Shown here one piece after another: positions 1 through 62,091 of a stretch of DNA of 62,091 nt (positions within the stretch are counted from its first letter, which is position 1; each line of letters opens with the position of its first letter). The notes beneath the pieces were generated by a model, which was given only the letters and a program-made list of their open reading frames with translations, was not told where the DNA came from and searched no databases. The stretch is taken from positions 1 through 62,091 of IMG/VR virus record IMGVR_UViG_3300009034_000037; one strand, written 5' to 3'. Position numbers and translations under genes: made by a program. This DNA comes from a virus.

Positions 1-630
1 CTGGAGTTAAGTTTAGAGTTGGATCTTTTAGATAACAAGCGGCGGTATGAATACAGCACTATTAAGAACAGGTTTTGAGCGAGTTAGGTCTTGGTCTGGG
101 CCTTGGTCGTCTTGGTCTGGGCCTTGGTCTGGGTCTAGATCTAGGTCTGGGTCTTTGTCTTGGTCTAGGTCTAGGTCTTTGTCTGGGTCTTGGTCTAGAT
201 CTAGGTCTGGGTCTAGATCTTGGTCTGGGTCTAGGTCTTTGTCTAAGTCTTGGCCTGGAGTTAAGTTTAGAGTTGGATCTTTTAGATAACAAGCGGCGGT
301 ATGAATACAGCACTATTAAGAACAGGTTTTGAGCGAGTTAGGTCTTGGTCTGGGCCTTGGTCGTCTTGGTCTGTCTAGGTCTTTGTCTGGAGTTAAGTTT
401 AGAGTTGGATCTTTTAGATAACAAGCGGCGGTATGAATACAGCACTATTAAGAACAGGTTTTGAGCGAGTTAGGTCTTTGCCTGAGTCTTTGTCTATGTC
501 TAGATCTTGGTCTAGATCTGGGTCTATGTCTAGATCTTTGTCTAGATCTTGGTCTATGTCTAGATCTTTGTCTAGGTCTAGAACTTTGTCTAGATCTTTG
601 TCTAGGTCTAGATCTTTGTCTAGATACGGA
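1..630. repeat. Three ~92-119 bp direct repeats separated by hexamer tandem repeats
   Basis: The unit starting CTGGAGTTAAGTTTAGAG occurs at 1, 255 and 387. Copies 1 and 2 match over 119 bp and copy 3 over 92 bp. Between and after the copies are degenerate hexamers of the type TCTAGR and TCTTTG or TCTGGG. All six frames give low-complexity peptides (Ser-Arg, Leu-Gly or Arg-Pro repeats), so the apparent reading frames here are a by-product of the repeat and are not called as genes. The block begins at base 1, so the array may extend beyond the window. It could be a VNTR, part of an origin, or an assembly breakpoint. Confidence 0.9.
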
Positions 631-723
631 TCAAATTGTTTCGGATTGATGGTGGTATACCAGCGTCCCCCTAATATAATAGAGAATTGGATAAATTAAG
701 CTGGGATTCAAGATGATCCGGAG

Positions 724-1107
724 TTGGTTGAGAAGATAGCAAATGAAATCATCAAAGAAGGAGACATAGAAGAGAAGTTAGCTCAATTGACTACGACATT
801 TATGGAGGATGATAAAGATCATGTGTGTCTCGAGGCTCGGTGCATAAAGGCTGGCATTAAACAAGCGGCTGGAGTAATGGGTTTATATGGAATGATGCCT
901 GGTTTAAAAGAATTACTCAAGGAGGGAACTGAGGTTTATCCTGAGTTAATTCCCTTAGGTGACACTAAAGCAGGTGATTTGCAGACTGATACGAGAGTAA
1001 TTCATACAGAAGTACAGGGACGACCGATTAACGCTATAAAACGTGTCCGGTACCTCGAAAATGTAGAAATAGCATTTGATGTACATATCAACCTATCAAA
1101 GAGGTGA
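724..1107 (+). CDS. Hypothetical phage protein
   Basis: Function not recognised. The 127-residue protein is acidic at the N-terminus, with a central Cys-containing helix region (CLEARCIKAGIKQAAG) and a C-terminus ending HINLSKR. No membrane segment or signal peptide is visible. The start is uncertain: I see only TTG at 724, with GGAG immediately upstream; the frame is open back to a stop at 697 and contains an ATT at 706. It ends just before the next gene, whose ribosome site GAGGTGAG overlaps the end of this frame, so the two are probably co-translated. It belongs to the short rightward operon leading to dnaN. Confidence 0.6.
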   Translation: MVEKIANEIIKEGDIEEKLAQLTTTFMEDDKDHVCLEARCIKAGIKQAAGVMGLYGMMPGLKELLKEGTEVYPELIPLGDTKAGDLQTDTRVIHTEVQGRPINAIKRVRYLENVEIAFDVHINLSKR

Positions 1108-1112
1108 GATCA

Positions 1113-1379
1113 ATGAGACGCGAAATGATAACCAAGAAATCGTGGGATTTATTCAAACGAGAAGGAATGTTGTGGTGGGTAAATCGAATATTGCACGTTT
1201 TTGGGTGGGCAATTGTTGTATTCGAAAATAGGGGTAAAATAATAGAGGTTTATCCAGCAAGAATTCGGTTTAGAGGGTATTGTGAGGATGTAGAATCTGA
1301 AGAATTTAGGAAGATTACGCAAGCAATGAAGAAAAATGCAGATCGGCTTTACGAAGAAGTTAAAGAAGCCATGAAATAG
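1113..1379 (+). CDS. Small conserved phage protein
   Basis: An 88-residue protein. ATG 1113 is chosen because GAGGTGAG lies 4-5 bases upstream; a GTG at 1104 is in frame but overlaps that ribosome site. The core WWVNRILHVFGWAIV, followed by a stretch with VYPARIRFRGY, resembles a small protein I associate with many phages next to replication or early genes; its function is unknown. The second half is helical and charged. There is no clear membrane span despite the hydrophobic stretch. Confidence 0.75.
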   Translation: MRREMITKKSWDLFKREGMLWWVNRILHVFGWAIVVFENRGKIIEVYPARIRFRGYCEDVESEEFRKITQAMKKNADRLYEEVKEAMK

Positions 1380-1543
1380 CTCATTACCCTGTAGATCGTG
1401 TTGTTGGAATCAAGACTCTGGAAGGAATCATGGTCGGTAATGTTGGTGATTGGATAATCATGGGTATCCATGGTGAAAAGTATCCGTGTAAACCGGATAT
1501 TTTCGAAAAGACCTATGAGTCAGTAGAGTCTGGAAAAAAATAG
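1364..1543 (+). pseudogene. C-terminal part of a conserved phage protein, start not found
   Basis: This frame overlaps the end of the preceding gene and ends at TAG 1541-1543. Its conceptual product carries DWIIMGIHGEKYPCKPDIF, the hallmark end of a small protein common in phages (family function unknown). The first ATG in frame is at 1430 and would begin just inside the conserved domain. Upstream the frame is open only to a stop at 1361 and no ATG, GTG or TTG precedes the conserved part. It is therefore either a truncated remnant, a frame-disrupted gene, or a very short protein starting at 1430. Confidence 0.55.
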
Positions 1544-1711
1544 GAACAAGAAACTAATGACCGAAGATCAAATAGCAGAAGAAAAAAAATCGACGGTATG
1601 ACTCAAGAAGAGATACAATGCCCTGTGTATAAATCAACATGCTGGGTGTTTGCTCAGTATCTTTACATAGTAGATACTGCACTAACTAGTTATGATTTAA
1701 GGAGGCACAAG

Positions 1712-1897
1712 ATGACACACACATTATTTCATGTATGGTTTAAATCGATATTATGGCCTTGGTTGTTTTGGCCGACATTTTTTGAAGTAGCTGCTCACTC
1801 AAGAAACAGGAGAGAACAAATGAAGAACTGGAATGGAAGAGGTCCGGTACCTGGGTCCCAGGCGTTTGATGAAGTACTAGAGAAACATAGATTATAA
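1712..1897 (+). CDS. Small hypothetical protein
   Basis: A 61-residue protein. The frame is open from an ATG at 1598, but ATG 1712 follows AAGGAGG at good spacing and is preferred. The N-terminal half is hydrophobic and Trp-rich (WFKSILWPWLFWPTFFEVAA) and could be one membrane-associated helix. The C-terminal half is hydrophilic. Function not recognised. It lies directly upstream of dnaN in the same direction. Confidence 0.55.
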   Translation: MTHTLFHVWFKSILWPWLFWPTFFEVAAHSRNRREQMKNWNGRGPVPGSQAFDEVLEKHRL

Positions 1898-1939
1898 GCG
1901 TTATTTCGTTGTGTAGTTTTTTTTGAAAGGAAACAACAA

Positions 1940-3073
1940 ATGGAATTTGTTATAGATACTAACGAATTAACCAAGAGTCTTTATAGAACTCAATGTGTTA
2001 TTGAGAAAAAAACAACTATGCCTATACTTTCTAATATTCTACTTACTTCTTTCCCGGATGGAAACATTACTATCGCTGCCACTGATTTAGAGATCGGGAC
2101 TCATGAAAAGCTTGAAGCTGAAGTATTGAGTAAAGGCAGTACCACTATAAGTGCTCGTCACTTGTATGACATTGTTCGTTCTCTTCCGAATTCCACTGTT
2201 ACAATAAAGAAACTTGAAAATAACTGGGTCGATATTCAAAGCGGTAAAATCAAGTATCGTATCCTGGGAGTAGCAGCAGAGGAATTTTGCGATTTGCCAG
2301 ACGTTAGTCAAATCAACCTCTTTCCTGTTAATTCTAAAATGATTAAAGACATGATCGATAAGACCATGCATGCAATTTCTACAGACGAAACTAGGTATAA
2401 CCTGAACGGATCTTTCCTGGAAAAACTCGACAACCAAGTTTTCCGTATGGTTGCCACTGATGGCCATAGACTTTCGATAGCTGATGCTAGTATCACTGAA
2501 AATTCGACGGCGGTTCAACAAAAAAATTTGCCTCTGACCAAGGGAGTTATTATTCCCAAGAAAGGGCTAATAACAATAAAGCGTTTGATTGAAACAAAAG
2601 AAGGCGATTGTGCTTTAGGTTTCAATAACAACGATTTGATTTTTACAATGAATAACGTAACTGTAGTAGTGCGACTTCTAGATGGTCAGTTTCCGGATTA
2701 TCGTCGGATTATTTCCGACGAACAAGAAATCGTATTTAGTATAAATCGAAAGCGCTTCATAAGCTGCCTACAACGTATTAATATTATTTCCAGTGATCAA
2801 ACGTTTAGCTCAAAAATGGTCTTAAAAAATAGATTTTTACGAGTAGAAGCTAGTAACTCTGACATCGGTGAGGCACAAGAGGATATCGAAATTAGCTATA
2901 GTGGCAGCAGTAATATTACTATTGACTTCAACATACGCTATTTACTTGATGCTTTATCTGCCATGAGTACAGATGAGATCGAAGTGGTTCTTAATGATAA
3001 ACTTTCACCTGGTGTTTTTCGGCCTTGTGAAGACCAAACACATGTCTGTATTATTAGCCCATTCCGGACTTAA
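1940..3073 (+). CDS. dnaN: DNA polymerase III beta sliding clamp
   Basis: A 377-residue protein, close to the usual ~366 residues of bacterial beta clamps. It has the expected three-domain features: an N-terminal segment with KKTTMPILSNI, a middle segment with MVATDGHRLS, and DGQFPDYRRII in the third quarter. The clamp would close around DNA and tether the replicative polymerase. The C-terminus ends SPFRT instead of the common PMRL, typical of divergent phage-borne copies. GAAAGGAAA precedes ATG 1940. It ends the small rightward operon. A phage-encoded clamp suggests either a phage polymerase or redirection of the host replisome; no polymerase is visible here. Confidence 0.95.
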   Translation: MEFVIDTNELTKSLYRTQCVIEKKTTMPILSNILLTSFPDGNITIAATDLEIGTHEKLEAEVLSKGSTTISARHLYDIVRSLPNSTVTIKKLENNWVDIQSGKIKYRILGVAAEEFCDLPDVSQINLFPVNSKMIKDMIDKTMHAISTDETRYNLNGSFLEKLDNQVFRMVATDGHRLSIADASITENSTAVQQKNLPLTKGVIIPKKGLITIKRLIETKEGDCALGFNNNDLIFTMNNVTVVVRLLDGQFPDYRRIISDEQEIVFSINRKRFISCLQRINIISSDQTFSSKMVLKNRFLRVEASNSDIGEAQEDIEISYSGSSNITIDFNIRYLLDALSAMSTDEIEVVLNDKLSPGVFRPCEDQTHVCIISPFRT

Positions 3074-3223
3074 ACTATGATGTTATTGATTAACAACATA
3101 GTTGCCGAATTCCTGCCCAACCAGGAGTTTCGTCCCTCGAAGGAGACCAGCGCTCCCAGGACAGCAGGCTGTAACCGCATAGGCTGCGGCCTTTTGTCTC
3201 AAATTCTTATAGTACATAGTAAA
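3074..3223 (+). other. Intergenic segment after dnaN with small hairpin
   Basis: No gene is called here. CCGCA(3175)-taggc-TGCGG(3189) forms a 5-bp stem followed by CCTTTTG and could be a weak dnaN terminator. A 76-codon frame starting at 3077 has no ribosome site and is considered chance. The beginning (CGGACTTAAACTAT, overlapping the dnaN stop) recurs in the leader of the baseplate spike gene at 13.37-13.39 kb. Confidence 0.4.
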
Positions 3224-3323
3224 GTTGCCGTCAAGAGGCAACTTCAAAGATTCTTGGCCGACACAAACGAAGTGTACGAACTGCACAAAAATCAAGGGTT
3301 TGTCTGAAAGGAGTTTTGGGATG
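3224..3323 (+). repeat. Dispersed leader repeat, copy A
   Basis: A 100-bp element that matches 55220-55319 (opposite strand) at about 91 %, all differences being transitions. It ends with AAAGGAG, a short spacer and ATG. In this copy the ATG at 3321 is followed immediately by a TGA stop, so no gene follows. Shorter copies of the last 30-35 bp precede the genes at 13338, 47795 and 58591. Confidence 0.85.
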
Positions 3324-3385
3324 TGACTACCTAAACTTATGACTCTTATTTTGCTAGCAGCTATATCTTTGCCTTATTCTATAAC

Positions 3386-3414
3386 TTGACATCTGTTAGT
3401 TAAGTATGGTAAAT
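3386..3414 (+). promoter_or_regulatory. Candidate promoter for the zinc-ribbon/RHH gene
   Basis: TTGACA at 3386-3391, then a 17-base spacer and GTAAAT at 3409-3414. The -10 is weak; TATGGT lies four bases earlier. A-rich leader sequence leads to ATG 3447. The gene immediately downstream is followed by a terminator, consistent with a single-gene unit. Confidence 0.5.
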
Positions 3415-3446
3415 TTTATAGTTACAATAAAAACAAGATTTGTAAG

Positions 3447-3659
3447 ATGAGCCGCGTAAAAAAATGTCGTATGTGTGAAGAGATCCTCTATTGCCAAAAG
3501 TGTGGAACTCGACAAACGCCAAAAAAAAATCTAATACAAAAGAAATATACAATAAATTTTACCCCAGAACAAATTAATGACATTAAGTCCGCAGCTCAGA
3601 ATAGTGGTATGACAATGGCAGCATACATTCGAGATGTGCTTGGTATCAAAAATATATAA
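3447..3659 (+). CDS. Zinc-ribbon plus ribbon-helix-helix regulator
   Basis: A 70-residue protein. Residues 7-19 hold CRMC and CQKC, two CxxC pairs forming a probable zinc ribbon. Residues ~32-66 (IQKKYTINFTPEQINDIK, then SGMTMAAYIRDVLG) fit a ribbon-helix-helix DNA-binding fold of the Arc/MetJ type. It is likely a small dimeric transcription factor. It has its own promoter-like sequence and terminator and lies at the convergence between the rightward early operon and the long leftward block, so it may regulate either. The target is unknown. Confidence 0.7.
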   Translation: MSRVKKCRMCEEILYCQKCGTRQTPKKNLIQKKYTINFTPEQINDIKSAAQNSGMTMAAYIRDVLGIKNI

Positions 3660-3678
3660 GGCCTAGAGCAGAATAACT

Positions 3679-3712
3679 AACTCAGTCTGAAAGTAGATTG
3701 GGTTATTTTTTT
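3679..3712 (+). terminator. Rho-independent terminator
   Basis: A 10-bp stem, AACTCAGTCT (3679-3688) with AGATTGGGTT (3695-3704) including two G-T pairs, has a 6-base loop and is followed by ATTTTTTT. It closes the rightward unit at the junction with the convergent minus-strand block. Confidence 0.75.
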
Positions 3713-3719
3713 AATCTAT

Positions 3720-4109
3720 TTATTGGATTCTGTTGCTTAAAAATAAAGTAACGGAATCATTCAGTGCGTCAATAAGCCCTTTCAAGGTAGCGATATTGTA
3801 ATCGGCAAGTGCTAACCCTTCTTTGAATCGTTTAAACTCAGTGGTAGATTCAACTTTGATGCGGACCCTCCACTCAGAAAGCTTTGGCGACCGCTCGACA
3901 ACTGCCTGCGAGTATGTCGCTCGCCAGTGTCGGTACTCTGTTTCGATTTCAAGCTTTTGTTTTTGTGCGCAAGCAAGGAGTTCACCATAATAAAAAATGT
4001 ATTTTGGAATAACGGAAATGTCAAAGGTATTTCTACTAACGTCCAACAACCCTGATGGAATTTCAATTTTTTTGCCAGCTATATTGAGCACTATTAAATC
4101 TGGTTCCAT
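3720..4109 (-). CDS. Hypothetical phage protein, possibly UvsY-like
   Basis: A 129-residue protein. The N-terminus contains an IPKYIFYYGELLACAQ stretch followed by long charged helices (residues ~45-125) ending in a Leu-rich segment. This pattern (Phe/Tyr-Tyr-Tyr-x-x-Leu-Leu, then antiparallel helices) resembles small recombination-mediator proteins of the UvsY type, but the resemblance is weak and the position at the distal end of the tail/lysis operon is unusual for one. It could equally be a virion-associated coiled-coil protein. It is the last gene of the leftward block, with 13 bases between it and the preceding gene. Confidence 0.5.
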   Translation of the reverse strand: MEPDLIVLNIAGKKIEIPSGLLDVSRNTFDISVIPKYIFYYGELLACAQKQKLEIETEYRHWRATYSQAVVERSPKLSEWRVRIKVESTTEFKRFKEGLALADYNIATLKGLIDALNDSVTLFLSNRIQ

Positions 4110-4122
4110 GATATCTCCGTTC

Positions 4123-4512
4123 CTATTGCAAGGTTTTAATTAGCTGTGACCCACCATAGAATGCTGCAACTGTCACCAAAACCCCAAGTGTAAAGCCCAA
4201 CCATCGATTGATTTCTGGGGTTTGATGCCATTTTGGAGATTTGACAGCCTCAGCGAGTTTTTCGGAATACATTGCTTCCAGGCTATTTCTCAACCTTTTC
4301 TCAATAGCAAGCTCACTATTTAACTGTGCTGCTTTTAATTCGGTCTCGATAAGACCGAAAAACCTATCTTCTCCTACCAGAAACCCGCTGTGTGGGGCAG
4401 TAGAGCCGGCTTCTAAAGAAATAACGTCATGTGAAATACCACCCAGTGCTACAGAATGTCCATAAGATAGTATCAATACCAAAATCAGCTGGGTGTCAAT
4501 CCTTACAAACAT
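4123..4512 (-). CDS. Exported/membrane lysis-associated protein, spanin candidate
   Basis: About 129 residues from ATG 4512 (an in-frame TTG at 4533 is less likely). It has an N-terminal hydrophobic signal-like segment (LILVLILSYGHSVALG), then a region with SLEAGSTAPHSGFLV, a helical charged middle, and a C-terminal hydrophobic helix (LGFTLGVLVTVAAFYGG). A signal-like N-terminus plus a C-terminal membrane span near an endolysin and holin-like gene fits an envelope-spanning lysis factor. It overlaps the upstream gene by 17 bases, an arrangement common for Rz/Rz1-type pairs. Assigned from context and topology only. Confidence 0.55.
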   Translation of the reverse strand: MFVRIDTQLILVLILSYGHSVALGGISHDVISLEAGSTAPHSGFLVGEDRFFGLIETELKAAQLNSELAIEKRLRNSLEAMYSEKLAEAVKSPKWHQTPEINRWLGFTLGVLVTVAAFYGGSQLIKTLQ

Positions 4513-4822
4513 TGTAGGTCTTCTTGTTAGCAAATGTCGCTAGTGAAGCTCGACGAATTTTTGGATTACGAATACTTTTGATATGCTTTAGTATTTCTAA
4601 CTGTTTTTGAGATTGAGTTCGTAAAGCATTTAAATGGATTTTGGTTTGTTGTTTGATTTCATAGGCTCGTTCTTTAGCTTGGCGAAAAAGCTCGGGCCTA
4701 CCACCTCTGGATGTTGGTAGCAATCTACTAATCACATAAAGCATAACGGTGAGTCCGAGTAAGAACCAGAAGAACCAGCATTGTAACCAGTGTCTAATCG
4801 GATTTGTTGATACATCCGACAT
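4496..4822 (-). CDS. Single-span membrane protein with coiled coil, i-spanin candidate
   Basis: A 108-residue protein. Residues ~12-34 form one membrane helix (WLQCWFFWFLLGLTVMLYVI) followed by a basic, helical domain with heptad-like spacing (ERAYEIKQQ, then LNALRTQSQ). This is the topology of Rz-type inner-membrane spanins. ATG 4822 starts two bases after the stop of the upstream holin-like gene, and the 3' end overlaps the next gene. Function inferred from position in the lysis cluster. Confidence 0.55.
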   Translation of the reverse strand: MSDVSTNPIRHWLQCWFFWFLLGLTVMLYVISRLLPTSRGGRPELFRQAKERAYEIKQQTKIHLNALRTQSQKQLEILKHIKSIRNPKIRRASLATFANKKTYNVCKD

Positions 4823-4824
4823 TG

Positions 4825-5364
4825 TTAATTGACCTTGGTCTTATTACCTTTTGTAATTGCTTGATGACCACCAACAGAAGCCAACCCAAAGATAAGTCCG
4901 GCGATAGCGCTCTGCATCCAATCGGCGCCTGTTTGATAGGTCGTAAGAAAAGTAAGTATGGCACCAAGCAGCGCGGCAATGTATACTTTGGTCCATTTTA
5001 GTCCTTTGTTTTCAAGTAAGCTATTTAATGGTCGAAATCGTAAAGCAAAAAGCAATAAGGAGACCAACGCGATTAAGCCAGCGAGAAATCCAATAGTTCG
5101 CCAATCTGAAATAACCATACCAATCATCTCGAAAAGTTGTTCTAAGGATACTTCATTTTCGGTAACTGGAACAGTAACTGGTATTAGCACCCCTGGCTCG
5201 GTAGCTGGCACTAACACTTTGGCTTTTACAGATGAAATACCTTCTGCAACAGCTTTTGTAGAATCTACGGGTTTCGCAATTACTTTCGTTGCTGCGAAAA
5301 CAACTAGTACTGCGGCTACTGCAGCCAAAACAAATGTTAGGGCTTTCTTCGTTTTGTCATTCAT
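4825..5364 (-). CDS. Holin-like multispan membrane protein
   Basis: A 179-residue protein starting at ATG 5364 behind AAGGAGA; the frame is open further upstream but that part overlaps the endolysin gene. One N-terminal hydrophobic segment (residues ~8-30) is followed by a Val/Pro-rich linker, then three more hydrophobic helices in the last ~95 residues (around TIGFLAGLIALVSLLLF, YIAALLGAILTFL and SAIAGLIFGLASVGG). Several membrane helices directly after an endolysin gene fit a holin that permeabilises the inner membrane, here with an unusual N-terminal extension that may be exported. Confidence 0.6.
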   Translation of the reverse strand: MNDKTKKALTFVLAAVAAVLVVFAATKVIAKPVDSTKAVAEGISSVKAKVLVPATEPGVLIPVTVPVTENEVSLEQLFEMIGMVISDWRTIGFLAGLIALVSLLLFALRFRPLNSLLENKGLKWTKVYIAALLGAILTFLTTYQTGADWMQSAIAGLIFGLASVGGHQAITKGNKTKVN

Positions 5365-5414
5365 GGTTCTTCTCCTTTGTGTACAAAATTGTTTAATGTT
5401 CTTTACGCAAGTAG

Positions 5415-6116
5415 TTAGGCTCCTGTCGCTAGCTGAAAGTGCATCGGATCCCTTCGTCTGTTCCATCGCCCTCCCCACTCGAAACCAAATCTTTCAAACA
5501 CTTCAACGATTCCCATATTTATATTTCCTCGTGTGCCTGGTAGGTTAGTAGCTTGGTTTACGTCTATAGCAATTCCATACGAATGCATAGAAAGCCCATA
5601 CCGCAGGTTATACATTTTGTGTCTCGGGCACCAAGTTCCAATTTGCTTAATTTCATTATCTAAGCCTCTATCACGGATTTCTTCAAGAACTTTCTTGAAT
5701 ACCGGTATAAGGTCCTTGTGAAGATACTGTAGTCCAATTATCGGATAGTCATACCTCTCGATATTTGATGCAAAATCGTTTGTAATCTGAATATAACCAC
5801 CATCGACATCAACATACTCGATTTTTCCAAACTGCTCCTCAATTTCGTCTACGCCGTGGGGCACAGAGACTATAATATTTAACTTTCGGTTTGCCCAGGA
5901 GGTAACTGCTCGGTCAATAGCTTGAGTAGTGTGGTTATCCACAATCCCATCAACGAAATAGCGTTCTTGGAACGATAGAACCGCTTCTCTCGTGAAGCGT
6001 CCGAATTTGCCATCAATTTTTTTACGGTAAAGCCTAAGCGATTTCAGATCTTCTTGAAGTTTGCGTACAGCTTTACCGGAGCTACTCAGTACCAAAGTCA
6101 TGTTAGTCGCCAACAT
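5415..6116 (-). CDS. Endolysin: peptidoglycan-binding domain plus M15 peptidase
   Basis: A 233-residue protein. Residues ~8-70 form a PG_binding_1 domain (VRKLQEDLKSLRLYRKKIDG, then TREAVLSFQ). Residues ~115-230 form a VanY-like M15 L,D-peptidase with the zinc-site motif SMHSYGIAIDVN and the C-terminal DPMHFQ. It would cleave cell-wall cross-peptides during lysis. It starts inside the end of the preceding gene (14-base overlap); ATG 6101, right after that gene's stop, is an alternative start. The linked holin and spanin-like genes support a lysis role. Confidence 0.88.
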   Translation of the reverse strand: MLATNMTLVLSSSGKAVRKLQEDLKSLRLYRKKIDGKFGRFTREAVLSFQERYFVDGIVDNHTTQAIDRAVTSWANRKLNIIVSVPHGVDEIEEQFGKIEYVDVDGGYIQITNDFASNIERYDYPIIGLQYLHKDLIPVFKKVLEEIRDRGLDNEIKQIGTWCPRHKMYNLRYGLSMHSYGIAIDVNQATNLPGTRGNINMGIVEVFERFGFEWGGRWNRRRDPMHFQLATGA

Positions 6117-6570
6117 TTCTCATGATTTTTTCAACTTTGCTAATTATATTGCCTTCATTATCAACAGCTGCGATTTCGTCAGCGCCTAACTTGTCAGCTA
6201 ACTGACTTAAACTCAATGGCTGTTCTAGCTCTGGCGATTGTATTTCTGTTGCTTTTGCTCCTGGAAGTTTGCTTTCCAGATCAGGTAGTTTATCTAGATT
6301 ATCTAAATTTTCAATACGACGTTGTTGTTCTGCCGTAACGAGAATTTGTGCATAGGCATCGCATCGACCGTTAGCGCAATGCGCTGCAGCCCGTAACGAT
6401 TCAGCCTCTTCGAAGATCTTAGTGATACGCTGCGCGGCTTTGTTGGCTTCTTCTGACGCGCTTCTAAATTGATTAAGTGCTTCAGTCTCCAGTAGAGTTG
6501 TTATGGGTAAATCACCAGCTAAAACAGCATTAAGATAGTCATTGATTTCTTTCTCGGTCATTTTTGTCAT
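6103..6570 (-). CDS. Hypothetical coiled-coil protein
   Basis: A 155-residue hydrophilic protein with no signal or membrane segment. Residues ~28-95 are strongly helical (ASEEANKAAQRITKIFEEAE), with two Cys in CANGRC. The C-terminal region carries DEIAAVDNEGNIISKVEKI, which resembles a short motif (DEVAAIDGNGNFLKP) in the adjacent tail fibre gene. It may be a virion or fibre-assembly protein. Located between tail fibre and endolysin genes. Confidence 0.55.
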   Translation of the reverse strand: MTKMTEKEINDYLNAVLAGDLPITTLLETEALNQFRSASEEANKAAQRITKIFEEAESLRAAAHCANGRCDAYAQILVTAEQQRRIENLDNLDKLPDLESKLPGAKATEIQSPELEQPLSLSQLADKLGADEIAAVDNEGNIISKVEKIMRNVGD

Positions 6571-6588
6571 TGTACTTTTACTCCTATA

Positions 6589-8061
6589 TTACGGTGCGTT
6601 TGTATCCCAAAATGGTATCCATTTAATAGCAGTATCAACATAGATTTTTATCCATCCGGTACTATCAGCAGGGTTAGCTGAATTCATTTTGACAGTACCC
6701 GTTCCCGCACCAACACCTGAGCTATCAGATGTAAAAGTAGTGCTAGCTGCATAACCTCCAGGCGAAGCACCAAAGGCACGAAGACCTTCAGCTTGAACTA
6801 AATTCCATCGGCTACTCGGTGCTACTCCCCCACAATCAAAACCAAACCCATAGGTGTGGAGGTCACTTACAATTCCAAGTGCAGTAGGTGTGTTACCTGT
6901 TCGATTAAACCTAAGCCAGTCATTAAAACTGGATTCAGCATCGTCACCTAACTGAAGATACATTCTTGAAGTGGTAACCTGAAGTCTCCAGACTTTTGCA
7001 TCCGCACCACCATCAATTTCTCGCAACCAAAACTCAGGTTGAGTAGATTTCAGCAAAGCGATTCCTCCAACTGTAATACTTCCATCAGTTGTAATATTAC
7101 CAGCTTCATCTGCTTTGAATGTTATTCCAGTCCCTATATGATTAATACGTATCTGATCTACTCCACTTTCGCCCGAAAGCGCATCTACCTCAATTTTTAG
7201 TCTATTTGGTGGGACGTTCTCATATCGTGTAATGTGTGTTAGATCCGACAAAGGAATTGACATTACATTTTGGGCTGATGTGTCAAAAGTAGCTGGTGGG
7301 GCCGCGGGTCCGTTACCAGTAATCTCTCCGATGAAACACCACGGTGATAAACTGACAAGACTTGTGCCTTCTGATACTCGTGGACCAACAAGACATACTT
7401 TATAATCTGCTGCAGTTGTAGAAATCGTTATCTGACCAAAATCGTCAACGGTGGTTATTTTGTTTTTACCGCCGGTCCATGCAACTGTACATGTCTCAAG
7501 TGCAATGGCTACTGTTGTTGCGCCTTTAGCTGGTACTACTTTCCAGACTTTGACCGATCTGCCAGCGTTAGTTACGGTAGCCTCTGTTATGCCATCAACT
7601 TCAAAAGTTATGGTACCATTCCCATTATCTGTTACGTTATCTGGTTCATCTGCCCAGCCGATAATTTCCTCAAAGGTATCCCATTCTGGCATACCGTCCC
7701 GTGGATTTACATTAATTCCGTTAGGTATCTCGGCCATCTTAATAGCGACATCGTAGGTATCTAGGTTATTGTTTTCGAAATTAACTGCTAGCACATCTGA
7801 TTCTCGTTTTTTCGGCTTTAGAAAATTGCCATTACCATCAATAGCCGCTACTTCGTCACCAGTTGGATAACCCGTGAGTTTGAACTTATCGTTGCCGTCT
7901 GCAGCTAGTCCGATAGCTTGTAGTGTGCCTGAATTTTTCCACGCTGCGGCTGCAGTATCATGATCAACATTACGCAGAAAATCCAAAAAGTGATCTTTGA
8001 ATCCCTGCCAGCTAACTAAGCGCTTTGCGTTTATTGATAAGTACTGATCACTAGTGGCCAT
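6589..8061 (-). CDS. Tail fibre protein
   Basis: A 490-residue, Gly/Asn/Thr-rich, beta-predicted protein following the tail protein I gene, the usual position of receptor-binding fibres. Residues ~69-83 (DEVAAIDGNGNFLKP) resemble fibre/collar linkers. Residues ~192-222 (WTGGKNKITT and STTAADYKV) match a module also inserted in the baseplate J protein. The last ~170 residues have a repeating beta-strand texture (SITVGGIALLKS, GDDAESSFNDWLRF) typical of fibre tips. No chaperone gene is evident downstream unless the next coiled-coil protein serves. Confidence 0.75.
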   Translation of the reverse strand: MATSDQYLSINAKRLVSWQGFKDHFLDFLRNVDHDTAAAAWKNSGTLQAIGLAADGNDKFKLTGYPTGDEVAAIDGNGNFLKPKKRESDVLAVNFENNNLDTYDVAIKMAEIPNGINVNPRDGMPEWDTFEEIIGWADEPDNVTDNGNGTITFEVDGITEATVTNAGRSVKVWKVVPAKGATTVAIALETCTVAWTGGKNKITTVDDFGQITISTTAADYKVCLVGPRVSEGTSLVSLSPWCFIGEITGNGPAAPPATFDTSAQNVMSIPLSDLTHITRYENVPPNRLKIEVDALSGESGVDQIRINHIGTGITFKADEAGNITTDGSITVGGIALLKSTQPEFWLREIDGGADAKVWRLQVTTSRMYLQLGDDAESSFNDWLRFNRTGNTPTALGIVSDLHTYGFGFDCGGVAPSSRWNLVQAEGLRAFGASPGGYAASTTFTSDSSGVGAGTGTVKMNSANPADSTGWIKIYVDTAIKWIPFWDTNAP

Positions 8062-8082
8062 GGCAAAAGCTCCCTAAGAGTA

Positions 8083-9267
8083 TCAATAATTAATTTCAAC
8101 AGTATCTGACTCAACTGGCAATCCTAAAACTTCCATCTCATCACAAATCATAGTTACAGTAGATTCATGGATCAAGCCTGTTTTACCACCAGTAATATAC
8201 GTTGAATCAGTGGTATTAATATATAACTCACCATCAAGGTAGATTTTAATTCGGTTTGTTGACGATTCAGGAGATATTTGGGTCCGAAGAGTGTAGTTAA
8301 CATCATCTTGTAGAGTAATACCCACAGTGGAAAGATCAACTGTCACTAAAGCAGATGGAGATCCTGAAACAAACTTAGCAAGCGATAAAGTATTTGAGTA
8401 TATTGATAGAAATGTAGCGTAGCCAGAGTTAATTGAATCATCTGGTAGGTAATAGCAAACACCGAAATACTCACCCCCAATAATGTGTCCTCCATTTCCG
8501 TTTAATCTAGCTGTAACTACATAATTTGTTAGTGGGGCATCACCCATCTCATTTACTATCTGAACGTCCTGTCCGCTACCTTGCATCTTAAAATACCCGC
8601 TTAGCACAACAGGATCAATACCTTGCACTGTTGTCCATTGACTAATATCGTCGTCAATATCGAACAGGTCTAAAAATCGCAAGTAGACTATTTCGAATCG
8701 TTCTCCTACCGGGCGCATAAGATTGAGAATGTTTTTGACTAAAGTTCTTTTTGTAGCACCTGGATCTACTATACGAACATGCATCCAGTGGTCATCTCGA
8801 GCAGAGCCACCAGGTGGTCCTACTACCCAAGGATCGTAACCTTGACGTTGCTCATCAAAATAAGTTTCGTCAATAACCCATCGGAAATCAAACCAGTTCC
8901 AAATCCGAGATCTGTTTGCCGTAACTAGATTTAATATATCGACAATCGAATCTTCCTTACTCCTACTTTTCCACAATGGTACCGAGGCTGCGATCAGTCT
9001 TCGTAAGGAAACTATATCGAGTCCTGATGTAATATTATCAAGATCTGGCGTCCAGCCAACAATTTGCTTTAGATAAGTCAGATATGCATCTGGGCATTCC
9101 GTTACTGACCATAAATTTTTTACACTTTCGATCTTGTCCCAAATAGTCTCCCAGACCGTCTGACCACCTATAAGAAACCGCTTAACAAACTCGTTGCCTT
9201 CTTGAATGTCTTTATGCCTAATTGGCAAGATCAGAAAATCATACATCTGCAAATCAAGCTGGGACAT
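8083..9267 (-). CDS. Tail protein I-like baseplate wedge with lectin-like C-terminus
   Basis: A 394-residue protein. Residues 1-205 resemble P2-type tail protein I (start MSQLDLQMYDFLILP, a DAYLTYLKQIVGW segment and NLMRPVGERFEIVY), which joins baseplate to fibres. Residues ~215-394 form a beta-rich domain (FKMQGSGQDVQIV, then IKIYLDGELYIN) of laminin-G/concanavalin type, an addition to the core family that could bind sugars. It sits between the J-like and fibre genes as in P2-like baseplate operons. Confidence 0.78.
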   Translation of the reverse strand: MSQLDLQMYDFLILPIRHKDIQEGNEFVKRFLIGGQTVWETIWDKIESVKNLWSVTECPDAYLTYLKQIVGWTPDLDNITSGLDIVSLRRLIAASVPLWKSRSKEDSIVDILNLVTANRSRIWNWFDFRWVIDETYFDEQRQGYDPWVVGPPGGSARDDHWMHVRIVDPGATKRTLVKNILNLMRPVGERFEIVYLRFLDLFDIDDDISQWTTVQGIDPVVLSGYFKMQGSGQDVQIVNEMGDAPLTNYVVTARLNGNGGHIIGGEYFGVCYYLPDDSINSGYATFLSIYSNTLSLAKFVSGSPSALVTVDLSTVGITLQDDVNYTLRTQISPESSTNRIKIYLDGELYINTTDSTYITGGKTGLIHESTVTMICDEMEVLGLPVESDTVEINY

Positions 9268-9276
9268 AACTACTTC

Positions 9277-11820
9277 CTAACTTACTATTGTAATAGCCAC
9301 TGTACCAATGACCGGAAGTTCTCTTGCACTTAACACCACATCAGATGAAGGGACCGTTAATGTGACCTTTGTGATGTTTTCACTTGTCTCGAAAATCTCG
9401 TGTAATATTCTAGATGTCGGAACATCGCCTCCAAAATCCCATTCCCAAGTAACACCATCGTCTTTAACCGCACTTGGTGAAATAACTGCAGATAAACGAC
9501 TTTGAATGGCGCTTACTGTAACATCGCCGTAGACAGTAGCGGTAATATTAATTGTCTTCTTGGTGTAGTTACCCGAGGTAACTTCTTGGTTGGCTACTAA
9601 ATGTTTATCTATTGGTGGGTGAGCATACGGATCGCCGTTGAAATACTCATCCAATGCAGCTAACTGTGCTGTGCTAGCTTGTGCATCTACCCCGCCTTTT
9701 GCAACCACGACTAGTTCTATGGTTTTTGGTCCAAAACCTTCCTCAATGGCTTTAGCTCTTGCAAACGGTCGAGCACCTTCCGTATCAGTAAAACTGATCG
9801 TGAGTGCTTCAACGTCACTTGGGCTCAACGCTACTAACCCAGTCCTAATAGAAGCAGGCCCGGCGATTTTGGCTTGCTCTAAACTAGTTTCACTGGCACC
9901 TTGTGCTTCGTCCCATCCAGCAGCTGGCCGCGGATTCCATATTTTTTTGATATATGATAAACCCGACTTATTTACAACTATTGTATTATAACCGGTATTA
10001 CCGTCTTCGTTTGCGCCCCAGCGATACTCCGCGTAGACGTTGTTTGTACCAGTTGGTGGAATTTTTCCTGTAACACCATCCCCACACACAACTGTCGCGC
10101 GATCATCTTCACCAATCTCAATAGTGTAATGTTTGTCAGTTGGTTTAGACGCAAGAAAATTGTCAACCTCTGTCCAATCCTCTCCATCAACCCCAAAAAC
10201 CATCGAACCAGAAATATAGTAATCTCTCGAAGTTTCAAACCGCTGATTTGCCGTCCCATCGGAAGATCCAAGCGGATCCTCAATTTGAGTTCGTCCCTGA
10301 GTTACACTAGCTAAAAGATATTGCGCACCTTGGTCAAGCCGTCCATACTGAAACACCGGTACATCAACAATACCAGTAACCGTTATTACTCGGTATCTAA
10401 TCCAATATGCAGTTACGCTATTTATCAGACCTGCTATCCAGTCTTCTGTTAGGGTTTGGGGTAGAGTATAAACTAACTGCCCATTTTGCGAAAGCATCAG
10501 CGTTCCATCGGTAATACCAGACATTTCCTCCCAGTCACTACCCACTGTATAATCAGATGCAGTCGTACTAGGCGAAGTCTGACCTAGATAACCAGTGGTT
10601 ACTTTGTTCTTGCCGCCGCTCCAAACAGATTCAACGTCTTGATAAGCAGTTGTTTCGTTAAAACGTACTCTGATTTGAGTACCTTGTCGGTTTGTACTTC
10701 CGAGGTATCCGGTAAGATCAAATTCAAGAGAGCCACCAAGATCCGTTACACCTGTCGGTGCTTGCTTTTCAAAATCACCATCATAATATTCCCAAATACC
10801 AACTATGCCCTCTGTGCCACCACTCATTCCAGACACGCTAAATCCACCATCTGCAACCGTTTCCGTAATTGTTTGATTACCCGCAATTCCAAAATTATCG
10901 TTTTCTAAATTTAGTTTACCAGCTGTGATGGAGCCACCCGTGATGTATAGTGTAGATCCTACTCCGTTGATCGCAGTTTTCGCAGTAGTTGCCACTTGGT
11001 CGCTTGTTATATCCCCGCTCACATCCACCTCAATGTTGGTTGCGTCGTAACCACCGACAGGAGTGTAGCCACCAGTCACATTGAAATGAAAGGTTACAGC
11101 CGGGTTAGTACCGTCGTCCAAAACGAAAGTTTCACCATCTACCAGATTTGCTTTTGCAACAAACTGTATCCACCCAGTGGCTTTTGTTCCGGCCATCGGG
11201 GTGGTAAACCACAACCCAAGCTGATTCCACATAATGTCGTCATGACCAAAGTAAATCGCATCCTTCATTGCGACAGCCCCAGTAAAAGGCGACCAGTCAT
11301 CTGCAGGTGTGGTTTGGCTATTGGCTTTCGTTGTATAATCGGTATATGATCCTCCCTCGCAACCAAAAACATATCCAAATCGGTCGGTCCTAGCAATTTC
11401 CATAGCCGTTGCCCGCTCGAAAATTACAGGGTCTTTGCCAGCCTCTCGCTCAGTGGCAAACTGTGCATCTTCGCTGATTAGTCCATAAGAAGTGCTAAAG
11501 ACCTTACTTAATTCTACTACAATATCGGCTTGGGCCGGAGCAGCTGTTAGTAACTCATAGTCAATCAATCGCAACATGTTTCGAACGCTATCAACTAGCT
11601 TAGCAGTCGGAAGAGTATTCTCGTTTGCAACTAAGTCTAAAAGGCAGTTATTGAGATGACCAACAAGAGCTTGCATTCTGAGAAATTGCATTAAGGGATC
11701 ATATTCACTCTCATCTGTATGTTCTGGAACATTTGTACGTTTGTACTGAATTAGCGCATCAAGAATAGTTTGGTAATAAAACGCACTGAAATCAAATGAT
11801 GGGATGCTAACTGTACTCAT
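9277..11820 (-). CDS. Baseplate J-like wedge protein with two inserted modules
   Basis: An 847-residue protein. The N-terminal ~200 residues and the segment ~540-847 (VVCGDGVTGKIPPTGTN, NPRPAAGWDEAQGAS) match the Baseplate_J/gp47 family, which builds the baseplate wedge. It is longer than usual because of inserts: residues ~216-335 are a beta domain starting WIQFVAKANLVDGETFV, nearly the same as one in the head-tail connector at 24.5-25.6 kb; residues ~396-428 (WSGGKNKVTT, STTASDYTV) match the tail fibre. The flanking residues read smoothly across both inserts. Start ATG 11820 follows AAAGGT. Confidence 0.88.
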   Translation of the reverse strand: MSTVSIPSFDFSAFYYQTILDALIQYKRTNVPEHTDESEYDPLMQFLRMQALVGHLNNCLLDLVANENTLPTAKLVDSVRNMLRLIDYELLTAAPAQADIVVELSKVFSTSYGLISEDAQFATEREAGKDPVIFERATAMEIARTDRFGYVFGCEGGSYTDYTTKANSQTTPADDWSPFTGAVAMKDAIYFGHDDIMWNQLGLWFTTPMAGTKATGWIQFVAKANLVDGETFVLDDGTNPAVTFHFNVTGGYTPVGGYDATNIEVDVSGDITSDQVATTAKTAINGVGSTLYITGGSITAGKLNLENDNFGIAGNQTITETVADGGFSVSGMSGGTEGIVGIWEYYDGDFEKQAPTGVTDLGGSLEFDLTGYLGSTNRQGTQIRVRFNETTAYQDVESVWSGGKNKVTTGYLGQTSPSTTASDYTVGSDWEEMSGITDGTLMLSQNGQLVYTLPQTLTEDWIAGLINSVTAYWIRYRVITVTGIVDVPVFQYGRLDQGAQYLLASVTQGRTQIEDPLGSSDGTANQRFETSRDYYISGSMVFGVDGEDWTEVDNFLASKPTDKHYTIEIGEDDRATVVCGDGVTGKIPPTGTNNVYAEYRWGANEDGNTGYNTIVVNKSGLSYIKKIWNPRPAAGWDEAQGASETSLEQAKIAGPASIRTGLVALSPSDVEALTISFTDTEGARPFARAKAIEEGFGPKTIELVVVAKGGVDAQASTAQLAALDEYFNGDPYAHPPIDKHLVANQEVTSGNYTKKTINITATVYGDVTVSAIQSRLSAVISPSAVKDDGVTWEWDFGGDVPTSRILHEIFETSENITKVTLTVPSSDVVLSARELPVIGTVAITIVS

Positions 11821-11835
11821 CGGTCTATACCTTTC

Positions 11836-12210
11836 TTAGTCACGACCGCGAAACGTACGAGAAAATGGTCGTTGCTCATCACTTTCCAGATCGTGGTAGT
11901 CAAATTCCAAAATCAGTTCGCCGTTTTGAGTACTCCACGTGGCAGTTTCCGGTAGTAGTTTAAACCGACGTTCGGCTTCGAATTTCTGAAATATCAAGTT
12001 AATTCGACTTAGTATCAGTGCTTGAGACTTCGGATCACTAATATCGAATATCATGTCGGTACCGATACCAATATTTTGCTGAAAGGCATGTGCATTATCA
12101 CAATCAGAAAGAGCCATCAAGATTATTTTACTGTTTTCATCTTCCCCTTTTGATAAGGCAGTACCACCAGTAGTATTAGTTCCAACTGGTAACTTCAGAC
12201 CTTGTTTCAC
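11836..12210 (-). CDS. gp25/GPW-like baseplate wedge protein
   Basis: A 124-residue protein. The segment LILSRINLIFQKFEAERRFK and the C-terminal LILEFDYHDLESDEQ fit the gp25/lysozyme-like baseplate family, a small wedge protein that starts sheath assembly. GTG start at 12210 with GAGG ten bases upstream. It lies directly upstream of the J-like gene, the canonical order W-J-I. Confidence 0.75.
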   Translation of the reverse strand: MKQGLKLPVGTNTTGGTALSKGEDENSKIILMALSDCDNAHAFQQNIGIGTDMIFDISDPKSQALILSRINLIFQKFEAERRFKLLPETATWSTQNGELILEFDYHDLESDEQRPFSRTFRGRD

Positions 12211-12222
12211 TTTTCACAAACC

Positions 12223-12693
12223 TCAAAGAATTGGAAATGGTGCTTGACCTGGAAATGTTGCTGTCCCACCTAAATTATTAGTATGTAATACGCCCGCGAT
12301 TGCGTTCATGGCATCAGTCTTACTAGCAGATGTAGATATATTAGAGCTGAAAACCGCTTGCAATACTGTGGCTATTCCAGAAAGACCAGGGGGAGGTGTA
12401 ATAACTGTAGCTGTTGCCCAATATGTTGACGGTGCTAAAGCTAACGTAGCCCACCACTGTGTAATTCCTGCTTGAATCTTTGCAGCTCCATCCGTCGATA
12501 AACCAACCATGGCACCAGCCATCGCAGATTGTGGTACATCTAGCCCAGCGGTAATAATCGGAATACTGTTGGTTTCCGCGTTTTCAAAATAGCCACGAAA
12601 AGCCTGAGCCCACGCACTAACCGCGTCTGATTCGTTATCATATAGACCAAGTTCTACTAATTCGTCTTTTAGCACGCTTTGAGACATAGCCAC
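12223..12693 (-). CDS. Conserved baseplate-region protein of unknown function
   Basis: A 156-residue protein rich in Ala, Thr and Ser. It contains AMAGAMVGLSTDGAAKIQAG, a central WWATLALAPSTYW segment, and ends PGQAPFPIL. I associate this pattern with small proteins encoded next to the spike gene in other contractile-tail phages, but no function is known to me. GTG 12693 with GAGGA nine bases upstream is favoured over ATG 12687. It sits between spike and gp25 genes, so a role in the spike or its packaging is plausible. Confidence 0.55.
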   Translation of the reverse strand: MAMSQSVLKDELVELGLYDNESDAVSAWAQAFRGYFENAETNSIPIITAGLDVPQSAMAGAMVGLSTDGAAKIQAGITQWWATLALAPSTYWATATVITPPPGLSGIATVLQAVFSSNISTSASKTDAMNAIAGVLHTNNLGGTATFPGQAPFPIL

Positions 12694-12705
12694 GAGATGT
12701 AATCC

Positions 12706-13338
12706 TCACTTGGTTTTGACATCCGCACTTAGCACTGTTGCTGGAATTGGCTGAGTTGGCGGTCCACTAGGTCCTGTACCGGTTGGATGTGTGTGTACTT
12801 CAGCCCACGATTTCCAGTTGCTACCACGTACAACAGGGGTGTCTGCTCCCTCTCCTAGCAACAGTATTCCAGATTCATCTATAGCGACCGAAGCAAATGT
12901 CCCATCTAGATTTAATGATATTTGGAATCGTTCTTTGCCTTCGGTATCGTCAAACAAGAACACATGGCCGGCTGGAGTGGCAAAGCCGCGGCGTTTGCCG
13001 TAGTTTGTCTTGAAAGCATCGTGTATCAGGGTCGAAAACTCTTCTCGTTCATGGTAAAATCTCTTGCCACGCCAATGAATAAGAGGATCATAAATAAGAG
13101 CCTGACCGGAAACCTCGTCATCTGACGAAGCGGTAACAACCTCGATCTCGACATGCTCATCAATATCCGGGATATAAAACCAGCCCCAGTCGAATACAGG
13201 TTCAATCCAATCCGGGAGTTCAGCTTCTGGGTCACCAGTAAGATCCGGGCAAACTACTTTGACTCTACCACGTTGATCTTTCTCGTCTTTGTCTGTCAAA
13301 GTAACTCGTGCAATAAATTTTTCTGTAGCAACAGCCAT
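12706..13338 (-). CDS. Baseplate spike protein (gpV/gp5-like)
   Basis: About 210 residues starting at ATG 13338; the frame extends 7 codons further but those codons belong to the shared leader element that supplies the ribosome site. An N-terminal OB-type domain (RGRVKVVCPDLTGDPEAELP) is followed by a beta-helix-like part (GKRRGFATPAGHVFLFDDTE) and a tip with VHTHPTGTGPSGPP, typical of membrane-piercing spikes of the gpV family. It follows the hub gene, as expected. Confidence 0.85.
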   Translation of the reverse strand: MAVATEKFIARVTLTDKDEKDQRGRVKVVCPDLTGDPEAELPDWIEPVFDWGWFYIPDIDEHVEIEVVTASSDDEVSGQALIYDPLIHWRGKRFYHEREEFSTLIHDAFKTNYGKRRGFATPAGHVFLFDDTEGKERFQISLNLDGTFASVAIDESGILLLGEGADTPVVRGSNWKSWAEVHTHPTGTGPSGPPTQPIPATVLSADVKTK

Positions 13339-13385
13339 CCCAAAACTCCTTTCAGACAAACCCTTGATTATAGTTTAAGTCCGAA
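13336..13385 (-). repeat. Dispersed leader repeat, copy C (spike gene)
   Basis: Contains the ATCAAGGGTTTGTCTGAAAG element followed by GAGTTTTGGGATG, identical to copy A over the last ~33 bp. Immediately upstream is CGGACTTAAACTAT, the sequence found at the dnaN stop codon. At dnaN these two parts are separated by about 210 bp; here they are adjacent. Confidence 0.8.
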
Positions 13386-13398
13386 ATTGGATGAGCTA

Positions 13399-14652
13399 TC
13401 ATAACCCTTTCAGCACCTTTCGAACATTGAAATTACACTTGTAACCGTCATCGGCAGATAGTATGTGCCGAACTCGAGAAAAGTAGTACTGGCCATCGTA
13501 TAGAACACCTATACCTTCTAAACGATGAATTTGTTTTGCCCGTAGTGTTTCAACACCAATAATTGAACCACGACCAACAATAAAGTTTTCGCGCATACGC
13601 CGAAACCACTGCGACGCCCAAGTTTCGAGGGCAGCTTCATTTTTTATTTCCACTTTGGGATTAACTGTAAAGCTAAAATCACCGATATATATTTTGTAAG
13701 CTTCAGCACTTACAGGTGCTTCTTCAATTTCCTCAATAGCTCCGGTATAGTATGGATCAGCCTCTTGGCCAAGCTCTTCGACAATTTCGACTTCAATAGA
13801 TTTTCCAAATGATGTGGCGTTTCTTCCAGTTGACTGGACTCGAATAGTTGTATAGTGGTTACGGAACATCATTTCAGGTTCAAAATTCAACAAAGTCGTG
13901 AAATCTCCCTGATTATATTTAAAAGTGTATTGTTTTTCTTGGGTAACCAAATTACCAGTTGGATCTCTGAAATGTAAAGTCCAACCCTTGCCTTCATCCA
14001 TGTCATAATCAACCCAAAAGAAAAATCCAGTAAGATTGGCCAGTCCTTGAATAAGAGTGTAGTCACTCATATCAGCTCGTTGCAAAATACCCTTTTTTTC
14101 CAGTAAAGGTACGGGATCGATATCTGGGGTAAATAGGTATGTTAAACATCGATCTTCAACAATCTCTTCAATACTAGTATCTCGATAAACAGTAGATTGC
14201 TTAATACGTTTAAGCATTGCTTTTAACTTCTTTTGCTTTTCTCCGGTTGATGTAGAAATCGCTTCTTCCAAAGTAGCAATTTGTTTTTTTCCTGCAGGAT
14301 CAGGTTTAGATTCCTGCATCAGATAGTCCTTTGTATAACCAGTTACCTCAAGCATAGGCATTCCATCTTGTGGAAACTTATCTCGTGGAGCTATAAGCAT
14401 TACTCGTCCAATAAAAGAAAGATCTGATCCATATCCCATATAGATATCCAGTTCATTACCTGGCATAAATACCTTACTATTTGAAAGTAAAAAGTCAGGA
14501 TTTGCTATCGTAATCCTTGCTACATCTACAATTCCATCGGCATTTTCATATTCAACACTTTGAACAAACTGAGTAATGTTAGATTCCAGCTTCTTTCCCT
14601 GAACCTCAAGTAAGTAATTAGGAGTTGGTTCTATATTTTGTTGAATAGGCAT
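13399..14652 (-). CDS. Baseplate hub protein, gpD/VgrG-like
   Basis: A 417-residue protein. The N-terminal half (YENADGIVDVARITIANP, FMPGNELDIYMGYGSDLSF, MLEVTGYTKDYL) matches the late-control protein D/gp27 hub family, which forms the trimeric platform holding the spike at the tube end. The middle segment ~120-160 is helical and charged (GEKQKKLKAMLKRIKQ), longer than in short homologues. It ends in a conserved barrel (VLYDGQYYFSRVRHILS). Neighbours: LysM-type tube-initiator upstream, spike downstream. Confidence 0.88.
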   Translation of the reverse strand: MPIQQNIEPTPNYLLEVQGKKLESNITQFVQSVEYENADGIVDVARITIANPDFLLSNSKVFMPGNELDIYMGYGSDLSFIGRVMLIAPRDKFPQDGMPMLEVTGYTKDYLMQESKPDPAGKKQIATLEEAISTSTGEKQKKLKAMLKRIKQSTVYRDTSIEEIVEDRCLTYLFTPDIDPVPLLEKKGILQRADMSDYTLIQGLANLTGFFFWVDYDMDEGKGWTLHFRDPTGNLVTQEKQYTFKYNQGDFTTLLNFEPEMMFRNHYTTIRVQSTGRNATSFGKSIEVEIVEELGQEADPYYTGAIEEIEEAPVSAEAYKIYIGDFSFTVNPKVEIKNEAALETWASQWFRRMRENFIVGRGSIIGVETLRAKQIHRLEGIGVLYDGQYYFSRVRHILSADDGYKCNFNVRKVLKGL

Positions 14653-14660
14653 CCAATCAC

Positions 14661-15416
14661 CTACGTTATATACGAAGTTCTTTCAATATTTCTCTGATCA
14701 AAAACTTCAATTCGTAATGCACGTTGTGGTGTGTCACGACGACCATACGCCGTTTTGAGCGCAATGGAGGTGGGTTTAGCCTTCTCTTTACGCATTACAT
14801 CAATACTTAGTAGCTTTACAACATCACCTACCTCAAGTAATGCTTTATTAGGATGTTGTTGTCTCACGACAACGCCCAACATTGGGTTGCCGTATTCTCG
14901 TTGAGCTATAGCTTCATGATAATCTCGAAATCGCGCTCTGTGATATCTAGTCTCGCCAGCTGCAACAACTTCAAGTGAAAACGGTACATACTCACGAAGA
15001 TTAATTGTAAATGTTACATCTCGCGGACTGCCATCACGTCGAAATGAATGATAAGTAATTCCTGATAACGCTTCAAGATTACACTGATCAGCTTTCAGTG
15101 TGGCATCGCCTACGTAGAAAAGCAAAACCGGAGGTCTGTATTTATCTGGATCGCGTCTGACCCAGCTTTGAAGTAGCTTAAGTTTAGCTGAAATACTTTG
15201 AAAAATGTCTTCCGTAAACAACCGACCTTGAAAACTAATAGTATCAGAATTGCCATGAAGAAACTGGGTAATCGCACTCTGTCGATTTAACGAATGGCTT
15301 TCGCCATAAGTTCCACTTACATCTTGAGTAACTTCGACAGGAGGAAACTGACCTTGAATTTCTTCTTGGGTATCAAGATTAACCAAAAACCATGATTCTA
15401 GCTCGGAATACGCCAA
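14661..15416 (-). CDS. Baseplate/tube adaptor with LysM-like C-terminus
   Basis: A 251-residue protein. The N-terminal domain (LDTQEEIQGQFPPVEVTQDV, SAITQFLHGNSDTISFQGRL) resembles the contractile-injection-system tube-initiator family (Afp7/gp53-like), which connects the tail tube to the hub. The C-terminal ~60 residues (VVRQQHPNKALLEVGDVVKL) fit a LysM-like module that may bind cell wall. The start is one base beyond the stop of the tape measure, so the genes are probably translationally coupled. Confidence 0.75.
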   Translation of the reverse strand: MAYSELESWFLVNLDTQEEIQGQFPPVEVTQDVSGTYGESHSLNRQSAITQFLHGNSDTISFQGRLFTEDIFQSISAKLKLLQSWVRRDPDKYRPPVLLFYVGDATLKADQCNLEALSGITYHSFRRDGSPRDVTFTINLREYVPFSLEVVAAGETRYHRARFRDYHEAIAQREYGNPMLGVVVRQQHPNKALLEVGDVVKLLSIDVMRKEKAKPTSIALKTAYGRRDTPQRALRIEVFDQRNIERTSYIT

Positions 15417-17561
15417 CTAACTGCTCCTTACGCTGACTGTGGCAGGCATAGCACCGTGCTCTATAGCCATTCGCTGCGCCCATGGTTTTGCCTTAAAACC
15501 AGCGCGTTGTTGGATTTGTTGTTGGTGTCGAGATACTGCACTACTTACCTCGCGGCCATCAATGTTTAGTTGGTTATTGATATTGACATTGAGTTCCTGT
15601 CCTCGTCTTCCTGCTTCAGCTTGTTTCGATAATAACTGAAGAGCTTTTCTTGTTTCTCGATCTGCTACAGTTCCCTTAGCTAATTCTTCTGTAGCTGCTT
15701 TTGCTTTCACAATTGGTGCTAGTGGCGGAAGTCCAACCTCCCCTCCCCATACTGGTGCCGCTGTAACCCGAGCTCCAAATGTTTCTTTTATTAAACCTTT
15801 GTGTTTCTCTTCAATAAGCCCAACTAATCTCAACGGAGCCATAAGCGCATCAGTTACCCCTGCAATAAAACCAATGATATCAACTAATGCTGCCTTTATC
15901 CCACCTAAAACTAAACCGACATCTTCTCCAAATATTCTCCATTTTGTTATAGATTTCCCAGTTGTAGCATCTACTTCTTCAATACTATCAACAAACTGCA
16001 TTAACAAAAGTGTAGCAGCTCCAATAATTAATCCCCACGGACCCATTGCAACTTTAATCACTAAACCAAGTCCCTTGATCGCTGGAATAAGAGTTCCAGA
16101 CAAAATCCAACCAAGTCCTTTAAATGCAATCAGAAGAGGTCCCACTACGGCAAGCGTAGCACCAATTTTTCCAATCAATGCAACAAAAGATCGAATACCG
16201 TCTTTACCAACTGTTTTCTCTAGCCAACTTCCGAACTGCTTTACGCTATCAATTAATCCATTCCAAGACTTTTTCAGCCAAATCATAGTATCTAATAATC
16301 CCAAAGCTATCTGGACAGAAGTTTCTCCATGTTTTTGCGAAAGCTTTGTAGCGGTTGCCTGAATATCGTGACCTTCTTTCTGTGCACTTTGTAGTGCCGT
16401 CAACGAAAATAAAACGTCGTTCAGTCCCGATGTAGATTCATCCACAAACCCCGTTACTCCGTCAAGTAATGGCCCAAAAAATTCAATGCTCAGTCCTTCA
16501 AGTGTGGCACCCATCATTTTCAATCGACCGGTAAGCGTACTTAATCGTTTTTGGGCCATTTCACTAGCAGCACCGATACCGTCCGATGCTTTTTGCAGCT
16601 CTTGAACTAGAGTGTCAGTACTTTCTTTTCCGGCAGCAGCTAACGCGGCGTAAGCCTTCTGTCCACGAACGCCAAACATCTCGGTCATTATTCGTGCTCG
16701 CTCTGTCGCATTTTGAACTGCACTGAGTTTCTTCGAAAACTTATCAACTATTGACGATATTGGTAACAGTTTGCCACTCGCATCCGTTAAACCAATTCCC
16801 CACTTTTCCATTTGCTTTGAAGCTTCTCTGCTTGGAGAGGCAAGTTTGACAAGCATGTTTGTTAAAGCCGTACCTCCCATAGATCCTTTCAGCCCTGCAT
16901 CGCCAAGCTTTCCAAATATCGCGGTCAGCTCTTCCGTCTCAATACCCATAGTTCGAGCTTGGGCCATCCCGTAGCGAAAAGACTCGCCAAGTGTGCTAAT
17001 AGTAACATTAGCCTTTGTCTGAGCCAAAGCCAATATATCAGCTAGGTTTCTTGTCTCACTGAAACTACGTCCCATACCACGGGTTACCGTAGAAACAATC
17101 TCAGCGGATTCAGCGTAGTCTATATTGCCAGCAGCAGCGGCATCCAAAACTCCTCTTATTCCTCCAATAACCTCCACATTTTCAGCACCAGCCATTTTCA
17201 TTAATTTCATTGCTTCCGCAGATTCGGTGGCGCTGTAAGCCGTAACTATGCCCATTTCTTTTGCCTTAGTCTCAAACGCCTCCATGTCTGCAGTACTCGC
17301 TCGCGCAACAGCTCCCAAATCGGCCATGCTTTGCTCAAACGACACAGCTGACTTAGCAGCCTTAAATAAGCCCAATGTGAGAGGAAGAGCCGCGATGCCA
17401 ACATTACCCATAGCCCTGCCTACCTGTCCAAGTCCTCTACCTAGTAATTTGGTATCTTGTTTTAATCTACTAAATGCACGCGAGGCACGACCCATACCTA
17501 TTACGGCTCGCTTCTCGTCAAAGGTTAATACCCCACCTAAACCTATTCTTTCGAATGCCAT
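15417..17561 (-). CDS. Tail tape measure protein
   Basis: A 714-residue protein. Residues ~70-330 match the TP901-type tape-measure core (AVSFEQSMADLGAVARAS, ELTAIFGKLGDAGLKGSMGG, MFGVRGQKAYAALAAAG). A central set of hydrophobic helices (~460-540) follows, and the C-terminus contains NVNINNQLNIDGREV. It sets tail length and is extruded during injection. 714 residues would suggest a tail of about 100 nm by the usual 1.5 Å per residue rule. It lies directly after the frameshifted chaperone. Confidence 0.93.
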   Translation of the reverse strand: MAFERIGLGGVLTFDEKRAVIGMGRASRAFSRLKQDTKLLGRGLGQVGRAMGNVGIAALPLTLGLFKAAKSAVSFEQSMADLGAVARASTADMEAFETKAKEMGIVTAYSATESAEAMKLMKMAGAENVEVIGGIRGVLDAAAAGNIDYAESAEIVSTVTRGMGRSFSETRNLADILALAQTKANVTISTLGESFRYGMAQARTMGIETEELTAIFGKLGDAGLKGSMGGTALTNMLVKLASPSREASKQMEKWGIGLTDASGKLLPISSIVDKFSKKLSAVQNATERARIMTEMFGVRGQKAYAALAAAGKESTDTLVQELQKASDGIGAASEMAQKRLSTLTGRLKMMGATLEGLSIEFFGPLLDGVTGFVDESTSGLNDVLFSLTALQSAQKEGHDIQATATKLSQKHGETSVQIALGLLDTMIWLKKSWNGLIDSVKQFGSWLEKTVGKDGIRSFVALIGKIGATLAVVGPLLIAFKGLGWILSGTLIPAIKGLGLVIKVAMGPWGLIIGAATLLLMQFVDSIEEVDATTGKSITKWRIFGEDVGLVLGGIKAALVDIIGFIAGVTDALMAPLRLVGLIEEKHKGLIKETFGARVTAAPVWGGEVGLPPLAPIVKAKAATEELAKGTVADRETRKALQLLSKQAEAGRRGQELNVNINNQLNIDGREVSSAVSRHQQQIQQRAGFKAKPWAQRMAIEHGAMPATVSVRSS

Positions 17562-17562
17562 T

Positions 17563-18578
17563 CTATCTTTCTAGAGAATCTCGTTCCTCTTTTTTCTGTT
17601 CACGGAGACGATTCAAAAACCATCTGCGATCTTGCGAAGTAAAACTAACTATAGAATCGTAAGTAAAACCCGGTATATGATAAGCTAGTGCAAAAACCTC
17701 CTCTAGTAGCTGTTTCTCATCGGCTATCGGGAAGAAATTCCGAAAAAACTTTCGGTCTCCCAGTTGATCGGGATTTGAAATTCGTGATTACATTGTTGTT
17801 TAGGACAACGACCCTTGATACTCATGTCAGGTCCAACGGAGTTTTTATCTATCAAATGGGAAAGCATTTCAATATCATATTTAACCATTCCATCCAGCTC
17901 TTCCTCTACAATTGGTACCCTTTCGAGTTCGCTAATACTACGCATTGAGCCATGAATCATACCTAGTTTGGCGGCACCTGTATTCAGCTGGCTAATTCCC
18001 TTATCGCCAAGTCTTTCCAGCGTACTCCATTTCAAAGGACCAAACGAAAGTTTTCGAATCTCCTTCTTTCTAATAATAATTGGCGTTTGTAAATCATAGT
18101 TCCAATAAGTATCTTCTAATCTATCAACAACCTTAACTTCCAATGAATCCAAATCGGCATTGAATACAAAATCATTGCCACATCGAGGACATCGAGGATC
18201 TAACGGCAAGTTTGTTCCCATTGCCACTTTTCGCAGATATACATAAGCATACAACACATCAGGCATATATGTTCCACTTATCGTCAAACGCCGTTTGTCA
18301 AATTCCATTGTTTCGATTTCATTGTTGCCAAATCGCTTACACATAATAGAAAGTAACATTCCAACATATCGACCAACATTTGTATTTTTATTCTCAGCAC
18401 GCAATTGGCCAAGCTCCCGCTCTTCCTTAAATCGCCAAGGTCTAACACTTAGTTCCTTTTGAAGTATCCCAGTGCTATTCGAAATCCCAATAGGGAGGGT
18501 AGCGCCCAGCTCACCAAGCGTCGTAATTCTTTGTCCTTTGTTTTCTTTGGATTTTGATTCTTTAGATTTGTCTTTCAT
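17563..18578 (-). CDS. Tail assembly chaperone, -1 frameshift product
   Basis: Downstream of the slippery site at 17742-17748 the -1 frame stays open for about 59 codons to the TAG at 17563-17565, two bases before the tape-measure ATG. The extension reads RNFFPIADEKQLLEE and later SQDRRWFLNRLREQKKEE, a well-formed helical, charged sequence. That frame has no ATG, GTG or TTG of its own between its upstream stop and the conserved part, so frameshifting is the natural way to express it. This is the classic G/GT arrangement. The fusion would be about 339 residues. Confidence 0.65.
17724..18578 (-). CDS. Tail assembly chaperone, unshifted product
   Basis: A 284-residue protein from ATG 18578 behind GGAGGTGA. 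The start is Lys/Ser-rich (KDKSKESKSKENK), followed by a region with LSVRPWRFKEERELG and two zinc-binding pairs: CPRCG near the middle and CPKQQCNHEF near the end. The position between tube and tape measure genes is that of the G/GT chaperones that hold the tape measure during tail assembly. It is longer than typical (~150-200 residues) and the zinc sites are unusual, so it may also be a T4 gp26/gp51-like hub factor. Confidence 0.7.
   Translation of the reverse strand: MKDKSKESKSKENKGQRITTLGELGATLPIGISNSTGILQKELSVRPWRFKEERELGQLRAENKNTNVGRYVGMLLSIMCKRFGNNEIETMEFDKRRLTISGTYMPDVLYAYVYLRKVAMGTNLPLDPRCPRCGNDFVFNADLDSLEVKVVDRLEDTYWNYDLQTPIIIRKKEIRKLSFGPLKWSTLERLGDKGISQLNTGAAKLGMIHGSMRSISELERVPIVEEELDGMVKYDIEMLSHLIDKNSVGPDMSIKGRCPKQQCNHEFQIPINWETESFFGISSR
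17742..17748 (-). promoter_or_regulatory. Candidate -1 ribosomal slippery heptamer T TTT TTC
   Basis: In the zero frame the codons are agT TTT TTC gga. A -1 slip re-pairs as TTT TTT and enters the open downstream frame. The site lies six codons before the zero-frame stop at 17724. No obvious strong pseudoknot was traced by eye. Confidence 0.65.
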
Positions 18579-18669
18579 CTGGTTCACCTCCAATTGACTC
18601 AAATAACATTGCTGAGTCTTGTTAGGTCCAACCATGCTTGGTTTCTCCTAGAAACGCTAGAAAACCAAG

Positions 18670-19104
18670 CTAAATAGGCAAAACGTCATCAGCCTTAAAC
18701 GTCCAAGTATCTCCGGCGTATTCGCCCTCATTATTCATGTCGAAATCAGGTACTGCGTCCTTGCTGGGAAACATATTTGTAATGGCCCATGATCGAAGTA
18801 TAGATCCGCTTGCACTAAATGCTATTAGCGTCGCGGTTCGTAGATAACCTGGCAACGAAGATTTGGCCTGCTCAAACCACAAATTCATAGCAACAGATTG
18901 TTCAAGATGATGTAGAACCATCTTTGCTGTAAATTCAACTGGCAAGGTATTTCCACCGGAACGTACAGTCCGATCAGGCAGCGTTGTAGTTTGAAGTTCT
19001 ATCTCTATACCGGACAGTTCGGTAACGGTAAGCGCGGGCATGCCAACCACCATCAACGAAAACTTGTTGACCGGAATGTGATCGTCTCTGATATCTCCCT
19101 TCAT
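18670..19104 (-). CDS. Tail tube protein
   Basis: A 144-residue protein from ATG 19104 behind AGGAGGT. It has the compact beta-barrel pattern of gp19-like tubes: FSLMVVGMPALTVTELSGI at the start, a LPVEFTAKMVLHHLEQ middle, and TWTFKADDVLPI at the end. It polymerises into the inner tube through which DNA and tape measure pass. The gene order sheath, small beta protein, tube, chaperone, tape measure supports the call. Confidence 0.85.
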   Translation of the reverse strand: MKGDIRDDHIPVNKFSLMVVGMPALTVTELSGIEIELQTTTLPDRTVRSGGNTLPVEFTAKMVLHHLEQSVAMNLWFEQAKSSLPGYLRTATLIAFSASGSILRSWAITNMFPSKDAVPDFDMNNEGEYAGDTWTFKADDVLPI

Positions 19105-19133
19105 GGCTAACCTCCTGCAGCTAGTCAATCAGA

Positions 19134-19856
19134 CTAGTTTCCAAAAGCAACCCAAGTAACATAATCTGTTGCAGACAAATCGGTCGATCCTACATCAAAG
19201 TCAAACGTCAGGAAATCACCACTAATAGCACATTGACAATCGGTAACTTTTGGTGCACCATTGGTATCAAACGCTGCCCAATGTAATACAACAGGCGTAA
19301 ACTCCATCTCCAATGCGATAGTGGCAAGTAAGTTGGTCGAGTTTGCAACAATGGTTCCTCTTGCCACCTTCTTGTATGGCGATGCACCAGTTTCATTCAA
19401 ATTAGCCGCGTTCCAGATATCAGCAGCATCTGTCAGCGTCTCAGAAACCGCTATACTAGGACCTGCCCCAATCTGCGCAGTACCGCCTACTCGATCTGCT
19501 GGACGTATTCTCACGCTATTAGCTGGCACAGTTGGTTGATCGGCTACAACGAGTTCGGTGCCTTCCGTATTGATAGCGATTACAAGATTTGCTCGTGAGG
19601 CTGCAGCATTAGCACCCTTTAGGACATTAATGTTTGAGCCAGCACCTTCAAACTCATACACATCAGAACCGATGGTCACTGTGTTAGTGTCTGTTGGCAA
19701 TGTGGCAATGAGTAGTGCTGCTTGAGCAATATGCCCTTTATCTTCTGGTAGTTTATCGGTTTGCGCAATCGCTGCATCAATTCTGTCAAGATTAGTTTTG
19801 TTGTGAGAATCACAGAAATCTGTTCCTGGTCGTTGTTCAGTAACTGATAGCACCAT
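19134..19856 (-). CDS. Virion protein between sheath and tube, beta-domain
   Basis: A 240-residue protein. Residues ~40-130 (ATLPTDTNTVTIGSDVYEF, then LVIAINTEGTELVVAD) resemble a small beta domain repeatedly found on phage structural proteins, and are distantly like the domain inserted in the J protein and connector (shared pattern: Thr/Glu-Thr-x-x-Ile/Leu, aromatic-x-Phe, Ala-Ile-Asn). The C-terminal half (VVLHWAAFDTNGAPKVTDC, SATDYVTWVAF) is also beta-rich. Function unknown; perhaps a decoration or second tube-like protein. Confidence 0.55.
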   Translation of the reverse strand: MVLSVTEQRPGTDFCDSHNKTNLDRIDAAIAQTDKLPEDKGHIAQAALLIATLPTDTNTVTIGSDVYEFEGAGSNINVLKGANAAASRANLVIAINTEGTELVVADQPTVPANSVRIRPADRVGGTAQIGAGPSIAVSETLTDAADIWNAANLNETGASPYKKVARGTIVANSTNLLATIALEMEFTPVVLHWAAFDTNGAPKVTDCQCAISGDFLTFDFDVGSTDLSATDYVTWVAFGN

Positions 19857-19896
19857 AACTTATTACCTCCTGTTCTTTTTACTCAAATAATGATTA

Positions 19897-22185
19897 TTAC
19901 GTTTCAACACTTTCAAAAACGCCCTGTTTGGATATACGCATGATAAAACGTTCTACCACGTCAGCAAGTTTTAGCGATATCTCCGCGTACATATCGCCAG
20001 CTGCTCGAGTTGCATCGGTATTGATCTCGGAGTCGATCTTCAAAATAGCAGCTTCGCTAAATGTATTTCCTCGAATAGCTCGTTTTGTCCACTCTGGCAA
20101 GAAGTATGTCGTTAGCGCAGCTAATGCTAATTTTTCTGTCTCAGGATCATTGATTGCAAATACGATCCATCCGAAATTTTCAATCAGCACATTTTCATAA
20201 TGTGACATGAGTTCGCGTTGATGCTTCCATTTCCAAGTTGGATCAATATAAAGAGTACGATCACCCCAAAGAACAAAATTGCCTTTGACTTTTTTAATAA
20301 TTCCAATTCCCAAAGGATTTAAGTACTCCTCATCAAGCACAGCCTCACCCGTTGGTAATTTCAATATCTTAGGCAGTATCACATCCTCGCCTGCTTCTGC
20401 TTTATGATAGCCGCTATGATCAAGAGCTACACGGGCCTCCGCGCCATGAATCATTCCGACACACGAAACAAGTTTAAGCTTACCTTCTCCATTGCCTTCT
20501 GGATCTGCTACATAAGCATAAGAAGGAAAGGAAACAACTGCAAAGTCATTTCTTCCAAGAGTATCATTTATATACGTGTCAGCAGCGACTTCAGTAACCG
20601 TGGCACTCGGGATCTCGTACCGATACTGATGATTTTTCGCATTTGCATAAGCTACTCCAGCTTTCTGAACTGCAGTTGCAGTAACCCCAGGCGTTGCAAA
20701 TTTTATCAACCCGAGATTTCGACCGACTACACGGTTGAATGGGCTGCTACCTGTTTCCCAAGCTTGCCCTTCGTAATCCGAATCAGCAAGATCTGCAATA
20801 CCATCTCGACCACCACCAAGTTCAAGTGGTACAACAACCATAAACTCATCATCCACAGCACCACTTGCAGTTAAATCCGAACCCAATGCAACAGTAATTG
20901 TCTTATGATCATTATCCGTAATTCGATATTTCTCGCGGGAAGCGTTTGGCTTGTCTGGATACAAGTAACCATCAATCAACGAATCGGCTATAAACGGCTT
21001 ATATACCAAAGTAGCCACATCACTAGCTTCCCATGCAGTACCACCGGCGGTCAAAGTAAATGGCGGAGTCCACTTATTGTTTGGAGTAAATAACGATCCA
21101 ACGGTACCTGCACCCAATGCGCCAAATATATCAGAAGCGGCTGTAAAGTTTGTTGCACTACTAAATGTTATAGTTATTATCTGAGCAGACATAAGATCAT
21201 CGGTAGTTCCGAGTCCTAAAGTTCCGTTTCCATCACCAGTAGTATCTGGGTAAAATTCATGAATTACTGATGTCAATACTGTTGTTGTAACCGCTGAAAT
21301 TTTACCCCAATAGTTAGCTGGACGATCCGCTGGAACAAGTGCTCCAGACAATAAATCCACAACCTCAATTTCATCGTTATTGCCATCGTTATTAATGATA
21401 TTTACCCAATAACGAACAGACTCTGAATCTGTAGAAAGATCTAAATACTCTAAAACTAACTCATCGTCTACATAAACATTGAGACCGAATTCCGTTGTCG
21501 GACTTTGAATACCATCCTTTACTTCTATCGAAAGAGCTTTCTGCTCATTTTCCAAATAAAGATAATAACGCAAATTCGTTGGTTGAGATGCGGCTGTCCA
21601 ATCATCTTTCATAGTTGAGTTCGAAGCCACAGTAATTACACCAGCCACTGTATTGCTAACTATCGGATACTTTTTGCTAGCAACAGCATCTAACTCAACC
21701 CAACCTTTTGCCCATTCATCAGTTTTAAACGTCGATATCTCAGTATCTAATGTTGTGTTTGTTAGCTTATCTGCAGCCGATATATCATTTGTATACTGTA
21801 GTTTTTTGCCAGCCCAACGACCGCCATTTTTCGCTTTGACCGTCCCCATAGCAGATTGAACAAGCTTACGCGAGTATAAGGTAATCTGTGCTTGTGCTTC
21901 ATTGCCATCTGTAACTCGAACTAAGAGCAATCCACCTGCACCTCGGGCCTTATTATAGTAATCCAGACAAGCATCTGGAAGCAGAGTGCCAGGGTAGTAG
22001 CTACCACATTTTTTTAAGAACTGTGTTCGGTTCAATGCAACAATCAGCTCACCTACCTCACCCTTTTCAAGTATCCCGGCGTATCCAGCATAGCCAAGAG
22101 CCCCAGGTTCAACTGTTTTCTCACCTTCTTGCTCAATTATCGCTACACCAGCGCCTCTAACCGGTCCTATTCTTCGTTGCACCAT
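19897..22185 (-). CDS. Tail sheath protein
   Basis: A 762-residue protein, larger than the ~400-500 residue core. The C-terminal ~190 residues carry the sheath signature (WGDRTLYIDPTWKWKHQREL, LIENFGWIVFAINDPETE, FLPEWTKRAIRGN). The N-terminus (GALGYAGYAGILEKGEVGE) matches other sheaths. The central ~130-520 region is an expanded surface domain with repeated beta-rich segments. It contracts to drive the tube through the envelope. Confidence 0.9.
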   Translation of the reverse strand: MVQRRIGPVRGAGVAIIEQEGEKTVEPGALGYAGYAGILEKGEVGELIVALNRTQFLKKCGSYYPGTLLPDACLDYYNKARGAGGLLLVRVTDGNEAQAQITLYSRKLVQSAMGTVKAKNGGRWAGKKLQYTNDISAADKLTNTTLDTEISTFKTDEWAKGWVELDAVASKKYPIVSNTVAGVITVASNSTMKDDWTAASQPTNLRYYLYLENEQKALSIEVKDGIQSPTTEFGLNVYVDDELVLEYLDLSTDSESVRYWVNIINNDGNNDEIEVVDLLSGALVPADRPANYWGKISAVTTTVLTSVIHEFYPDTTGDGNGTLGLGTTDDLMSAQIITITFSSATNFTAASDIFGALGAGTVGSLFTPNNKWTPPFTLTAGGTAWEASDVATLVYKPFIADSLIDGYLYPDKPNASREKYRITDNDHKTITVALGSDLTASGAVDDEFMVVVPLELGGGRDGIADLADSDYEGQAWETGSSPFNRVVGRNLGLIKFATPGVTATAVQKAGVAYANAKNHQYRYEIPSATVTEVAADTYINDTLGRNDFAVVSFPSYAYVADPEGNGEGKLKLVSCVGMIHGAEARVALDHSGYHKAEAGEDVILPKILKLPTGEAVLDEEYLNPLGIGIIKKVKGNFVLWGDRTLYIDPTWKWKHQRELMSHYENVLIENFGWIVFAINDPETEKLALAALTTYFLPEWTKRAIRGNTFSEAAILKIDSEINTDATRAAGDMYAEISLKLADVVERFIMRISKQGVFESVET

Positions 22186-22224
22186 TGTTCAAGTCCTCCA
22201 TATTGAGTATTTTAATTCAACTTA

Positions 22225-23469
22225 TTATTCAGCTATCACATCCATATCGCCAGTTAGATGAAGTTTCTTGACAGTATAGATATCTTCAGCATCACGTTCG
22301 TAGAACAAAACACCAACTATTCGAAATCGCAATCGACCCGAGCGAATATCTTCACGATTTGCAGCAGTTGTCATATCAAACTCGCTAAGTAACCAAAGAC
22401 GATATTTCTCATCTAAGCCCACAGACCGCAAAGACGAGTTATTAGCAAAAAACCGTTTTACCTCATCAGCAAGTCTCATCAAATCAATGCTTTTGTCACA
22501 AATCATATGCATCAAGATATCAAGATCTCCCCGCAACGGTGCAGATATCTTAACTCCTGTACCAGCATTCTTATTAACAACCGAACCACCTAACGGTAAA
22601 TCTCTAGCATCAACTAAATTAATGTCATCCAGCACGATAGACGGTACTTTCTCGACTTCTGAATAATCCTGGCTGGTTGTTACCGCAACTTCTGGCTCCC
22701 ATAGGAAATCAACCCAAACTTGTTTATCTTTCGATATCGACGAGCCAAGAGTAATTATCTGAGTTGTGGAATTAAAAGAGCTGAATAAATCTGTTAAATG
22801 GAGAGGATCATCGGTATGATTAAATACCGCGTCGATATCAACCACATTATATGGGGTCTCAATTGGATAATCATCATCAAGATCGATTGTCGAACCCGTA
22901 GCTAACATGACAAACTGATGTCGTCCTCGAGGCCGAATTTCACTTTTCAGTAACGGCACTAAAGACCGATAAACAATGTCCTCCTGAAATTCAATGTCCG
23001 ACTTGTAAAGTACCTTGACTTCGTAAACCAAGGGAGTTATTCGAACGTCGGTGGTTTTCAAGTTAATTACCACCTGTAGTTTCAAATTCGTTGCAGGAAA
23101 GCTTGATATGTTTGCTGCAACTTCAGCTTCTGTATTCCAATGCGCTGTGTCTATAACCCAACTTGCACCATTCCACCAGCGCTGGTTTATGCCATCAGAG
23201 AGCCTGAATCCAAGACTAGTAAAAATCTGTCCGTCAATCTTAGGGTGTGTAACTCGGACTTCAAAACCAGACCATTGCTTGACACTTGTAGGATTGGCTA
23301 CCCATGTCTTAATATTTAAATCAGCATCTGTTGAGTAGCTCCCACTACTGTCAAGCTCTAATGCCAAACAATGTGCAACAGGATCAAGTCGAGTTTTGGC
23401 ACCCAACGTTAAATCTGACCGCTTATCTTCCGTAAACAAAAAAGACTTTATGATCTTGCGAAGTCTCAT
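22225..23469 (-). CDS. Conserved neck/tail-region virion protein
   Basis: A 414-residue protein beginning MRLRKIIKSFLFTEDKRSDL. Beta-rich N-terminal half (FEVRVTHPKIDGQ, GFRLSDGINQRWWNGASW) and mixed C-terminal half (PSIVLDDINLVDARDLPLGG, LRFRIVGVLFYERD). The position between the virion-morphogenesis gene and the sheath suggests a tail terminator or neck protein. I know no firm function. Its ATG overlaps the stop of the upstream gene by 4 bases, so translation is coupled. Confidence 0.6.
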   Translation of the reverse strand: MRLRKIIKSFLFTEDKRSDLTLGAKTRLDPVAHCLALELDSSGSYSTDADLNIKTWVANPTSVKQWSGFEVRVTHPKIDGQIFTSLGFRLSDGINQRWWNGASWVIDTAHWNTEAEVAANISSFPATNLKLQVVINLKTTDVRITPLVYEVKVLYKSDIEFQEDIVYRSLVPLLKSEIRPRGRHQFVMLATGSTIDLDDDYPIETPYNVVDIDAVFNHTDDPLHLTDLFSSFNSTTQIITLGSSISKDKQVWVDFLWEPEVAVTTSQDYSEVEKVPSIVLDDINLVDARDLPLGGSVVNKNAGTGVKISAPLRGDLDILMHMICDKSIDLMRLADEVKRFFANNSSLRSVGLDEKYRLWLLSEFDMTTAANREDIRSGRLRFRIVGVLFYERDAEDIYTVKKLHLTGDMDVIAE

Positions 23470-24080
23470 TTTGCAGCCAGTTCCCTCAGTGTTAAATTAA
23501 TTGCTCTTGTCCAAAGTGTTACAGCCAACTTTTTTAACGCTGGATCTCTAAATGTACTAACCATAAATGGACGTGCAGGAATTACTATAACCGAGGTTGA
23601 TAAACTGATCTTGTGCCATAGTCCTTTGAATCGATCCCATAAGTCCAAAGCACGACCAGTTAATTTTACAGTTGGATCGTGACTCTTTAGCCAGAGATAA
23701 TGAAACATCGTCCGCATACGTTGTGTTACTTTGATTTCGCTGCCGTCATGTATAGTTAATGCAATGTTATACCGACGATCCGTTCGTAATACCCCAAGAA
23801 ACACAGTCAGCGGGTCGATCACTTTCGATGTGATAGCCTTTTTTAATGCACCGCGATCAGCCAACTGCAAGCTACTTCTTTTTATTGCAATTGTCAGCGG
23901 TGCATTAGCTTCGTAGCTTCCGCTTTCTAGATTTTTACGTGTAACCGACTCCCCAGCTACTCCGATTTGCGCTGAAGCACGTCGTAAATGATGTAAAGAT
24001 TTACTTTTGAAAATACGCGGATCAATAGCCTTGCTAAACCGCGCCCAGCCCCTATCTGGTTTGAATCCAGTTACCGCCAT
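23466..24080 (-). CDS. Virion morphogenesis protein (Mu gpG/P2 gpS-like)
   Basis: A 204-residue protein. Contains the family pattern of an N-terminal helical part, NAPLTIAIKRSSLQLADRGA with a following LKKAITSKV, and the C-terminal IVIPARPFMVSTFRDPALKK. Members act in tail completion or head-tail joining. The start codon overlaps the stop of the upstream head-closure gene. The order (connector, head closure, this gene) matches HK97-type neck operons. Confidence 0.75.
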   Translation of the reverse strand: MAVTGFKPDRGWARFSKAIDPRIFKSKSLHHLRRASAQIGVAGESVTRKNLESGSYEANAPLTIAIKRSSLQLADRGALKKAITSKVIDPLTVFLGVLRTDRRYNIALTIHDGSEIKVTQRMRTMFHYLWLKSHDPTVKLTGRALDLWDRFKGLWHKISLSTSVIVIPARPFMVSTFRDPALKKLAVTLWTRAINLTLRELAAK

Positions 24081-24502
24081 TATGCAACACCACGTGTTTG
24101 TTGAGCAGGCCGTAGATCTTCGAAATACGCCTTAACTAAAGTAGGACCACCATGACCTGGATAGTGACCTAACCACTCAAGTCGTGAGACGTACACATCA
24201 GTATCGATATCGCCAATTTTTTTGAATCGGTCGTTATCTTTCAGGCTAATACCAGCTGCGTCCAGATCGACTTTTCGAAATAATACATAGCCTCGCGATC
24301 CCTCACGCGCTCCTGTTTTAGTCGGCGATAATTCCATTTGAGCGCCCCAGTTAGCTTGACCCTTTATCGTAACAGAAGTTTTACGGGCTACCTGCTGAAT
24401 AGACTCACGCGCATCGTCATCATAATAGGTAGACGCAATATCTAGCTGCTCTAATATAATATCGACCGGATGCAATAACCGCGGGTTAACCATTTTAGTC
24501 AT
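24080..24502 (-). CDS. Head closure/stopper-type neck protein
   Basis: A 140-residue protein. MVNPRLLHPVDIILEQLD at the start, a STYYDDDARESIQQVARK helix, and VLFRKVDLDAAGISLKDNDR resemble small beta-barrel head-closure proteins that follow the connector in phage neck operons. It overlaps the genes on both sides (8 bases with the connector, 1 base with the next), consistent with tight translational coupling. The exact family is not certain. Confidence 0.6.
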   Translation of the reverse strand: MTKMVNPRLLHPVDIILEQLDIASTYYDDDARESIQQVARKTSVTIKGQANWGAQMELSPTKTGAREGSRGYVLFRKVDLDAAGISLKDNDRFKKIGDIDTDVYVSRLEWLGHYPGHGGPTLVKAYFEDLRPAQQTRGVA

Positions 24503-25595
24503 ATCCCCAATGTGCAGGCGCAGCTATGCCTAATGGCGCACGAAATAGCATTATAATATCCAAGATCTCAGGATCTTCGGTCAATCCCGAAAGCCCAGAT
24601 CTGCGCTGGTCAAATCCACCACCAGCCGGCCCGTAGCGTATAGCATGTCCATCAGTACGCTCCATCAGAATTGCTCCCAATGCAGAAGGTACTGGGGCTA
24701 TAGCTCCATCTGGATCGTAAATCGGCTTAGTGAGCTTCTCGATGATCAGTTTTGTCAGTGCTCGCGTTATCGGATATGGCACTCCACCACCTAACAAACC
24801 GTGGACAAGAAATCCAGAATTCGAAACCGTTTCAGTTATCAATTGATTACCATCAGTTCCACCAACATCATTCTCCAAATGTAATAAACCACCTGTATCA
24901 ATAATACTTGCTGTAACATCCAATGTCGTCGCACCATTGATAGCAGTTTTAGCAGTTGCTGCCACGTCATCTGCAGACGTGTCCCCACTAACATCAATTT
25001 GTATATTAACCGCGTCATACCCACCAGGCGGCGTATAGGTTCCAGTTACATCGAAATAAAAGGTTACAGCCGGATTGGTTCCGTCATCTAAGACAAATGT
25101 TTCACCGTCGACCAAACTAGCTTTTGCAACAAACTGGATAGAACCACGAGCAGGAATATCGTCTTCCACAAAACCAAAGGCACCTTTGATCTCTTGGTTT
25201 TTGCGACCTCGATGAAACTTCAGTCGTCCTGTCGTCAGCGGTGCTGTATAAATGTCTGTAACCTCACTTGGGCCAATTAATGAGATTCGCGGATTATGTC
25301 TGTTATCGGGATAGCTTTTTTCGGAATAAACTTTATACAGTGTAGTATCAAGTGCAGTAGCCGATCCATTGATCTTTAAGTAATCAACTGAAATGATCGG
25401 TACTCCAAAAAATAAAGTATCGGAATCATTACCATCAATAACCAATGTGATCGTCTGAGATTCAAACCACTGACGGCAAACCCTCTCAAGTATTGATTGC
25501 CAAGTTCGAATATAGCTGGCTACTTTGGCATCAGATGCGATAGATACAGTAATACCTTCGTCCCGAATTTGCTGTACTGTAACATAATCACTCAA
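24495..25595 (-). CDS. Head-tail connector with inserted beta domain
   Basis: A 366-residue protein. Residues 1-148 and 271-366 make a gp6/adaptor-like protein (VTVQQIRDEGITVSIASDAK; GVPYPITRALTKLIIEKL). Residues ~151-270 (start FVAKASLVDGETFVLDD, then AVTFYFDVTG and TAKTAINGA) form a separate domain nearly the same as one inside the J-like baseplate protein at 10.8-11.2 kb. Without the insert the surrounding sequence reads GAFGFVEDD joined to GVPYPI, a normal loop. The connector ring would therefore display twelve or so copies of this domain on the neck. Confidence 0.78.
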   Translation of the reverse strand: MSDYVTVQQIRDEGITVSIASDAKVASYIRTWQSILERVCRQWFESQTITLVIDGNDSDTLFFGVPIISVDYLKINGSATALDTTLYKVYSEKSYPDNRHNPRISLIGPSEVTDIYTAPLTTGRLKFHRGRKNQEIKGAFGFVEDDIPARGSIQFVAKASLVDGETFVLDDGTNPAVTFYFDVTGTYTPPGGYDAVNIQIDVSGDTSADDVAATAKTAINGATTLDVTASIIDTGGLLHLENDVGGTDGNQLITETVSNSGFLVHGLLGGGVPYPITRALTKLIIEKLTKPIYDPDGAIAPVPSALGAILMERTDGHAIRYGPAGGGFDQRRSGLSGLTEDPEILDIIMLFRAPLGIAAPAHWGYD

Positions 25596-25600
25596 GTTTA

Positions 25601-25981
25601 TTACCTAACCTTGTGTCTTTCTAATAACGGATCAAAACGCCGATGTCCAAATTTAACAAGATGTACTCTCACCGTAGCAAGTGGATCTCGGTGCACCATT
25701 ACACTGAGCCGAACATCGTCCGCAAAGCAGATCAATCGCTCCCCACCCTTGATCTTTCCATTCCCATCTCGCGGTATGTTTTCGGCTTGTAGAATTACAT
25801 TCTTGAATTTTTGAGGACGCGGAAGTGAGAGGTAAACTCCATTTTGTTGTATAACTGTTAGCCCTGAAATTTTTTCTCTGAACTCTAAATTGCGTAGCCG
25901 ATTCAACCATGACTTAGCTTGCTCCTCATTTTCCAAATTAATCTTAGAGGTTAAGCCGTCGGAGGTATGAACCAAAAGCAA
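25601..25981 (-). CDS. Conserved phage head-region protein
   Basis: A 126-residue protein with TTG start at 25981 behind GGAGGTC. Pattern: GLTVIQQNGVYLSLPRPQKF, then GERLICFADDVRLSVMVHR and a basic C-terminus (KFGHRRFDPLLERHKVR). I associate this with small proteins encoded next to capsid genes in related phages, but its role is unknown; possibly a neck or decoration protein. It lies six bases upstream of the connector gene. Confidence 0.55.
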   Translation of the reverse strand: MLLVHTSDGLTSKINLENEEQAKSWLNRLRNLEFREKISGLTVIQQNGVYLSLPRPQKFKNVILQAENIPRDGNGKIKGGERLICFADDVRLSVMVHRDPLATVRVHLVKFGHRRFDPLLERHKVR

Positions 25982-26035
25982 TTTGTTCGACCTCCACTTA
26001 GTTCTCTTCCTATAAGAAACAGAGCCAAAGCAAAC

Positions 26036-26389
26036 TCAATCGGCTCCATCCTCCCGCGATTTCTTCCGTTTTCCAGCCCCTCTCCACTTTACTTTTGGTA
26101 TCTCCTCAGATACAGATTTTTCATATTTCTGTGATACTGACTTTGTCACAAAGGGAGGAGCTGAGGCTGCAGTTGGTTTGGGTTCTTGTGCACTATTCAA
26201 AACAGTTAGTTGCTTTGCCAACTCCGGATGTTTTTTACGAATATGTTCAAGCTCCGACACAGTAATCGTTTTAGCTGCACCAGGACGAAAGTGCAATGAA
26301 CCAATAACCGAACGTTCGACATCCGATCCAAAGTCGTCTGGAAAGTAAATCGTCGAGCTAGAAGCCAGTAATACCAAAACTGTAGACAT
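26036..26389 (-). CDS. Conserved phage head-region protein with basic tail
   Basis: A 117-residue protein. The N-terminal domain (STIYFPDDFGSDVERSVIGS, then LEHIRKKHPELAKQLTV) is well formed. It is followed by a Ser/Pro-rich linker and a very basic end (KVKWRGAGKRKKSRE), suggesting contact with DNA. ATG 26389 follows GAGGG. The place between capsid and connector genes suggests a minor head protein. Function not recognised. Confidence 0.55.
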   Translation of the reverse strand: MSTVLVLLASSSTIYFPDDFGSDVERSVIGSLHFRPGAAKTITVSELEHIRKKHPELAKQLTVLNSAQEPKPTAASAPPFVTKSVSQKYEKSVSEEIPKVKWRGAGKRKKSREDGAD

Positions 26390-26403
26390 TGTATTTTGCC
26401 CTC

Positions 26404-26742
26404 TTATCCCTTACGAGAGGGACGCCCGCGTTTTCGCTTTATAGTTTCTGCCTTCTTTGAATCCAGCATTTTATCTGAAGAGCTTTTGAATTTTGCTAGC
26501 TCTTGCTCTATACTAGGCATTTTAGATTCAGCTTGTGGATCAGTTGTATTTTCAGTTACAACACGAGCAACTGAACTTTTGACTTCCTCTTTTAAATCGG
26601 TTACGCAAAATCTCGAATTGGAACGACAAAACTCAATAACCGAGGATTTAGTCAAAACTTGTGGAACTCCACACACGAATTTAACACCTTGAGTGGTCAC
26701 ATAACTGCTTCCTTCCCTTAGTTCAACTCTGGCACGTGCCAT
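26404..26742 (-). CDS. Small head-region protein with AT-hook-like C-terminus
   Basis: A 112-residue protein from ATG 26742 behind GGAGGA. The N-terminal domain (ARARVELREGSSYVTTQGVK) is beta-like with two Cys (RFCV, FVCG). The C-terminus KRKRGRPSRKG contains the GRP core of an AT-hook, so it may bind packaged or replicating DNA. It directly follows the major capsid gene. Function inferred only from the motif and position. Confidence 0.55.
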   Translation of the reverse strand: MARARVELREGSSYVTTQGVKFVCGVPQVLTKSSVIEFCRSNSRFCVTDLKEEVKSSVARVVTENTTDPQAESKMPSIEQELAKFKSSSDKMLDSKKAETIKRKRGRPSRKG

Positions 26743-26784
26743 TTCAGTTCCTCCAATCAACTACAAAGAAGAAAAACAACTATG

Positions 26785-27981
26785 CTAGATGCTCTGACCT
26801 ACATTTATCCCCTTAACAAGCGCAGTGTCTTCTTCGAATTCAACTGCGACAGATGCATGAATAGCATATTGGTCAGTCCGTTTGTATATAGAGCGGTCGC
26901 GCTCTATGGCGATGGACGTATTTATCCCAACAATGTAGTTCAAATAATGAGTTAAAATAATCTGCGGGTTTGAATCGTAAGTCACTTTGACTGTATCGCC
27001 ATCTCCAATTGCGCTACCACCACCAGATCGTGCGACCGTACCGTTAGTGTAATCCACCACATAATCTGTCGTTTCTGTATACGCTGATTCTGGTGTGGTA
27101 TTAAGTGTTGAGGTTGTAACAATCACACTGGCGATAGGAGCATACCGAAGAGATGCCGCAACGGTACCATTCAATACAACATGTTGAGTTATTCGCGGTA
27201 AGAAATCCCACAATGGCACTTCAACGATTTTAACACCAAATGGCGTATGAGCTGCACCTTCAGCAGATGCGTCACCTAGCGGAGTCGCTCGAGTTGCTAG
27301 CTTTTCGATATATAGCTGCGCGAGATCAGACGACATGAAAAACCGTAAGTCCCTTTTATTCCGTCTAAACTTCGTTGGCATGGCTCGCAGCATATTGCCG
27401 AGAACCGTAAGCCCGATGTTGGCACCCTCGGCATCGTAAACATTACCACTGTCAGCAAGACGTATCCAACCATCTGACAATGCTAGATAGCTGTCCTTTC
27501 TATACTTTGACGTATCTCCACCATCTATATAATCACTTTCCAAGGCAGCAGCACCAACCGTATCGCCGTTAATGTATAGCTCTTCGAGATCATTTCCAAA
27601 CTGTTTGGAAAACATACGGATTACATGCTCATCAACATTTTCCTCAATGCTTCGTTCCTTAAAGAGATCACCGATTTCAATTGGCACCATAACTGCCTTT
27701 GGTGTCAATGTAACCTTTGACGCTGTGACGCCACGCCGCACACCTGGATCTTGCGCTTCTGTATGCGGTAGAGCCGCACGTCGACCGATAGAAAGTTTGT
27801 CAATCTCGAGAGTTTCGTTACGAAAACGTTCAATCCTCGCGTTATTCTGTAGAGTGGTTTCATCGATTACATAGTCAATAAATTTGTCAGCTTGTTTCGG
27901 ATTCAACTTACCAGATATTACCAGACTATCAAGCAGTATCATTGACTTACGTACCAGTTCTTCATTTGAAATACCTGCCAT
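26785..27981 (-). CDS. Major capsid protein (HK97 fold)
   Basis: A 398-residue protein after the scaffold gene. It has an N-terminal helical arm, ATLTP-type strand region (VTASKVTLTPKAVMVPIEI), SIEENVDEHVIRMFSKQFG, and RRNKRDLRFFMSSDLAQLYI. The end ERDRSIYKRTDQYAIHAS is the usual P-domain/strand pattern. Residues ~285-345 (TTDYVVDYTNGTVARSGGG, GDTVKVTYDS) form an extra Ig-like insert, likely displayed on the capsid surface. Strong position and motif support. Confidence 0.9.
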   Translation of the reverse strand: MAGISNEELVRKSMILLDSLVISGKLNPKQADKFIDYVIDETTLQNNARIERFRNETLEIDKLSIGRRAALPHTEAQDPGVRRGVTASKVTLTPKAVMVPIEIGDLFKERSIEENVDEHVIRMFSKQFGNDLEELYINGDTVGAAALESDYIDGGDTSKYRKDSYLALSDGWIRLADSGNVYDAEGANIGLTVLGNMLRAMPTKFRRNKRDLRFFMSSDLAQLYIEKLATRATPLGDASAEGAAHTPFGVKIVEVPLWDFLPRITQHVVLNGTVAASLRYAPIASVIVTTSTLNTTPESAYTETTDYVVDYTNGTVARSGGGSAIGDGDTVKVTYDSNPQIILTHYLNYIVGINTSIAIERDRSIYKRTDQYAIHASVAVEFEEDTALVKGINVGQSI

Positions 27982-28040
27982 GGTTCTTACCTCCTTTATT
28001 TGTCATTCAAAAAAAAAGTTTATTTACATGTTCCATTTAT

Positions 28041-29210
28041 CTACTGAATAATTGGATACCAGAAACCTTTCTGCACCTCTCGATTTCTAGTTGTTTCGTC
28101 GTCGTTGACTGAAGGAGCTTGTCGCGTCTTCTCGATTTCTTCTAATCGCTTAGTAAGATCTTCAACCAACATCTTAAGATCGTCGGTAGCAACTTTATTA
28201 GTAGCAACTACAGAATCGCCTTGACTTTTTTGAGTACTAGCCATCTGTAATCCTTCCTGACTCGATTCCAGCGCCTTCAACGCACCGGTAAGTGCTTTCA
28301 GCGTGTCTCCATCTCCGATCTCACCGATCAGCTTTACCAATTGCATAGTCACATCTTTTAGCGCAGTAGTCCGCGAAGCTGTAAATCTCTTCCCCTTGGT
28401 TACTGCTAAACCATCAACAATAACAGTCCCATCATCCATCACTTGAACAGCGGGTCGTTCTGACTCAGTATCATCCGTCGATTTTACATTAGACTTTGAT
28501 ACGATCCGCTCGGGAAGCGGGTATGGATATTCTCCAGCAACAACTTGGCCGAGAAACTTAAGCACTCGTTTAGTAGCGTTTTGAATATCAACCGGGACAG
28601 ATTTTTCAATTTCAATACTCTCCACACCATCTACTGACTTGCTTACCGGATATGGAAATCCGCTTGCCATCTCCAAAAATTGAGATAGCTGATCAATAGC
28701 CACAACCGAATCCTGAGACAAAGACTTTTTTGCTTCCTCTACCGAGAGAATTTCTTCAGCTTTAGCCACAGGTTTTGGATACGGATATTTGCCACCTACA
28801 ATTTTCCCAAGAAATGTCAAAACACGTGCAATTGCGTTTCCTGGCGCTCCTGCCATCTTCGACATACGCTTCATCCATTTAGCAACTTCACTTATCGCGT
28901 TAGCTAGATCCTGCGGTAACTTCTTTGTAACGGTGTCTATGTCTGATTCCCAAAACTGACTCAATTCAGCTTCGGTCTTAGGCAATACCTTCTCCACCTC
29001 TGCGACCCCGGTATAAAACTTGTCAAAGATTCCATCAGATAGACCAGCATTACCTTGGATACCTTCTTGTTCAAATACACCCATTTTCTTATCCTCCTTG
29101 AAACGTTTGATAATTAGAAACTTTCTAAGATTCGCCGCTTGATCAACTAACGACACTTCTCGTACATCCACGTCTAAAATTCTTCTTGGGTTTTCCTCCG
29201 AACGATTCAT
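28041..29210 (-). CDS. Head scaffold protein with protease-tail N-terminus
   Basis: 389 residues from ATG 29210 (a TTG at 29222 is in frame). The first ~38 residues (ILDVDVREVSLVDQAANLRK, then FLIIKR) are the motif that normally ends XkdF-type prohead proteases. The rest is helical and Lys/Glu-rich, with two imperfect repeats of the type VLTFLGKIVGGKYPYPKP and VLKFLGQVVAGEYPYPLP, and a C-terminal coiled coil (TDDLKMLVEDLTKRLEEIEK). It is probably the internal scaffold degraded by the protease. A strong ribosome site AAGGAGG precedes an internal ATG at 29084, predicting a second, shorter product. Confidence 0.72.
   Translation of the reverse strand: MNRSEENPRRILDVDVREVSLVDQAANLRKFLIIKRFKEDKKMGVFEQEGIQGNAGLSDGIFDKFYTGVAEVEKVLPKTEAELSQFWESDIDTVTKKLPQDLANAISEVAKWMKRMSKMAGAPGNAIARVLTFLGKIVGGKYPYPKPVAKAEEILSVEEAKKSLSQDSVVAIDQLSQFLEMASGFPYPVSKSVDGVESIEIEKSVPVDIQNATKRVLKFLGQVVAGEYPYPLPERIVSKSNVKSTDDTESERPAVQVMDDGTVIVDGLAVTKGKRFTASRTTALKDVTMQLVKLIGEIGDGDTLKALTGALKALESSQEGLQMASTQKSQGDSVVATNKVATDDLKMLVEDLTKRLEEIEKTRQAPSVNDDETTRNREVQKGFWYPIIQ
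29084..29097 (-). promoter_or_regulatory. Internal ribosome binding site and start in the scaffold gene
   Basis: AAGGAGGATAAGAAAATG: a near-perfect Shine-Dalgarno sequence eight bases before ATG 29084 (product start MGVFEQEG). This site is stronger than the one for the full-length start, so most scaffold may lack the ~42-residue N-terminal motif. Confidence 0.6.
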
Positions 29211-29233
29211 CAGCAAACTCAAATCTCCAAAAC

Positions 29234-29272
29234 AAAAAAAAAGCCCGCGTGGCTAAAAAAACCACTCGGGCT
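29234..29272 (-). terminator. Rho-independent terminator between head sub-operons
   Basis: On the minus strand AGCCCG-a-GTGG, a T-rich loop, then CCAC-g-CGGGCT, followed by nine T residues. Stem of ten pairs. It ends the unit containing terminase, portal and the protease fusion just before the scaffold and capsid genes. Confidence 0.88.
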
Positions 29273-29308
29273 CGGTTGTTCCGATACTCGGAATACTCTA
29301 TTTCTGAT

Positions 29309-29337
29309 AGGCTAGTCTTACTTGATTACGGTGTCAA
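29309..29337 (-). promoter_or_regulatory. Candidate promoter upstream of the terminator/scaffold gene
   Basis: Minus-strand TTGACA (29332-29337), a 17-base spacer and TAGCCT (29309-29314). Transcription would start near 29302, just ahead of the terminator at 29272-29234, an attenuator-like layout. The -35 lies inside the end of the small gene 29318-29527, so chance is possible. Confidence 0.45.
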
Positions 29338-29527
29338 GAGTTTCGATTTTAAAACTAGTTGTCTCCGTAATGTGTACGACCTTCCCACTTTCAAATTTCA
29401 AAAGAACTTGACCAAAAAAGCAATTACGACTAAGCTTTTCAACATATCGACAAATAGACTCTACTTGATCTAATTGTGCCAAGGTAGAGTTTGAATTGTC
29501 AAGTGTTTTATTACAATGTTGTCTCAC
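29318..29527 (-). CDS. DUF2292-like small protein
   Basis: 69 residues. The segment VEKLSRNCFFGQVLLKFESG, followed by KVVHITETTSFKI, matches the DUF2292/YezD pattern (a small domain with an aromatic-Gly turn and a strand of the type Gly-Lys-Val-Val-x-Ile). It is often carried by phages; function unknown. It overlaps the end of the large fusion gene by 4 bases and is followed by the terminator. Confidence 0.65.
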   Translation of the reverse strand: MRQHCNKTLDNSNSTLAQLDQVESICRYVEKLSRNCFFGQVLLKFESGKVVHITETTSFKIETLDTVIK

Positions 29528-32500
29528 AATACCGTCGCGGTACCACCAATTGAAAATCCAGTTATATCACCCGACTTAACTCTTTTCCATAATGCGTCAT
29601 CTATAATCTTGTTCGTCATCAACCAAGTACCTTGTTTCACTCTCTGCGAACCGAGTTTAAGATCCACCGGAGCAATCCAACTTTCAACCAGCTCAATTCC
29701 ATTTTCGCCAAATATCTCATGAAGTAACCCAAGCTGAGTGGCACGATTATATCGAGCTAGAAATGTATGAGCCGCACGTTCGATAGCCTCAGCGCTAATT
29801 ATATCACCCTGTGCATCAATTACATTTGGTTCAAGTACAACTCCGGTAACAAGTTGTTTTTCCTTGTTGACTTTAGTAATTGGCATGTGAAAAGCAATTT
29901 CTGTCTGAAATTCATCTACTATCTTATCGAAATCCTTTTTGACTTCAGGTCCCGATTTCGAACGAGACCATAACCAATCATCATTACTACGCTTGGCTTG
30001 ATATAGCCCTTTTAGCTTTTCACCCTTCAACTGCACCTTAATAAACTCATTACTATACGAAAAGACCGACGCCTTGCCACTGTCCAAGATTTCGATATTT
30101 GAAGGCGTTGTCTTCGTTGGATTAAGATAATGACTAGGTTTGATTGGCCCCGCAAGATTCATTGACTCCTTGTGAGGATCTTCAGTCACTCGTGTTGCTA
30201 ACTGCTTGTTATCTAGCGGATTGAGATACATTTCAAGTACTATGAGATCAGGTCGACCAACATCTAGACGTAACTGCCAAAGTGTTCGCGAAGGTCCTAC
30301 CCGTATCTGTATCGGGCCACGCCACGTCTGCTCCTGAAGAACAAACTTAGCATCCAACATAGAAGTCTTTGTTACTTCTCGCTTGTACGGTGCTGTATAA
30401 TCGATTTCTACGTTTTTCGTTTTAACTGCCCAGTATAAACCATCTCGAACTTGCTTAGCTGTAGCCACTGTTTTTTTCTTCCAGTAATGATACTCAATCG
30501 GGATTTGCTCACGAACAGCTTTTGGCAAAGCAGAAACACCCACTGGAGGCATCCAACCTTTTTTGACTGCATCCTTATCCAGTACATATGGTGTTTGGTC
30601 ATCTGGCCTGATACACAGCCAGACTGGTCCAGGTAGTTCAGACTCTTCAGATGGAGGCAAAATAGCTTTTGAGATCTGAGGTACACAATCCTTTTTGTGA
30701 ACATCTGCCCATTTTTTGGGAGCTTCTCCAATCGTAATCCCTTTTTCTCCAACAATTTCAAGCCAGTTCTCTTTGTTCCTGTCTTTAAAATCCTGTTTCC
30801 ACTTAACAAAGTGCTCTTTACAAAACCAAGCTCGACCGCGCCCATCAGCCCAGAGGACATCGATCTCTGGTGCCCGCTTACAACCATCATACATACACTG
30901 TTTACGCGACGGCTTTGACTTTGCTACTTCTAACTGCCAAGACTGCATTACCCTATCTACAATTTCATTTTTTAAATTGTCAGGCAGAACCTCAAGATCT
31001 TTTTTCAATCGAAGCTGTCGAAAAATAACTCGATAGTTGAGAGCCTCACCGTGGAAAAAATATTCGTGAAACCAACTCTTTTGTGACCCGTACTCGGTCT
31101 TACCTCTGTCAACGATCTGAAATACACCAGGAAAATGGCGTGTTCCACCTATTGGTGGTGGTTTACCCAGCTCTGGCTTTTTCGTAACTCCTTCAACATC
31201 CTTCCATGCTATTGGCTCTGGACTTTTTCTAATAGCTTGTATGCTAGTTCTTACAGGTTTTTCTACTCCACGCTTGGCTCGCTTTGCCCACTCCCCGGTG
31301 TCCCAGTTGATTTTACTAATCTTATCCATGCGAGTACGACTAAGCTGTCGAGCTTCAGAAAGCGTTATTATCGGTTCTTTGATTGCGTCTTTAATACCTG
31401 TCAACAACGTCCAACCTATTAGCAACTTTTTTGGACGAAGCACAATTCGTAGATCCGAATGCAGTCCTCTTCCGCGTATATGATGCTGTACTGCATAATC
31501 GTAAGGACCTTCTTCCTCTGGCGGTATCTCCATATAGGGATCGGCTTGCTTTTCAACCGTGCGAGTTGGCAAATATTCGATGTTGCCTTCCTCATCGATT
31601 TTCTTAACTTGTAAAACTAGATTGCGCTTAGCACGGGTAGCAGCACTGTCAATCGTATCAGCTTTGTCTGTCCAAGGACCGATAACTCGCGGAACCCAGA
31701 CAGACATTCGCTCGCCTTTTGGGGTAACTTCAATATTAATTGTTTCACCTTCAATTAAAATAGAATCGCCTTCGTCAAAATCCAGTTTAGTAGCAAATGT
31801 ATCTCCTACTGGGACAATCGTCTTGTCTTTGATATCAACAGTCTCCACTGGCTTACCTGAAGGTAACACCCCCCACTGGTATACCCAGATACCACCTTTG
31901 GTTTTCTCACGACCAATGACAATTCCGCGCACGGTACTGGAGTTATGGTACTTGACCCACAAATCTAGCGCCACTTCTTTTAATGGATATGGACTATCTA
32001 TTTGCTTACAGACTACGCCCTCTGAACCAGGTAGCTCTCTAATCTTACGTACAATCTTTTCTAACTCTTCTAGATCATGCGCTATAGCTCCTGGTACGAC
32101 ATTAAGCCTATGCTTTAGATCTGGTACACCCATGGTAGATTGTTTAATGTCTAGCTTTTCCAAGACTTCCAGCCGCTGTTGAACAGGCCAGTTATGAATA
32201 TCGCCATCCTTGTCATGATAAAGCACATCAAATATATTAGTTATAATATCAGTGTCATTTGGTTCATCCTTGGAATGCAAATAACCAGCTATCGCCTCAC
32301 GTGGTAGATGCTGACGGCCTTGCCATAATTCGATTTCGCAGTCGAAGACTAGCTTATCAACTTTGAGATTACTGATTTCTTCGATGGTCTGTGGCAACCG
32401 CGCTACATTATCTTCGCCATTTTCAGAGATGATTTTAATCTTATTACCATCCTTGTGCACTTGGTGACGGGCTCCATCATATTTCTTTTGTACGAAGGCT

Positions 32501-34779
32501 GGTAGCCAGATTTCGGCCCGCTCACGATACAACGACAAAAATCGCCTTAGCGTTTGTAGCTCATAAGGAAACGCAGGTCGGGTTGGCTTCGGCATGTAGA
32601 AAAATTCGCCAAGAGTAAGCTTGTCATGTTTTTCAGCACGTTCAGCTTGTTTTTCGAAATCTGAAGATACAACTCGAGTTTCATATTTTTCAACTAATTC
32701 CATACCCATCAATTTGATTTCGTTCTTGGGGTTGATACGCTCAAATGTTAAATCATAAAGCGGTACATTATTTGTCATAGGCCCATGGAAATTATCGTAG
32801 TGAATTTCAAGTCGCTCAGCCAAATCTGAGGGTAAAGCTCGACCGAGTCTGAAATGAATTACATGCTTAAAGCTCTCCGGTAGATCTTCAGTATCCTTAA
32901 CCAAGATATCAATATCACCCTTGGTCTTACCCCTATTGGCTAACCCACCAACGAGATAAACGTAAGGTTGTTTAGTTTTAAAAGTCTTGAAGTGCTTTAA
33001 AACATCCGTCAGCGAGATCTCCTCACCTCGCTCAACTCCCGAGGCGTTGATCCATGCGTACTCTCTTTTCTCTATTTTTTGCCACGGCGGCTTATCGTAA
33101 TCTGGTTGCTTTTCCGCATACCGCTCAAAGTCTCCCGATACATCGTCTAGCCCATCTCCTGGTGGAGATGGATGAACGATCTCTCGGTCGTATAGTTCAT
33201 CAACCACAAGAGCATGCAGGTTTACAATCTCTTCTTTAGTTATACCCTCCGGCCCTCGGGGACCGAGTTCGATCTTTGCTTCGAAAAGCTCATGTAGTCG
33301 CCAGTGCAACTCAATTAACTCAGTGTTAGTCTTGCCTATTACATCTATATCCGGAGCAACTATAACCCGCCTAATCATAACTTCAGGCAACTTTACCTCA
33401 CGCGCTACACGTTCCCAAAACTCACGGACAAATGGCTTCATGTCCTTTGGACTAAATCGCATAGTTTCAGGACCACGCCGAGCTGCCTCTTCTAGTATTT
33501 TACGTAACAGTAACTCAAGTGTCTCTAGATCGTATTTAAATCCCTCAGGGTTTTTCTTCCACGTAGTATACCACGCAAGAGTCAAACGATGGTCATCTCT
33601 AAGCACTTCATCACTTATTTTACTAGGATCATAGGTCTTAGGATCACGGATTTTCTCAACACCAAAATCCAACTCATGTATTTCAGAGTGTGCCAATTCC
33701 ACCTGGTCAATTACAAACTCTGAATTCAACTTGGGCAGATTTTCACATCTTCCTCCAAATGAAAGATATGCAATAGTAGCATGTGGTATGAACCCATGAC
33801 TTTGATCTTCTTCCTGAAGCCCTGCTTCGACTACTGCACCTTTTATCGCGGTGTATACATCAGATAAATCAGGAGCATCCAATAAAACAACAAGTGCTGT
33901 ACATGGTTTACCATCTTTACTAGCTCCGTCAAAATACCCCCAGCCCTGAATTTTTGCGCTGATAGGCAAGAATTTGGACAGTGTTTTTTGCGCTACAGCT
34001 TGCGCCTTCTTCGCGTCAGCTTCAGAAAAACCGTTATCTCCACCACGAAGATAAAGCAAAGTTACATGATCAACATCTTCAACTTTGGCACCTGTCTTAC
34101 TAGCATACTTCTGTGAGATTTCCGTTAGCGTATTACGTACTGACTCGGGTAACCGAATATAGAAAAATAAGTCTTTAGGATTTGTTTTGATTTGCTTTTT
34201 TATCTTCACATCGTGTACAACTACCTGCGGATCAGGCCCAACATTCGTTTCTTGTGGCTGATCGAATTTTTCTACAACTTTAACCGGCCATGCGTAAAAT
34301 GGTCCGTTTTCCCAGCGGGGTTGCTTACTCATCCATTTGGCACGAAGGTCCATATTAATCAGGTGTTCATCCTCAGTCTGTTGCAACTCAGCTAGACTCA
34401 TCTCGGTTAACTTGCCTAAAGCAACTATACCCAAGGCTTTTTGTTCATTAATCAACAGGTAGACTCTATCACTGATTTCAAACGGCCGCGTTTTTACAAT
34501 TATTGATTTTTTACCATCAATTACAGCCTCAGCCATACTAGTAGGGGTAATGATCAAACCATTAGGTGGCAAGTCTGACTCAGCTTGTTTGATATTACTA
34601 TTTACCCAAGTTAGTTCAATCGAACCCTTTTCTTCTTCTGGCAGTATGCCGCTCTCGCCAAACTGCTGTGATGGATACAGCTTACCACTTTCTTCCAGCT
34701 CGTTAATACCAATAGCTTTGGTAATAGGTACCGTTCGATTAAATGGATCCATAGCGCGTCTTGGCAGTCGCTTTCGCAT
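29524..34779 (-). CDS. Giant fusion: ASCH-like, 2H-PEase, NTase, DNA ligase, LigD-PE, prohead protease
   Basis: 1751 residues from ATG 34779 (TTG 34824 is in frame and overlaps the MuF gene; residue numbers here count from that TTG). Visible in order: ~88-190 ASCH/PUA-like; ~215-390 2H phosphoesterase with HVT (254) and HAT (348); ~618-700 nucleotidyltransferase with GG (626) and GDIDIL (636-641); ~770-1060 ATP-dependent DNA ligase with KYDGAR (lysine 781), FDCE (~827), FDVLYH, EGVVCK (~935) and WVKYH; ~1105-1290 LigD-type 3'-phosphoesterase with YAVQHH and LHSDLR; ~1310-1338 zinc site C-x4-C/C-x2-H; ~1494-1530 a second, weaker PE-like segment; ~1640-1766 XkdF/S78-type prohead protease with VLEPNVIDAQGDIIS, LLHE, VESW and ITGFSIGG. 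It occupies the protease slot between MuF and scaffold. The repair domains may be packaged and then cut free (inference). Confidence 0.85.
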   Translation of the reverse strand: MRKRLPRRAMDPFNRTVPITKAIGINELEESGKLYPSQQFGESGILPEEEKGSIELTWVNSNIKQAESDLPPNGLIITPTSMAEAVIDGKKSIIVKTRPFEISDRVYLLINEQKALGIVALGKLTEMSLAELQQTEDEHLINMDLRAKWMSKQPRWENGPFYAWPVKVVEKFDQPQETNVGPDPQVVVHDVKIKKQIKTNPKDLFFYIRLPESVRNTLTEISQKYASKTGAKVEDVDHVTLLYLRGGDNGFSEADAKKAQAVAQKTLSKFLPISAKIQGWGYFDGASKDGKPCTALVVLLDAPDLSDVYTAIKGAVVEAGLQEEDQSHGFIPHATIAYLSFGGRCENLPKLNSEFVIDQVELAHSEIHELDFGVEKIRDPKTYDPSKISDEVLRDDHRLTLAWYTTWKKNPEGFKYDLETLELLLRKILEEAARRGPETMRFSPKDMKPFVREFWERVAREVKLPEVMIRRVIVAPDIDVIGKTNTELIELHWRLHELFEAKIELGPRGPEGITKEEIVNLHALVVDELYDREIVHPSPPGDGLDDVSGDFERYAEKQPDYDKPPWQKIEKREYAWINASGVERGEEISLTDVLKHFKTFKTKQPYVYLVGGLANRGKTKGDIDILVKDTEDLPESFKHVIHFRLGRALPSDLAERLEIHYDNFHGPMTNNVPLYDLTFERINPKNEIKLMGMELVEKYETRVVSSDFEKQAERAEKHDKLTLGEFFYMPKPTRPAFPYELQTLRRFLSLYRERAEIWLPAFVQKKYDGARHQVHKDGNKIKIISENGEDNVARLPQTIEEISNLKVDKLVFDCEIELWQGRQHLPREAIAGYLHSKDEPNDTDIITNIFDVLYHDKDGDIHNWPVQQRLEVLEKLDIKQSTMGVPDLKHRLNVVPGAIAHDLEELEKIVRKIRELPGSEGVVCKQIDSPYPLKEVALDLWVKYHNSSTVRGIVIGREKTKGGIWVYQWGVLPSGKPVETVDIKDKTIVPVGDTFATKLDFDEGDSILIEGETINIEVTPKGERMSVWVPRVIGPWTDKADTIDSAATRAKRNLVLQVKKIDEEGNIEYLPTRTVEKQADPYMEIPPEEEGPYDYAVQHHIRGRGLHSDLRIVLRPKKLLIGWTLLTGIKDAIKEPIITLSEARQLSRTRMDKISKINWDTGEWAKRAKRGVEKPVRTSIQAIRKSPEPIAWKDVEGVTKKPELGKPPPIGGTRHFPGVFQIVDRGKTEYGSQKSWFHEYFFHGEALNYRVIFRQLRLKKDLEVLPDNLKNEIVDRVMQSWQLEVAKSKPSRKQCMYDGCKRAPEIDVLWADGRGRAWFCKEHFVKWKQDFKDRNKENWLEIVGEKGITIGEAPKKWADVHKKDCVPQISKAILPPSEESELPGPVWLCIRPDDQTPYVLDKDAVKKGWMPPVGVSALPKAVREQIPIEYHYWKKKTVATAKQVRDGLYWAVKTKNVEIDYTAPYKREVTKTSMLDAKFVLQEQTWRGPIQIRVGPSRTLWQLRLDVGRPDLIVLEMYLNPLDNKQLATRVTEDPHKESMNLAGPIKPSHYLNPTKTTPSNIEILDSGKASVFSYSNEFIKVQLKGEKLKGLYQAKRSNDDWLWSRSKSGPEVKKDFDKIVDEFQTEIAFHMPITKVNKEKQLVTGVVLEPNVIDAQGDIISAEAIERAAHTFLARYNRATQLGLLHEIFGENGIELVESWIAPVDLKLGSQRVKQGTWLMTNKIIDDALWKRVKSGDITGFSIGGTATVL

Positions 34780-34816
34780 AATCATTCCCCAATTTATAAT
34801 CTCTTGATTTTCATCC

Positions 34817-36796
34817 TTAAGCAAACTCTCTTAACTTCTTTTTAAGATCATCCTCAATCAACCACTGTACCTTTTTGGTCAATTTTTTGACATCTTCAAC
34901 CATCATACCAGCTGTCAGTTCCGAAGGCAAAGTTATACTTTCTACATAGCGCTCTAGATATTTGTCAGCTGATATCGCGCTATCAGCCCTACCTCGTAGC
35001 TTTATCGATGCTTCGGCCGCAACCTCACGCGCTCCGAGACCTCTAGTATGTTTAGACCATTTCTTGTAAGATTCAGATCCACGCAACACATTGTCCATTG
35101 CCTTTTGAACAGAGTTAACAATAGCAGCCGTAAACACCATATTAGATCGGTTCTTGACTTGATGCCACTGCAATCCAAAAGTGTCCTTTAGAATTTTCTC
35201 AGTGGCCAACTGCACCGTTCCTTCTTCTAACATCGACCCTATGCCCACTAACGCTTTATCGGTAGCAGGCGCGTGCGCACGCATCGTCTGACGAATAATG
35301 GTAGACATTCCGCTGATAGACTTAGTATCAATCTTGCCTTTTAAAAACCTAGCAGCGTCTTTCCTAGACTGATCTGATATGTCAATCCTTCCAGTAGACA
35401 TCACGTAAAAACCAGCGTCTTCTTCAAATTCTTTGGATACGACTATGTCAGCCGCTTCGTCTAAATTGTCAACGATTGGTCGGCTAATCATACCCCGCTC
35501 AGCCGCAATAGCGTTTAGCTCCCGACGTGCGCTTACTTGAGCACTAGGCCTAAGAGCAATTCCTTTCTGTGGCCCTTTTTTTGCTGTACTTAGCAGATAA
35601 GTTGCCAGCAAAGCAGCACCAAAATATTGATCTGGTCTCGTTTTATGTGAAGGCACTTTGGGAAACTCTCGTGGTCGTTGTCCTTTAGGTAATTTTGGTC
35701 GGGGAGGTATAGGTACACCGGGAGGTCTTGGCAAAGGTGCCGGCGCGTAAGTCTCAAAAGAGGCGGCTTCCGTAGAAACATCAACAGTACAACGACAACG
35801 GTAATGAAATGGTGGCAAAGAAAACCCAGCATCCGCAAGCTTTCCCGCGTCGTCCGGACCAACTGGACCAGCTTTTGGAGAAACTGCTTGCAATCTACTC
35901 AGGTTAGTCCACGGGTGCACACTTTTTATATCTTGCGGAGTCTTAGCACCAAGCTCCGCGTTAAGTTGACGCGAGCCGTGATCGATAGCAAAAACCTTGC
36001 CATCCATGTGTAGACAGACTTCGCACGTCCGACGATCAACCGTAGCGTTGATATAGTACTTGGTAACACCCAGGTCTATAAACGACCTCATCTGTCCATG
36101 AGTTCTTCCTACAGTAGCAGCGTTTGCGGCAAGTCCCTCAAAGTACTGTCGAGATGTCCCATGAAACCCTCCTGGAGTTCGAACATGGCTAAGCTCATCC
36201 TTAATGCGTTCGCTCATAAGCTTGCCGGCAGCTACCTGATCGGTACCAGCTTCAATCATGGTTTCCTTTGCCGTCTTAGCAATAGATTCAGAAAGGTTTT
36301 TCGAATAATGTTTGCCAACCCAAAAAATCTGCTGTTCTGCAATTGCCTTCACCGCAGATTCGTCCACCAAGTCAAAAGTCGGTAACAACTGTGCAAATCG
36401 CCGCTTGGCTTTTTTTAGCTCTGAAAAACTTGGTGCCGAGTAAGATAATAGCGCAGTGGTTTCCCTGTTCGCTTTTCGCCACCCAGCCTTACGAGCTAAT
36501 TGATAAATATGCTTGGTATCTTTTTCTACTCTTGGGACTACATCACGGGTCCACTTCAACATTTCTCTTTCGACAACTTTAGAAATATCCTTCGCAGGTT
36601 TGAGTCGTCGAGCTAAACTACTAGCCCTATCTACCGCGGTACGTACCCGCTTGTTCCATGTGGTATCAAGATACTGACGAAGTAGTAGCTCTATTCGAGC
36701 TATTTGAGCAACCTCAGAAATGCCTATCGTCTTAGCCACTAGTTCATCAACAGCAGTCAGCCCCTCTAGCCATATGTTAGCGACAGACTGACCCAC
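34817..36796 (-). CDS. MuF-type minor head protein with extra C-terminal domain
   Basis: About 659 residues from GTG 36796, which follows GAGGAATAACATA; the frame extends to a TTG at 36859 that overlaps the portal gene. The middle (residues ~200-360 of the long frame) is the phage Mu F/SPP1 gp7 head morphogenesis domain: RRTCEVCLHMDGKVF, later PPFHYRCRC. A Pro-rich linker follows (PAPLPRPPGVPIPPRPK), then ~270 residues with IIRQTMRAHAP and SMLEEGTVQLATEKI. This tail resembles a metallopeptidase-like domain (helix with H, then LEEG) in which the HExxH motif is lost. MuF proteins often carry C-terminal effector domains that are packaged in the head. Confidence 0.82.
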   Translation of the reverse strand: MGQSVANIWLEGLTAVDELVAKTIGISEVAQIARIELLLRQYLDTTWNKRVRTAVDRASSLARRLKPAKDISKVVEREMLKWTRDVVPRVEKDTKHIYQLARKAGWRKANRETTALLSYSAPSFSELKKAKRRFAQLLPTFDLVDESAVKAIAEQQIFWVGKHYSKNLSESIAKTAKETMIEAGTDQVAAGKLMSERIKDELSHVRTPGGFHGTSRQYFEGLAANAATVGRTHGQMRSFIDLGVTKYYINATVDRRTCEVCLHMDGKVFAIDHGSRQLNAELGAKTPQDIKSVHPWTNLSRLQAVSPKAGPVGPDDAGKLADAGFSLPPFHYRCRCTVDVSTEAASFETYAPAPLPRPPGVPIPPRPKLPKGQRPREFPKVPSHKTRPDQYFGAALLATYLLSTAKKGPQKGIALRPSAQVSARRELNAIAAERGMISRPIVDNLDEAADIVVSKEFEEDAGFYVMSTGRIDISDQSRKDAARFLKGKIDTKSISGMSTIIRQTMRAHAPATDKALVGIGSMLEEGTVQLATEKILKDTFGLQWHQVKNRSNMVFTAAIVNSVQKAMDNVLRGSESYKKWSKHTRGLGAREVAAEASIKLRGRADSAISADKYLERYVESITLPSELTAGMMVEDVKKLTKKVQWLIEDDLKKKLREFA

Positions 36797-36800
36797 TATG

Positions 36801-38546
36801 TTATTCCTCAGTATATACTTCACTACGCCACTGTTTCTCAAGCTGGTTACGCAAACCAATCAACCGATCTACAAGATCAGCATCAGTTATACCTTGCTCG
36901 AACAATGGTATGTCAGATCCAGTAAGTTGCTCAATCATTTTAAGTGCAGTTACGGTTTGTCCAGGTTCCACGGGAGATGCAAGATTTTTAACGGCCTCGG
37001 CCATTGTCTCACTAAAAGGCCTATCCGCTGGAAAGTCATCCGGAAAAGGCGGTAGTTCAGTTCCAAGTATATCTTCGAGCAAAATTCTTGCTATTCGCGG
37101 TGTCATTCCACCAGTCTTTTCAGCACCAGCAAGTATACGCACAAGCTCGGTATTGTCTGTTGTGTTTGGCGAGTTACTTTTAAATTTATGGTAGCGCACA
37201 CCCATAACGGGAAATAATCGTCTATTTATCAAAGAATCAAATTCATCACGCTCAGGTGAAAAAATCTGTTCATCGGCTATACGCCGGGAGGTCTCAGCCA
37301 CAGCACGATTGTATGCTTCGGCTTGCCCAACCAGCACTGGCGGAATCCGGAATGCTCGTCTTATTTTTTCTCTATTGTGTGCGCTATAGTTTTGAAACAA
37401 AGCGTCCTTATGCTGCTCTGAAGCTAGTGGCTTCACATCGAGTTTTGCGTGTCCTGGAGATTCGCCTTCAATGTCGGGCGATTCGGCTTCAATAACGACA
37501 AACTTTGAGTAGTTGTCAGAACCTTGCACCCGAGTAGCTACAAATTCCGTCAATCGATCTATAGTAGCCTGAGTTAACTGTCCGTTGCTAACCAGCAATA
37601 GCATAGAAGGTACATTATTATTACGGAAAGTCGTATAGTTAATTTCTTCAGATGCACGATCCCCATATACAGAGAGAAGATTTCCAATAATTCTTGGTAA
37701 GCCATAAGGACTTCTGGGCGAATACAACCTCATGTGGACAATTTCATTCGCCCTACGCTCTTCTGGTAGTTTGTAAATATCTGCGCCCGTTACTTCCTCT
37801 CCAGTTTCGTTATTGTAAATCCGTGGGTCGCCAAACTCTTTAAACCAACGTTTTTCCAACGAGCCAGACATTGACCGAATTCCTATAGATGTCATCCATG
37901 TTTGTACGTAGCTTCGAAAACGCTTCCATACCGGAACGTTTTCAATCTCCACAACTCCATCATCAAGCAAACGATAGATTGGTAGAGATACCTTTATTGG
38001 ATCTCGATCTAATTTTGATAGATATACCTGATATGATGGTAGATGATTAAATCCTTGGATATCACCTCGTGCATTACGAATAACTTCAAACTCCGCATTG
38101 CCGGTAGTTTCCAAGTCAACTCGCAATTTCCGACGAAACATAACAAACGAATCATCAATACTGGCATAAAGAAAAAAGTTTTCCAACCACAATCGCTCTT
38201 TCTCAATCTCTATTTTCAAATCACCTGTAATTTTCTCGGGTCTTACTCGTGACACTAACCGATGCCCAAATCCCTCTATGTTTATCTCCATCGCCGAAAT
38301 GCACGGTGTGAGTTCCGAATTCATCTCTGGCAACGTTGCTAACTGTAAAAGATCAAACGGCGGCTCGATAATATCACCAGCCTTGATCAGCCCTTGAATA
38401 TAGTCTTCCGGCAACTCCTTCGATTTGCCAGGCTCGGATCGAGATTCATCAGCTTTCGTAAGAGGAAACACCATTGCACGTATTTTCGTCAGATTGCGTT
38501 TACTTTCCGAAATAAAATCCCTAACTTGTTCTCTGGCTTCGTTCAT
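36801..38546 (-). CDS. Portal protein
   Basis: A 581-residue protein downstream of the large terminase and upstream of the MuF gene. Features of PBSX/SPP1-type portals: an N-terminal arm, MNSELTPCISAMEINIEGFG, HMRLYSPRSPYGLPRIIGNL, ASEEINYTTFRNNNVPSMLL, and the crown/stem segment HNREKIRRAFRIPPVLVGQ. It forms the dodecameric vertex ring for DNA packaging. ATG 38546 starts 22 bases after the terminase stop. Confidence 0.9.
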   Translation of the reverse strand: MNEAREQVRDFISESKRNLTKIRAMVFPLTKADESRSEPGKSKELPEDYIQGLIKAGDIIEPPFDLLQLATLPEMNSELTPCISAMEINIEGFGHRLVSRVRPEKITGDLKIEIEKERLWLENFFLYASIDDSFVMFRRKLRVDLETTGNAEFEVIRNARGDIQGFNHLPSYQVYLSKLDRDPIKVSLPIYRLLDDGVVEIENVPVWKRFRSYVQTWMTSIGIRSMSGSLEKRWFKEFGDPRIYNNETGEEVTGADIYKLPEERRANEIVHMRLYSPRSPYGLPRIIGNLLSVYGDRASEEINYTTFRNNNVPSMLLLVSNGQLTQATIDRLTEFVATRVQGSDNYSKFVVIEAESPDIEGESPGHAKLDVKPLASEQHKDALFQNYSAHNREKIRRAFRIPPVLVGQAEAYNRAVAETSRRIADEQIFSPERDEFDSLINRRLFPVMGVRYHKFKSNSPNTTDNTELVRILAGAEKTGGMTPRIARILLEDILGTELPPFPDDFPADRPFSETMAEAVKNLASPVEPGQTVTALKMIEQLTGSDIPLFEQGITDADLVDRLIGLRNQLEKQWRSEVYTEE

Positions 38547-38568
38547 TGCTCACACCTCCACACGGGCG

Positions 38569-40050
38569 CTATATCAATCCTGGCTCAGTTGCTCTAACCT
38601 GTCTACGTTTTCTTTTCTTTCGGCTTGCGCGTATTGCTAAATCAAAAGCGTCCAGCCCATCTCTATATCGGTATCCAGGAAAAAGTACAAACTGATCAAT
38701 CAGCGTTTCCATGTTTTTACGAAAAAATATTCGCTTATCCTCGAATCTCGGAGTTAGTTTTAATGCACGAGTCATTTTATCCTTGTCCGTATGAATTGGA
38801 ATAAACCGATAATTTTTGTCTCGATGTTTTATCTCTTGGTAGAAAGCCCGCTGATAAGCATTAGACTCTACCGCCGCGCGAATAGGATCATGACGTTCGT
38901 ACATCGACAATGCTTTGTCAATTTGCCTCGGAAACGTAATATGCCCAAGATAAAAATCCAAGACGTACACATTTTCTGATTTATCTATTCCGATTACAAC
39001 CGTTGCAAATTGAGCGCTATCACGGGTTTCCTTTTCGCTAACTGCCAGATCAGTACCCTGATAAACCCGCAAACCAGTAGGAAGCTTATTATCATCAATG
39101 ATTTGGCAATCGTCATATTGAAAAACTTCACCCTTCATCGCTTCGGTATCACAGAGAAACTGACAATTAAATATCACAACGCCCGACTTCCGCTTCTTTG
39201 CTTCAAACCATTTAGGCGGATGCCTCTCTGGCCAAGGACTTTTACCTGACCAGTCTAACGCGGGAAATATCTGATGACTTTTTGCTAACTCGTTTGCCAT
39301 CAAGCTACCATACAAATCGTCAAAATGATATCGAGTACCTACCATATGATGCTCACCGCGATGAGGTATATCTGGATCTGGAGCTTCCAAACATGGGTCA
39401 AGCGTCTGATAAAACCAAGATCGCATCTTGTCGCGCATGTACTTAGTTCGACTATTTTCCTCATCGACAAGATCATCACTTAGTATAATGTCTGCATGAT
39501 GAGATGCTAACGTGGCATCTATTGCACCACAACACATTACAGACGGTTGCTTATCTGTACTAGTACGTGGCACGATCTCGATTTCTATCTCGTCCCATTT
39601 GGCAACCTTGCGTGGATCATAAAACTCGCCAAAAATCTCAATCAACCGCTGATTGCTTTCGAAGTGCGCCTTGATTTCTCGTAGAAACCCCTTGGCGTTC
39701 CCGGTAGTCTTACTGGCTAATATAATTCTAAGATTCGGATCTTTTAATAAGTAATGAATAGTCTTTGCTATTGTCAACAATGTTGATTTCCCAGATCCCC
39801 TATATGCAAGTTGCAGCGTATGTGGTTCATAAAATTGAAATAACAGCATTGACATGTGAAACGGCTTAACTTCATAACCAAGTACTTGCGTTGCCAACAA
39901 GTCAATCCGATCATGTTCTAAGATCGCCCTGCGCAAAACTTCATTATAAATAGTTCGATAATGCTTGAATAAATTTAGTAGGTCGTCTCTACTTGCGGTA
40001 TCCAGGGCAGTAGGATCGCCCTCGAGCAGAGGTATTGCCAACTCTGGCAT
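38569..40050 (-). CDS. Large terminase subunit
   Basis: A 493-residue protein. The N-terminal ATPase has Walker A YRGSGKSTL, a LRIILASKTTGNAKGFLREI segment and Walker B ADIILSDDLVDEEN. The C-terminal nuclease has GTDLAVSEKETRDSAQFATV and ends in a basic tail (RASRKKRKRRQVRA) fitting DNA contact. It cuts and pumps DNA through the portal. The start ATG is six bases after the stop of the upstream gene. Confidence 0.93.
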   Translation of the reverse strand: MPELAIPLLEGDPTALDTASRDDLLNLFKHYRTIYNEVLRRAILEHDRIDLLATQVLGYEVKPFHMSMLLFQFYEPHTLQLAYRGSGKSTLLTIAKTIHYLLKDPNLRIILASKTTGNAKGFLREIKAHFESNQRLIEIFGEFYDPRKVAKWDEIEIEIVPRTSTDKQPSVMCCGAIDATLASHHADIILSDDLVDEENSRTKYMRDKMRSWFYQTLDPCLEAPDPDIPHRGEHHMVGTRYHFDDLYGSLMANELAKSHQIFPALDWSGKSPWPERHPPKWFEAKKRKSGVVIFNCQFLCDTEAMKGEVFQYDDCQIIDDNKLPTGLRVYQGTDLAVSEKETRDSAQFATVVIGIDKSENVYVLDFYLGHITFPRQIDKALSMYERHDPIRAAVESNAYQRAFYQEIKHRDKNYRFIPIHTDKDKMTRALKLTPRFEDKRIFFRKNMETLIDQFVLFPGYRYRDGLDAFDLAIRASRKKRKRRQVRATEPGLI

Positions 40051-40056
40051 ATCGAC

Positions 40057-40437
40057 CTACTTTCGCAGCTCTTCAAAACCGGAAACATAGACCCAACACT
40101 CTTGCCCCGTCGTAACGCCCGATGGCACCGCAACAAACATCTGCCGACCGTTACATTCGACAGTAACTTCATACGATTTTCCAACGCCTTTGCTTGCAAA
40201 GGATAACACCATATGAGAGTCAATAAACTCATTTTTTTTTGGTGACCAAAACTGAATCTTGATCGCGGGATCAGCAGCCGCGTCCGGTACTACCTGAATA
40301 TTAGCAAAGCGGTAACTTAACATATTAATCCCACTTTGTAACCGTGATTCTGGTAACGTATCACTTGCGCCAGTTAGATATCGATGCAATACGTAGTCTG
40401 GCGCATGACTCGGCGAGCGTTTGGTTTCCTCAGACAT
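40057..40437 (-). CDS. Hypothetical virion-associated protein
   Basis: 126 residues from ATG 40437, which has GGAGGG upstream; the frame is open to 40512 but that part lies in the large hairpin. N-terminal hydrophilic region (SEETKRSPSHAPDYVLHRYL) and a beta-rich C-terminal half (MVLSFASKGVGKSYEVTVEC, WVYVSGFEELRK). Function not recognised. Its place just upstream of large terminase and downstream of two decoration-like genes suggests a head-associated role. Confidence 0.55.
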   Translation of the reverse strand: MSEETKRSPSHAPDYVLHRYLTGASDTLPESRLQSGINMLSYRFANIQVVPDAAADPAIKIQFWSPKKNEFIDSHMVLSFASKGVGKSYEVTVECNGRQMFVAVPSGVTTGQECWVYVSGFEELRK

Positions 40438-40470
40438 TATTACAGCCCTCCACGGGAAATATATATAGAA

Positions 40471-40547
40471 AGATTGGTAGCTCTTGTTAGACAGGGGAAA
40501 AGATGGAAACAAACCTGTCTAAGACAAAAATCAAGAGCCACCAATCT
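40471..40547 (-). promoter_or_regulatory. Long near-perfect hairpin between genes
   Basis: The plus-strand arm AGATTGGTAGCTCTTG, continuing TTAGACAGG (40471-40495), pairs with 40514-40547 (CCTGTCTAA, an 8-9 base asymmetric bulge, then CAAGAGCCACCAATCT), with one mismatch in the outer 16 bp and a loop of ~18 bases. There is no T-run, so it is not a standard terminator. It could be an RNase III or mRNA-stability element controlling expression between the decoration-like genes and terminase, or an excision scar. Confidence 0.75.
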
Positions 40548-40552
40548 ACCAA

Positions 40553-40858
40553 CTATTCGTGAGCTTCGTAATAACAAAGCTCTCCACTAACGTTTACATC
40601 AGTATCTGCACCAATCGAAAACCCATTTGCCCGAGGTGTAATTCCAAGACTCGTAAGAACAGAAATCGTTCCGTCAATTGCGGTCTTAACTCCATGTGCG
40701 TCAGCCATTCCGCGAAACCACTCTAGACGCACTAACCCACTAGCATTTACGTTTGTTACTCGAACTAACTTCGGTCGAAAGCCAACTGTATCAACATTGA
40801 TCGTTGATCCAGTACCATAAACTCCCCCAACCATTGTTCTATTGACTCCGGAAGACAT
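40553..40858 (-). CDS. Decoration-like protein, paralogue 2
   Basis: A 101-residue protein starting MSSGVNR and ending GELCYYEAHE. It is about two-thirds identical to the next gene upstream (40887-41192); shared blocks include NVDTVGFRPKLVR or FKPKLVR, EWFRGMAD and ITPR-NGF. The beta-rich sequence and the phrase GADTDVNVSGE resemble short capsid or collar decoration domains. ATG follows AAGGAGGT. Two copies suggest two related surface proteins, perhaps under diversifying selection. Confidence 0.65.
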   Translation of the reverse strand: MSSGVNRTMVGGVYGTGSTINVDTVGFRPKLVRVTNVNASGLVRLEWFRGMADAHGVKTAIDGTISVLTSLGITPRANGFSIGADTDVNVSGELCYYEAHE

Positions 40859-40886
40859 GTGATACCTCCTTTTTTTTGTTTTTAAA

Positions 40887-41192
40887 CTATTCGTGAGCTT
40901 CGTAATAACAAAGCTCTCCAGTAACGTTCATGTCACTATCAGCACCAAATGCGAATCCATTTGTTCGTGGAGTAATTCCGTTGCTGGTAACCACCGAAAT
41001 CGTTCCGTTGGTTACAGTTTTGATCGCGGAATCGTCAGCCATTCCGCGAAACCACTCAAATCGGCACTTACCACCACTTGCCACATTTACTATACGAACC
41101 AGCTTTGGCTTAAAACCCACCGTATCAACGTTGAGATCTGCACTAGCTCCATAAAATCCCTTTACCGCAACTCTATTGACTCCTGAAGACAT
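40887..41192 (-). CDS. Decoration-like protein, paralogue 1
   Basis: A 101-residue protein, tandem paralogue of 40553-40858 with the same length, start and end. Shared core: DLNVDTVGFKPKLVRIVN and FEWFRGMADDSAIKTV. GGAGGTTGAA precedes the ATG. A promoter-like sequence lies upstream beyond a TnpB remnant (41467-41496), which could give these structural genes their own expression. Function inferred only from composition and position. Confidence 0.65.
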   Translation of the reverse strand: MSSGVNRVAVKGFYGASADLNVDTVGFKPKLVRIVNVASGGKCRFEWFRGMADDSAIKTVTNGTISVVTSNGITPRTNGFAFGADSDMNVTGELCYYEAHE

Positions 41193-41225
41193 TTCAACCT
41201 CCCGATTCTTTTCTGTTAACTTAGG

Positions 41226-41441
41226 CTAACAGATGCAGGCTTTAAGCCTGGGTGAATCTACCAAAGCGCGAAGAAAAATTCCCCGCGCGCCGTTTATATC
41301 TCTATCGATCCTTACTCTATTTACAATAATAGTTTTTCTCCCACCCAGCTTATAGTTTATCTTGCCAGTCCAGTTGTTAGTTTTACTTGTATACGTTTCG
41401 TTCACGTCCAGTATGATCTTCCTACACTCAAAAACTTTGTT
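41226..41441 (-). pseudogene. 3' remnant of a TnpB-type RNA-guided nuclease gene
   Basis: An open minus-strand frame of ~72 codons without a start, bounded upstream by TAA at 41442-41444. It encodes CRKIILDVNETYTSKT, NYKLGGRKTIIV and RVRIDRDINGARGIFLRAL, the C-terminal RuvC end of IS605/IS607-type TnpB. The Cys pairs of the usual zinc ribbon are absent (TSKTNNWTG where TSKTCxxCG is typical), as in a ribbon-less subgroup. The 3' end contains an AGGCTTAAAGCCT palindrome and a following CTGTTA/TAACAG hairpin, placed like the right end or guide-RNA scaffold of such elements. The rest of the gene and TnpA are absent. Confidence 0.72.
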
Positions 41442-41466
41442 TTATAAACCTTATTTATTTTAACTT

Positions 41467-41496
41467 ATCATATCTACTTTATTCCGTATACGTCAA
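41467..41496 (-). promoter_or_regulatory. Candidate promoter
   Basis: Minus-strand TTGACG (41491-41496), an 18-base spacer and TATGAT (41467-41472), in an AT-rich gap after the membrane protein gene. It would transcribe through the TnpB remnant into the decoration-like and terminase genes. Confidence 0.5.
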
Positions 41497-41506
41497 GTCA
41501 ACCCCG

Positions 41507-41965
41507 TTATTCGTGTTTAATTTCCACTAGTTGACTAAGCAACCCCGACACACTTTTCAAACTTCCTTCTACTCGCGCACCCACACCTCGGATTTCGCTT
41601 ACCATCTCATATTGGGATTCCCTGATTAATTCCATCTGCTTTTTGATGTCATTATGTTCTGCCTCGTGACCACGACGGTACTCACTAAACTGGGGCACAC
41701 TAATAAACTGGGCCAATGCATCTAGGAATGTCTTGTGCAGTTGCTCAATTTCTAATTTTAGACGCTGCATGGTTTCTGCCCCATTGGCTAGTCGACGTTC
41801 TCTCGCCTCGTCTAGTCTATGACGCGCATGAATACGCTCCTTGGTAAACCACCACAACAAAGAAGCAAGTACGAAAATAATCACCCCAGAAATAATCAGC
41901 GAGAATATCAGTAAGGGCAATCCACCTTCAGCTGCGATATTAGCTGCGGAAGTAACCGGTCCCAT
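41507..41965 (-). CDS. Membrane-anchored coiled-coil protein
   Basis: A 152-residue protein with one membrane helix at residues ~16-40 (LPLLIFSLIISGVIIFVLAS), a basic stop (WWFTKERIHARHR) and a long amphipathic C-terminal domain (RRLANGAETMQRLKLEIEQL, then VEGSLKSVSGLLSQLVEI). Likely anchored in the inner membrane with a cytoplasmic coiled coil. It is the last gene of the exported-protein cluster and may tether or insert these proteins. It could also be a second holin/antiholin-type factor. Confidence 0.6.
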   Translation of the reverse strand: MGPVTSAANIAAEGGLPLLIFSLIISGVIIFVLASLLWWFTKERIHARHRLDEARERRLANGAETMQRLKLEIEQLHKTFLDALAQFISVPQFSEYRRGHEAEHNDIKKQMELIRESQYEMVSEIRGVGARVEGSLKSVSGLLSQLVEIKHE

Positions 41966-41977
41966 TAGAACCCCTTC

Positions 41978-44578
41978 TCAATAAGGTGATTGAGTAAAAT
42001 TTTTGCAAGCCTCGAACCCTTTTTGAGGCCAAGCAATCGAATAAGGCGAAATCGAGATCGCTTCACCAACAAAATACCCATCAAGAAAAACTGCTGCACT
42101 TTGGTGACCGACATGCAGTTCATCACTTTGTGTATTCATCTGGCCGGTACTACCCCCACCTGAACTCGGACTGGCAATACTATACCAAGTCGAGTTACTG
42201 GTTTCGTACCAACGCGCTTTGAGATTTGACGGACTAGCATTGTCCGTACAGGCTTCCAAGAACTTCCTTGTACCTGCCACCCACGTCGAGGGCGTAATGG
42301 CTTGATAAATAGACTTCCACGCTGCGGCACCTGTAGTAACAGCAAAGGAAATATTGTTCGATCCATCATTGGTTATAAAAGACCAATACTGATCGCTCAC
42401 CGTACCAGAGGTCAATGCACGATGTACCGTACCGTCAGTTGTATAATCAGTATAGACACAGGCTGACACACAGAACCCATCCTCATACCCGTATTTCTGT
42501 TCAGTCTCAATAAAATCGCTTAGTGGGTTGTGTATTATATAATTTCTGGCATTAAATATTGTCGTACCCGCCCCTGAATTATGTACCCACGGCTTACGAT
42601 ACGAACTCGCCTTGAGCGAAATAGCATCATAGATAGCAGAACCACCTGATGTCTGTCTAACTCTCAGTTTCAGACTGTTAATCCCGACCGCCGTTGTTTT
42701 AGTATCACCAGCCTCAGCCCATACAGAACTTGTACTTCCAGTAACTATCTCGACTGTAGACTGTTGGCCAGTAGTGCAATCAGCACTTGTATATGGATCA
42801 TACTCGATAATATACAATGGATCCCCTGTTATGCTCTTTGCGTCTACGAATACATAGTAGGCAGTAGATGCAGATACGCCAATGCAAGAAGAAGTCAACG
42901 AGACATCAGCCCCAGTTCTCTTCATGCGAGCAGATACGTTACCATGCTTTGTGGCTGCCCGATATGCAGTAACCGCACCGATTTTAGTCCAACCAGTAAA
43001 AGTTGGACTGGAATCGTCGCCAACAACAATTTCATAACTATTATACGGAATCAGCTCTTCACCTTGTGAAAATACCGCTATAACCCCTGTTCCCTCAGCC
43101 TGGCATGCATTCGGCGTCCCGTCTCGACATACCTGAGTACTGCACGTCGCGTGCGAAGCGGCCTGCGAACAGGTATCTACGTAGAAACCATCTCCGTGAC
43201 TATTATTTTGGAAATATGGAGAAATGAATTTATTTGCTTGTACAGAGGAAAGTACACCACACCAGAATGTACAAGAAGCAAATAGAGAAGAAAAATGTTG
43301 ACCCCCAACCCCCCCTCCACTTGCTCCTATATTTAGTTCTACCGGATCATTTTTTATCGGGCCTTCTCCTGTATTAGTTGATGCAGTAGCTTCGTAATTT
43401 GCGTATAAATAAACGTCAGATACAGCATCTCCCTTAAACTCATAAGTTCCAACAAAAGATGTTAGGGTATCATTAACTAAAAAATTAGCAATCGTAATAG
43501 AATCTGCTGCGCCAGTTGTATCCTGCCAATAAAAACGTACGCTATTGCCAGTAAGATTATATATTACCCAATCATTAGCAGTACTTGGGTCCAGTTTTGC
43601 AAATATATAACCGGGATCAGTATTATCCCTAGTTACAAATCTACAACCAACACTAAAACTTCCTCCCTGATCTGCACATCCAACAACTGGATCAAATGTA
43701 TCATCGTCTGCTCTAAATAAATAATCGTTAATTCCATCCAAACTAGTTCCCCAACTTCCTACAGGCCCTGTTCCAACCCTTGGCAAAAGCATTTCAGCTT
43801 GTCCCCATTGTGAATCAGAGTTTACCGGCACCGACAACATGTTTCCCATCGCGCCCGTGATACTACAAGAATTCAATTCGTGCAGACCAACATAATCAAC
43901 ATAGACAGCAGTTCCGTCTGCGCTCCTCGCCGCAAGTGCAAAAATGTAACTGCTTTTGGTTGTAACACCAGTTGCAATAAAAGCTTGACTACACATCCAC
44001 GAAGTTCCGATATTAGCAAAAGACATATCGGTAAGTGATCCGGTCCATGTATCAGTAGCGGGAGCATAAGACTCCGTAAATGTCGAGTTGCCCGCGTAAA
44101 ACAAAAGGTCTTCCGTGCCATCTTGACCCTTGTAACAAAACGTCGCTAGGTAACATTTGTTAGCCTCGTAAGTCGCGGCATGATAAATAAGCGAATGCAA
44201 AAATCCCGTAGCATCTAGTTCTGCCGACGAGCCAAGACTATAAAGATATGTGGTCTCTTGATCGATGTCGCCGCCGGCGTAAGTACAATTGCACGTCCAA
44301 TCGGTGGGACAGTCAGTACAACCACCCTCCGCACCGGACCAAATTTCAAAATCGTCATTTGCCAAGGACGAACCTTGGACACCAGGGTCAAGTCTCCACT
44401 CTTCCTTAATGTTCGAGCGGTCATAGTAGTCAGAGCGGCTGTAGTCGGCTGCCCCGTAGGAGTCTGCTTTGGATACTCGAGGTATTAAAAACAAACAAGC
44501 CCAAAGTACTATGACAACCAGAACATGCCAGTATCTTGCGAGCCACTTCATAGTCGACTCAATCATCGCTAGATTCAT
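41978..44578 (-). CDS. Exported Cys-containing lectin-like protein
   Basis: About 866 residues from ATG 44578 behind GAGG, overlapping the upstream stop as ATGA. An N-terminal membrane/signal segment (WHVLVVIVLWACLFLIP) precedes VSKADSY, a possible cleavage site. The mature part is Cys-rich near the start (GCTDCPTDWTCNC) and contains laminin-G/concanavalin-like repeats (SLDGINDYLFRADDD, VGCRFVTRDNTDPGYIF; and WVHNSGAGTTIFNARNYI, DELHVGHQSAAVFLDGYF). It is probably secreted through Sec, unlike ordinary fibres. Confidence 0.7.
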   Translation of the reverse strand: MNLAMIESTMKWLARYWHVLVVIVLWACLFLIPRVSKADSYGAADYSRSDYYDRSNIKEEWRLDPGVQGSSLANDDFEIWSGAEGGCTDCPTDWTCNCTYAGGDIDQETTYLYSLGSSAELDATGFLHSLIYHAATYEANKCYLATFCYKGQDGTEDLLFYAGNSTFTESYAPATDTWTGSLTDMSFANIGTSWMCSQAFIATGVTTKSSYIFALAARSADGTAVYVDYVGLHELNSCSITGAMGNMLSVPVNSDSQWGQAEMLLPRVGTGPVGSWGTSLDGINDYLFRADDDTFDPVVGCADQGGSFSVGCRFVTRDNTDPGYIFAKLDPSTANDWVIYNLTGNSVRFYWQDTTGAADSITIANFLVNDTLTSFVGTYEFKGDAVSDVYLYANYEATASTNTGEGPIKNDPVELNIGASGGGVGGQHFSSLFASCTFWCGVLSSVQANKFISPYFQNNSHGDGFYVDTCSQAASHATCSTQVCRDGTPNACQAEGTGVIAVFSQGEELIPYNSYEIVVGDDSSPTFTGWTKIGAVTAYRAATKHGNVSARMKRTGADVSLTSSCIGVSASTAYYVFVDAKSITGDPLYIIEYDPYTSADCTTGQQSTVEIVTGSTSSVWAEAGDTKTTAVGINSLKLRVRQTSGGSAIYDAISLKASSYRKPWVHNSGAGTTIFNARNYIIHNPLSDFIETEQKYGYEDGFCVSACVYTDYTTDGTVHRALTSGTVSDQYWSFITNDGSNNISFAVTTGAAAWKSIYQAITPSTWVAGTRKFLEACTDNASPSNLKARWYETSNSTWYSIASPSSGGGSTGQMNTQSDELHVGHQSAAVFLDGYFVGEAISISPYSIAWPQKGFEACKNFTQSPY

Positions 44579-47088
44579 GGCCAAACCTCTTTCCCAGACC
44601 AAACATGAGGATTGCGAATTTTACAGTTGCCATCTACTGTACCGGCATAATTTTGTCCGAGTCTTATGTGGGTTCCGGTAGTATCGAACGTACCTGACCC
44701 GGAGTTTTCGATATAGGTCATTCCGGAGTTGCTGCCATTCAACCACATATCAATTCTCGAAAGATCTGAAAAATCAACAAAGAATCTAACTGTAAACCAG
44801 TTAGAAAAATCAATCGGATCAATAGCAGTATATACAAGATGATCAACATCGGCGTCGTCTCTGATACTACCGAATAAGCGTCCGGCTGCGGCAACGTACA
44901 TATAAAATCTGTTTCTGGTTCCGGATGCGGTCCCAGAGTTGCCGCTAATTGATAATAGTATCCGTTCTTCACCTATATCTGCAGAACCTTCCCATAAACA
45001 TTTAGCATCCAGTCGGACTGTTAGCTTATCTCGGTTAGTATTTGGCTCAAACTTATCAGGCAATACTCGCTGACTGGCATCCCCACCTGGATGCGGATCG
45101 AGTGTTACTGAATCTGCATTGCGCGTGACTGACGCTGTCGTTGTAGGGACAATAGAGGTAGGAAATGCACCTTTTTCAACTTGTGCCTGCCAGACATACG
45201 TATTAATCGTCGAACCATCACCGAGAAATTGATTATCACCGTCAGCCTCAGCTGAATAAACTAAAACGGTATGTTGTGCCGCAGTTCCAGTAAACACTAT
45301 CCAACAGTGATAAAATCCATTCCACCCAGACTTCATTTTAGCTACTGCCCCTGCACCTACCGTTCCAACGAAACCATTTGCGATGTTAAAGTAAGCATAT
45401 GCATTAGCAACTGTTGTATCCTGTAAGTACAACCAGTCTTGGTTGCCTGGTTTAGCTCGAACATGAAAGACATAGCTATCAACAGTAAGATCAATTTCGT
45501 TTTGAGCAACACCGTGTATATTCTCAACTGCAGCTCCAACGATACCATCTACAGTAGTTTGCCCATCTGGGGCCACTATAACATTAGTACTTACCGTAGC
45601 AAACCCAGTCGTCCACGTAGTTGAAAAATCCTGCGATTGGAAAACCAAATTTTGACCCTGAGATTCAATTAACAACGCTCCCCCACCCCCACCAACACGA
45701 GGCATATGTGGCGCGACTTCAGCCATGGTTTCATCTGCAAAAGCCGTGTAGGCCGTGGTCGCACGCCCGACAGCAAAAGCATTCGTTTGCATATTCGATG
45801 CTATCGCTAGTAATACTTCTCGTTCGTAAGCTAGTCTTTTTGCTGATAAAGCTTTAGCCCTGAGATGTATATAAGAGATATCCCCTGGAAATGGATAGGT
45901 CCCCGTAGTCTCGTACTCCGCAATTCTTAAGTTTCGAGCACCATCTATTCCATAAGTCGAAACATTTACAGGTGTACCTGCAACATTATTAACGTAAACC
46001 GTAGCATTGTTCCCAGACCTAACAACATGAACAACATCGTAATAGTCATCATGTGTTATACCTGTCGCACAAAGCTGGGCTGTAGCCTTGTTGAAACAAG
46101 CAGAAATAGCATTAGTTCCATACTGAATTCCAAAACCATCAGTATTAATAAGTCCATGCGAAAACATATAAGGAGAGGCAGGCCCACCTGTTTTGCGCAT
46201 TGCAACAAGAGTGAGAGTAAAGTCACCATCAAAAACGTTCATGCTGTCGTGATGAGCTTTACTATCGTACTGGTCTATTCCGTTAAATTCTCTTGCCGCT
46301 ACTCGATTCCCATCTACTCTTTGTCGATCAGATTTTGCTAATGTTGGCGCGTTTGTGGGTGTAAGATCCAAACGAGGTTTCGTTGTCGTTGTTGTCGTAT
46401 GGTAGACACCAATCCCGCCATCTACGTCTTCGTCAACAAGCCAAGCACGGCCACCATACAGATCCTCCCCTGTACTCCAGGTCGAGTTTCCACCCAAAGT
46501 ACAACCCACATGGGTATCACCAGCAACCAGTACCCCTTCAACTCGAAAAAGTTGCCAAAACGGAGTCACGGTTATCGCTTGTGTTCCGAGTATCGTTCCG
46601 TGTGCTTGGTCATAGATGTGGATCGACAGAGATACATTCCCAGTCACTGACCGAAGATCAAACATGCAGTAAAACTTTTGGCCAACTGAACCAGCTACAT
46701 CCTGGTAAAGATACGAATCCGCCGCAGTCGGTGCTAATTTTTCGGCACCCAGTACACCATCTCGAAAACGCACTTGGTCTGTCGTCACCGTAACGGTTGC
46801 CTTCGTCCACGCTACATTATCTAAAGCTTCTGATTGTTGAATCAGATTGGGTCCGCTGGTGTCTTTCCAATTGTTACTAGCATCAATGTTATCAGCACAG
46901 AGCTCAATAACTGTAGTTTTATCTGTGAACATATTGCTTACGCAAACATCGGGCATACCTTCGAAACTTGCGTGAAGTCCACTGGCATACACCGTAGCAG
47001 ATATCAAAATCGTTAGGAGCCCAACCCAAAAACTCCGAATGATTATGAAGACCCCATACAATATGCTAGAATATAGTTTCCGTATCAC
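44575..47088 (-). CDS. Exported lectin-like protein
   Basis: An 837-residue protein. The N-terminal signal-type segment (GVFIIIRSFWVGLLTILISA, then TVYASG) is followed by a mature chain with repeated beta-sandwich texture: REFNGIDQYDSKAHHDSMNV, then the glycan-binding-like part FDGDFTLTLVAMRKTGGPAS and a third domain with SADIGEERILLSISG and IDMWLNGSNSG. These are laminin-G/concanavalin-like folds. Start and stop each overlap neighbours by four bases (ATGA), a tightly coupled operon. Confidence 0.7.
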   Translation of the reverse strand: MIRKLYSSILYGVFIIIRSFWVGLLTILISATVYASGLHASFEGMPDVCVSNMFTDKTTVIELCADNIDASNNWKDTSGPNLIQQSEALDNVAWTKATVTVTTDQVRFRDGVLGAEKLAPTAADSYLYQDVAGSVGQKFYCMFDLRSVTGNVSLSIHIYDQAHGTILGTQAITVTPFWQLFRVEGVLVAGDTHVGCTLGGNSTWSTGEDLYGGRAWLVDEDVDGGIGVYHTTTTTTKPRLDLTPTNAPTLAKSDRQRVDGNRVAAREFNGIDQYDSKAHHDSMNVFDGDFTLTLVAMRKTGGPASPYMFSHGLINTDGFGIQYGTNAISACFNKATAQLCATGITHDDYYDVVHVVRSGNNATVYVNNVAGTPVNVSTYGIDGARNLRIAEYETTGTYPFPGDISYIHLRAKALSAKRLAYEREVLLAIASNMQTNAFAVGRATTAYTAFADETMAEVAPHMPRVGGGGGALLIESQGQNLVFQSQDFSTTWTTGFATVSTNVIVAPDGQTTVDGIVGAAVENIHGVAQNEIDLTVDSYVFHVRAKPGNQDWLYLQDTTVANAYAYFNIANGFVGTVGAGAVAKMKSGWNGFYHCWIVFTGTAAQHTVLVYSAEADGDNQFLGDGSTINTYVWQAQVEKGAFPTSIVPTTTASVTRNADSVTLDPHPGGDASQRVLPDKFEPNTNRDKLTVRLDAKCLWEGSADIGEERILLSISGNSGTASGTRNRFYMYVAAAGRLFGSIRDDADVDHLVYTAIDPIDFSNWFTVRFFVDFSDLSRIDMWLNGSNSGMTYIENSGSGTFDTTGTHIRLGQNYAGTVDGNCKIRNPHVWSGKEVWP

Positions 47089-47795
47089 TGCGACCTCGGC
47101 AAAACCTTATCATTTTTATTTGCTCGGAAATCTAAGTCGAGATGCCGACCCGCCCAGCCAGAAGGTATCCGTACATCCCGCCCGAGTATTGCTTTAGGAT
47201 CACTAATCGGTACGGGGCACTCGTAATTCTTTAGCGTTTCTGGATCGGTACAGTTGCCAACCGTCCACAGAAAGCGCCCTCGCTCGGCTAAATCACCAGT
47301 ATGTAACGTCAACATCTCCTTCATGGTTGATGCTTGATAACCATCGCCATCCGCAGCTATCAAGCAATCTTCAGCTCGCAATAACACAATCCAGTAGCAA
47401 CCGTCCGCTCGACAAGACCGTGCCAGCTTCACTGGCCAGCTTGCAGGCGACTTTCCAAAAGCGCCAAACAACTCAGGAATATATGGTACGTGGTAGCCCG
47501 ATTCGTCGTCCAATATCGAAAGCCCCTTCAACAAAACATGACAAAGCGAATGTTTTGTAAAGTCAGGTTTGGTCACCTCGACAACACTACCCAGCAGACC
47601 AACTGACGGCAAAGCCTGCCGGTCATACTTCGTACCAATTATCCGAACCAGCTTACCTTTTGGGGAACGAGCAGCTTTGTCGGCAATGTCGGCATCAGTC
47701 TGTGTACCAACTGGTTGTGCCCATGCATCAAACCCCCAAGTGAAAATGACTATGGCTGAATAAGTAAAAGCGATTACAATCAAGAACCTCAGCAT
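47085..47795 (-). CDS. Exported protein with Cys pairs
   Basis: 236 residues from ATG 47795; seven further in-frame codons belong to the leader repeat. Signal peptide: MLRFLIVIAFTYSAIVIFTW followed by GFDAWAQP, cleavage likely after AWA. The mature part contains six Cys (SLCHVLL, RSCRADGC, RAEDC, GNC, YEC), suggesting disulfides in the periplasm. No known domain recognised. The 3' end overlaps the next gene by four bases. Confidence 0.65.
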   Translation of the reverse strand: MLRFLIVIAFTYSAIVIFTWGFDAWAQPVGTQTDADIADKAARSPKGKLVRIIGTKYDRQALPSVGLLGSVVEVTKPDFTKHSLCHVLLKGLSILDDESGYHVPYIPELFGAFGKSPASWPVKLARSCRADGCYWIVLLRAEDCLIAADGDGYQASTMKEMLTLHTGDLAERGRFLWTVGNCTDPETLKNYECPVPISDPKAILGRDVRIPSGWAGRHLDLDFRANKNDKVLPRSQ

Positions 47796-47820
47796 CCCAA
47801 AACCCCTTTCAGACAAATCC
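47793..47820 (-). repeat. Dispersed leader repeat, copy D
   Basis: GGATTTGTCTGAAAGG followed by GGTTTTGGGATG matches the ribosome-site end of copies A-C with a few changes. It supplies the translation start of the exported Cys-pair protein. Confidence 0.7.
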
Positions 47821-47859
47821 GCTACAGCTCAACATACGAAATCGTGAATGTCACAGAGT

Positions 47860-49110
47860 CTACACCGGTGGTAGATGTTCCACCTTGGCACCTATATAAG
47901 AAGTAGCAGGAATCGCGGTATTGATAGTATCCAAGTGCACTGGTATGAGCTGTGCCTGTACCGCGGCACCTACCACAAACTCATAAACACCCAAACTATT
48001 ATCCGCTGCGGCCTCGCCCCAAAACAGTTCAATTTTGAATACCTGTGAAGCATCATAGTCTTGCAGATTAATCTGGGTAATATAAAATGGATTATTGATA
48101 GTATCTGCTGGAACAACCTGCACAGCCGCCGCCGTCCACGTCCATGCACCGTCACCCGAGTCAACTGCTACTCCTGCATTTGCTGGATAAGTACTACTAT
48201 CCTGATGCCCTATTTTAATATTCTGCCAGTGGTTGTCGTCGTAGGCGGTCACATCCGCTATGTTAGTTGTATTATGAGTAAAATAGCCGTTTTTAAAAAT
48301 ATTATTCGTAACAGTAGCTCCCGTGATACTCACACCAGTTGTGGAATTCATGACAGTAAACTCATCAAAATCAATGTATGAGTCACTAGCTCCCTCAATA
48401 GATACTCCAACGCCACAATTATCAATTTGTATCTTTCTTGCTGTAACGTAATCATACCCATTGATTTGAATAGCCTTGTCGATGATGCCTTCGAATTGTA
48501 GACAGCGAAGCCTAGCATTGTCTTGGGCATTGTCCAAAAGAATTCCTGTTCCAGCTCCAGCCGTACCTCCTTGTCTAAATGTTAATTTCTCAACCAAGCT
48601 ATTACTACCACGTAGATTTAAAAAAACTACGTCTTCGTCCGTTTCTCCAGTATTATCAAAAAACACATTTTGAATTGTGAAACCATCTCCAGTAGATCTA
48701 AGCACGTAAACAGCAGCTGCATCACCGTTAACTAAATGAGGTCCACCGGAGCAAGAATCCGACATGCCTTGCACATGTACATAGTCGACAGAAATAGTCG
48801 TGCCATTGGCATCTGTTCCGTTATCCAGATCATGTGAACCTGCACCTACATAAATCACATCTTGTACGGTCGAAGTACATTTAGCTACTGCATCACGAAA
48901 CGTGCAAGCATGATTCCATGTGGAACAATCACCAGTTCCGGTAGGAGTGGCAAACCAGTGTTTCTCTCCTTCTGTCTCATACGGTAAAGCGATTATAAGT
49001 TTGTCACCATCGGTAGTACTCGCTGTAAGTAACCCAAGTATAAGTACAGAGAGAAGCAAACACACAAATAATTGTAAAAATGATTTCACCCAATATTTTT
49101 TGGCGCTCAT
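47860..49110 (-). CDS. Exported right-handed beta-helix protein
   Basis: 416 residues from ATG 49110 behind GGAGGTG. Signal segment SFLQLFVCLLLSVLILGLLT. The mature chain opens with WFATPTGTGDCSTWNHACTF, a motif of parallel beta-helix proteins (ordered Cys pair and FRDAV), and continues with helix-turn repeats (DFDEFTVMNSTTGVSITGAT). The last ~110 residues are a different beta domain (VFKIELFWGEAAADNSLG). A pectate-lyase-like fold suggests binding or cutting of polysaccharides outside the cell. Confidence 0.72.
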   Translation of the reverse strand: MSAKKYWVKSFLQLFVCLLLSVLILGLLTASTTDGDKLIIALPYETEGEKHWFATPTGTGDCSTWNHACTFRDAVAKCTSTVQDVIYVGAGSHDLDNGTDANGTTISVDYVHVQGMSDSCSGGPHLVNGDAAAVYVLRSTGDGFTIQNVFFDNTGETDEDVVFLNLRGSNSLVEKLTFRQGGTAGAGTGILLDNAQDNARLRCLQFEGIIDKAIQINGYDYVTARKIQIDNCGVGVSIEGASDSYIDFDEFTVMNSTTGVSITGATVTNNIFKNGYFTHNTTNIADVTAYDDNHWQNIKIGHQDSSTYPANAGVAVDSGDGAWTWTAAAVQVVPADTINNPFYITQINLQDYDASQVFKIELFWGEAAADNSLGVYEFVVGAAVQAQLIPVHLDTINTAIPATSYIGAKVEHLPPV

Positions 49111-49114
49111 CACA

Positions 49115-50422
49115 TCACCTCCTTACCTGTTTAAGCCAAGCATCGGCTGTAGTGTCCTCAGTAGCTAGACATCGAGCCTTTACCTGAATCCAAGGCATCG
49201 GGTCATCTGTACAGTATTTACAAAGAGCACTACCAGAAGCAAGCGTGTCACAAGATGTCCAAGTATTTGTAATTACCCAACCAGAAGATCCATCTGGACT
49301 GTCTTGTATTTCGACATCAGAAAAATCGTCACCAGATCCACCACCTACATTTTTAACATAAACACAAAACCGACCATTAGCTAACGTCTTTGTCGGCCCC
49401 AAAATTATAATCCCAGTTGTAGCCGAAATCGCTGTATCGTCAACAGCAGTAGGCCCTACTTTTGCCGGTTCGCTAACTCCCAAATAAGCGATTTTTACCT
49501 CTCGAGCGTTGATACCTGAATTCTCACCTGGTCTCGTCGCTACATCAGTCATCTGTACTTCGCCAGTAGCACCAAGTTTTACGATATCTAAGGCAGTACC
49601 ATCGTCTCCGTAATTAACGGCCTCAACTTTCAAACCGCCTTCAGACTTTGACAGATTGTCACCCGAAACAAGAAGTTTCGCATCTTGGCTCCCGATTTTA
49701 ACCACATTGACATTAGGTGTGGCAATAGCAGCTGATACTTGAGAAGACAGATCCGCTGAGGTTTGAAAATTGGTATTTACCGCAATATTATCTACTCTGA
49801 TATCTGCTAGTGTATCTGTCTCAGCATCAAAAGCACAGCCAAGAGCCAAATAGGTTATGACCGCCGCATCCATCCCGTTACCCAGGTTACCCGCAGAACT
49901 CGGCGCATAAAATGCATAACGGATTTGCTGCCAGCCTGTACTCAAAGCATCATCATCAACACGCCACTCATTATAATTCGAGGCATCTGTACCTAATCTA
50001 ATAAAGCAGTAGCTGATATCCGTTGTGGCACTCACATTTAAGGAGACCATAATAAAACCATTGTTCTCCATAAACTGCTCAATATTCACAGCTGTAAGTG
50101 TTTTCTGAATGCCACCAAAAACTGTATTGTCAGTACCGTCTACTTTATCAAACTCCAGAGATTTGGATCCTTCAGTATGATCAAGATCAACGTCAATGCC
50201 TGTAGTATCATTACTAAGCGCAGTCCAATCGGTTTTGTCATCACAATTATGTAGAGATAATTGTGCTTGCACTGCTTGCGCTCGACCTTCTGTATCAGTC
50301 TGAATCACCCGTTTGATCTCGTCTACATCCTCTCCCTTTATAACAGTCCAATTTTGCGCAAAGACATTCGCGGCAAACAATCCTACAGCAAACAACACTG
50401 TCATTCTAAATATTGCCATCAT
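49115..50422 (-). CDS. Exported beta-sandwich protein
   Basis: 435 residues from ATG 50422 behind GGGAGG. Signal peptide MMAIFRMTVLFAVGLFAANV with cleavage after FAQ-type site (VFAQNW). A carbohydrate-binding-like middle (SISYCFIRLG-like pattern: SATTDISYCFIRLGTDASNY, then WQQIRYAFYAPSSAGNLG) and a C-terminal domain with ordered Cys (CDTLASGSALCKYC). It is the first gene of the exported operon after small terminase. Substrate unknown. Confidence 0.68.
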   Translation of the reverse strand: MMAIFRMTVLFAVGLFAANVFAQNWTVIKGEDVDEIKRVIQTDTEGRAQAVQAQLSLHNCDDKTDWTALSNDTTGIDVDLDHTEGSKSLEFDKVDGTDNTVFGGIQKTLTAVNIEQFMENNGFIMVSLNVSATTDISYCFIRLGTDASNYNEWRVDDDALSTGWQQIRYAFYAPSSAGNLGNGMDAAVITYLALGCAFDAETDTLADIRVDNIAVNTNFQTSADLSSQVSAAIATPNVNVVKIGSQDAKLLVSGDNLSKSEGGLKVEAVNYGDDGTALDIVKLGATGEVQMTDVATRPGENSGINAREVKIAYLGVSEPAKVGPTAVDDTAISATTGIIILGPTKTLANGRFCVYVKNVGGGSGDDFSDVEIQDSPDGSSGWVITNTWTSCDTLASGSALCKYCTDDPMPWIQVKARCLATEDTTADAWLKQVRR

Positions 50423-50538
50423 TCGCAACCTCCCTACTGTGAGAAAATAAAATATTTTTCTTTTTTTTTCACGCTTAGCTTAAACACTACTGACTTACAA
50501 ACTTTACTACAAAGAATAAAAGGAACAGAGAGATTTTG

Positions 50539-51210
50539 TCAACTGCCTAATCGATTTTTCACCACCCTTCTTCCTTTATGTACTCTATTTGCTCGTGCAC
50601 GGTTAGTTTTACTTTTGACCTTTTTCTTCTGAGTTCCTGGTAATAACCGCCGATGAATCCGCCCGGGCTTAACGTCTAGAATATTCTTATCTCCAAACTT
50701 CTCCATTAGCCCACGAAGACTACCTAATTCACTAGCAACCCTCTTTTTTAAATCTTCATCTGTGAGATCTGCAACTACAACGCCCAGCATGGATTCTGTC
50801 CGTACCGGTTTTTTATCAATAATTCCGAAATCTTGACCCATCTTAATGATTTTGTCGTAAATTTCGCTACGGCCCTTGACCGCGCTAACTTGTGCTTGCA
50901 AATGCTGCTTTTTGTATGCTTCGTTAGCCAAATCCGTCAAGTCACGTATGCAAGCTGACTGCTGAAACAAGTACTCTACAAAAACTTCTTCTGTGGTTTT
51001 TTTCTGTATGGCTTCGACTTGTACTTGTAATGCTTTACTTTTTAACTCATGGTAGTCATCTGCCGTAAGTTTAAGCTCTATCATTATCCAGGCATCGGTT
51101 CGACCTTCGCCCAAATAAGCGATAATTTTTTCTTTATTTCTTACCTCTAAAATTTGGTCTACTAGATTGGAATCTGGGGGCGGACCTCTTGCTGGAAAGT
51201 ATGCTTCCAT
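50539..51210 (-). CDS. Small terminase subunit candidate
   Basis: A 223-residue protein. The N-terminal region could hold an HTH (VRNKEKIIAYLGEGRTDAWI), the middle is helical (AYKKQHLQAQVSAVKGRSEI, then YDKIIKMGQDFGIID), and the tail is extremely basic (KKKVKSKTNRARANRVHKGR), fitting DNA binding. The pattern of a helical core with KIIKxGQDFG is one I associate with small terminases. The atypical feature is the 9-kb gap to the large subunit, filled by exported-protein genes. Confidence 0.6.
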   Translation of the reverse strand: MEAYFPARGPPPDSNLVDQILEVRNKEKIIAYLGEGRTDAWIMIELKLTADDYHELKSKALQVQVEAIQKKTTEEVFVEYLFQQSACIRDLTDLANEAYKKQHLQAQVSAVKGRSEIYDKIIKMGQDFGIIDKKPVRTESMLGVVVADLTDEDLKKRVASELGSLRGLMEKFGDKNILDVKPGRIHRRLLPGTQKKKVKSKTNRARANRVHKGRRVVKNRLGS

Positions 51211-51211
51211 A

Positions 51212-51694
51212 TCAACTACGAGAAATTCCTAGTTGATGTTCAATCCAACATCGCGTTTTAGGACCAAAAAACATCTTTCGCTGGTTTGCTAAATACCACT
51301 TTGTAGTATCAGGTTTACCCTGAGCCTTACCCGCTCCACGCCAGTCAGCCAGCAATTCTTTCCGTGCGGCATCTGACATCTCGAGTATTTTAGTTCCACC
51401 GTCTTTAGGCAAAAGCCAAAATTGCCAATGATGATCATTCCGTTTCTGATGTAACAACCATGCAAAATCAAAAGCAGAGTCACCACTATCTGTCGGCTTA
51501 TAGTAACCAGTACCGTTTCGAGTAGTTTGTATTCCAGCACCAAAATAATTCATGTAAGGTACAAACTCACTTAGGCGAAATTTGCTAAGGTCATGCATAA
51601 CACCACGCCGGAATATCCCAAGACGATAGCATTCAAGCAAGACAAACCACTTGTGACGAAGTACATAAGACATATACACAACAAACTTTTTCAA
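51212..51694 (-). CDS. DUF5662-like phage protein
   Basis: A 160-residue protein with TTG 51694 behind GGAGAG. Pattern VMHDLSKFRLSEFVPYMNYF, then a LLHQKRNDHHWQFWLLPKDG segment and CWIEHQLG end, matches the DUF5662 family of phage proteins of unknown function with conserved His/Asp, which may indicate a metal-dependent enzyme (HD-like). It ends directly at the small-terminase start. Confidence 0.7.
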   Translation of the reverse strand: MKKFVVYMSYVLRHKWFVLLECYRLGIFRRGVMHDLSKFRLSEFVPYMNYFGAGIQTTRNGTGYYKPTDSGDSAFDFAWLLHQKRNDHHWQFWLLPKDGGTKILEMSDAARKELLADWRGAGKAQGKPDTTKWYLANQRKMFFGPKTRCWIEHQLGISRS

Positions 51695-51721
51695 TTAACT
51701 CTCCATGCTTTTTCTAACATC

Positions 51722-51955
51722 TCACTCACTTCGCCGAGCATTTGCCACTAAATGGTTGTTAATACAATTAATTACTTCTTCTGCTACCGAAATCATCAAA
51801 CATCGATTAGCTGTTGAGATCCTAGCCCATGGTTTAGCTGTTTTGTCATACGCACCATGGAAAAACCGCGGTGCTAATCGGATACATGTTTCATGGAAAT
51901 GCCTAGCAAGATCTTCAGGGCTAATGGTTACCAAAACCAAATTTACAGATTTCAT
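51722..51955 (-). CDS. Small conserved phage protein
   Basis: A 77-residue protein. HFHETCIRLAPRFFHGAYDK and NRCLMISVAEEVINCINN fit a small helical protein I have seen often in phages, with no assigned function. No membrane segment. It lies in the leftward early/accessory cluster. Confidence 0.55.
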   Translation of the reverse strand: MKSVNLVLVTISPEDLARHFHETCIRLAPRFFHGAYDKTAKPWARISTANRCLMISVAEEVINCINNHLVANARRSE

Positions 51956-52056
51956 CCTAATAGATAGGTTACTCTTAGAATGATAGTTAGGTCAACTAAA
52001 AACGGCAAGAAGAAAAGTTTCTTTGAGGGTAATAGCTGCCACTGATCAAATCACAA

Positions 52057-52650
52057 TCAATCCCGTATTGCCAGCAACCTAAAAGCAAGTCGCACGACCT
52101 CAGGGTTATCATCCCAACATCTCCCCGGTTTGATAATTTTATTCCAATAATTTCCAAAAGCCAACCTTGCCGTACCCAAGGCTTGTTCATAACTCTGTGC
52201 CGGATGCCCCAATTTCCACCCTGGCAGTTGTACACCATACTGATTTTTTCCAAAATCAGTAAATACAGCACCTTCTTTGATTGCCTCATCTTCTGTTATA
52301 TCCTTTAACCGTTCAAGTCGCGCGTCCTCGGTTGCCATCAAATCAACCCGCGATGCCCAACGAGGCATGAATAATGATGAACACCACTTATGACTGTACT
52401 TCTCCCGAAACGGCACCCAAATACTTTCTAACAGATCATTATCCAGACGCCATGTACAACCAATTTTATTCACGAGCATTACTTTACCAGCATACCCAAA
52501 ATATTTACAGGTTTCCTTAATATACAACCGATGCCCTTTCTTTACTTTTAACCACGACCGCTTCAACCTACGAGTAACCATTTTGGGTTTAGTCTTACGA
52601 AGAATTGCCGAGACCATATCACTCTGAAATAATATTCCTCGATCTTTCAC
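52057..52650 (-). CDS. ASCH-like phage protein
   Basis: A 197-residue protein. MKDRGILFQSDMVSAILRKT at the start, the segment GHRLYIKETCKYFG, and FMPRWASRVDLMATEDARLE match a family of phage proteins related to the ASCH/PUA fold that may bind nucleic acid or modified bases. The ending AFGNYWNKIIKPGRCWDDNP fits the usual Trp-Asp-x-Asn-Pro end. Its role is unknown. It overlaps no neighbour and is ten bases after the next gene. Confidence 0.75.
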   Translation of the reverse strand: MKDRGILFQSDMVSAILRKTKPKMVTRRLKRSWLKVKKGHRLYIKETCKYFGYAGKVMLVNKIGCTWRLDNDLLESIWVPFREKYSHKWCSSLFMPRWASRVDLMATEDARLERLKDITEDEAIKEGAVFTDFGKNQYGVQLPGWKLGHPAQSYEQALGTARLAFGNYWNKIIKPGRCWDDNPEVVRLAFRLLAIRD

Positions 52651-52660
52651 ACCATTCTCC

Positions 52661-53128
52661 TTATCTATTCCATTCCAAAACGTCTTTCCGGATCACTCCG
52701 GCAATATCATCCAGCGAATAATAGAGTTCCATACCCGGTCGTCGTAACTTCATCTGGGTTTCTATGTCTCGTCGACGTAGATACTCTGGATCCATACCTA
52801 CCCATATCCATGTAGGACGGTCACTATGGCGACCTAATTCAAACAGCACAATCGGACACACAGTTTGTTTGGGAAACCAGAATATAATTCCACGAGATAG
52901 TTGCAGTCGTTGATACTCCCAGATAATTTGTTCTTCGGTTGCACTTGGATCGTGGATAGGAAAAATCTTACGGCGTGGATTATATAGTGTTACTGGCAGA
53001 TCAGCCAGTTTGTCTATTATCTCTAATTGCCAATTTGGACAATCAGTAATCCCACCAGACAAAAAGACAGCCCAAGAATGCTGCGAAATATCTTGGCTAG
53101 GTGCTTCAATCACTTGAGCATGCATCAA
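52661..53128 (-). CDS. Nucleoside 2-deoxyribosyltransferase-like protein
   Basis: A 155-residue protein. AVFLSGGITDCPNWQLEIID, NPRRKIFPIHDPSATEEQII and IFWFPKQTVCPIVLFELGRH are the family pattern (sugar-transfer or hydrolysis of nucleosides, possibly base modification). The catalytic Glu is probably the one in LFELG. It overlaps the upstream gene by 23 bases. In a phage it may adjust nucleotide pools. Confidence 0.78.
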   Translation of the reverse strand: MMHAQVIEAPSQDISQHSWAVFLSGGITDCPNWQLEIIDKLADLPVTLYNPRRKIFPIHDPSATEEQIIWEYQRLQLSRGIIFWFPKQTVCPIVLFELGRHSDRPTWIWVGMDPEYLRRRDIETQMKLRRPGMELYYSLDDIAGVIRKDVLEWNR

Positions 53129-53405
53129 GATCTCCCTCTGTACTTTTTTTTTGATCTGCAGAAGACCATCGCAATGGTTTAGCCTTACTGTTATTTGGTT
53201 TTACTAAACCGGCAAATACGTTTGGCTCTTCAGAAAACGGTTGATCAACAACTATCGGAACAATGAACCAATTTTGATCTCGGCATAAAGCTTCTGCATT
53301 TTTTCTACACCCAAAAACTCCGTGAAAATCCCACGTCCAATCCCAGTGACCATCTAGAGACTCCCGCCAGATGTTACGACCGACGATCCAAACTTCATTT
53401 TTCAT
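53106..53405 (-). CDS. Hypothetical protein
   Basis: A 99-residue protein. Residues 1-60 carry MKNEVWIVGRNIWRESLDGH and CRKNAEALCRDQNWFIVPI, a compact Trp-rich domain with strands that resembles small phage proteins for ASCH-like or viral modification. The tail is hydrophilic and Ser-rich. No motif is decisive. Tightly coupled to the deoxyribosyltransferase-like gene. Confidence 0.5.
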   Translation of the reverse strand: MKNEVWIVGRNIWRESLDGHWDWTWDFHGVFGCRKNAEALCRDQNWFIVPIVVDQPFSEEPNVFAGLVKPNNSKAKPLRWSSADQKKSTEGDLDACSSD

Positions 53406-53476
53406 TAAGCAGCTCCTATTTTTTGTGGATTTCTTTCGCCCTTTGTAAAACCGCCTTGAACGGTCGAGTAATAGTT

Positions 53477-53857
53477 TTATTCATCCTTCGCAAAATCTAC
53501 AGATTCTGAATAGCAACCATTAGATCCGCCGTACCACCGAATAGTCACGCTACCCCTGATGGTACTCAACTTGTAAAATGTCCACGTGAAAGACTCGTCC
53601 CATTTAGGAGACTCAACACCCTCCGGGTTAACTCTAACCCCGTGGACTATTTCTTCCGCTAACAAAATAGGCGTATTTAGCAAATCGTCAAAATTTCCAC
53701 AAACATCTTCTATCCGCACTGATTCACAACAATCCTGGTAGTGCTGTAATCTATAACGTTCGTTTTCGTCAGTTGTAAATACCAACTCCTCATTATCTCG
53801 GTTCTCAATTTCGATAAGAATTTTCCCTTTTAAATCCTCAAATTTCGCCTGACTCAT
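53477..53857 (-). CDS. DUF7448-like beta protein
   Basis: 126 residues from ATG 53857; GAGGAAGAG lies upstream. LQHYQDCCESVRIEDVCGNF and ESFTWTFYKLSTIRGSVTIR, then WYGGSNGCYSESVDF, closely follow the conserved DUF7448 pattern (His-x-Gln-Asp-Cys-Cys-Glu-Ser-Val, then Phe-Tyr-x-Leu). Function unknown. It is commonly carried by phages and some bacteria. Confidence 0.75.
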   Translation of the reverse strand: MSQAKFEDLKGKILIEIENRDNEELVFTTDENERYRLQHYQDCCESVRIEDVCGNFDDLLNTPILLAEEIVHGVRVNPEGVESPKWDESFTWTFYKLSTIRGSVTIRWYGGSNGCYSESVDFAKDE

Positions 53858-53900
53858 TTTTTCTCTCTTCCTCAAGCTAGCCGTAGGCTAGACTCAAGAG

Positions 53901-54356
53901 CTATTTACCCCCCTTTTTTTTTATGACTTTACAACGAATGGCACTCCATACAATCGCCGATGCTATTTCCTGAACTTCATCTGGAAGCTGAGATTTATCT
54001 GATGCATGTATCGTCAAATCCGCAACTATTTGATCAGTAATCTTTATCCGCGTGCGTGCTGCTGTAGCACTTTCGGCCTCAGCATAGATACTCCACGAGA
54101 TAGGTGGAGTATCTACTGCCCAAACACCCTTAGCTTCAAAAACATCACCACGAACTGTTAGCCAAATATCAGGTAGTTGTGTTAATTTTTTCTCACAACG
54201 TCGCCTCTTGATTTCTTCGCTCGCAAGATCCAACAGTGTTTCAGGGTCTGTCGACGCCATGAGATGCCCATTTTCAAATAAGTTGGCCAATTTATCTATT
54301 GCGCTATCTAGTCGTTGCTGTTTATCAGCTAAGAACCTTTCTTTTTTTTTTGTCAC
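53901..54356 (-). CDS. Hypothetical protein
   Basis: A 151-residue protein. The N-terminal helix (KKKERFLADKQQRLDSAIDK) is basic and coiled, with TDPETLLDLASEEIKRRRC following. The rest is mixed. No membrane or known catalytic motif. It starts one base after the upstream stop. Possibly a regulator; not recognised. Confidence 0.5.
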   Translation of the reverse strand: MTKKKERFLADKQQRLDSAIDKLANLFENGHLMASTDPETLLDLASEEIKRRRCEKKLTQLPDIWLTVRGDVFEAKGVWAVDTPPISWSIYAEAESATAARTRIKITDQIVADLTIHASDKSQLPDEVQEIASAIVWSAIRCKVIKKKGGK

Positions 54357-54632
54357 CTACAATCTCCTCCTTCCTTTTCCACTCCCGTCTTTTTTTTTAG
54401 AGGAAAAATCCAGGGTATCTCTTATTATAACTGACGGCTCTAATTCCTCAGTGCCAGTATTATTAGCGCTAGTCCCAATTCCGTTCCAGCGATAACTGGT
54501 CATTTCAGCAAGTGCTAATCGGCGTACTACCTCACTACGTGAACACCTTAGCCGTTTGGCCTCAGCCTTCAACCAATCCAAAATATCCAAATCAAAATAA
54601 ATCTTGATTGCGTGTTTCACAACGGGGCTCAT
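54357..54632 (-). CDS. Ribbon-helix-helix DNA-binding protein
   Basis: About 91 residues from ATG 54632, or from GTG at 54620. KHAIKIYFDLDILDWLKAEA and RLRCSRSEVVRRLALAEM form a strand, turn and two helices of the RHH (CopG/Arc) class. The C-terminus is basic and disordered (KKKDGSGKGRRRL). A promoter with a repeated operator half-site overlaps its start codon, so autoregulation is likely. It is probably a transcriptional repressor. Confidence 0.65.
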   Translation of the reverse strand: MSPVVKHAIKIYFDLDILDWLKAEAKRLRCSRSEVVRRLALAEMTSYRWNGIGTSANNTGTEELEPSVIIRDTLDFSSKKKDGSGKGRRRL

Positions 54633-54659
54633 TATGGGGCCTAAATGGGGCCTTGTCAA
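54631..54659 (-). promoter_or_regulatory. Promoter with direct repeats of GGCCCCAT
   Basis: Minus-strand TTGACA, a 17-base spacer, then CATAAT. The spacer contains GGCCCCATTTAGGCCCCAT, two copies of the half-site GGCCCCAT 11 bases apart. The -10 overlaps the ATG of the RHH gene, so transcription would start inside that gene or give a leaderless message (GTG 54620). Confidence 0.65.
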
Positions 54660-54677
54660 GTACTTCCATACTACATC

Positions 54678-54974
54678 TTAGCCTAGAGGCAATTTTTTCA
54701 TTAGCGTCAATACCAGCCGTAAACCTTTTAGTGTGTCATCATCATACGAATGCCCCTTGAATTCAGAGATCTCTTGTACCCGACGACTTATCCAAGTTCG
54801 TAACAATTCCCATTCCTCTTTTAACTCACCGATTTTTTTAGCAGCATCGTGCAGCATTTTTGCCTCACTACCGCCTAGATAGTCACTCGGTTTGGCAGCC
54901 CGCTTATATACTGCCCAGCAGAGACGGTCTATGCCGTCTACTCCAGCACTAGCGATCTTTTCTCTTATGGTCAC
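54678..54974 (-). CDS. Hypothetical helical protein
   Basis: A 98-residue protein, mostly helical (REKIASAGVDGIDRLCWAVY, LGGSEAKMLHDAAKKIGELK). No motif or membrane segment. Function not recognised. The neighbour on the 3' side is the RHH regulator. Confidence 0.5.
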   Translation of the reverse strand: MTIREKIASAGVDGIDRLCWAVYKRAAKPSDYLGGSEAKMLHDAAKKIGELKEEWELLRTWISRRVQEISEFKGHSYDDDTLKGLRLVLTLMKKLPLG

Positions 54975-55006
54975 ATCTTCCCTGCTACGTCTTTGAAAAT
55001 CAGACT

Positions 55007-55222
55007 TTATCCAGACCCACGCATCGAAGCCACTAACTCAAACGCCTCCCGAATCGTCATATGCTTCCCGGTAGGAGAAACCGAAACCTCCATCAGCCCG
55101 CGCAACGTTTGCAAATCGTCGCGCAACTGCTGTGCGAGCGGTCGGCCGTTGCGCCTGAGCCAATCGAGGTTCATATCACCCAGTCGAAATGTTATGTTTT
55201 GTTTAGCTATATTAACAACCAT
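55007..55222 (-). CDS. Small protein with long leader element
   Basis: 71 residues from ATG 55222 (MVVNIAKQNITF). Upstream in-frame codons belong to the leader repeat and are not used. RLGDMNLDWLRRNGRPLAQQ and MTIREAFELVASMRGSG suggest a helical DNA-binding or regulatory protein. Function not recognised. It is the only leader copy followed by a gene that retains the whole 100-bp element. Confidence 0.55.
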   Translation of the reverse strand: MVVNIAKQNITFRLGDMNLDWLRRNGRPLAQQLRDDLQTLRGLMEVSVSPTGKHMTIREAFELVASMRGSG

Positions 55223-55319
55223 CCCAAGACTCCTTTCAGACAAACCCTTGATTTTTGTGCAGTTCGTACACTTCATTCACATTAGCCAAGAATCTTTGAA
55301 GTTGCCTCTTGACGACAAC
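55220..55319 (-). repeat. Dispersed leader repeat, copy B
   Basis: 100 bp, about 91 % identical to copy A (3224-3323), with only transitions. It carries a frame coding VVKRQLQRFLANVNEVYELH and KNQGFV, whose stop (TGA) lies just before the AAAGGAG ribosome site of the next gene; copy A encodes nearly the same short peptide. This could be a coupled leader peptide. Confidence 0.85.
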
Positions 55320-55407
55320 ATTACCATTCGACGTTTGGCTTCCAGTCGGAGCCACGCAAGTAACCTACGATCAACTCGTTTCTGATGTTCAATCTCCTCC
55401 GACAGAA

Positions 55408-55803
55408 TTAAACCAATTCACCCAACATCATAACCATCATTACTTTCTTCATCCATGTAGAATCCCTGGGAGAAACTACCGTATTTATCCTTCTGTTCGA
55501 AATTTCCTCACAGCTCGAGCAACCCCGTTTGGTAGTTACGGTTTCATACAAGCGTGTTAACTGATCGATTTCTTGCTGCAGTCTTTTAGCCTCCAAAAAC
55601 TGCTGTGATTTCCGCTGGGCATTCTCTCGTAACCCGCTTATTTCTTTCTGGAGTTGCTCGTTTTCTGCGATCACTGCCTGAATGTCCGTCGCCATAGAAC
55701 AAACATCCTTTCGAAGAGAAACAACCGTTTTTAACATCTCAGCACGATCAAGCTTTTCAGAAATATCTTCCTTCACTTCTTGGCAAAAACTTTGCGATTG
55801 CAT
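55408..55803 (-). CDS. Coiled-coil protein
   Basis: A 131-residue protein. Residues ~10-100 are strongly helical with heptads (VIAENEQLQKEISGLREN, LEAKRLQQEIDQLTRLY), a CSSC pair follows, and the last residues are Met-rich (WMKKVMMVMMLGELV). Function not recognised; it could be a scaffold or regulator. It ends near the short stretch 55320-55407 where I see no clear gene. Confidence 0.5.
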   Translation of the reverse strand: MQSQSFCQEVKEDISEKLDRAEMLKTVVSLRKDVCSMATDIQAVIAENEQLQKEISGLRENAQRKSQQFLEAKRLQQEIDQLTRLYETVTTKRGCSSCEEISNRRINTVVSPRDSTWMKKVMMVMMLGELV

Positions 55804-55821
55804 CTGCCGCCTCCTTTTCTT

Positions 55822-56037
55822 TCAAATACTCCAGTCAAATACTCCAGCAAATTTTTTTCGCCACGCTGCTAGTTCCTTAGCTTCTTGTTTCCATCTGTGC
55901 TTCCGACACCATCTCTGTAACGTGCAAGCATGCACATCTAGTTTTTTCGCGGTCTCCGTAAAAGGTATGTCAAAGCAATCTTTCAGTCTGATTGCTTCCG
56001 AGATATCTGCATCAGTTAACTTTCGAGGATAAGGCAT
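55822..56037 (-). CDS. HTH DNA-binding protein
   Basis: A 71-residue protein. KLTDADISEAIRLKDCFDIP and FTETAKKLDVHACTLQRWCR form a helix-turn-helix like those in terminase small subunits or resolvases (Hin-type), with a KHRWKQEAKELAAWRKKF tail. It may bind DNA in regulation or packaging. It overlaps the upstream gene by 26 bases. Confidence 0.65.
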   Translation of the reverse strand: MPYPRKLTDADISEAIRLKDCFDIPFTETAKKLDVHACTLQRWCRKHRWKQEAKELAAWRKKFAGVFDWSI

Positions 56038-56401
56038 GGTATGGAGTCACGTCATTAAAACCAAGTTTACGTAGTATTATTACAAAGTCATCAACACTTA
56101 GATACTCATCAGACAAGTCGGCTAGCTCTTCAAAGAGGTCCTCTAGCTCCCGAAAAGATTTCCATGAACCACGCCATGCTTTTATACTAGGCACCACGTT
56201 ATTTATGCTTTGTTGAATCCACTGCATAGTTAGGAAACAACCGTTTTGTGCAGTTGAGACAGTCGGATCAAAAACCCCAAACTCAACCTCATCAACTACA
56301 CCGATATTCAGCTTTACCCTTCTTCTTGCATACCAAGACTGTGAGAAAATATGGAATACTCGCTCTCCTGGTTGGATTTTTTTTGGTTTCTTCAAAATCA
56401 A
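56012..56401 (-). CDS. Hypothetical protein
   Basis: A 129-residue protein. N-terminal part is beta-like (FHIFSQSWYARRRVKLNIGV, VEFGVFDPTVSTAQNG), then a helical acidic part (FRELEDLFEELADLSDEYLS). No known function; overlaps the HTH gene that follows. Confidence 0.5.
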   Translation of the reverse strand: MILKKPKKIQPGERVFHIFSQSWYARRRVKLNIGVVDEVEFGVFDPTVSTAQNGCFLTMQWIQQSINNVVPSIKAWRGSWKSFRELEDLFEELADLSDEYLSVDDFVIILRKLGFNDVTPYHALSSKVN

Positions 56402-56413
56402 TACCTCCCTCCG

Positions 56414-56722
56414 CTAAGCGTTTTTGATTTCTTGGTTTTCGAGAGCATCAAACAATATGTTTATTTCACGCATTAAACCAACGTCGCCACCACGATCCGG
56501 ATGACAATAGTATGCTATACGGCGCCGTAAAACAGCAACATCAGATACAGGCAAAACCTCACGCTGATTTCGCAGCTGAGCCAGTTTGTTTTTCAGCTTA
56601 GCAATCTCAATACGCGCATTTTGCAGCTCGTCTCTAATGGCCAAAAACTTGGCCCCAAGCCCAGCGATACTTTCCACTAAAGACGGTCTGCCCAACGGTA
56701 TTAATCTGACTGCTAGTTCCAT
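56414..56722 (-). CDS. J-domain-like protein
   Basis: A 102-residue protein. A helical N-terminal half with coiled coil (AIRDELQNARIEIAKLKNKL) precedes RRRIAYYCHPDRGGDVGLMR, with the HPD motif of J domains, and EINILFDALENQEI. The HPD motif and following helix are those that stimulate DnaK-type chaperones. A phage J-domain protein could redirect the host chaperone. Its start overlaps the upstream gene. Confidence 0.7.
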   Translation of the reverse strand: MELAVRLIPLGRPSLVESIAGLGAKFLAIRDELQNARIEIAKLKNKLAQLRNQREVLPVSDVAVLRRRIAYYCHPDRGGDVGLMREINILFDALENQEIKNA

Positions 56723-56967
56723 TCAGATTGTCCCGTATCAAAAATAATCAATCGGTACCGTCCGTCCCTTTTGCGAGGTCTAGAGTTTATTTCTTGGGCG
56801 TGTTCAAAGTACGGTTCTGGAAGAAAACCCCTAGGCTTTACAGGCCTTGGTGGGGTTGATGGTGGTTTTAGTGGTACCTTTTGTTTGTCAGCACTTGGTT
56901 GATAGCCCTCGTGTAATGGTTTTTCGCTCGGCTCTGGTTGATAACCACCCTTTTTTTTGTGACTCAT
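56713..56967 (-). CDS. Proline-rich low-complexity protein
   Basis: 84 residues from ATG 56967 behind AAGGAG. MSHKKKGGYQPEPSEKPLHE and GYQPSADKQK hold two GYQP repeats, followed by a Pro-rich stretch (PLKPPSTPPRPVKP) and a basic tail. Repeats of GYQP type are seen in phage and bacterial small proteins of unknown role. Probably disordered. Confidence 0.5.
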   Translation of the reverse strand: MSHKKKGGYQPEPSEKPLHEGYQPSADKQKVPLKPPSTPPRPVKPRGFLPEPYFEHAQEINSRPRKRDGRYRLIIFDTGQSEWN

Positions 56968-57030
56968 GTTCTTTCTCCTTTGCACAGGCAATTCTCAGTT
57001 CCATAACGCTTGAACCGATCTCGCTATATA

Positions 57031-57288
57031 TCAACCCTCTAAGTCGTTCAGTATCAATGCATCTCCTACCCCAAAATCGCGCAACCGTTTTGCTATCTCG
57101 TGCGGAGTAACACGTAGCCCGCACAATTCCTCAGCCCGTATCGTACGCAAAACCGCGTCCTGTATCTCGCGAGATGGACACTGATGTCCCTTAGGAATAA
57201 TAGATACCGGTCCCCGTCGTAGTAATTGAATGCGTACGCCGCAATTGCACACCGTGTCCCATGTATCTTGCGTAAACGTGCCCTTCAT
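57031..57288 (-). CDS. Hypothetical protein with Cys pair
   Basis: An 85-residue protein; GGGGAGGAGT precedes the ATG. N-terminal TWDTVCNCGVRIQLLRRGPV gives a Cys-x-Cys pair with another Cys (HQCPS), so a zinc site is possible. The helical C-terminus (VTPHEIAKRLRDFGVGDALI) fits a winged or HTH part. Function not recognised. Confidence 0.5.
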   Translation of the reverse strand: MKGTFTQDTWDTVCNCGVRIQLLRRGPVSIIPKGHQCPSREIQDAVLRTIRAEELCGLRVTPHEIAKRLRDFGVGDALILNDLEG

Positions 57289-57342
57289 TGCTTTTTACTC
57301 CTCCCCAGTGTAGATTATTCCTTTGTTCCTAGGATTCCATTT

Positions 57343-57768
57343 CCCCTCGATCCTCTTCTTCTTTCTTGTCGATCAAACTACCTTCAAATGCCTAGAAAAT
57401 GTCTCTTTGATTTGCTCTTGAGATCGAATCCCAGTAGATCGATAATTCCATCTTCCACAAGTACATGTTGCGTGTGTAGCATTTAGACTTTTGATTATAA
57501 GCTTATGGGACCTGATGATTTTCTTGATCTTTTTCACAATCTTGTTTGCTACTTCTCTGTAACTAGTCATTAGTGTTCAACCTCCTCCTTCAACCATTGA
57601 TAACGTTATGAAACTCCGCTAGCCGATATACTAACTTAGCAAACGCCATGCCAACGCAATGCACTTGGGCAAACTCACATAAAATCAACCCAGTAGAGAA
57701 AAACCCCCAGCCGCGCCCGATGTCTAAATTACGCAATTTTTTCGTACTCTACCCCCTCGATCCTCTTC
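57343..57768. repeat. Repeated 16-mer CCCCTCGATCCTCTTC flanking the first leftward gene
   Basis: The 16-base sequence CCCCTCGATCCTCTTC occurs at 57343-57358 and 57753-57768, one on each side of the gene 57373-57570. It could be a regulatory site or a duplication boundary. Confidence 0.6.
57373..57570 (-). CDS. Small Cys-containing protein
   Basis: A 65-residue protein behind the strong ribosome site GAAGGAGGAGG. SYREVANKIVKKIKKIIRSH is very basic; THATCTCGRWNYRS has two Cys. Possibly a DNA-binding protein. It is the first gene of the leftward block, so its upstream region is probably the early promoter region. Confidence 0.55.
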   Translation of the reverse strand: MTSYREVANKIVKKIKKIIRSHKLIIKSLNATHATCTCGRWNYRSTGIRSQEQIKETFSRHLKVV

Positions 57769-58560
57769 CCATCTCCTCAAAGAACTCAACAAAACCAACC
57801 GTTTAACTCGCACCCCCAACCAGCCGGCCGCAGGACTCGCAATACTTACGCATTGCAAAGCTTACGTAGTATATTGGCTAATCTAAGTAATATCAACGTG
57901 TTACGAAAAAGAATCCAAAGTGCACAAAAGACCAATGTAACAAAATCAACAGACTATCCGGAAACGCAGCCTGCCCGCGTTGCAAAATATGCATGGGCAC
58001 CTGTAGATATCTAGCCGCTAGCCGTAAGCCACTTTGTCATTGGTGCAACTAACCATTATCACTCGTTAATTAGTCGACAAATGCCCGAAAAGGACAAAAT
58101 TGTGAAAAAAAGTCGCGCGCGATGCGTGGGATAATCAGGGGCACTCAAAAACTTCAATAAATTCAAAGGCTTGGCAGTGGGGGGCCTCTAAGTGCCTGTA
58201 AGGCAGAGGAAACTCGGCCATCCTGCGTCAGAAGCCCGTAGGCCGTCCTGGAGGTCAGCAGATCCCCATGGGCACCCCAGCCCACCTGACTACAACGGCA
58301 CTCTATCACACAAGCTTCTGCCACCACCTAGGATAGACTCAGTCAACCTCCATCAGCCTCCTCCATCAGCCTCTATGAGAGGCAGAAAGACACATTTTTT
58401 GGCCGTATTTGTCACGGATCGTTCGAGCAATGACAAAAATTGACCGCAGAATGTAATATTTTCATAGCGTTGCGCTGTCCTTGAATCTGTAACATATTAT
58501 AATCAGTATGGTTTTCTTATGGCACAACAATTGCAAGCTCTATATAGATAGGAGACAGAA
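57571..58560. other. ~1 kb mostly non-coding region between divergent genes
   Basis: This region separates the leftward block from the rightward recombinase and should contain both sets of promoters; no strong consensus was found, but TATAAT lies at 58498-58503. A CATCAGCCTC repeat occurs near 58350-58370. A Cys-rich frame (57891-58052) is listed separately. The frame 58192-58443 has no ribosome site and odd composition, so I do not call it. Confidence 0.5.
57891..58052 (+). pseudogene. Cys-rich zinc-binding small frame without start codon
   Basis: A 53-codon open frame after TAA 57888-57890 encodes KKNPKCTKDQCNK, then CPRCKICMGTC and CHWCN: eight Cys in four pairs, typical of zinc ribbons. 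It has no ATG, GTG or TTG. Adding one A to the AAAAA run at 57906 would join it to a GTG at 57898, so it may be a frameshifted gene or a site of ribosomal slippage. Confidence 0.4.
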
Positions 58561-58593
58561 ATCAAGGGTTCGTCTGAAAGGAGTCTTGGGATG
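58561..58593 (+). repeat. Dispersed leader repeat, copy E (recombinase gene)
   Basis: ATCAAGGGTTCGTCTGAAAG followed by GAGTCTTGGGATG is the same leader found before the spike, exported-protein and 55.2-kb genes, with one or two changes. It provides the ribosome site of the recombinase. Confidence 0.8.
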
Positions 58594-59268
58594 GATCAAG
58601 CTATCGGATACATACGGGCCAGTAAGCACGAGCAATCACTGACACCCGCTGTGCAGCGCAAGGCAATCGAACAATGGTGCGCCAAGCAAAATCTTGATTT
58701 AGTTGGTGTTTTCGAAGATATCACCAACGGCGCGACACCAATCGACAAGCGCCCTGGTCTTATGCGTGCACTAGACAACCTCACAAACATCAAATACTTA
58801 GTCGTAGCCAAACGGGACCGGCTCGCTCGTGATATCCTCATCGCCGCAATGATTGAGCATCTAGTTGAGCGCACTGGTGCACATGTGGTGTCCACCGAGG
58901 GCATTGCCAATGGCCACAGCCCAGAGGCCAAGCTACTACGCGGAATCATTGACGTTTTTGCCCAGTATGAAAGAGCTCTGATTAGCTCTAGGACAAAATC
59001 GGCCCTGGCCATTAAGAAGTCTCGACGAGAGAGGACTGGCCAGGTCCCGTGGGGGTGGAAACTTAAACATGATGGCATACACATCGAGCCCAGCGTGACT
59101 GAGCGAGATATTATCAGAACGGCTAAGCGCCTAAAAAAACAGGGACTATCACTACGCAAAATTGGTGCAGAATTATCAAAACTGGATATGCACCCACGAT
59201 CCGGTGCCGATACGTGGCACCCAAAAACCATCCAGACGTTGCTCAATACCGACACGCGAATCAAGTAG
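58591..59268 (+). CDS. Serine recombinase (resolvase type)
   Basis: A 225-residue protein. The N-terminus AIGYIRASKHEQSLTPAVQR carries the catalytic Ser of resolvases/invertases, VVAKRDRLARDILIAAMIEH has the conserved Arg residues, and EGIANGHSPEAKLLRGIIDV follows. The C-terminal part is short and helical (KRLKKQGLSLRKIGAELSK), an HTH. It acts on DNA by cutting and rejoining, in site-specific resolution or inversion. ATG 58591 has the leader copy. Confidence 0.9.
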   Translation: MDQAIGYIRASKHEQSLTPAVQRKAIEQWCAKQNLDLVGVFEDITNGATPIDKRPGLMRALDNLTNIKYLVVAKRDRLARDILIAAMIEHLVERTGAHVVSTEGIANGHSPEAKLLRGIIDVFAQYERALISSRTKSALAIKKSRRERTGQVPWGWKLKHDGIHIEPSVTERDIIRTAKRLKKQGLSLRKIGAELSKLDMHPRSGADTWHPKTIQTLLNTDTRIK

Positions 59269-59269
59269 G

Positions 59270-59377
59270 TCAGTAGCCGACCACGCCCGCGAGGCGGGCC
59301 TCGATTACCAGATCGCCAAGAAGCGTCGCCAGCGGGCCGAGGCAACCATTCGCCGTTTTGAGGAGGAAGGGCAGTGA
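59270..59377 (+). pseudogene. 3' end of a small HTH gene
   Basis: Directly after the recombinase stop, a frame without start encodes SVADHAREAGLDYQIAKKRR and QRAEATIRRFEEEGQ then TGA. This looks like the end of a small HTH-like protein cut off at its 5' side. The segment is GC-rich compared with the phage block, suggesting a recombination or insertion boundary. Confidence 0.5.
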
Positions 59378-59419
59378 TTTTTTTTTGTCTTCGTGTCCCC
59401 TCGTATGGGCCATTACCCC

Positions 59420-59458
59420 CCTTTGTCCTTTAGGAGCGGATGGAAAGCCGGACAAAGG
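59420..59458 (+). promoter_or_regulatory. Hairpin sequestering the ribosome site
   Basis: CCTTTGTCC (59420-59428) and GGACAAAGG (59450-59458) form a perfect 9-bp stem with a 21-base loop. The right arm overlaps the AAAGGAGG ribosome site of the gene starting at 59472, so folding would block translation. It could be a riboswitch-like or thermosensor element. Confidence 0.6.
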
Positions 59459-59471
59459 AGGCGAGAGACCC

Positions 59472-59738
59472 ATGATCAGCAAGGAAGAAGCCAGAGACCT
59501 GATCAACGACCTGTTCGAGGAGGAAGCTCTCGTCATCGGAGGCCTGATCGCTGTCCACGACATGGACGACGACTTCATATGGCGCCTGGTCAAGAACCTC
59601 GACGTGATCCGCGGGAAAGTCTTACGCCGCATCGAGGACAAGGGTCCGACCGATGACGAAGAGACACCGCCGAGACGTTCCAAGCTGAAGCCGCACCCGG
59701 CCATAGAGGATTTCCTGCTCAATCTGCGGAGGGCGTAG
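59472..59738 (+). CDS. Hypothetical acidic helical protein
   Basis: 88 residues from ATG 59472 behind AAAGGAGG. MISKEEARDLINDLFEEEAL and VIGGLIAVHDMDDDFIWRLV are helical and acidic; the C-terminus is basic (SKLKPHPAIEDFLLNLRRA). GC content is higher than in the phage block. Function not recognised. Confidence 0.55.
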   Translation: MISKEEARDLINDLFEEEALVIGGLIAVHDMDDDFIWRLVKNLDVIRGKVLRRIEDKGPTDDEETPPRRSKLKPHPAIEDFLLNLRRA

Positions 59739-59746
59739 CGTAGCCG

Positions 59747-60010
59747 GTGGCGACCACCTCCATTGAGCTGAAGCGGCACTACCAAGAGCTCTCAGACAAG
59801 GAGACAAACAAGCTTGTCAAAGTCGTAGCGGACCTAATCGTGACCTTCCTGAAGGAAACACCTGTCACCGAAATGCTTCATGGGTCAAATTTGACCCTCT
59901 CTACACTGTCACCGAGATGTTTCAGTCGCGTCAAGCGAGCTGTCGGTCTATCCCCAATTTTGGGTACAGCTATCCCCTGTTTTGGGGACACCCACAGCCT
60001 TTTGATTTAA
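59747..60010 (+). CDS. Small hypothetical protein, probably 3'-truncated
   Basis: 87 codons from GTG 59747. The first ~38 residues (IELKRHYQELSDKETNKLVK, then VVADLIVTFLK) are well-formed helical sequence similar in style to the gene before it. The rest is low quality and overlaps a perfect palindrome and two tandem repeats, so the protein is probably truncated and the 3' end is regulatory DNA. Confidence 0.45.
   Translation: MATTSIELKRHYQELSDKETNKLVKVVADLIVTFLKETPVTEMLHGSNLTLSTLSPRCFSRVKRAVGLSPILGTAIPCFGDTHSLLI
59882..59991. promoter_or_regulatory. Palindrome and tandem dyad repeats
   Basis: A perfect 16-bp palindrome GGGTCAAATTTGACCC lies at 59882-59897. CTATCCCCAATTTTGGG (from 59948) and CTATCCCCTGTTTTGGGG (from 59970) are tandem 22-bp units, each an inverted repeat. 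A CTGTCACCGA motif is also repeated at ~59863 and ~59907. These look like operator sites. Confidence 0.6.
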
Positions 60011-60032
60011 TTATCATTTTTCCGCAAGATTT

Positions 60033-60348
60033 TAAGAGCGATTTCGCACACCCCTTTTGGTGGTTTAGTATCAGAATAATACCGAAACAGAGTTAAGACA
60101 GCAATAGTTAAGAGCGATTTCGCACATACTTAAGAGCGATTTCGCACATATCACAAGACACGATACTTATTATTATACCCAATGCATACCCAATCTGAAC
60201 TTACAGATATTTAGCGAGCTGTGCCGAGGAGAGGCATCTGGTAAAAAGGAGGTGGCGATTAAAACGGACACGAGATGAGGGGTAGGACGTGGCAGTGTAA
60301 TTGAGGGATGAGATTTTAGAGGAGAAGTAAGTGCGAAATCGCTCTTAA
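60033..60348. repeat. Iteron family 1: TTAAGAGCGATTTCGCAC
   Basis: Exact 18-bp copies at 60033-60050, 60108-60125 and 60130-60147 (plus) and 60331-60348 (minus). The core GCGA-TT-TCGC is a partial dyad. The repeats lie in an intergenic AT-rich stretch near the MCM-like gene and could be binding sites of a replication initiator or repressor. Confidence 0.85.
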
Positions 60349-60357
60349 GGAGGGTTC

Positions 60358-60880
60358 AAACCATACCCTCTATTTTTCTTTTTCCGGCCATGTATACAAA
60401 CGTATACAAATGTAATATGGGGGCGTAAAAAAAAAGGGCTAAGGAGTCCACTAAAAAAGGGTAAGGTTAAGGGTATGGTCCCTTGTTAACAGTTTCCTAG
60501 TCCGTATAAGGAGTTAGCTAAGAAGAGGCATTGAACTACACCCCGCACTTGGCGTTTTTTAAATGAGCAAAAAACACGTTGGCGAACTTTTTTACTCGTT
60601 TTTGATCATTTCGAAAACAGGAAAACGGAGGGTATGGTTTCTCAAAAGTAGATTTTTCAACCTCTTAAGGGAAAAAAAAGCGGGGTATAGTTAAGCCCGA
60701 AAAAGCAGTTAACTAGTTGAATTAATTTAGAATGGAACCGTACCCGAACCATACCCTCAAAAGTGATTTCAGCCTATTTGTCCAGTCATCGATTCTGGAA
60801 TTTGAGCCTAATTTTTAAAATTAACACTTAAAGTAGAAACGCAGGGTACGGTTCGCGCGAGTCCATATCAGGGTACAGTC
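60358..60880. repeat. Iteron family 2: GGGTAYGGTT
   Basis: Copies or near copies: minus at 60358-60370, 60736-60745, 60747-60756; plus at 60459-60468, 60471-60480, 60630-60639, 60683-60692, 60844-60853 and 60871-60880. Typical sequence GGGTATGGTT or GGGTACGGTT. Nine copies in about 520 bp with no gene between suggest a replication origin or multi-site operator. Confidence 0.75.
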
Positions 60881-60883
60881 CAC

Positions 60884-62091
60884 TTAAAAGGAGGATTTTT
60901 CCCGATCTGCCAAGTCAAAAAATTCGGGATGATCTCGTAAAAAGCGACGCAAGAATTTGTTGAACTTTGGTTTTTTTAAGTAGCCGTTCTTAGTCACATC
61001 GATCAAAAAGTGTGATTTGAGAAACCGGATAGGTTTTTTTGTGGTTTCCAAGGAGCAACCTACAAAGTCAGCGAGGTCATCACGGCGGATTGTTTGATGA
61101 GATCTCAGACAGAGAATTACTTGAGAAAAGTAGTTAAAGTCACCGACCGAATGCTTTTGATTTTCGAACTTTTCCAGAAATAAAGATTCGAGCTGATCGT
61201 AATCGGAAAGCTGATGAGATTCGTAGCAGGATTCGGAGTAATCGTCCAGTGCGCAATTTTCGTGAGAGTAAGAGCGGGCCAGAAAATCGGCAGCGACCTG
61301 AACGTGGGTGGGTTCGACGATCAGCCTAGAGAAATCTGGGCTAGCAGACATCATGAGGACGGCGTAGGCGGTTGCAATGCGCGCTAGGGTATTTCTGCAG
61401 TCGGAGATGGTTATTAAGGGGATATCGGAAGCATAGCCATAGATACGTACCATTTCCTCAGAGCGCCATAGGCAGTAGTTGGTAGCTGGCTCGGTAAAAT
61501 CAATTTGGCTCGGCTGAAGATTCCAAGCCCAATAGACTACGGCGCGAAGTATATCAGGCCCAATTTTCGGCTGGGAGGATTTTTTGTATTTTCGGTTGTA
61601 TAGGGAAAGGTCTTTGATGTCACCTGAGTTAAGAAACATAGCAATATCAAGACGGCGGATGAGGGTAGGTGGAAAAATAGATGCGAGAGACTGACAGCCG
61701 AACGAGAAGGAGTCCATCACTTGATCTTTTTTGGGATTAGCCAACATAAGCAGGCGCGTTTGGGATTCGTAGCCTTTGGATTGAACACGGTCGATTTGCA
61801 GAAATCCTTCTTCGACGGCTTTGGATAGGGTGCGAATTTCCCAAGACGGGATGAATTGAGTTTCGTCTACTGCGAGGATTTTTCTAGAGTTGGCCGGGTA
61901 GCGCCCGACTTTAATTTGCCAACCTTTTTGGCGATGCTCAACCATGGCGTAGGCTAGCCCGGTGCGAGAGCCAGTAAGACCGGAGAGGCAATCACCCACG
62001 TTGATATATTCGGCGATACGCTGGTACGTTTGGGTTTTGCCAGAGCCCGAATCGCCAAGAACGGTAGTGACAAGCCAGCCGCGGATTATTT
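60884..62091 (-). CDS. MCM-like AAA+ helicase, 5' end outside window
   Basis: Open from the right edge, ~402 codons visible. Walker A GDSGSGKT (near 62035-62058), SGLTGSRTGLAYAMVEHRQK, Walker B RKILAVDETQF, a sensor-1-like RLLMLANPKKD, and an arginine-finger candidate PTLIRRLDIAMFL are in MCM order. The C-terminal ~70 residues (RRDDLADFVGCSLETTKKPI) form a winged-helix domain. A complete MCM would have an N-terminal domain beyond the edge. It is probably the replicative helicase; MCM-type proteins are uncommon in bacterial viruses. Confidence 0.72.
   Translation of the reverse strand, partial: IIRGWLVTTVLGDSGSGKTQTYQRIAEYINVGDCLSGLTGSRTGLAYAMVEHRQKGWQIKVGRYPANSRKILAVDETQFIPSWEIRTLSKAVEEGFLQIDRVQSKGYESQTRLLMLANPKKDQVMDSFSFGCQSLASIFPPTLIRRLDIAMFLNSGDIKDLSLYNRKYKKSSQPKIGPDILRAVVYWAWNLQPSQIDFTEPATNYCLWRSEEMVRIYGYASDIPLITISDCRNTLARIATAYAVLMMSASPDFSRLIVEPTHVQVAADFLARSYSHENCALDDYSESCYESHQLSDYDQLESLFLEKFENQKHSVGDFNYFSQVILCLRSHQTIRRDDLADFVGCSLETTKKPIRFLKSHFLIDVTKNGYLKKPKFNKFLRRFLRDHPEFFDLADREKSSF

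Follow-up and report, generated by a model that had tools for sequence, protein, structure and literature searches.

The question raised by this locus is why a viral reading frame among the head genes should place domains for the repair of DNA ends ahead of a head protease. The window, which is the whole stretch of 62,091 nucleotides that was analysed, holds on its minus strand a single uninterrupted open reading frame (ORF) that opens with TTG at 34824 and encodes 1766 amino acids. A start at ATG 34779, giving 1751 residues, is the more probable one because it is favoured both by the relatives and by a GGGG run 8 nt upstream. The coordinates that an earlier note had given for this gene were exact, and the strand proved to be the minus strand, with one ORF across the interval; a plus-strand reading of 29524 to 34824 was rejected on account of its many stops. 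The gene context described in that note, with portal, MuF, multidomain gene, scaffold and major capsid protein (MCP), is correct and is the same in dozens of relatives.

38569 to 40050, minus strand: terminase large subunit (phrog_38, 1.5e-74)
36801 to 38546, minus strand: portal protein (phrog_12, 1.7e-40)
34817 to 36859, minus strand: MuF-like minor head protein (Pfam Phage_Mu_F), with a C-terminal extension of ~310 aa
29524 to 34824, minus strand: the whole multidomain ORF
26785 to 27981, minus strand: major capsid protein (virion structural protein; phrog_1623, 5e-69)

No tRNA and no Rfam match were found in the window, and PADLOC returned no match to a known defence system. Along the ORF, the domains follow in the order ASCH, 2H phosphoesterase, helical domain, PolX-like nucleotidyltransferase (NTase), ATP-dependent DNA ligase, a first LigD-type 3'-phosphoesterase (PE1), a zinc insert, a second such domain (PE2), and an XkdF (S78_2) protease. 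The domain calls that had been made from motifs hold when Pfam, Foldseek and family profiles are applied, with corrections to the zinc segment, PE2 and the protease. The best viral fold match is A0A516LT18 (E=1.4e-27).

34198 to 34563, minus strand: ASCH domain, from Foldseek (residues 88-209)
33667 to 34173, minus strand: 2H phosphoesterase, Pfam 2_5_RNA_ligase2 (residues 218-386)
33127 to 33336, minus strand: helical domain with an invariant His, from alignment (residues 497-566)
32680 to 33009, minus strand: PolX-like NTase palm (residues 606-715; GG 626-627, D637/D639, D691)
31639 to 32622, minus strand: ATP-dependent DNA ligase, adenylation and OB parts (residues 735-1062)
31000 to 31551, minus strand: LigD-type 3'-phosphoesterase PE1 (residues 1092-1275)
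30673 to 30948, minus strand: variable insert with a zinc site, flanked by PE1 and PE2 (residues 1293-1384)
29950 to 30375, minus strand: second PE domain, PE2, with a degenerate active site here (residues 1484-1625)

Pfam names only DNA_ligase_A_M for the ligase, with a match to residues 776-959 (E=6e-23), and Foldseek pairs the fold with 3gde (E=1.8e-17), all 50 matches listed being DNA ligases. Motifs I-V are present, with key residues K781, E830, E935, K940, and K958 and a motif VI-like VWVPRV at 1042, and conservation among the relatives is nearly complete (K 64/65, D 65/65, E 65/66, E 66/67, K 66/66). For the NTase, the best 47 of 48 matches of the family profile to the PDB are TdT or Pol beta, each individually weak (E 0.06-0.9), and Pfam NTP_transf_2 is recognised in 3/30 members. 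The GG/GS...DxD palm motif is kept throughout (G626 63/63, D637 63/63, D639 62/63). The third Asp is D691 in the window, yet it is found in 33/61 members overall, and only a palm-sized domain is visible. Inteins interrupt ligase motif I at loci L009 and L066 and the NTase at L073 and L087; such elements usually insert at the active sites of functional enzymes.

Since PF13298 (LigD_N) alone gave no match to the window, family profiles were used for the PE domains. The PE1 profile retrieves LigD 3'-PE structures first (3p4h at 1.5e-4, then 3p43, 5dmp, 3n9b, and 2lj6). PE1 keeps the H, H, D, R core as H1115, H1122, D1124, and R1126, the counterpart of His42, His48, Asp50, and Arg52 in P. aeruginosa LigD, and the His is conserved in 108/108 PE rows when these are pooled. 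In the profile alignment with 3p4h, Glu1203 and Trp1207 of PE1 stand at the His84 and Tyr88 positions, presumably two of the six catalytic positions of LigD-PE, so the PE chemistry may differ from that of LigD. The second PE-like segment of the earlier note is identified as PE2 by its family profile (3p43, E=1.1e-5), and LigD_N is recognised in 5/19 PE2 members; its active site is degenerate in the window lineage, which lacks the catalytic H and HxD. The zinc site likewise exists in the window, as a variable insert that occurs in L002 and L005, takes a different Cys-rich form in L006, L008, and L009, and is missing from L003.

With the LigD of bacterial NHEJ, this protein shares an ATP-dependent DNA ligase, a 3'-phosphoesterase and a nucleotidyl-transferring domain. 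It differs in its PolX-like palm, its two PE domains, its protease fusion, its place in a viral head operon, and in that no Ku was found. Domain searches of the window protein gave no match to an AEP-type polymerase domain, in whose place the PolX-like palm stands; the conserved core therefore appears LigD-like in working, and is not a LigD. The same order of NTase, ligase, PE1, and PE2 occurs in the "ATP-dependent DNA ligase" AJP62006 of ANMV-1 virus (KP703175), at 29% identity, in an archaeal virus and without a protease fusion. By tblastn in 50,697 phage records, the PE-ligase module was found in ANMV-1 virus alone, and in plasmids the search gave only a LigD ligase similarity in B. multivorans. 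Searches for literature on the ANMV-1 ligase, on delivery of a ligase by virions and on fusions of a protease with a ligase found none.

Could the module act on RNA instead? The ASCH fold comes from structure comparison (Foldseek 2dp9, E=1.6e-5; 5guq, an ASCH, 1.1e-3) and is present in 37 loci, and the helical domain with its invariant His is present in 51; beyond ASCH, Foldseek gave nothing reliable for the N-terminal half (model pLDDT 61). The 2H domain is matched by Pfam 2_5_RNA_ligase2 over residues 226-354 (E=3e-8) and has two H-x-T motifs, H253-V-T255 and H348-A-T350. As passages of PMC5512222 and PMC9503650 tie phage 2H domains to RNA repair and counter-signalling, its presence here would fit an RNA-repair or anti-defence role, in which 2H, ligase, and NTase process RNA ends or cyclic nucleotide signals. 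Such a role is improbable, as the 2H domain is confined to the window and L003 (2/63 lineages), PE1 and PE2 resemble the DNA-acting PE of LigD, and both the Pfam name and the listed Foldseek matches of the ligase are those of DNA ligases.

The search for relatives proposed earlier found PE1 and PE2 encoded at 81 loci, corresponding to 63 lineages of uncultured viruses. PE2 occurs in 63/63 lineages, the ligase in 55/63, and the NTase in 51/63. An ORF of this length is unusual, which is the one point found in favour of an assembly chimera or a decaying gene. The same joins are present in independent contigs, so the ORF is not a chimera, and the active sites, whose disruption in homologues would have spoken against the reading of the earlier note, have near-invariant catalytic residues. 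Median dN/dS per domain is 0.08-0.18. Judged from sequence, the module is under purifying selection and the active sites of NTase, ligase, PE1, and protease are intact, and a chimera or a decaying gene is thus scarcely credible.

The module lies within the head operon at every locus checked. Head genes recognised by HMM were absent from 21 lineages, of which five were examined with PHROGs; these sampled loci have terminase, portal, protease, and MCP genes nearby all the same, with PHROGs matches weak or none for some genes of L080. The protease is fused to the module in 23/63 lineages and is encoded by an adjacent ORF in 16/63, so fusion is not required, and the fused or separate label changes at least four times on the PE1 tree. 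The features at the protease end of the window gene are as follows.

29527 to 29880, minus strand: catalytic part of the XkdF/S78_2 head protease (residues 1649-1766; H1702, S1758)
29318 to 29527, minus strand: small ORF (69 aa) that separates the protease part from the scaffold, with no Pfam match
28041 to 29222, minus strand: scaffold-like ORF of 393 aa with a protease strand
29094 to 29189, minus strand: remaining protease strand (VREVSLVDQAAN...F), at the N-terminus of the scaffold ORF

The XkdF family assigned to the C-terminal protease stands, with Pfam Peptidase_S78_2 matching residues 1649-1764 (E=3e-30) and the catalytic His and Ser conserved in 56/56, but the domain is incomplete, its last strand lying on the next ORF. 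The phrog_3017 model is divided accordingly, with positions 33-154 on the cargo ORF (6e-38) and positions 2-33 on the scaffold ORF (E=4.5e-9). In fused forms the ORF stops 3-11 aa past the protease domain (31/31), whereas separate proteases continue for 89-733 aa beyond it (26/26), and the strand is found on the next ORF in 28/31 fused and 0/26 separate cases. The protease is thus split between cargo and scaffold, which suggests how the cargo might be taken into the procapsid. We rejected an intron or a programmed frameshift as the link between the two parts, because a small ORF occupies the gap and relatives differ both in spacing, with anything between an overlap and ~300 nt, and in the relative frames. 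The proteases of EG-TP1 and PBP180 (with DNA methyltransferase/protease annotations) belong to the same family and also lie ahead of the capsid gene; there, strand, protease, and scaffold form one ORF, whereas here strand and scaffold form one and the protease is fused to the cargo. In phiPsa374 and Rhizobium TM16, the XkdF protease is likewise split, without repair cargo.

Fusions of this general kind are known. In the polyvalent proteins, the assemblin-like head peptidase is always C-terminal, and packaging and injection are inferred there too (Iyer et al., 2017; PMC5512222); Nudix domains fused with a capsid-processing serine peptidase have also been described (Iyer et al., 2022; PMC9503650). 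The protein studied here has in common with polyvalent proteins the disparate enzyme domains on one polypeptide, the C-terminal head peptidase, the portal-terminase class of phage, the head-gene neighbourhood and the proposed packaging and injection. The claim that no equivalent had been described therefore fails for the protease fusion as such. It seems to stand for the cargo, in that the relevant passages of PMC5512222 and PMC9503650 do not mention a DNA ligase, PE, or NTase cargo; those of the former name no DNA ligase, LigD-type PE, or PolX-like set among the cargo and do not mention a protease split with the scaffold. The word "ligase" appears three times in PMC5512222, one passage with it being about RNA ligases. 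The DNA end-repair cargo and the split-protease rule thus appear undescribed.

The versions beside head genes in at least 63 uncultured lineages suggest a repair kit carried inside the particle, and on balance we favour, with modest confidence, a head-operon cargo polyprotein whose LigD-like DNA end-repair kit is packaged and delivered. We infer that the repair domains are packaged, injected and active as enzymes; the head-operon position, the several fused/separate switches and the strand on the scaffold ORF strengthen the packaging idea. By completing the protease, the strand on the scaffold would draw the cargo inside the procapsid, and the protease would release it by cleavage during maturation. 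The enzymes would then enter the next cell along with the DNA, where they may heal and seal nicks or ends in the newly arrived genome, and perhaps join one end to the other. The polypeptides of relatives also include DNA methyltransferases or a DpdA-like domain, which is consistent with a genome that is protected and repaired as soon as it enters.

Alternatively, the module could work in the producing cell, being expressed late with the head genes and readying concatemeric DNA for packaging by mending its ends, gaps and nicks. It might afterwards exit the capsid or be broken down by the protease, and would not be delivered. The late-operon position and the lineages with repair genes as separate ORFs agree with this, as does the fact that, in other phages, ligases influence how nicked DNA is packaged. 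It is nevertheless unlikely, since the at least four well-supported fused/separate changes and the cargo-scaffold protease split favour function inside the procapsid, and the methyltransferase, ASCH, 2H, and DpdA-like domains on the same polypeptides have no evident use in packaging.

If the module is delivered, its specific job might be to circularise the incoming linear genome. The LigD-like domain set is compatible with this, and there is a precedent in the mycobacteriophages Omega and Corndog, whose genomes are circularised by a Ku of the phage together with the LigD of the host (Pitcher et al., 2006, cited in a passage of PMC7719229). Both cases would have a phage exploit end-joining chemistry at infection. 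However, Ku comes from the phage and LigD from the host there, whereas here the LigD-like enzymes come from the phage and Ku was found in 0/43 records, many of which are fragments. Blunt end joining would consequently need another bridging factor, and clean terminase-cut ends need no PE. Genome-end joining as the specific job is thus rather doubtful, a little more so than action in the producing cell.

A bolder form of the delivery model, which we put forward tentatively, is that widespread uncultured tailed viruses have virion-borne NHEJ-like end joining, loaded through scaffold-strand completion of a split head protease. The protease half would then both recruit and release the repair cargo, and DNA repair would be the first enzymatic act of infection. 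The module is rich in functions, near-absent from phage reference records and testable in single proteins; the split protease and scaffold offer a testable rule for loading enzymes into heads, and many uncultured lineages may offer compact candidate ligase, PE, and NTase enzymes. If true, virion-delivered DNA repair by phages would alter ideas about the needs of phage DNA on entry, and would hint at how phages withstand nucleases, restriction and long persistence outside cells.

The subject protein is encoded by a single uninterrupted ORF of 1766 codons on the minus strand (34824..29524), in agreement with the earlier note's claim of one protein in this region. The gene probably starts at ATG 34779, since relatives of the protein begin where M16 lies (residues are counted here from TTG 34824) and a GGGG run stands 8 nt upstream of this codon. 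Pfam matches place a 2H domain at residues 226-354, a DNA ligase at 776-959, and an XkdF (S78_2) protease at 1649-1764. Structure prediction by domain, proposed in the earlier note, recovers two of the domains it had named from motifs. The model of residues 1-610, of low or mixed confidence outside this domain, gives an ASCH domain at 88-209 (2dp9, E=1.6e-5; 5guq ASCH, 1.1e-3), and the model of residues 600-1640 (mean pLDDT 81) gives a DNA ligase, with DNA ligases making up all 50 of the PDB matches listed (best E=1.8e-17).

Profiles built from relatives for the two LigD-type 3'-phosphoesterase (PE) domains, PE1 and PE2, both rank LigD 3'-phosphoesterase structures (3p4h, 3p43) first, followed for PE1 by 5dmp, 3n9b, and 2lj6. 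For the PolX-like nucleotidyltransferase (NTase), 47 of 48 profile matches are to terminal transferase and Pol beta, each individually weak, and some members also match Pfam NTP_transf_2 and DNA_pol_B_palm weakly. PE1 retains H1115, H1122, D1124, and R1126. In its alignment to 3p4h, E1203 and W1207 occupy the LigD H and Y positions, so the exact PE chemistry may differ. The His and HxD of PE2 are gone in the subject protein and retained in L010, a locus encoding a relative.

Conservation of the ligase motif residues, the NTase Asp pairs, the PE1 quartet, and the protease His and Ser is near-exceptionless, and at these residues the disruption of active sites in homologues, named in the earlier note as a refutation, is not borne out. 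Median dN/dS (Nei-Gojobori; pairs with dS 0.1-1.2) is 0.08 for the NTase, 0.09 for the ligase, 0.18 for PE1, 0.11 for PE2, and 0.18 for the protease. Inteins, whose usual sites are the active sites of working enzymes, occur in the ligase active-site motif of L009 (KKYDG^; 7008-12215) and L066 (KWDGM^; 3744-7547) and inside the NTase domain of L073 (283-4293) and L087 (2-2917). Another lies near the ligase active-site motif in L083 (2-4786). The MuF protein of L002 (5077-7797) carries an intein-like insertion of ~545 aa, and the interrupted terminase and portal genes of L027 and portal gene of L034 suggest further such insertions. The ligase adenylation domain extends over two ORFs in L010 (4622-8602), L011, L012, and L013, with a break between motifs III and IV that is a longer interruption in L011 and an in-frame TAG in the other three.

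Searches of viral contigs returned 12 and later 78 loci, on contigs partly shared between the two sets, and an iterative HMM survey found PE1 with PE2 in 81 loci, which form 63 clusters at 90% PE1 identity. A ligase is present in 55 of the 63 clusters, an NTase in 51, and a protease in 39 (fused to the repair domains in 23, on an adjacent ORF in 16). The core order varies among relatives, with the NTase placed after the ligase in L010-L013. Partner domains, including D12 and C5 DNA methyltransferases, a DpdA-like domain, ASCH, and 2H, are gained or lost among relatives. Such variable order and changing partners would be expected of a functional set and not of one frozen fusion. A DpdA/TGT-like domain, recognized by eye from conserved motifs, is fused ahead of ligase-PE-protease in L009 (7008-7970), L021, L031, L032, and L034, which suggests a putative DNA base modification cargo. 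In a sample of loci with neighbours missed by local HMMs, PHROGs place terminase, portal, head protease, or major head protein genes beside the module in L084, L086, L052, L089, and L039, and give no informative match among the neighbours tested in L080. The locus L014 lies on a contig of a Planctomycetota MAG, and tblastn with four different queries against 50,697 phage records found the module in ANMV-1 virus only.

Within the window, the minus-strand order is terminase large subunit, portal, MuF, subject gene, a 69-aa ORF, a scaffold-like ORF, major capsid protein, and tail genes that include a sheath, which indicates a contractile tail. A DnaN-type clamp gene points to a bacterial host.

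38569-40050, minus strand, terminase large subunit
36801-38546, minus strand, portal
34817-36859, minus strand, MuF
28041-29222, minus strand, scaffold-like ORF
26785-27981, minus strand, major capsid protein
1940-3073, DnaN-type clamp gene

The MuF protein has a C-terminal extension of ~310 aa (34817-35750, minus strand) that has no Pfam match, is missing in L003 and L005, and is possibly another head-borne effector domain. The 69-aa ORF (29318-29527, minus strand), which separates the protease part from the scaffold, resembles small DUF2292-type proteins by eye and has no Pfam match; a promoter-like site and a terminator-like hairpin, the latter seen by eye, lie ahead of the scaffold start. 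Two structural ORFs (24495-25595 and 9277-11820) have in common a domain of ~125 aa: part of the second shows 67% identity to an L003 protein homologous to the first. Upstream of the terminase, 101-aa paralogues stand in tandem (40553-40858 and 40887-41192), a duplication also seen in relatives.

The head protease is divided between two genes. Positions 33-154 of the phrog_3017 head protease model match the C-terminus of the subject protein, and positions 2-33, the remaining piece or strand, match the N-terminal residues 12-43 of the scaffold ORF (E=4.5e-9). Firmicutes XkdF proteins carry both on one ORF, strand first, and in L013/L014 the strand comes after the protease. Fused protease ORFs in the survey all end 3-11 residues past the domain (31 of 31), and a following ORF bears the strand in 28 by HMM, to which inspection by eye adds L050 and L060; unfused ORFs continue for 89-733 residues beyond the domain (26 of 26), and the same HMM finds the strand on the next ORF in none of the 26, both counts taking in near-duplicates. 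On the PE1 tree, the fused label requires at least four changes. This is read most simply as one protease with its parts divided between cargo and scaffold, whose assembly would draw the cargo into the procapsid. phiPsa374 and Rhizobium TM16 have the split protease without the repair cargo.

Polyvalent proteins, which are phage proteins of many domains that end in a head peptidase and are inferred to be injected (PMC5512222), and a Nudix-peptidase fusion (PMC9503650) are already described, and the subject protein shows the testable features of the polyvalent class. The earlier note's view that no equivalent is known thus does not hold for the general architecture, but the available portions of these two descriptions mention neither a DNA ligase/PE/NTase cargo nor a protease split with the scaffold. 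The predicted activities of the subject protein form a LigD-like set, but it has no AEP polymerase and no Ku was found in 43 records, many of them fragments, and it is therefore not a LigD member. Without Ku, strict end joining is a less likely role. The main rival is that the enzymes act in the producing cell and repair the DNA ahead of its packaging. The domain identities, conservation, neighbourhood, and protease split are observed; as for mechanism, it is most likely that the repair enzymes would be loaded along with the scaffold, cut free as the head matures, and delivered with the DNA, where they may heal and seal the incoming genome.

Follow-up and report, generated by a model that had tools for sequence, protein, structure and literature searches.

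Five adjacent genes in the window, as we call the whole stretch of 62,091 nucleotides analysed here, constitute with scarcely any doubt an autonomous and transferable module that is horizontally mobile between phages, and the sequences of their five products are almost certainly those of exported proteins. Because the five-gene block recurs in an unrelated phage, what has to be explained is an autonomous module that moves, and no longer an insertion at one site. The literature searched, which lay largely outside the subscription journals, yielded no account of a cassette of this kind.

The 62-kb virus record that makes up the window encodes a contractile-tail phage of bacteria, whose large terminase, portal, head, sheath, tape measure, and baseplate genes are located on the minus strand. 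All phage records compared are uncultivated and may be fragments. No tRNA or Rfam family was found in the window, and a scan for terminators and promoters gave no excess of sites over shuffled sequence. Dense short tandem repeats with units of 6–30 nt (GTCTAG/TAGGTCTTGGTC) and a 132-nt duplication lie near its start, at 85–632. Elsewhere, a 1766-aa ORF (29524–34824, minus strand) joins a 2′-5′ RNA ligase-like region, an ATP-dependent DNA ligase, and a C-terminal XkdF-type phage protease, and resembles a polyvalent head protein that may have undergone rearrangement; the next ORF (28041–29222, minus strand) begins with the segment that precedes the XkdF-type protease in PHROG 3017. The five consecutive genes of the cassette occupy 41978–50428 on the minus strand and are numbered from 50428 downward. 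Together with their surroundings, they are:

50539–51210, minus strand: upstream border, a TerS-like protein of 223 aa, kept in relatives; the label is positional
49115–50428, minus strand: gene 1, 437 aa, predicted signal peptide MRMMAIFRMTVLFAVGLFAANVFA^Q
47860–49113, minus strand: gene 2, 417 aa, predicted signal peptide ending LTA^S, right-handed beta-helix-type sequence
47085–47816, minus strand: gene 3, 243 aa, predicted signal peptide ending DAWA^Q, small domain
44575–47088, minus strand: gene 4, 837 aa, predicted signal peptide ending TVYA^S, conserved C-terminal region
41978–44602, minus strand: gene 5, 874 aa from TTG, predicted signal peptide
41507–41965, minus strand: adjacent protein of 152 aa, one N-terminal transmembrane segment followed by a coiled coil; optional neighbour
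40057–41192, minus strand: downstream border, two 101-aa paralogues and a protein of 127–151 aa, kept in relatives, between the slot and the large terminase
38569–40050, minus strand: large terminase (TerL), assigned with certainty from its sequence (PHROG match, 1.5e-74); anchor for comparing relatives

Genes 3 and 4 overlap in CAGTGA at 47088, which holds the stop of the 243-aa frame and the GTG of the 837-aa frame, and genes 4 and 5 overlap in CCATGA at 44578, which holds the stop of the 837-aa frame and an ATG of the 874-aa frame. Because of this ATGA overlap, gene 5 probably starts at ATG 44578 and not at TTG 44602. Through such ATGA and GTGA junctions the cassette genes appear to be translationally coupled. 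The original prediction of an operon of five exported-type genes with overlaps was thus borne out, and all five lie at the coordinates given, on the minus strand. No domain was common to all five proteins, which are mutually dissimilar.

A profile search with gene 5 led to two further loci, L046 and L043, the first of which belongs to G008, a 55.8-kb phage record with recognisable genes for portal, head protease, major capsid, and tape measure. The window terminase family had no match in G008. All five cassette genes occur in G008 in unchanged order, with identities of 33, 33, 42, 42, and 39% for genes 1 to 5 (genes 4 and 5 over their full length), and every one of them encodes its own predicted signal peptide. 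When all ORFs of the window and G008 were compared with each other, the five cassette proteins were the only ones in common at E ≤ 1e-5. A third record, G009, shares the backbone of G008 and has genes 1, 3, 4, and 5, with gene 2 swapped for an unrelated protein of 216 aa. The possibility that the cassette is a recent insertion was considered and rejected: its GC content follows that of each genome (cassette/record in four records, 0.445/0.431, 0.434/0.452, 0.560/0.598, and 0.549/0.561), which makes it an old resident.

It had also been proposed that the membrane-anchored coiled-coil protein at 41507–41965 ends the set. This did not hold, as the transferred cassettes of G008 and G009 lack a homologue of the 152-aa protein, whose coil, by the positive-inside rule, would probably stay in the cytoplasm. 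We therefore treat it as an adjacent ORF that probably lies outside the transferred unit. Other single-transmembrane, coiled-coil-like proteins adjoin exported genes at L043:4007–4519, L005:1363–1839, and L019:8662–8928; the first of these showed no blastp similarity to the 152-aa ORF.

Against cultured phages, the window TerL found distant relatives only, with 31% identity for the best among the matches listed. A closer terminase (53–77%) is present in 16 viral contigs, so that the slot beside TerL, taken to run from the TerS-like gene to the 101-aa gene, can be compared between phages. G002 (L004) has genes 1, 2, 3, and 5 in this slot. In L019, it holds gene 1, two exported beta-helix proteins, and one fibre-like exported protein, whilst in L002 it holds three other exported proteins. 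The slots of L006, L007, and L008 contain a membrane protein with HExxH, and no exported set was seen there; those of L015 and L016 contain a membrane-anchored matrixin-type protease (PF00413, 8.5e-7). Since the contents differ in this way among relatives, the slot appears to be a hot spot for membrane and exported functions. Placement of the set between the small and large terminase genes, as originally predicted, therefore stands as far as an accessory slot adjoining TerL is concerned, but the TerS part of the claim is positional only, and small-terminase models gave no match to the TerS-like protein in eight family members.

Some further observations concern this region. The matrixin-type metalloprotease genes (L015:8525–9172 and L016:8492–9133; HELLHILGLGHD and HEMLHVLGLAHD) follow directly after the TerS-like gene. 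Two more kinds of zincin-like-motif membrane protein occur in the slot region, one with HEFVHLWD or a similar motif and one with HEERH; for the two of these proteins tested, Pfam gave no match. Zincin-like-motif membrane proteins are located at:

L002:3179–3910
L006:7682–8416
L008:1221–2048
L011:1–576
L004:1986–2468
L012:2042–2602
L019:1659–2111

The two 101-aa paralogues of the window (40553–40858 and 40887–41192) are 79% identical over 137 nt and share an exact 25-nt repeat; among relatives, the 101-aa gene between cassette and TerL is present in single or double copy.

Export was assessed with a rule-based Sec/SPase I scan, rather than SignalP, that called for a positive n-region, an uncharged h-region with a mean KD of at least 2, and agreement with the −3/−1 rule. 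A leader score of at least 4 was reached by six of the 57 window ORFs of at least 100 aa, namely the five cassette genes and the ORF at 4123–4533. Of 780 segments taken from the interior of window proteins, no more than 18 passed the rule even without the threshold, and given this low pass rate the pattern in the cassette is not due to chance. The product of the ORF at 4123–4533 (minus strand), 136 aa long, combines a leader with a hydrophobic segment at the C-terminus; its gene is close to that of an M15 endolysin (5415–6116), and it is a candidate lysis protein. Among 27 exported-slot proteins, either homologues or slot-mates from several phage loci, 26 pass the leader rule; the 216-aa slot-2 protein of G009 has a hydrophobic N-terminus and fails it. 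The leader sequences are unrelated to each other, and many are short with a textbook n/h/c structure (for example, MKKIITILFAIFLATTATA^Q). They are evidently maintained by selection.

If these N-termini were uncleaved membrane anchors, or if the ORFs were mis-started, one might expect the long h-regions seen in window genes 2, 4, and 5 and the TTG or GTG start codons of several cassette genes. However, the n/h/c leader is kept in all but one of the 27 proteins, and the cysteine pattern described below also speaks against this explanation, which we consider extremely unlikely. Internal membrane anchors had been raised in the original prediction as an objection to its own Sec-type signals; in each cassette protein, the N-terminal hydrophobic segment of 19 aa is the only one, and the signals themselves were upheld by the scan. 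No lipobox or Tat motif is present in the five window proteins. Nor does a lipobox cysteine follow the leader in any member from the window, G002, or G008; a lipobox-like tetrapeptide occurs, far downstream of the leader, in the gene-4 protein of G009 only.

The mature cassette proteins contain 1.97% cysteine, compared with 0.55% in the structural proteins of this phage (p = 2e-10). In all three exported gene-1 proteins with the central domain, Cys62, Cys141, and Cys198 are present, whereas seven leaderless relatives from other phages have F/L, A/V, and V/I at the respective positions. Cysteines confined to the exported forms are what one would expect after a move to an oxidising compartment, and this contrast is probably the best single clue that export is real.

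Gene 1 has a central beta-sandwich-type domain (about 68–223) and a C-terminal domain (about 252–432) that is kept in G008 and G009. The central domain is also found, leaderless, in several other phages, where it adjoins portal and head-protease genes. At L020:3057–4846, three leaderless copies in tandem separate a portal-like gene from the head-protease region. Gene 3 has six cysteines that are invariant across four phages; it belongs to no known family, a single-sequence viral scan with it was empty, its profiles matched cassette phages only, and its AlphaFold model was poor (pLDDT 47). Gene 4 has a LamG-like region at 286–418, for which PF13385 scored 19.4 bits in the window (below the cut-off) and 29.6 bits in G009 (above it). 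Its residues 434–664 correspond to the head-spike-fibre domain of the gene transfer agent RcGTA (E = 1.4e-22 alone and 3e-30 using a profile with a homologue), and a 230-aa domain of gene 4 is common to tail proteins of several cultured phages. Gene 5 has a LamG domain at 313–453 (PF13385, 28.6 bits vs. a cut-off of 27.6 bits), a cysteine-rich segment at 478–500, and 23 cysteines in total. Its AlphaFold model is of low confidence (pLDDT 49) with Foldseek matches to laminin LG, TSPN, CBM40, and CBM4, and is taken here only as indicating a lectin-type beta-sandwich. Cultured phages gave no match for genes 1, 2, 3, and 5, the slot-2 protein of G009, or gene 5 of G008, and no full-length match to the cassette proteins.

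With the LamG, RcGTA spike-fibre, and beta-helix-type matches, the lectin, beta-helix, and beta-sandwich content suggested originally was recovered, and the cassette proteins very probably bind glycans. The idea that they are copies of the phage's own tail-fibre tip was rejected, as they have no similarity to its tail-fibre genes. With this dissimilarity, a ligand common to the lectins and the tail-fibre proteins would be conjectural, which weighs against the masking proposed below.

Gene 2 raises the possibility that the set is released and modifies matrix or capsule, with beta-helix proteins depolymerising the extracellular polysaccharide of the host and lectins targeting it, so that progeny could diffuse out at lysis. 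The sequence of gene 2 is beta-helix-like, although it scored below the cut-off for family PF13229, and its exported beta-helix slot-mate in L019 matches that family (E = 2.8e-12). For one GTA, a tailspike has been described that comes loose and degrades biofilm (PMC13420450). Yet gene 2 reached no enzyme family, no catalytic residues could be assigned, and the slot-2 protein is replaceable by the unrelated one of G009. We think it improbable that depolymerisation is what the set is for.

The cassette is situated in the head module of both backbones, shortly after the major capsid gene in G008 and G009. This location, the domains shared with virion families (RcGTA head spike fibre, baseplate/triplex protein, and tail proteins), the occurrence, in other phages, of gene-1-domain relatives flanked by portal and head protease/capsid genes, and the high cysteine content would all suit head or tail spikes that form their disulfides in the periplasm and join the virions once lysis has breached the inner membrane. 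However, the window and G008 have no capsid, portal, neck, or tail protein in common (E ≤ 1e-5), and as only the cassette is shared, a common docking site would have to have been invented twice. In all three gene-4 homologues, the N-terminus is a predicted signal peptide and not an RcGTA-type capsid-docking peptide; the RcGTA fibre docks by its N-terminal residues 2–10, which a cleaved leader replaces (PMC10218006). Three cultured-phage fibres with the gene-4 domain have no leader, and the usual distal-type tail genes are already present in the window at 6589–9267. Virion appendages are thus an unlikely explanation. Two phages that have no capsid or tail protein in common but carry the same five exported proteins most likely own a set that works alone.

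Exported proteins are typical of lysogenic conversion generally, and the cassette might accordingly bring about a long-term change in the surface of a lysogen or carrier-state host. Against this, Phage_integrase (tyrosine integrase) had no match in six records, while a control search matched 14 of 14 control genomes; the genes lie inside a late structural operon; and neither TerL nor gene 1 had relatives in genome_contigs. Lysogenic use is therefore very unlikely and use in the lytic cycle the likelier one. Without a tyrosine integrase in the six records, and with the genes sitting among head genes, late lytic expression of the cassette would be expected.

By sequence, the functions suggested originally (surface modification, exclusion of other phages, and matrix degradation) are indistinguishable. 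We infer the localisation, complex formation, ligand, and benefit of the cassette proteins as follows. The cassette would be a late module of Sec-exported, disulfide-stabilised, glycan-binding proteins made along with the head genes. Its products would fold in the periplasm, possibly as a single complex, and would reach the envelope and then, at lysis, the medium. There they would bind glycans of the host envelope or capsule and remain on the debris. With glycan receptors blocked on the dying cell and its debris, progeny would not be lost by adsorption and later phages would be excluded. We regard such receptor masking as the best explanation and hold it to be quite possible, if somewhat short of probable, that it is the main benefit. 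Five different proteins exceed what simple masking needs, and related domains elsewhere are parts of virion proteins, both of which count against it. It is also conceivable, if rather doubtful, that the five exported proteins, which are inherited together, form a single multi-lectin complex outside the cytoplasm, mobile as a unit between unrelated phages, which would serve as a secreted adhesive or shield, or as spikes that virions acquire only after lysis.

The late genes of tailed phages are usually taken to serve the virion or lysis. A mobile five-gene block of exported proteins of glycan-binding type would imply that lytic phages also use multi-protein tools outside the cytoplasm. The cassette offers a test case for masking or remodelling of the host's glycans during lysis, and new glycan-binding proteins could be obtained from it; constructs can draw on the window, G008, and the near-complete or substituted sets of G002 and G009, and thus on several variants.

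Phage proteins that take the host Sec route late in infection include the signal-peptide antiholin RI and SAR endolysins (PMC8385771). The cassette has the use of Sec in common with them but, unlike them, contains no lysis domains and has no linkage to lysis genes. The 230-aa domain of gene 4 is shared with PHROG 5939 and with tail proteins of RcapMu, Rhizobium, and Nonlabens phages; gene 4 has a leader, unlike all three of the cultured-phage fibres examined. For residues 434–664 of gene 4, the parallel is the homologous receptor-binding part of Rcc01080 (PDB 6tb9), the head spike fibre of RcGTA. When tagged, the RcGTA fibre attaches to capsulated cells, and gene transfer is blocked if RcGTA tail fibre is added, an effect thought to arise from receptor blocking (PMC10218006). 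Rcc01080 is a 325-aa capsid fibre that docks by its N-terminus, whereas gene 4, in addition to a predicted signal peptide, encodes other lectin-type regions and moves together with four more genes for exported proteins. In its mode of action, the cassette may be likened to Llp of T5 and BF23, which is likewise phage-encoded and exported, and whose late action is to block the receptors of infected cells and presumably those on debris as well (PMC4728585). Llp is one small lipoprotein encoded next to the receptor-binding gene; the cassette, in contrast, encodes five soluble, lipobox-free proteins about 33 kb from the tail-fibre genes, so that any Llp-like action would involve several soluble lectins in place of a single lipoprotein.
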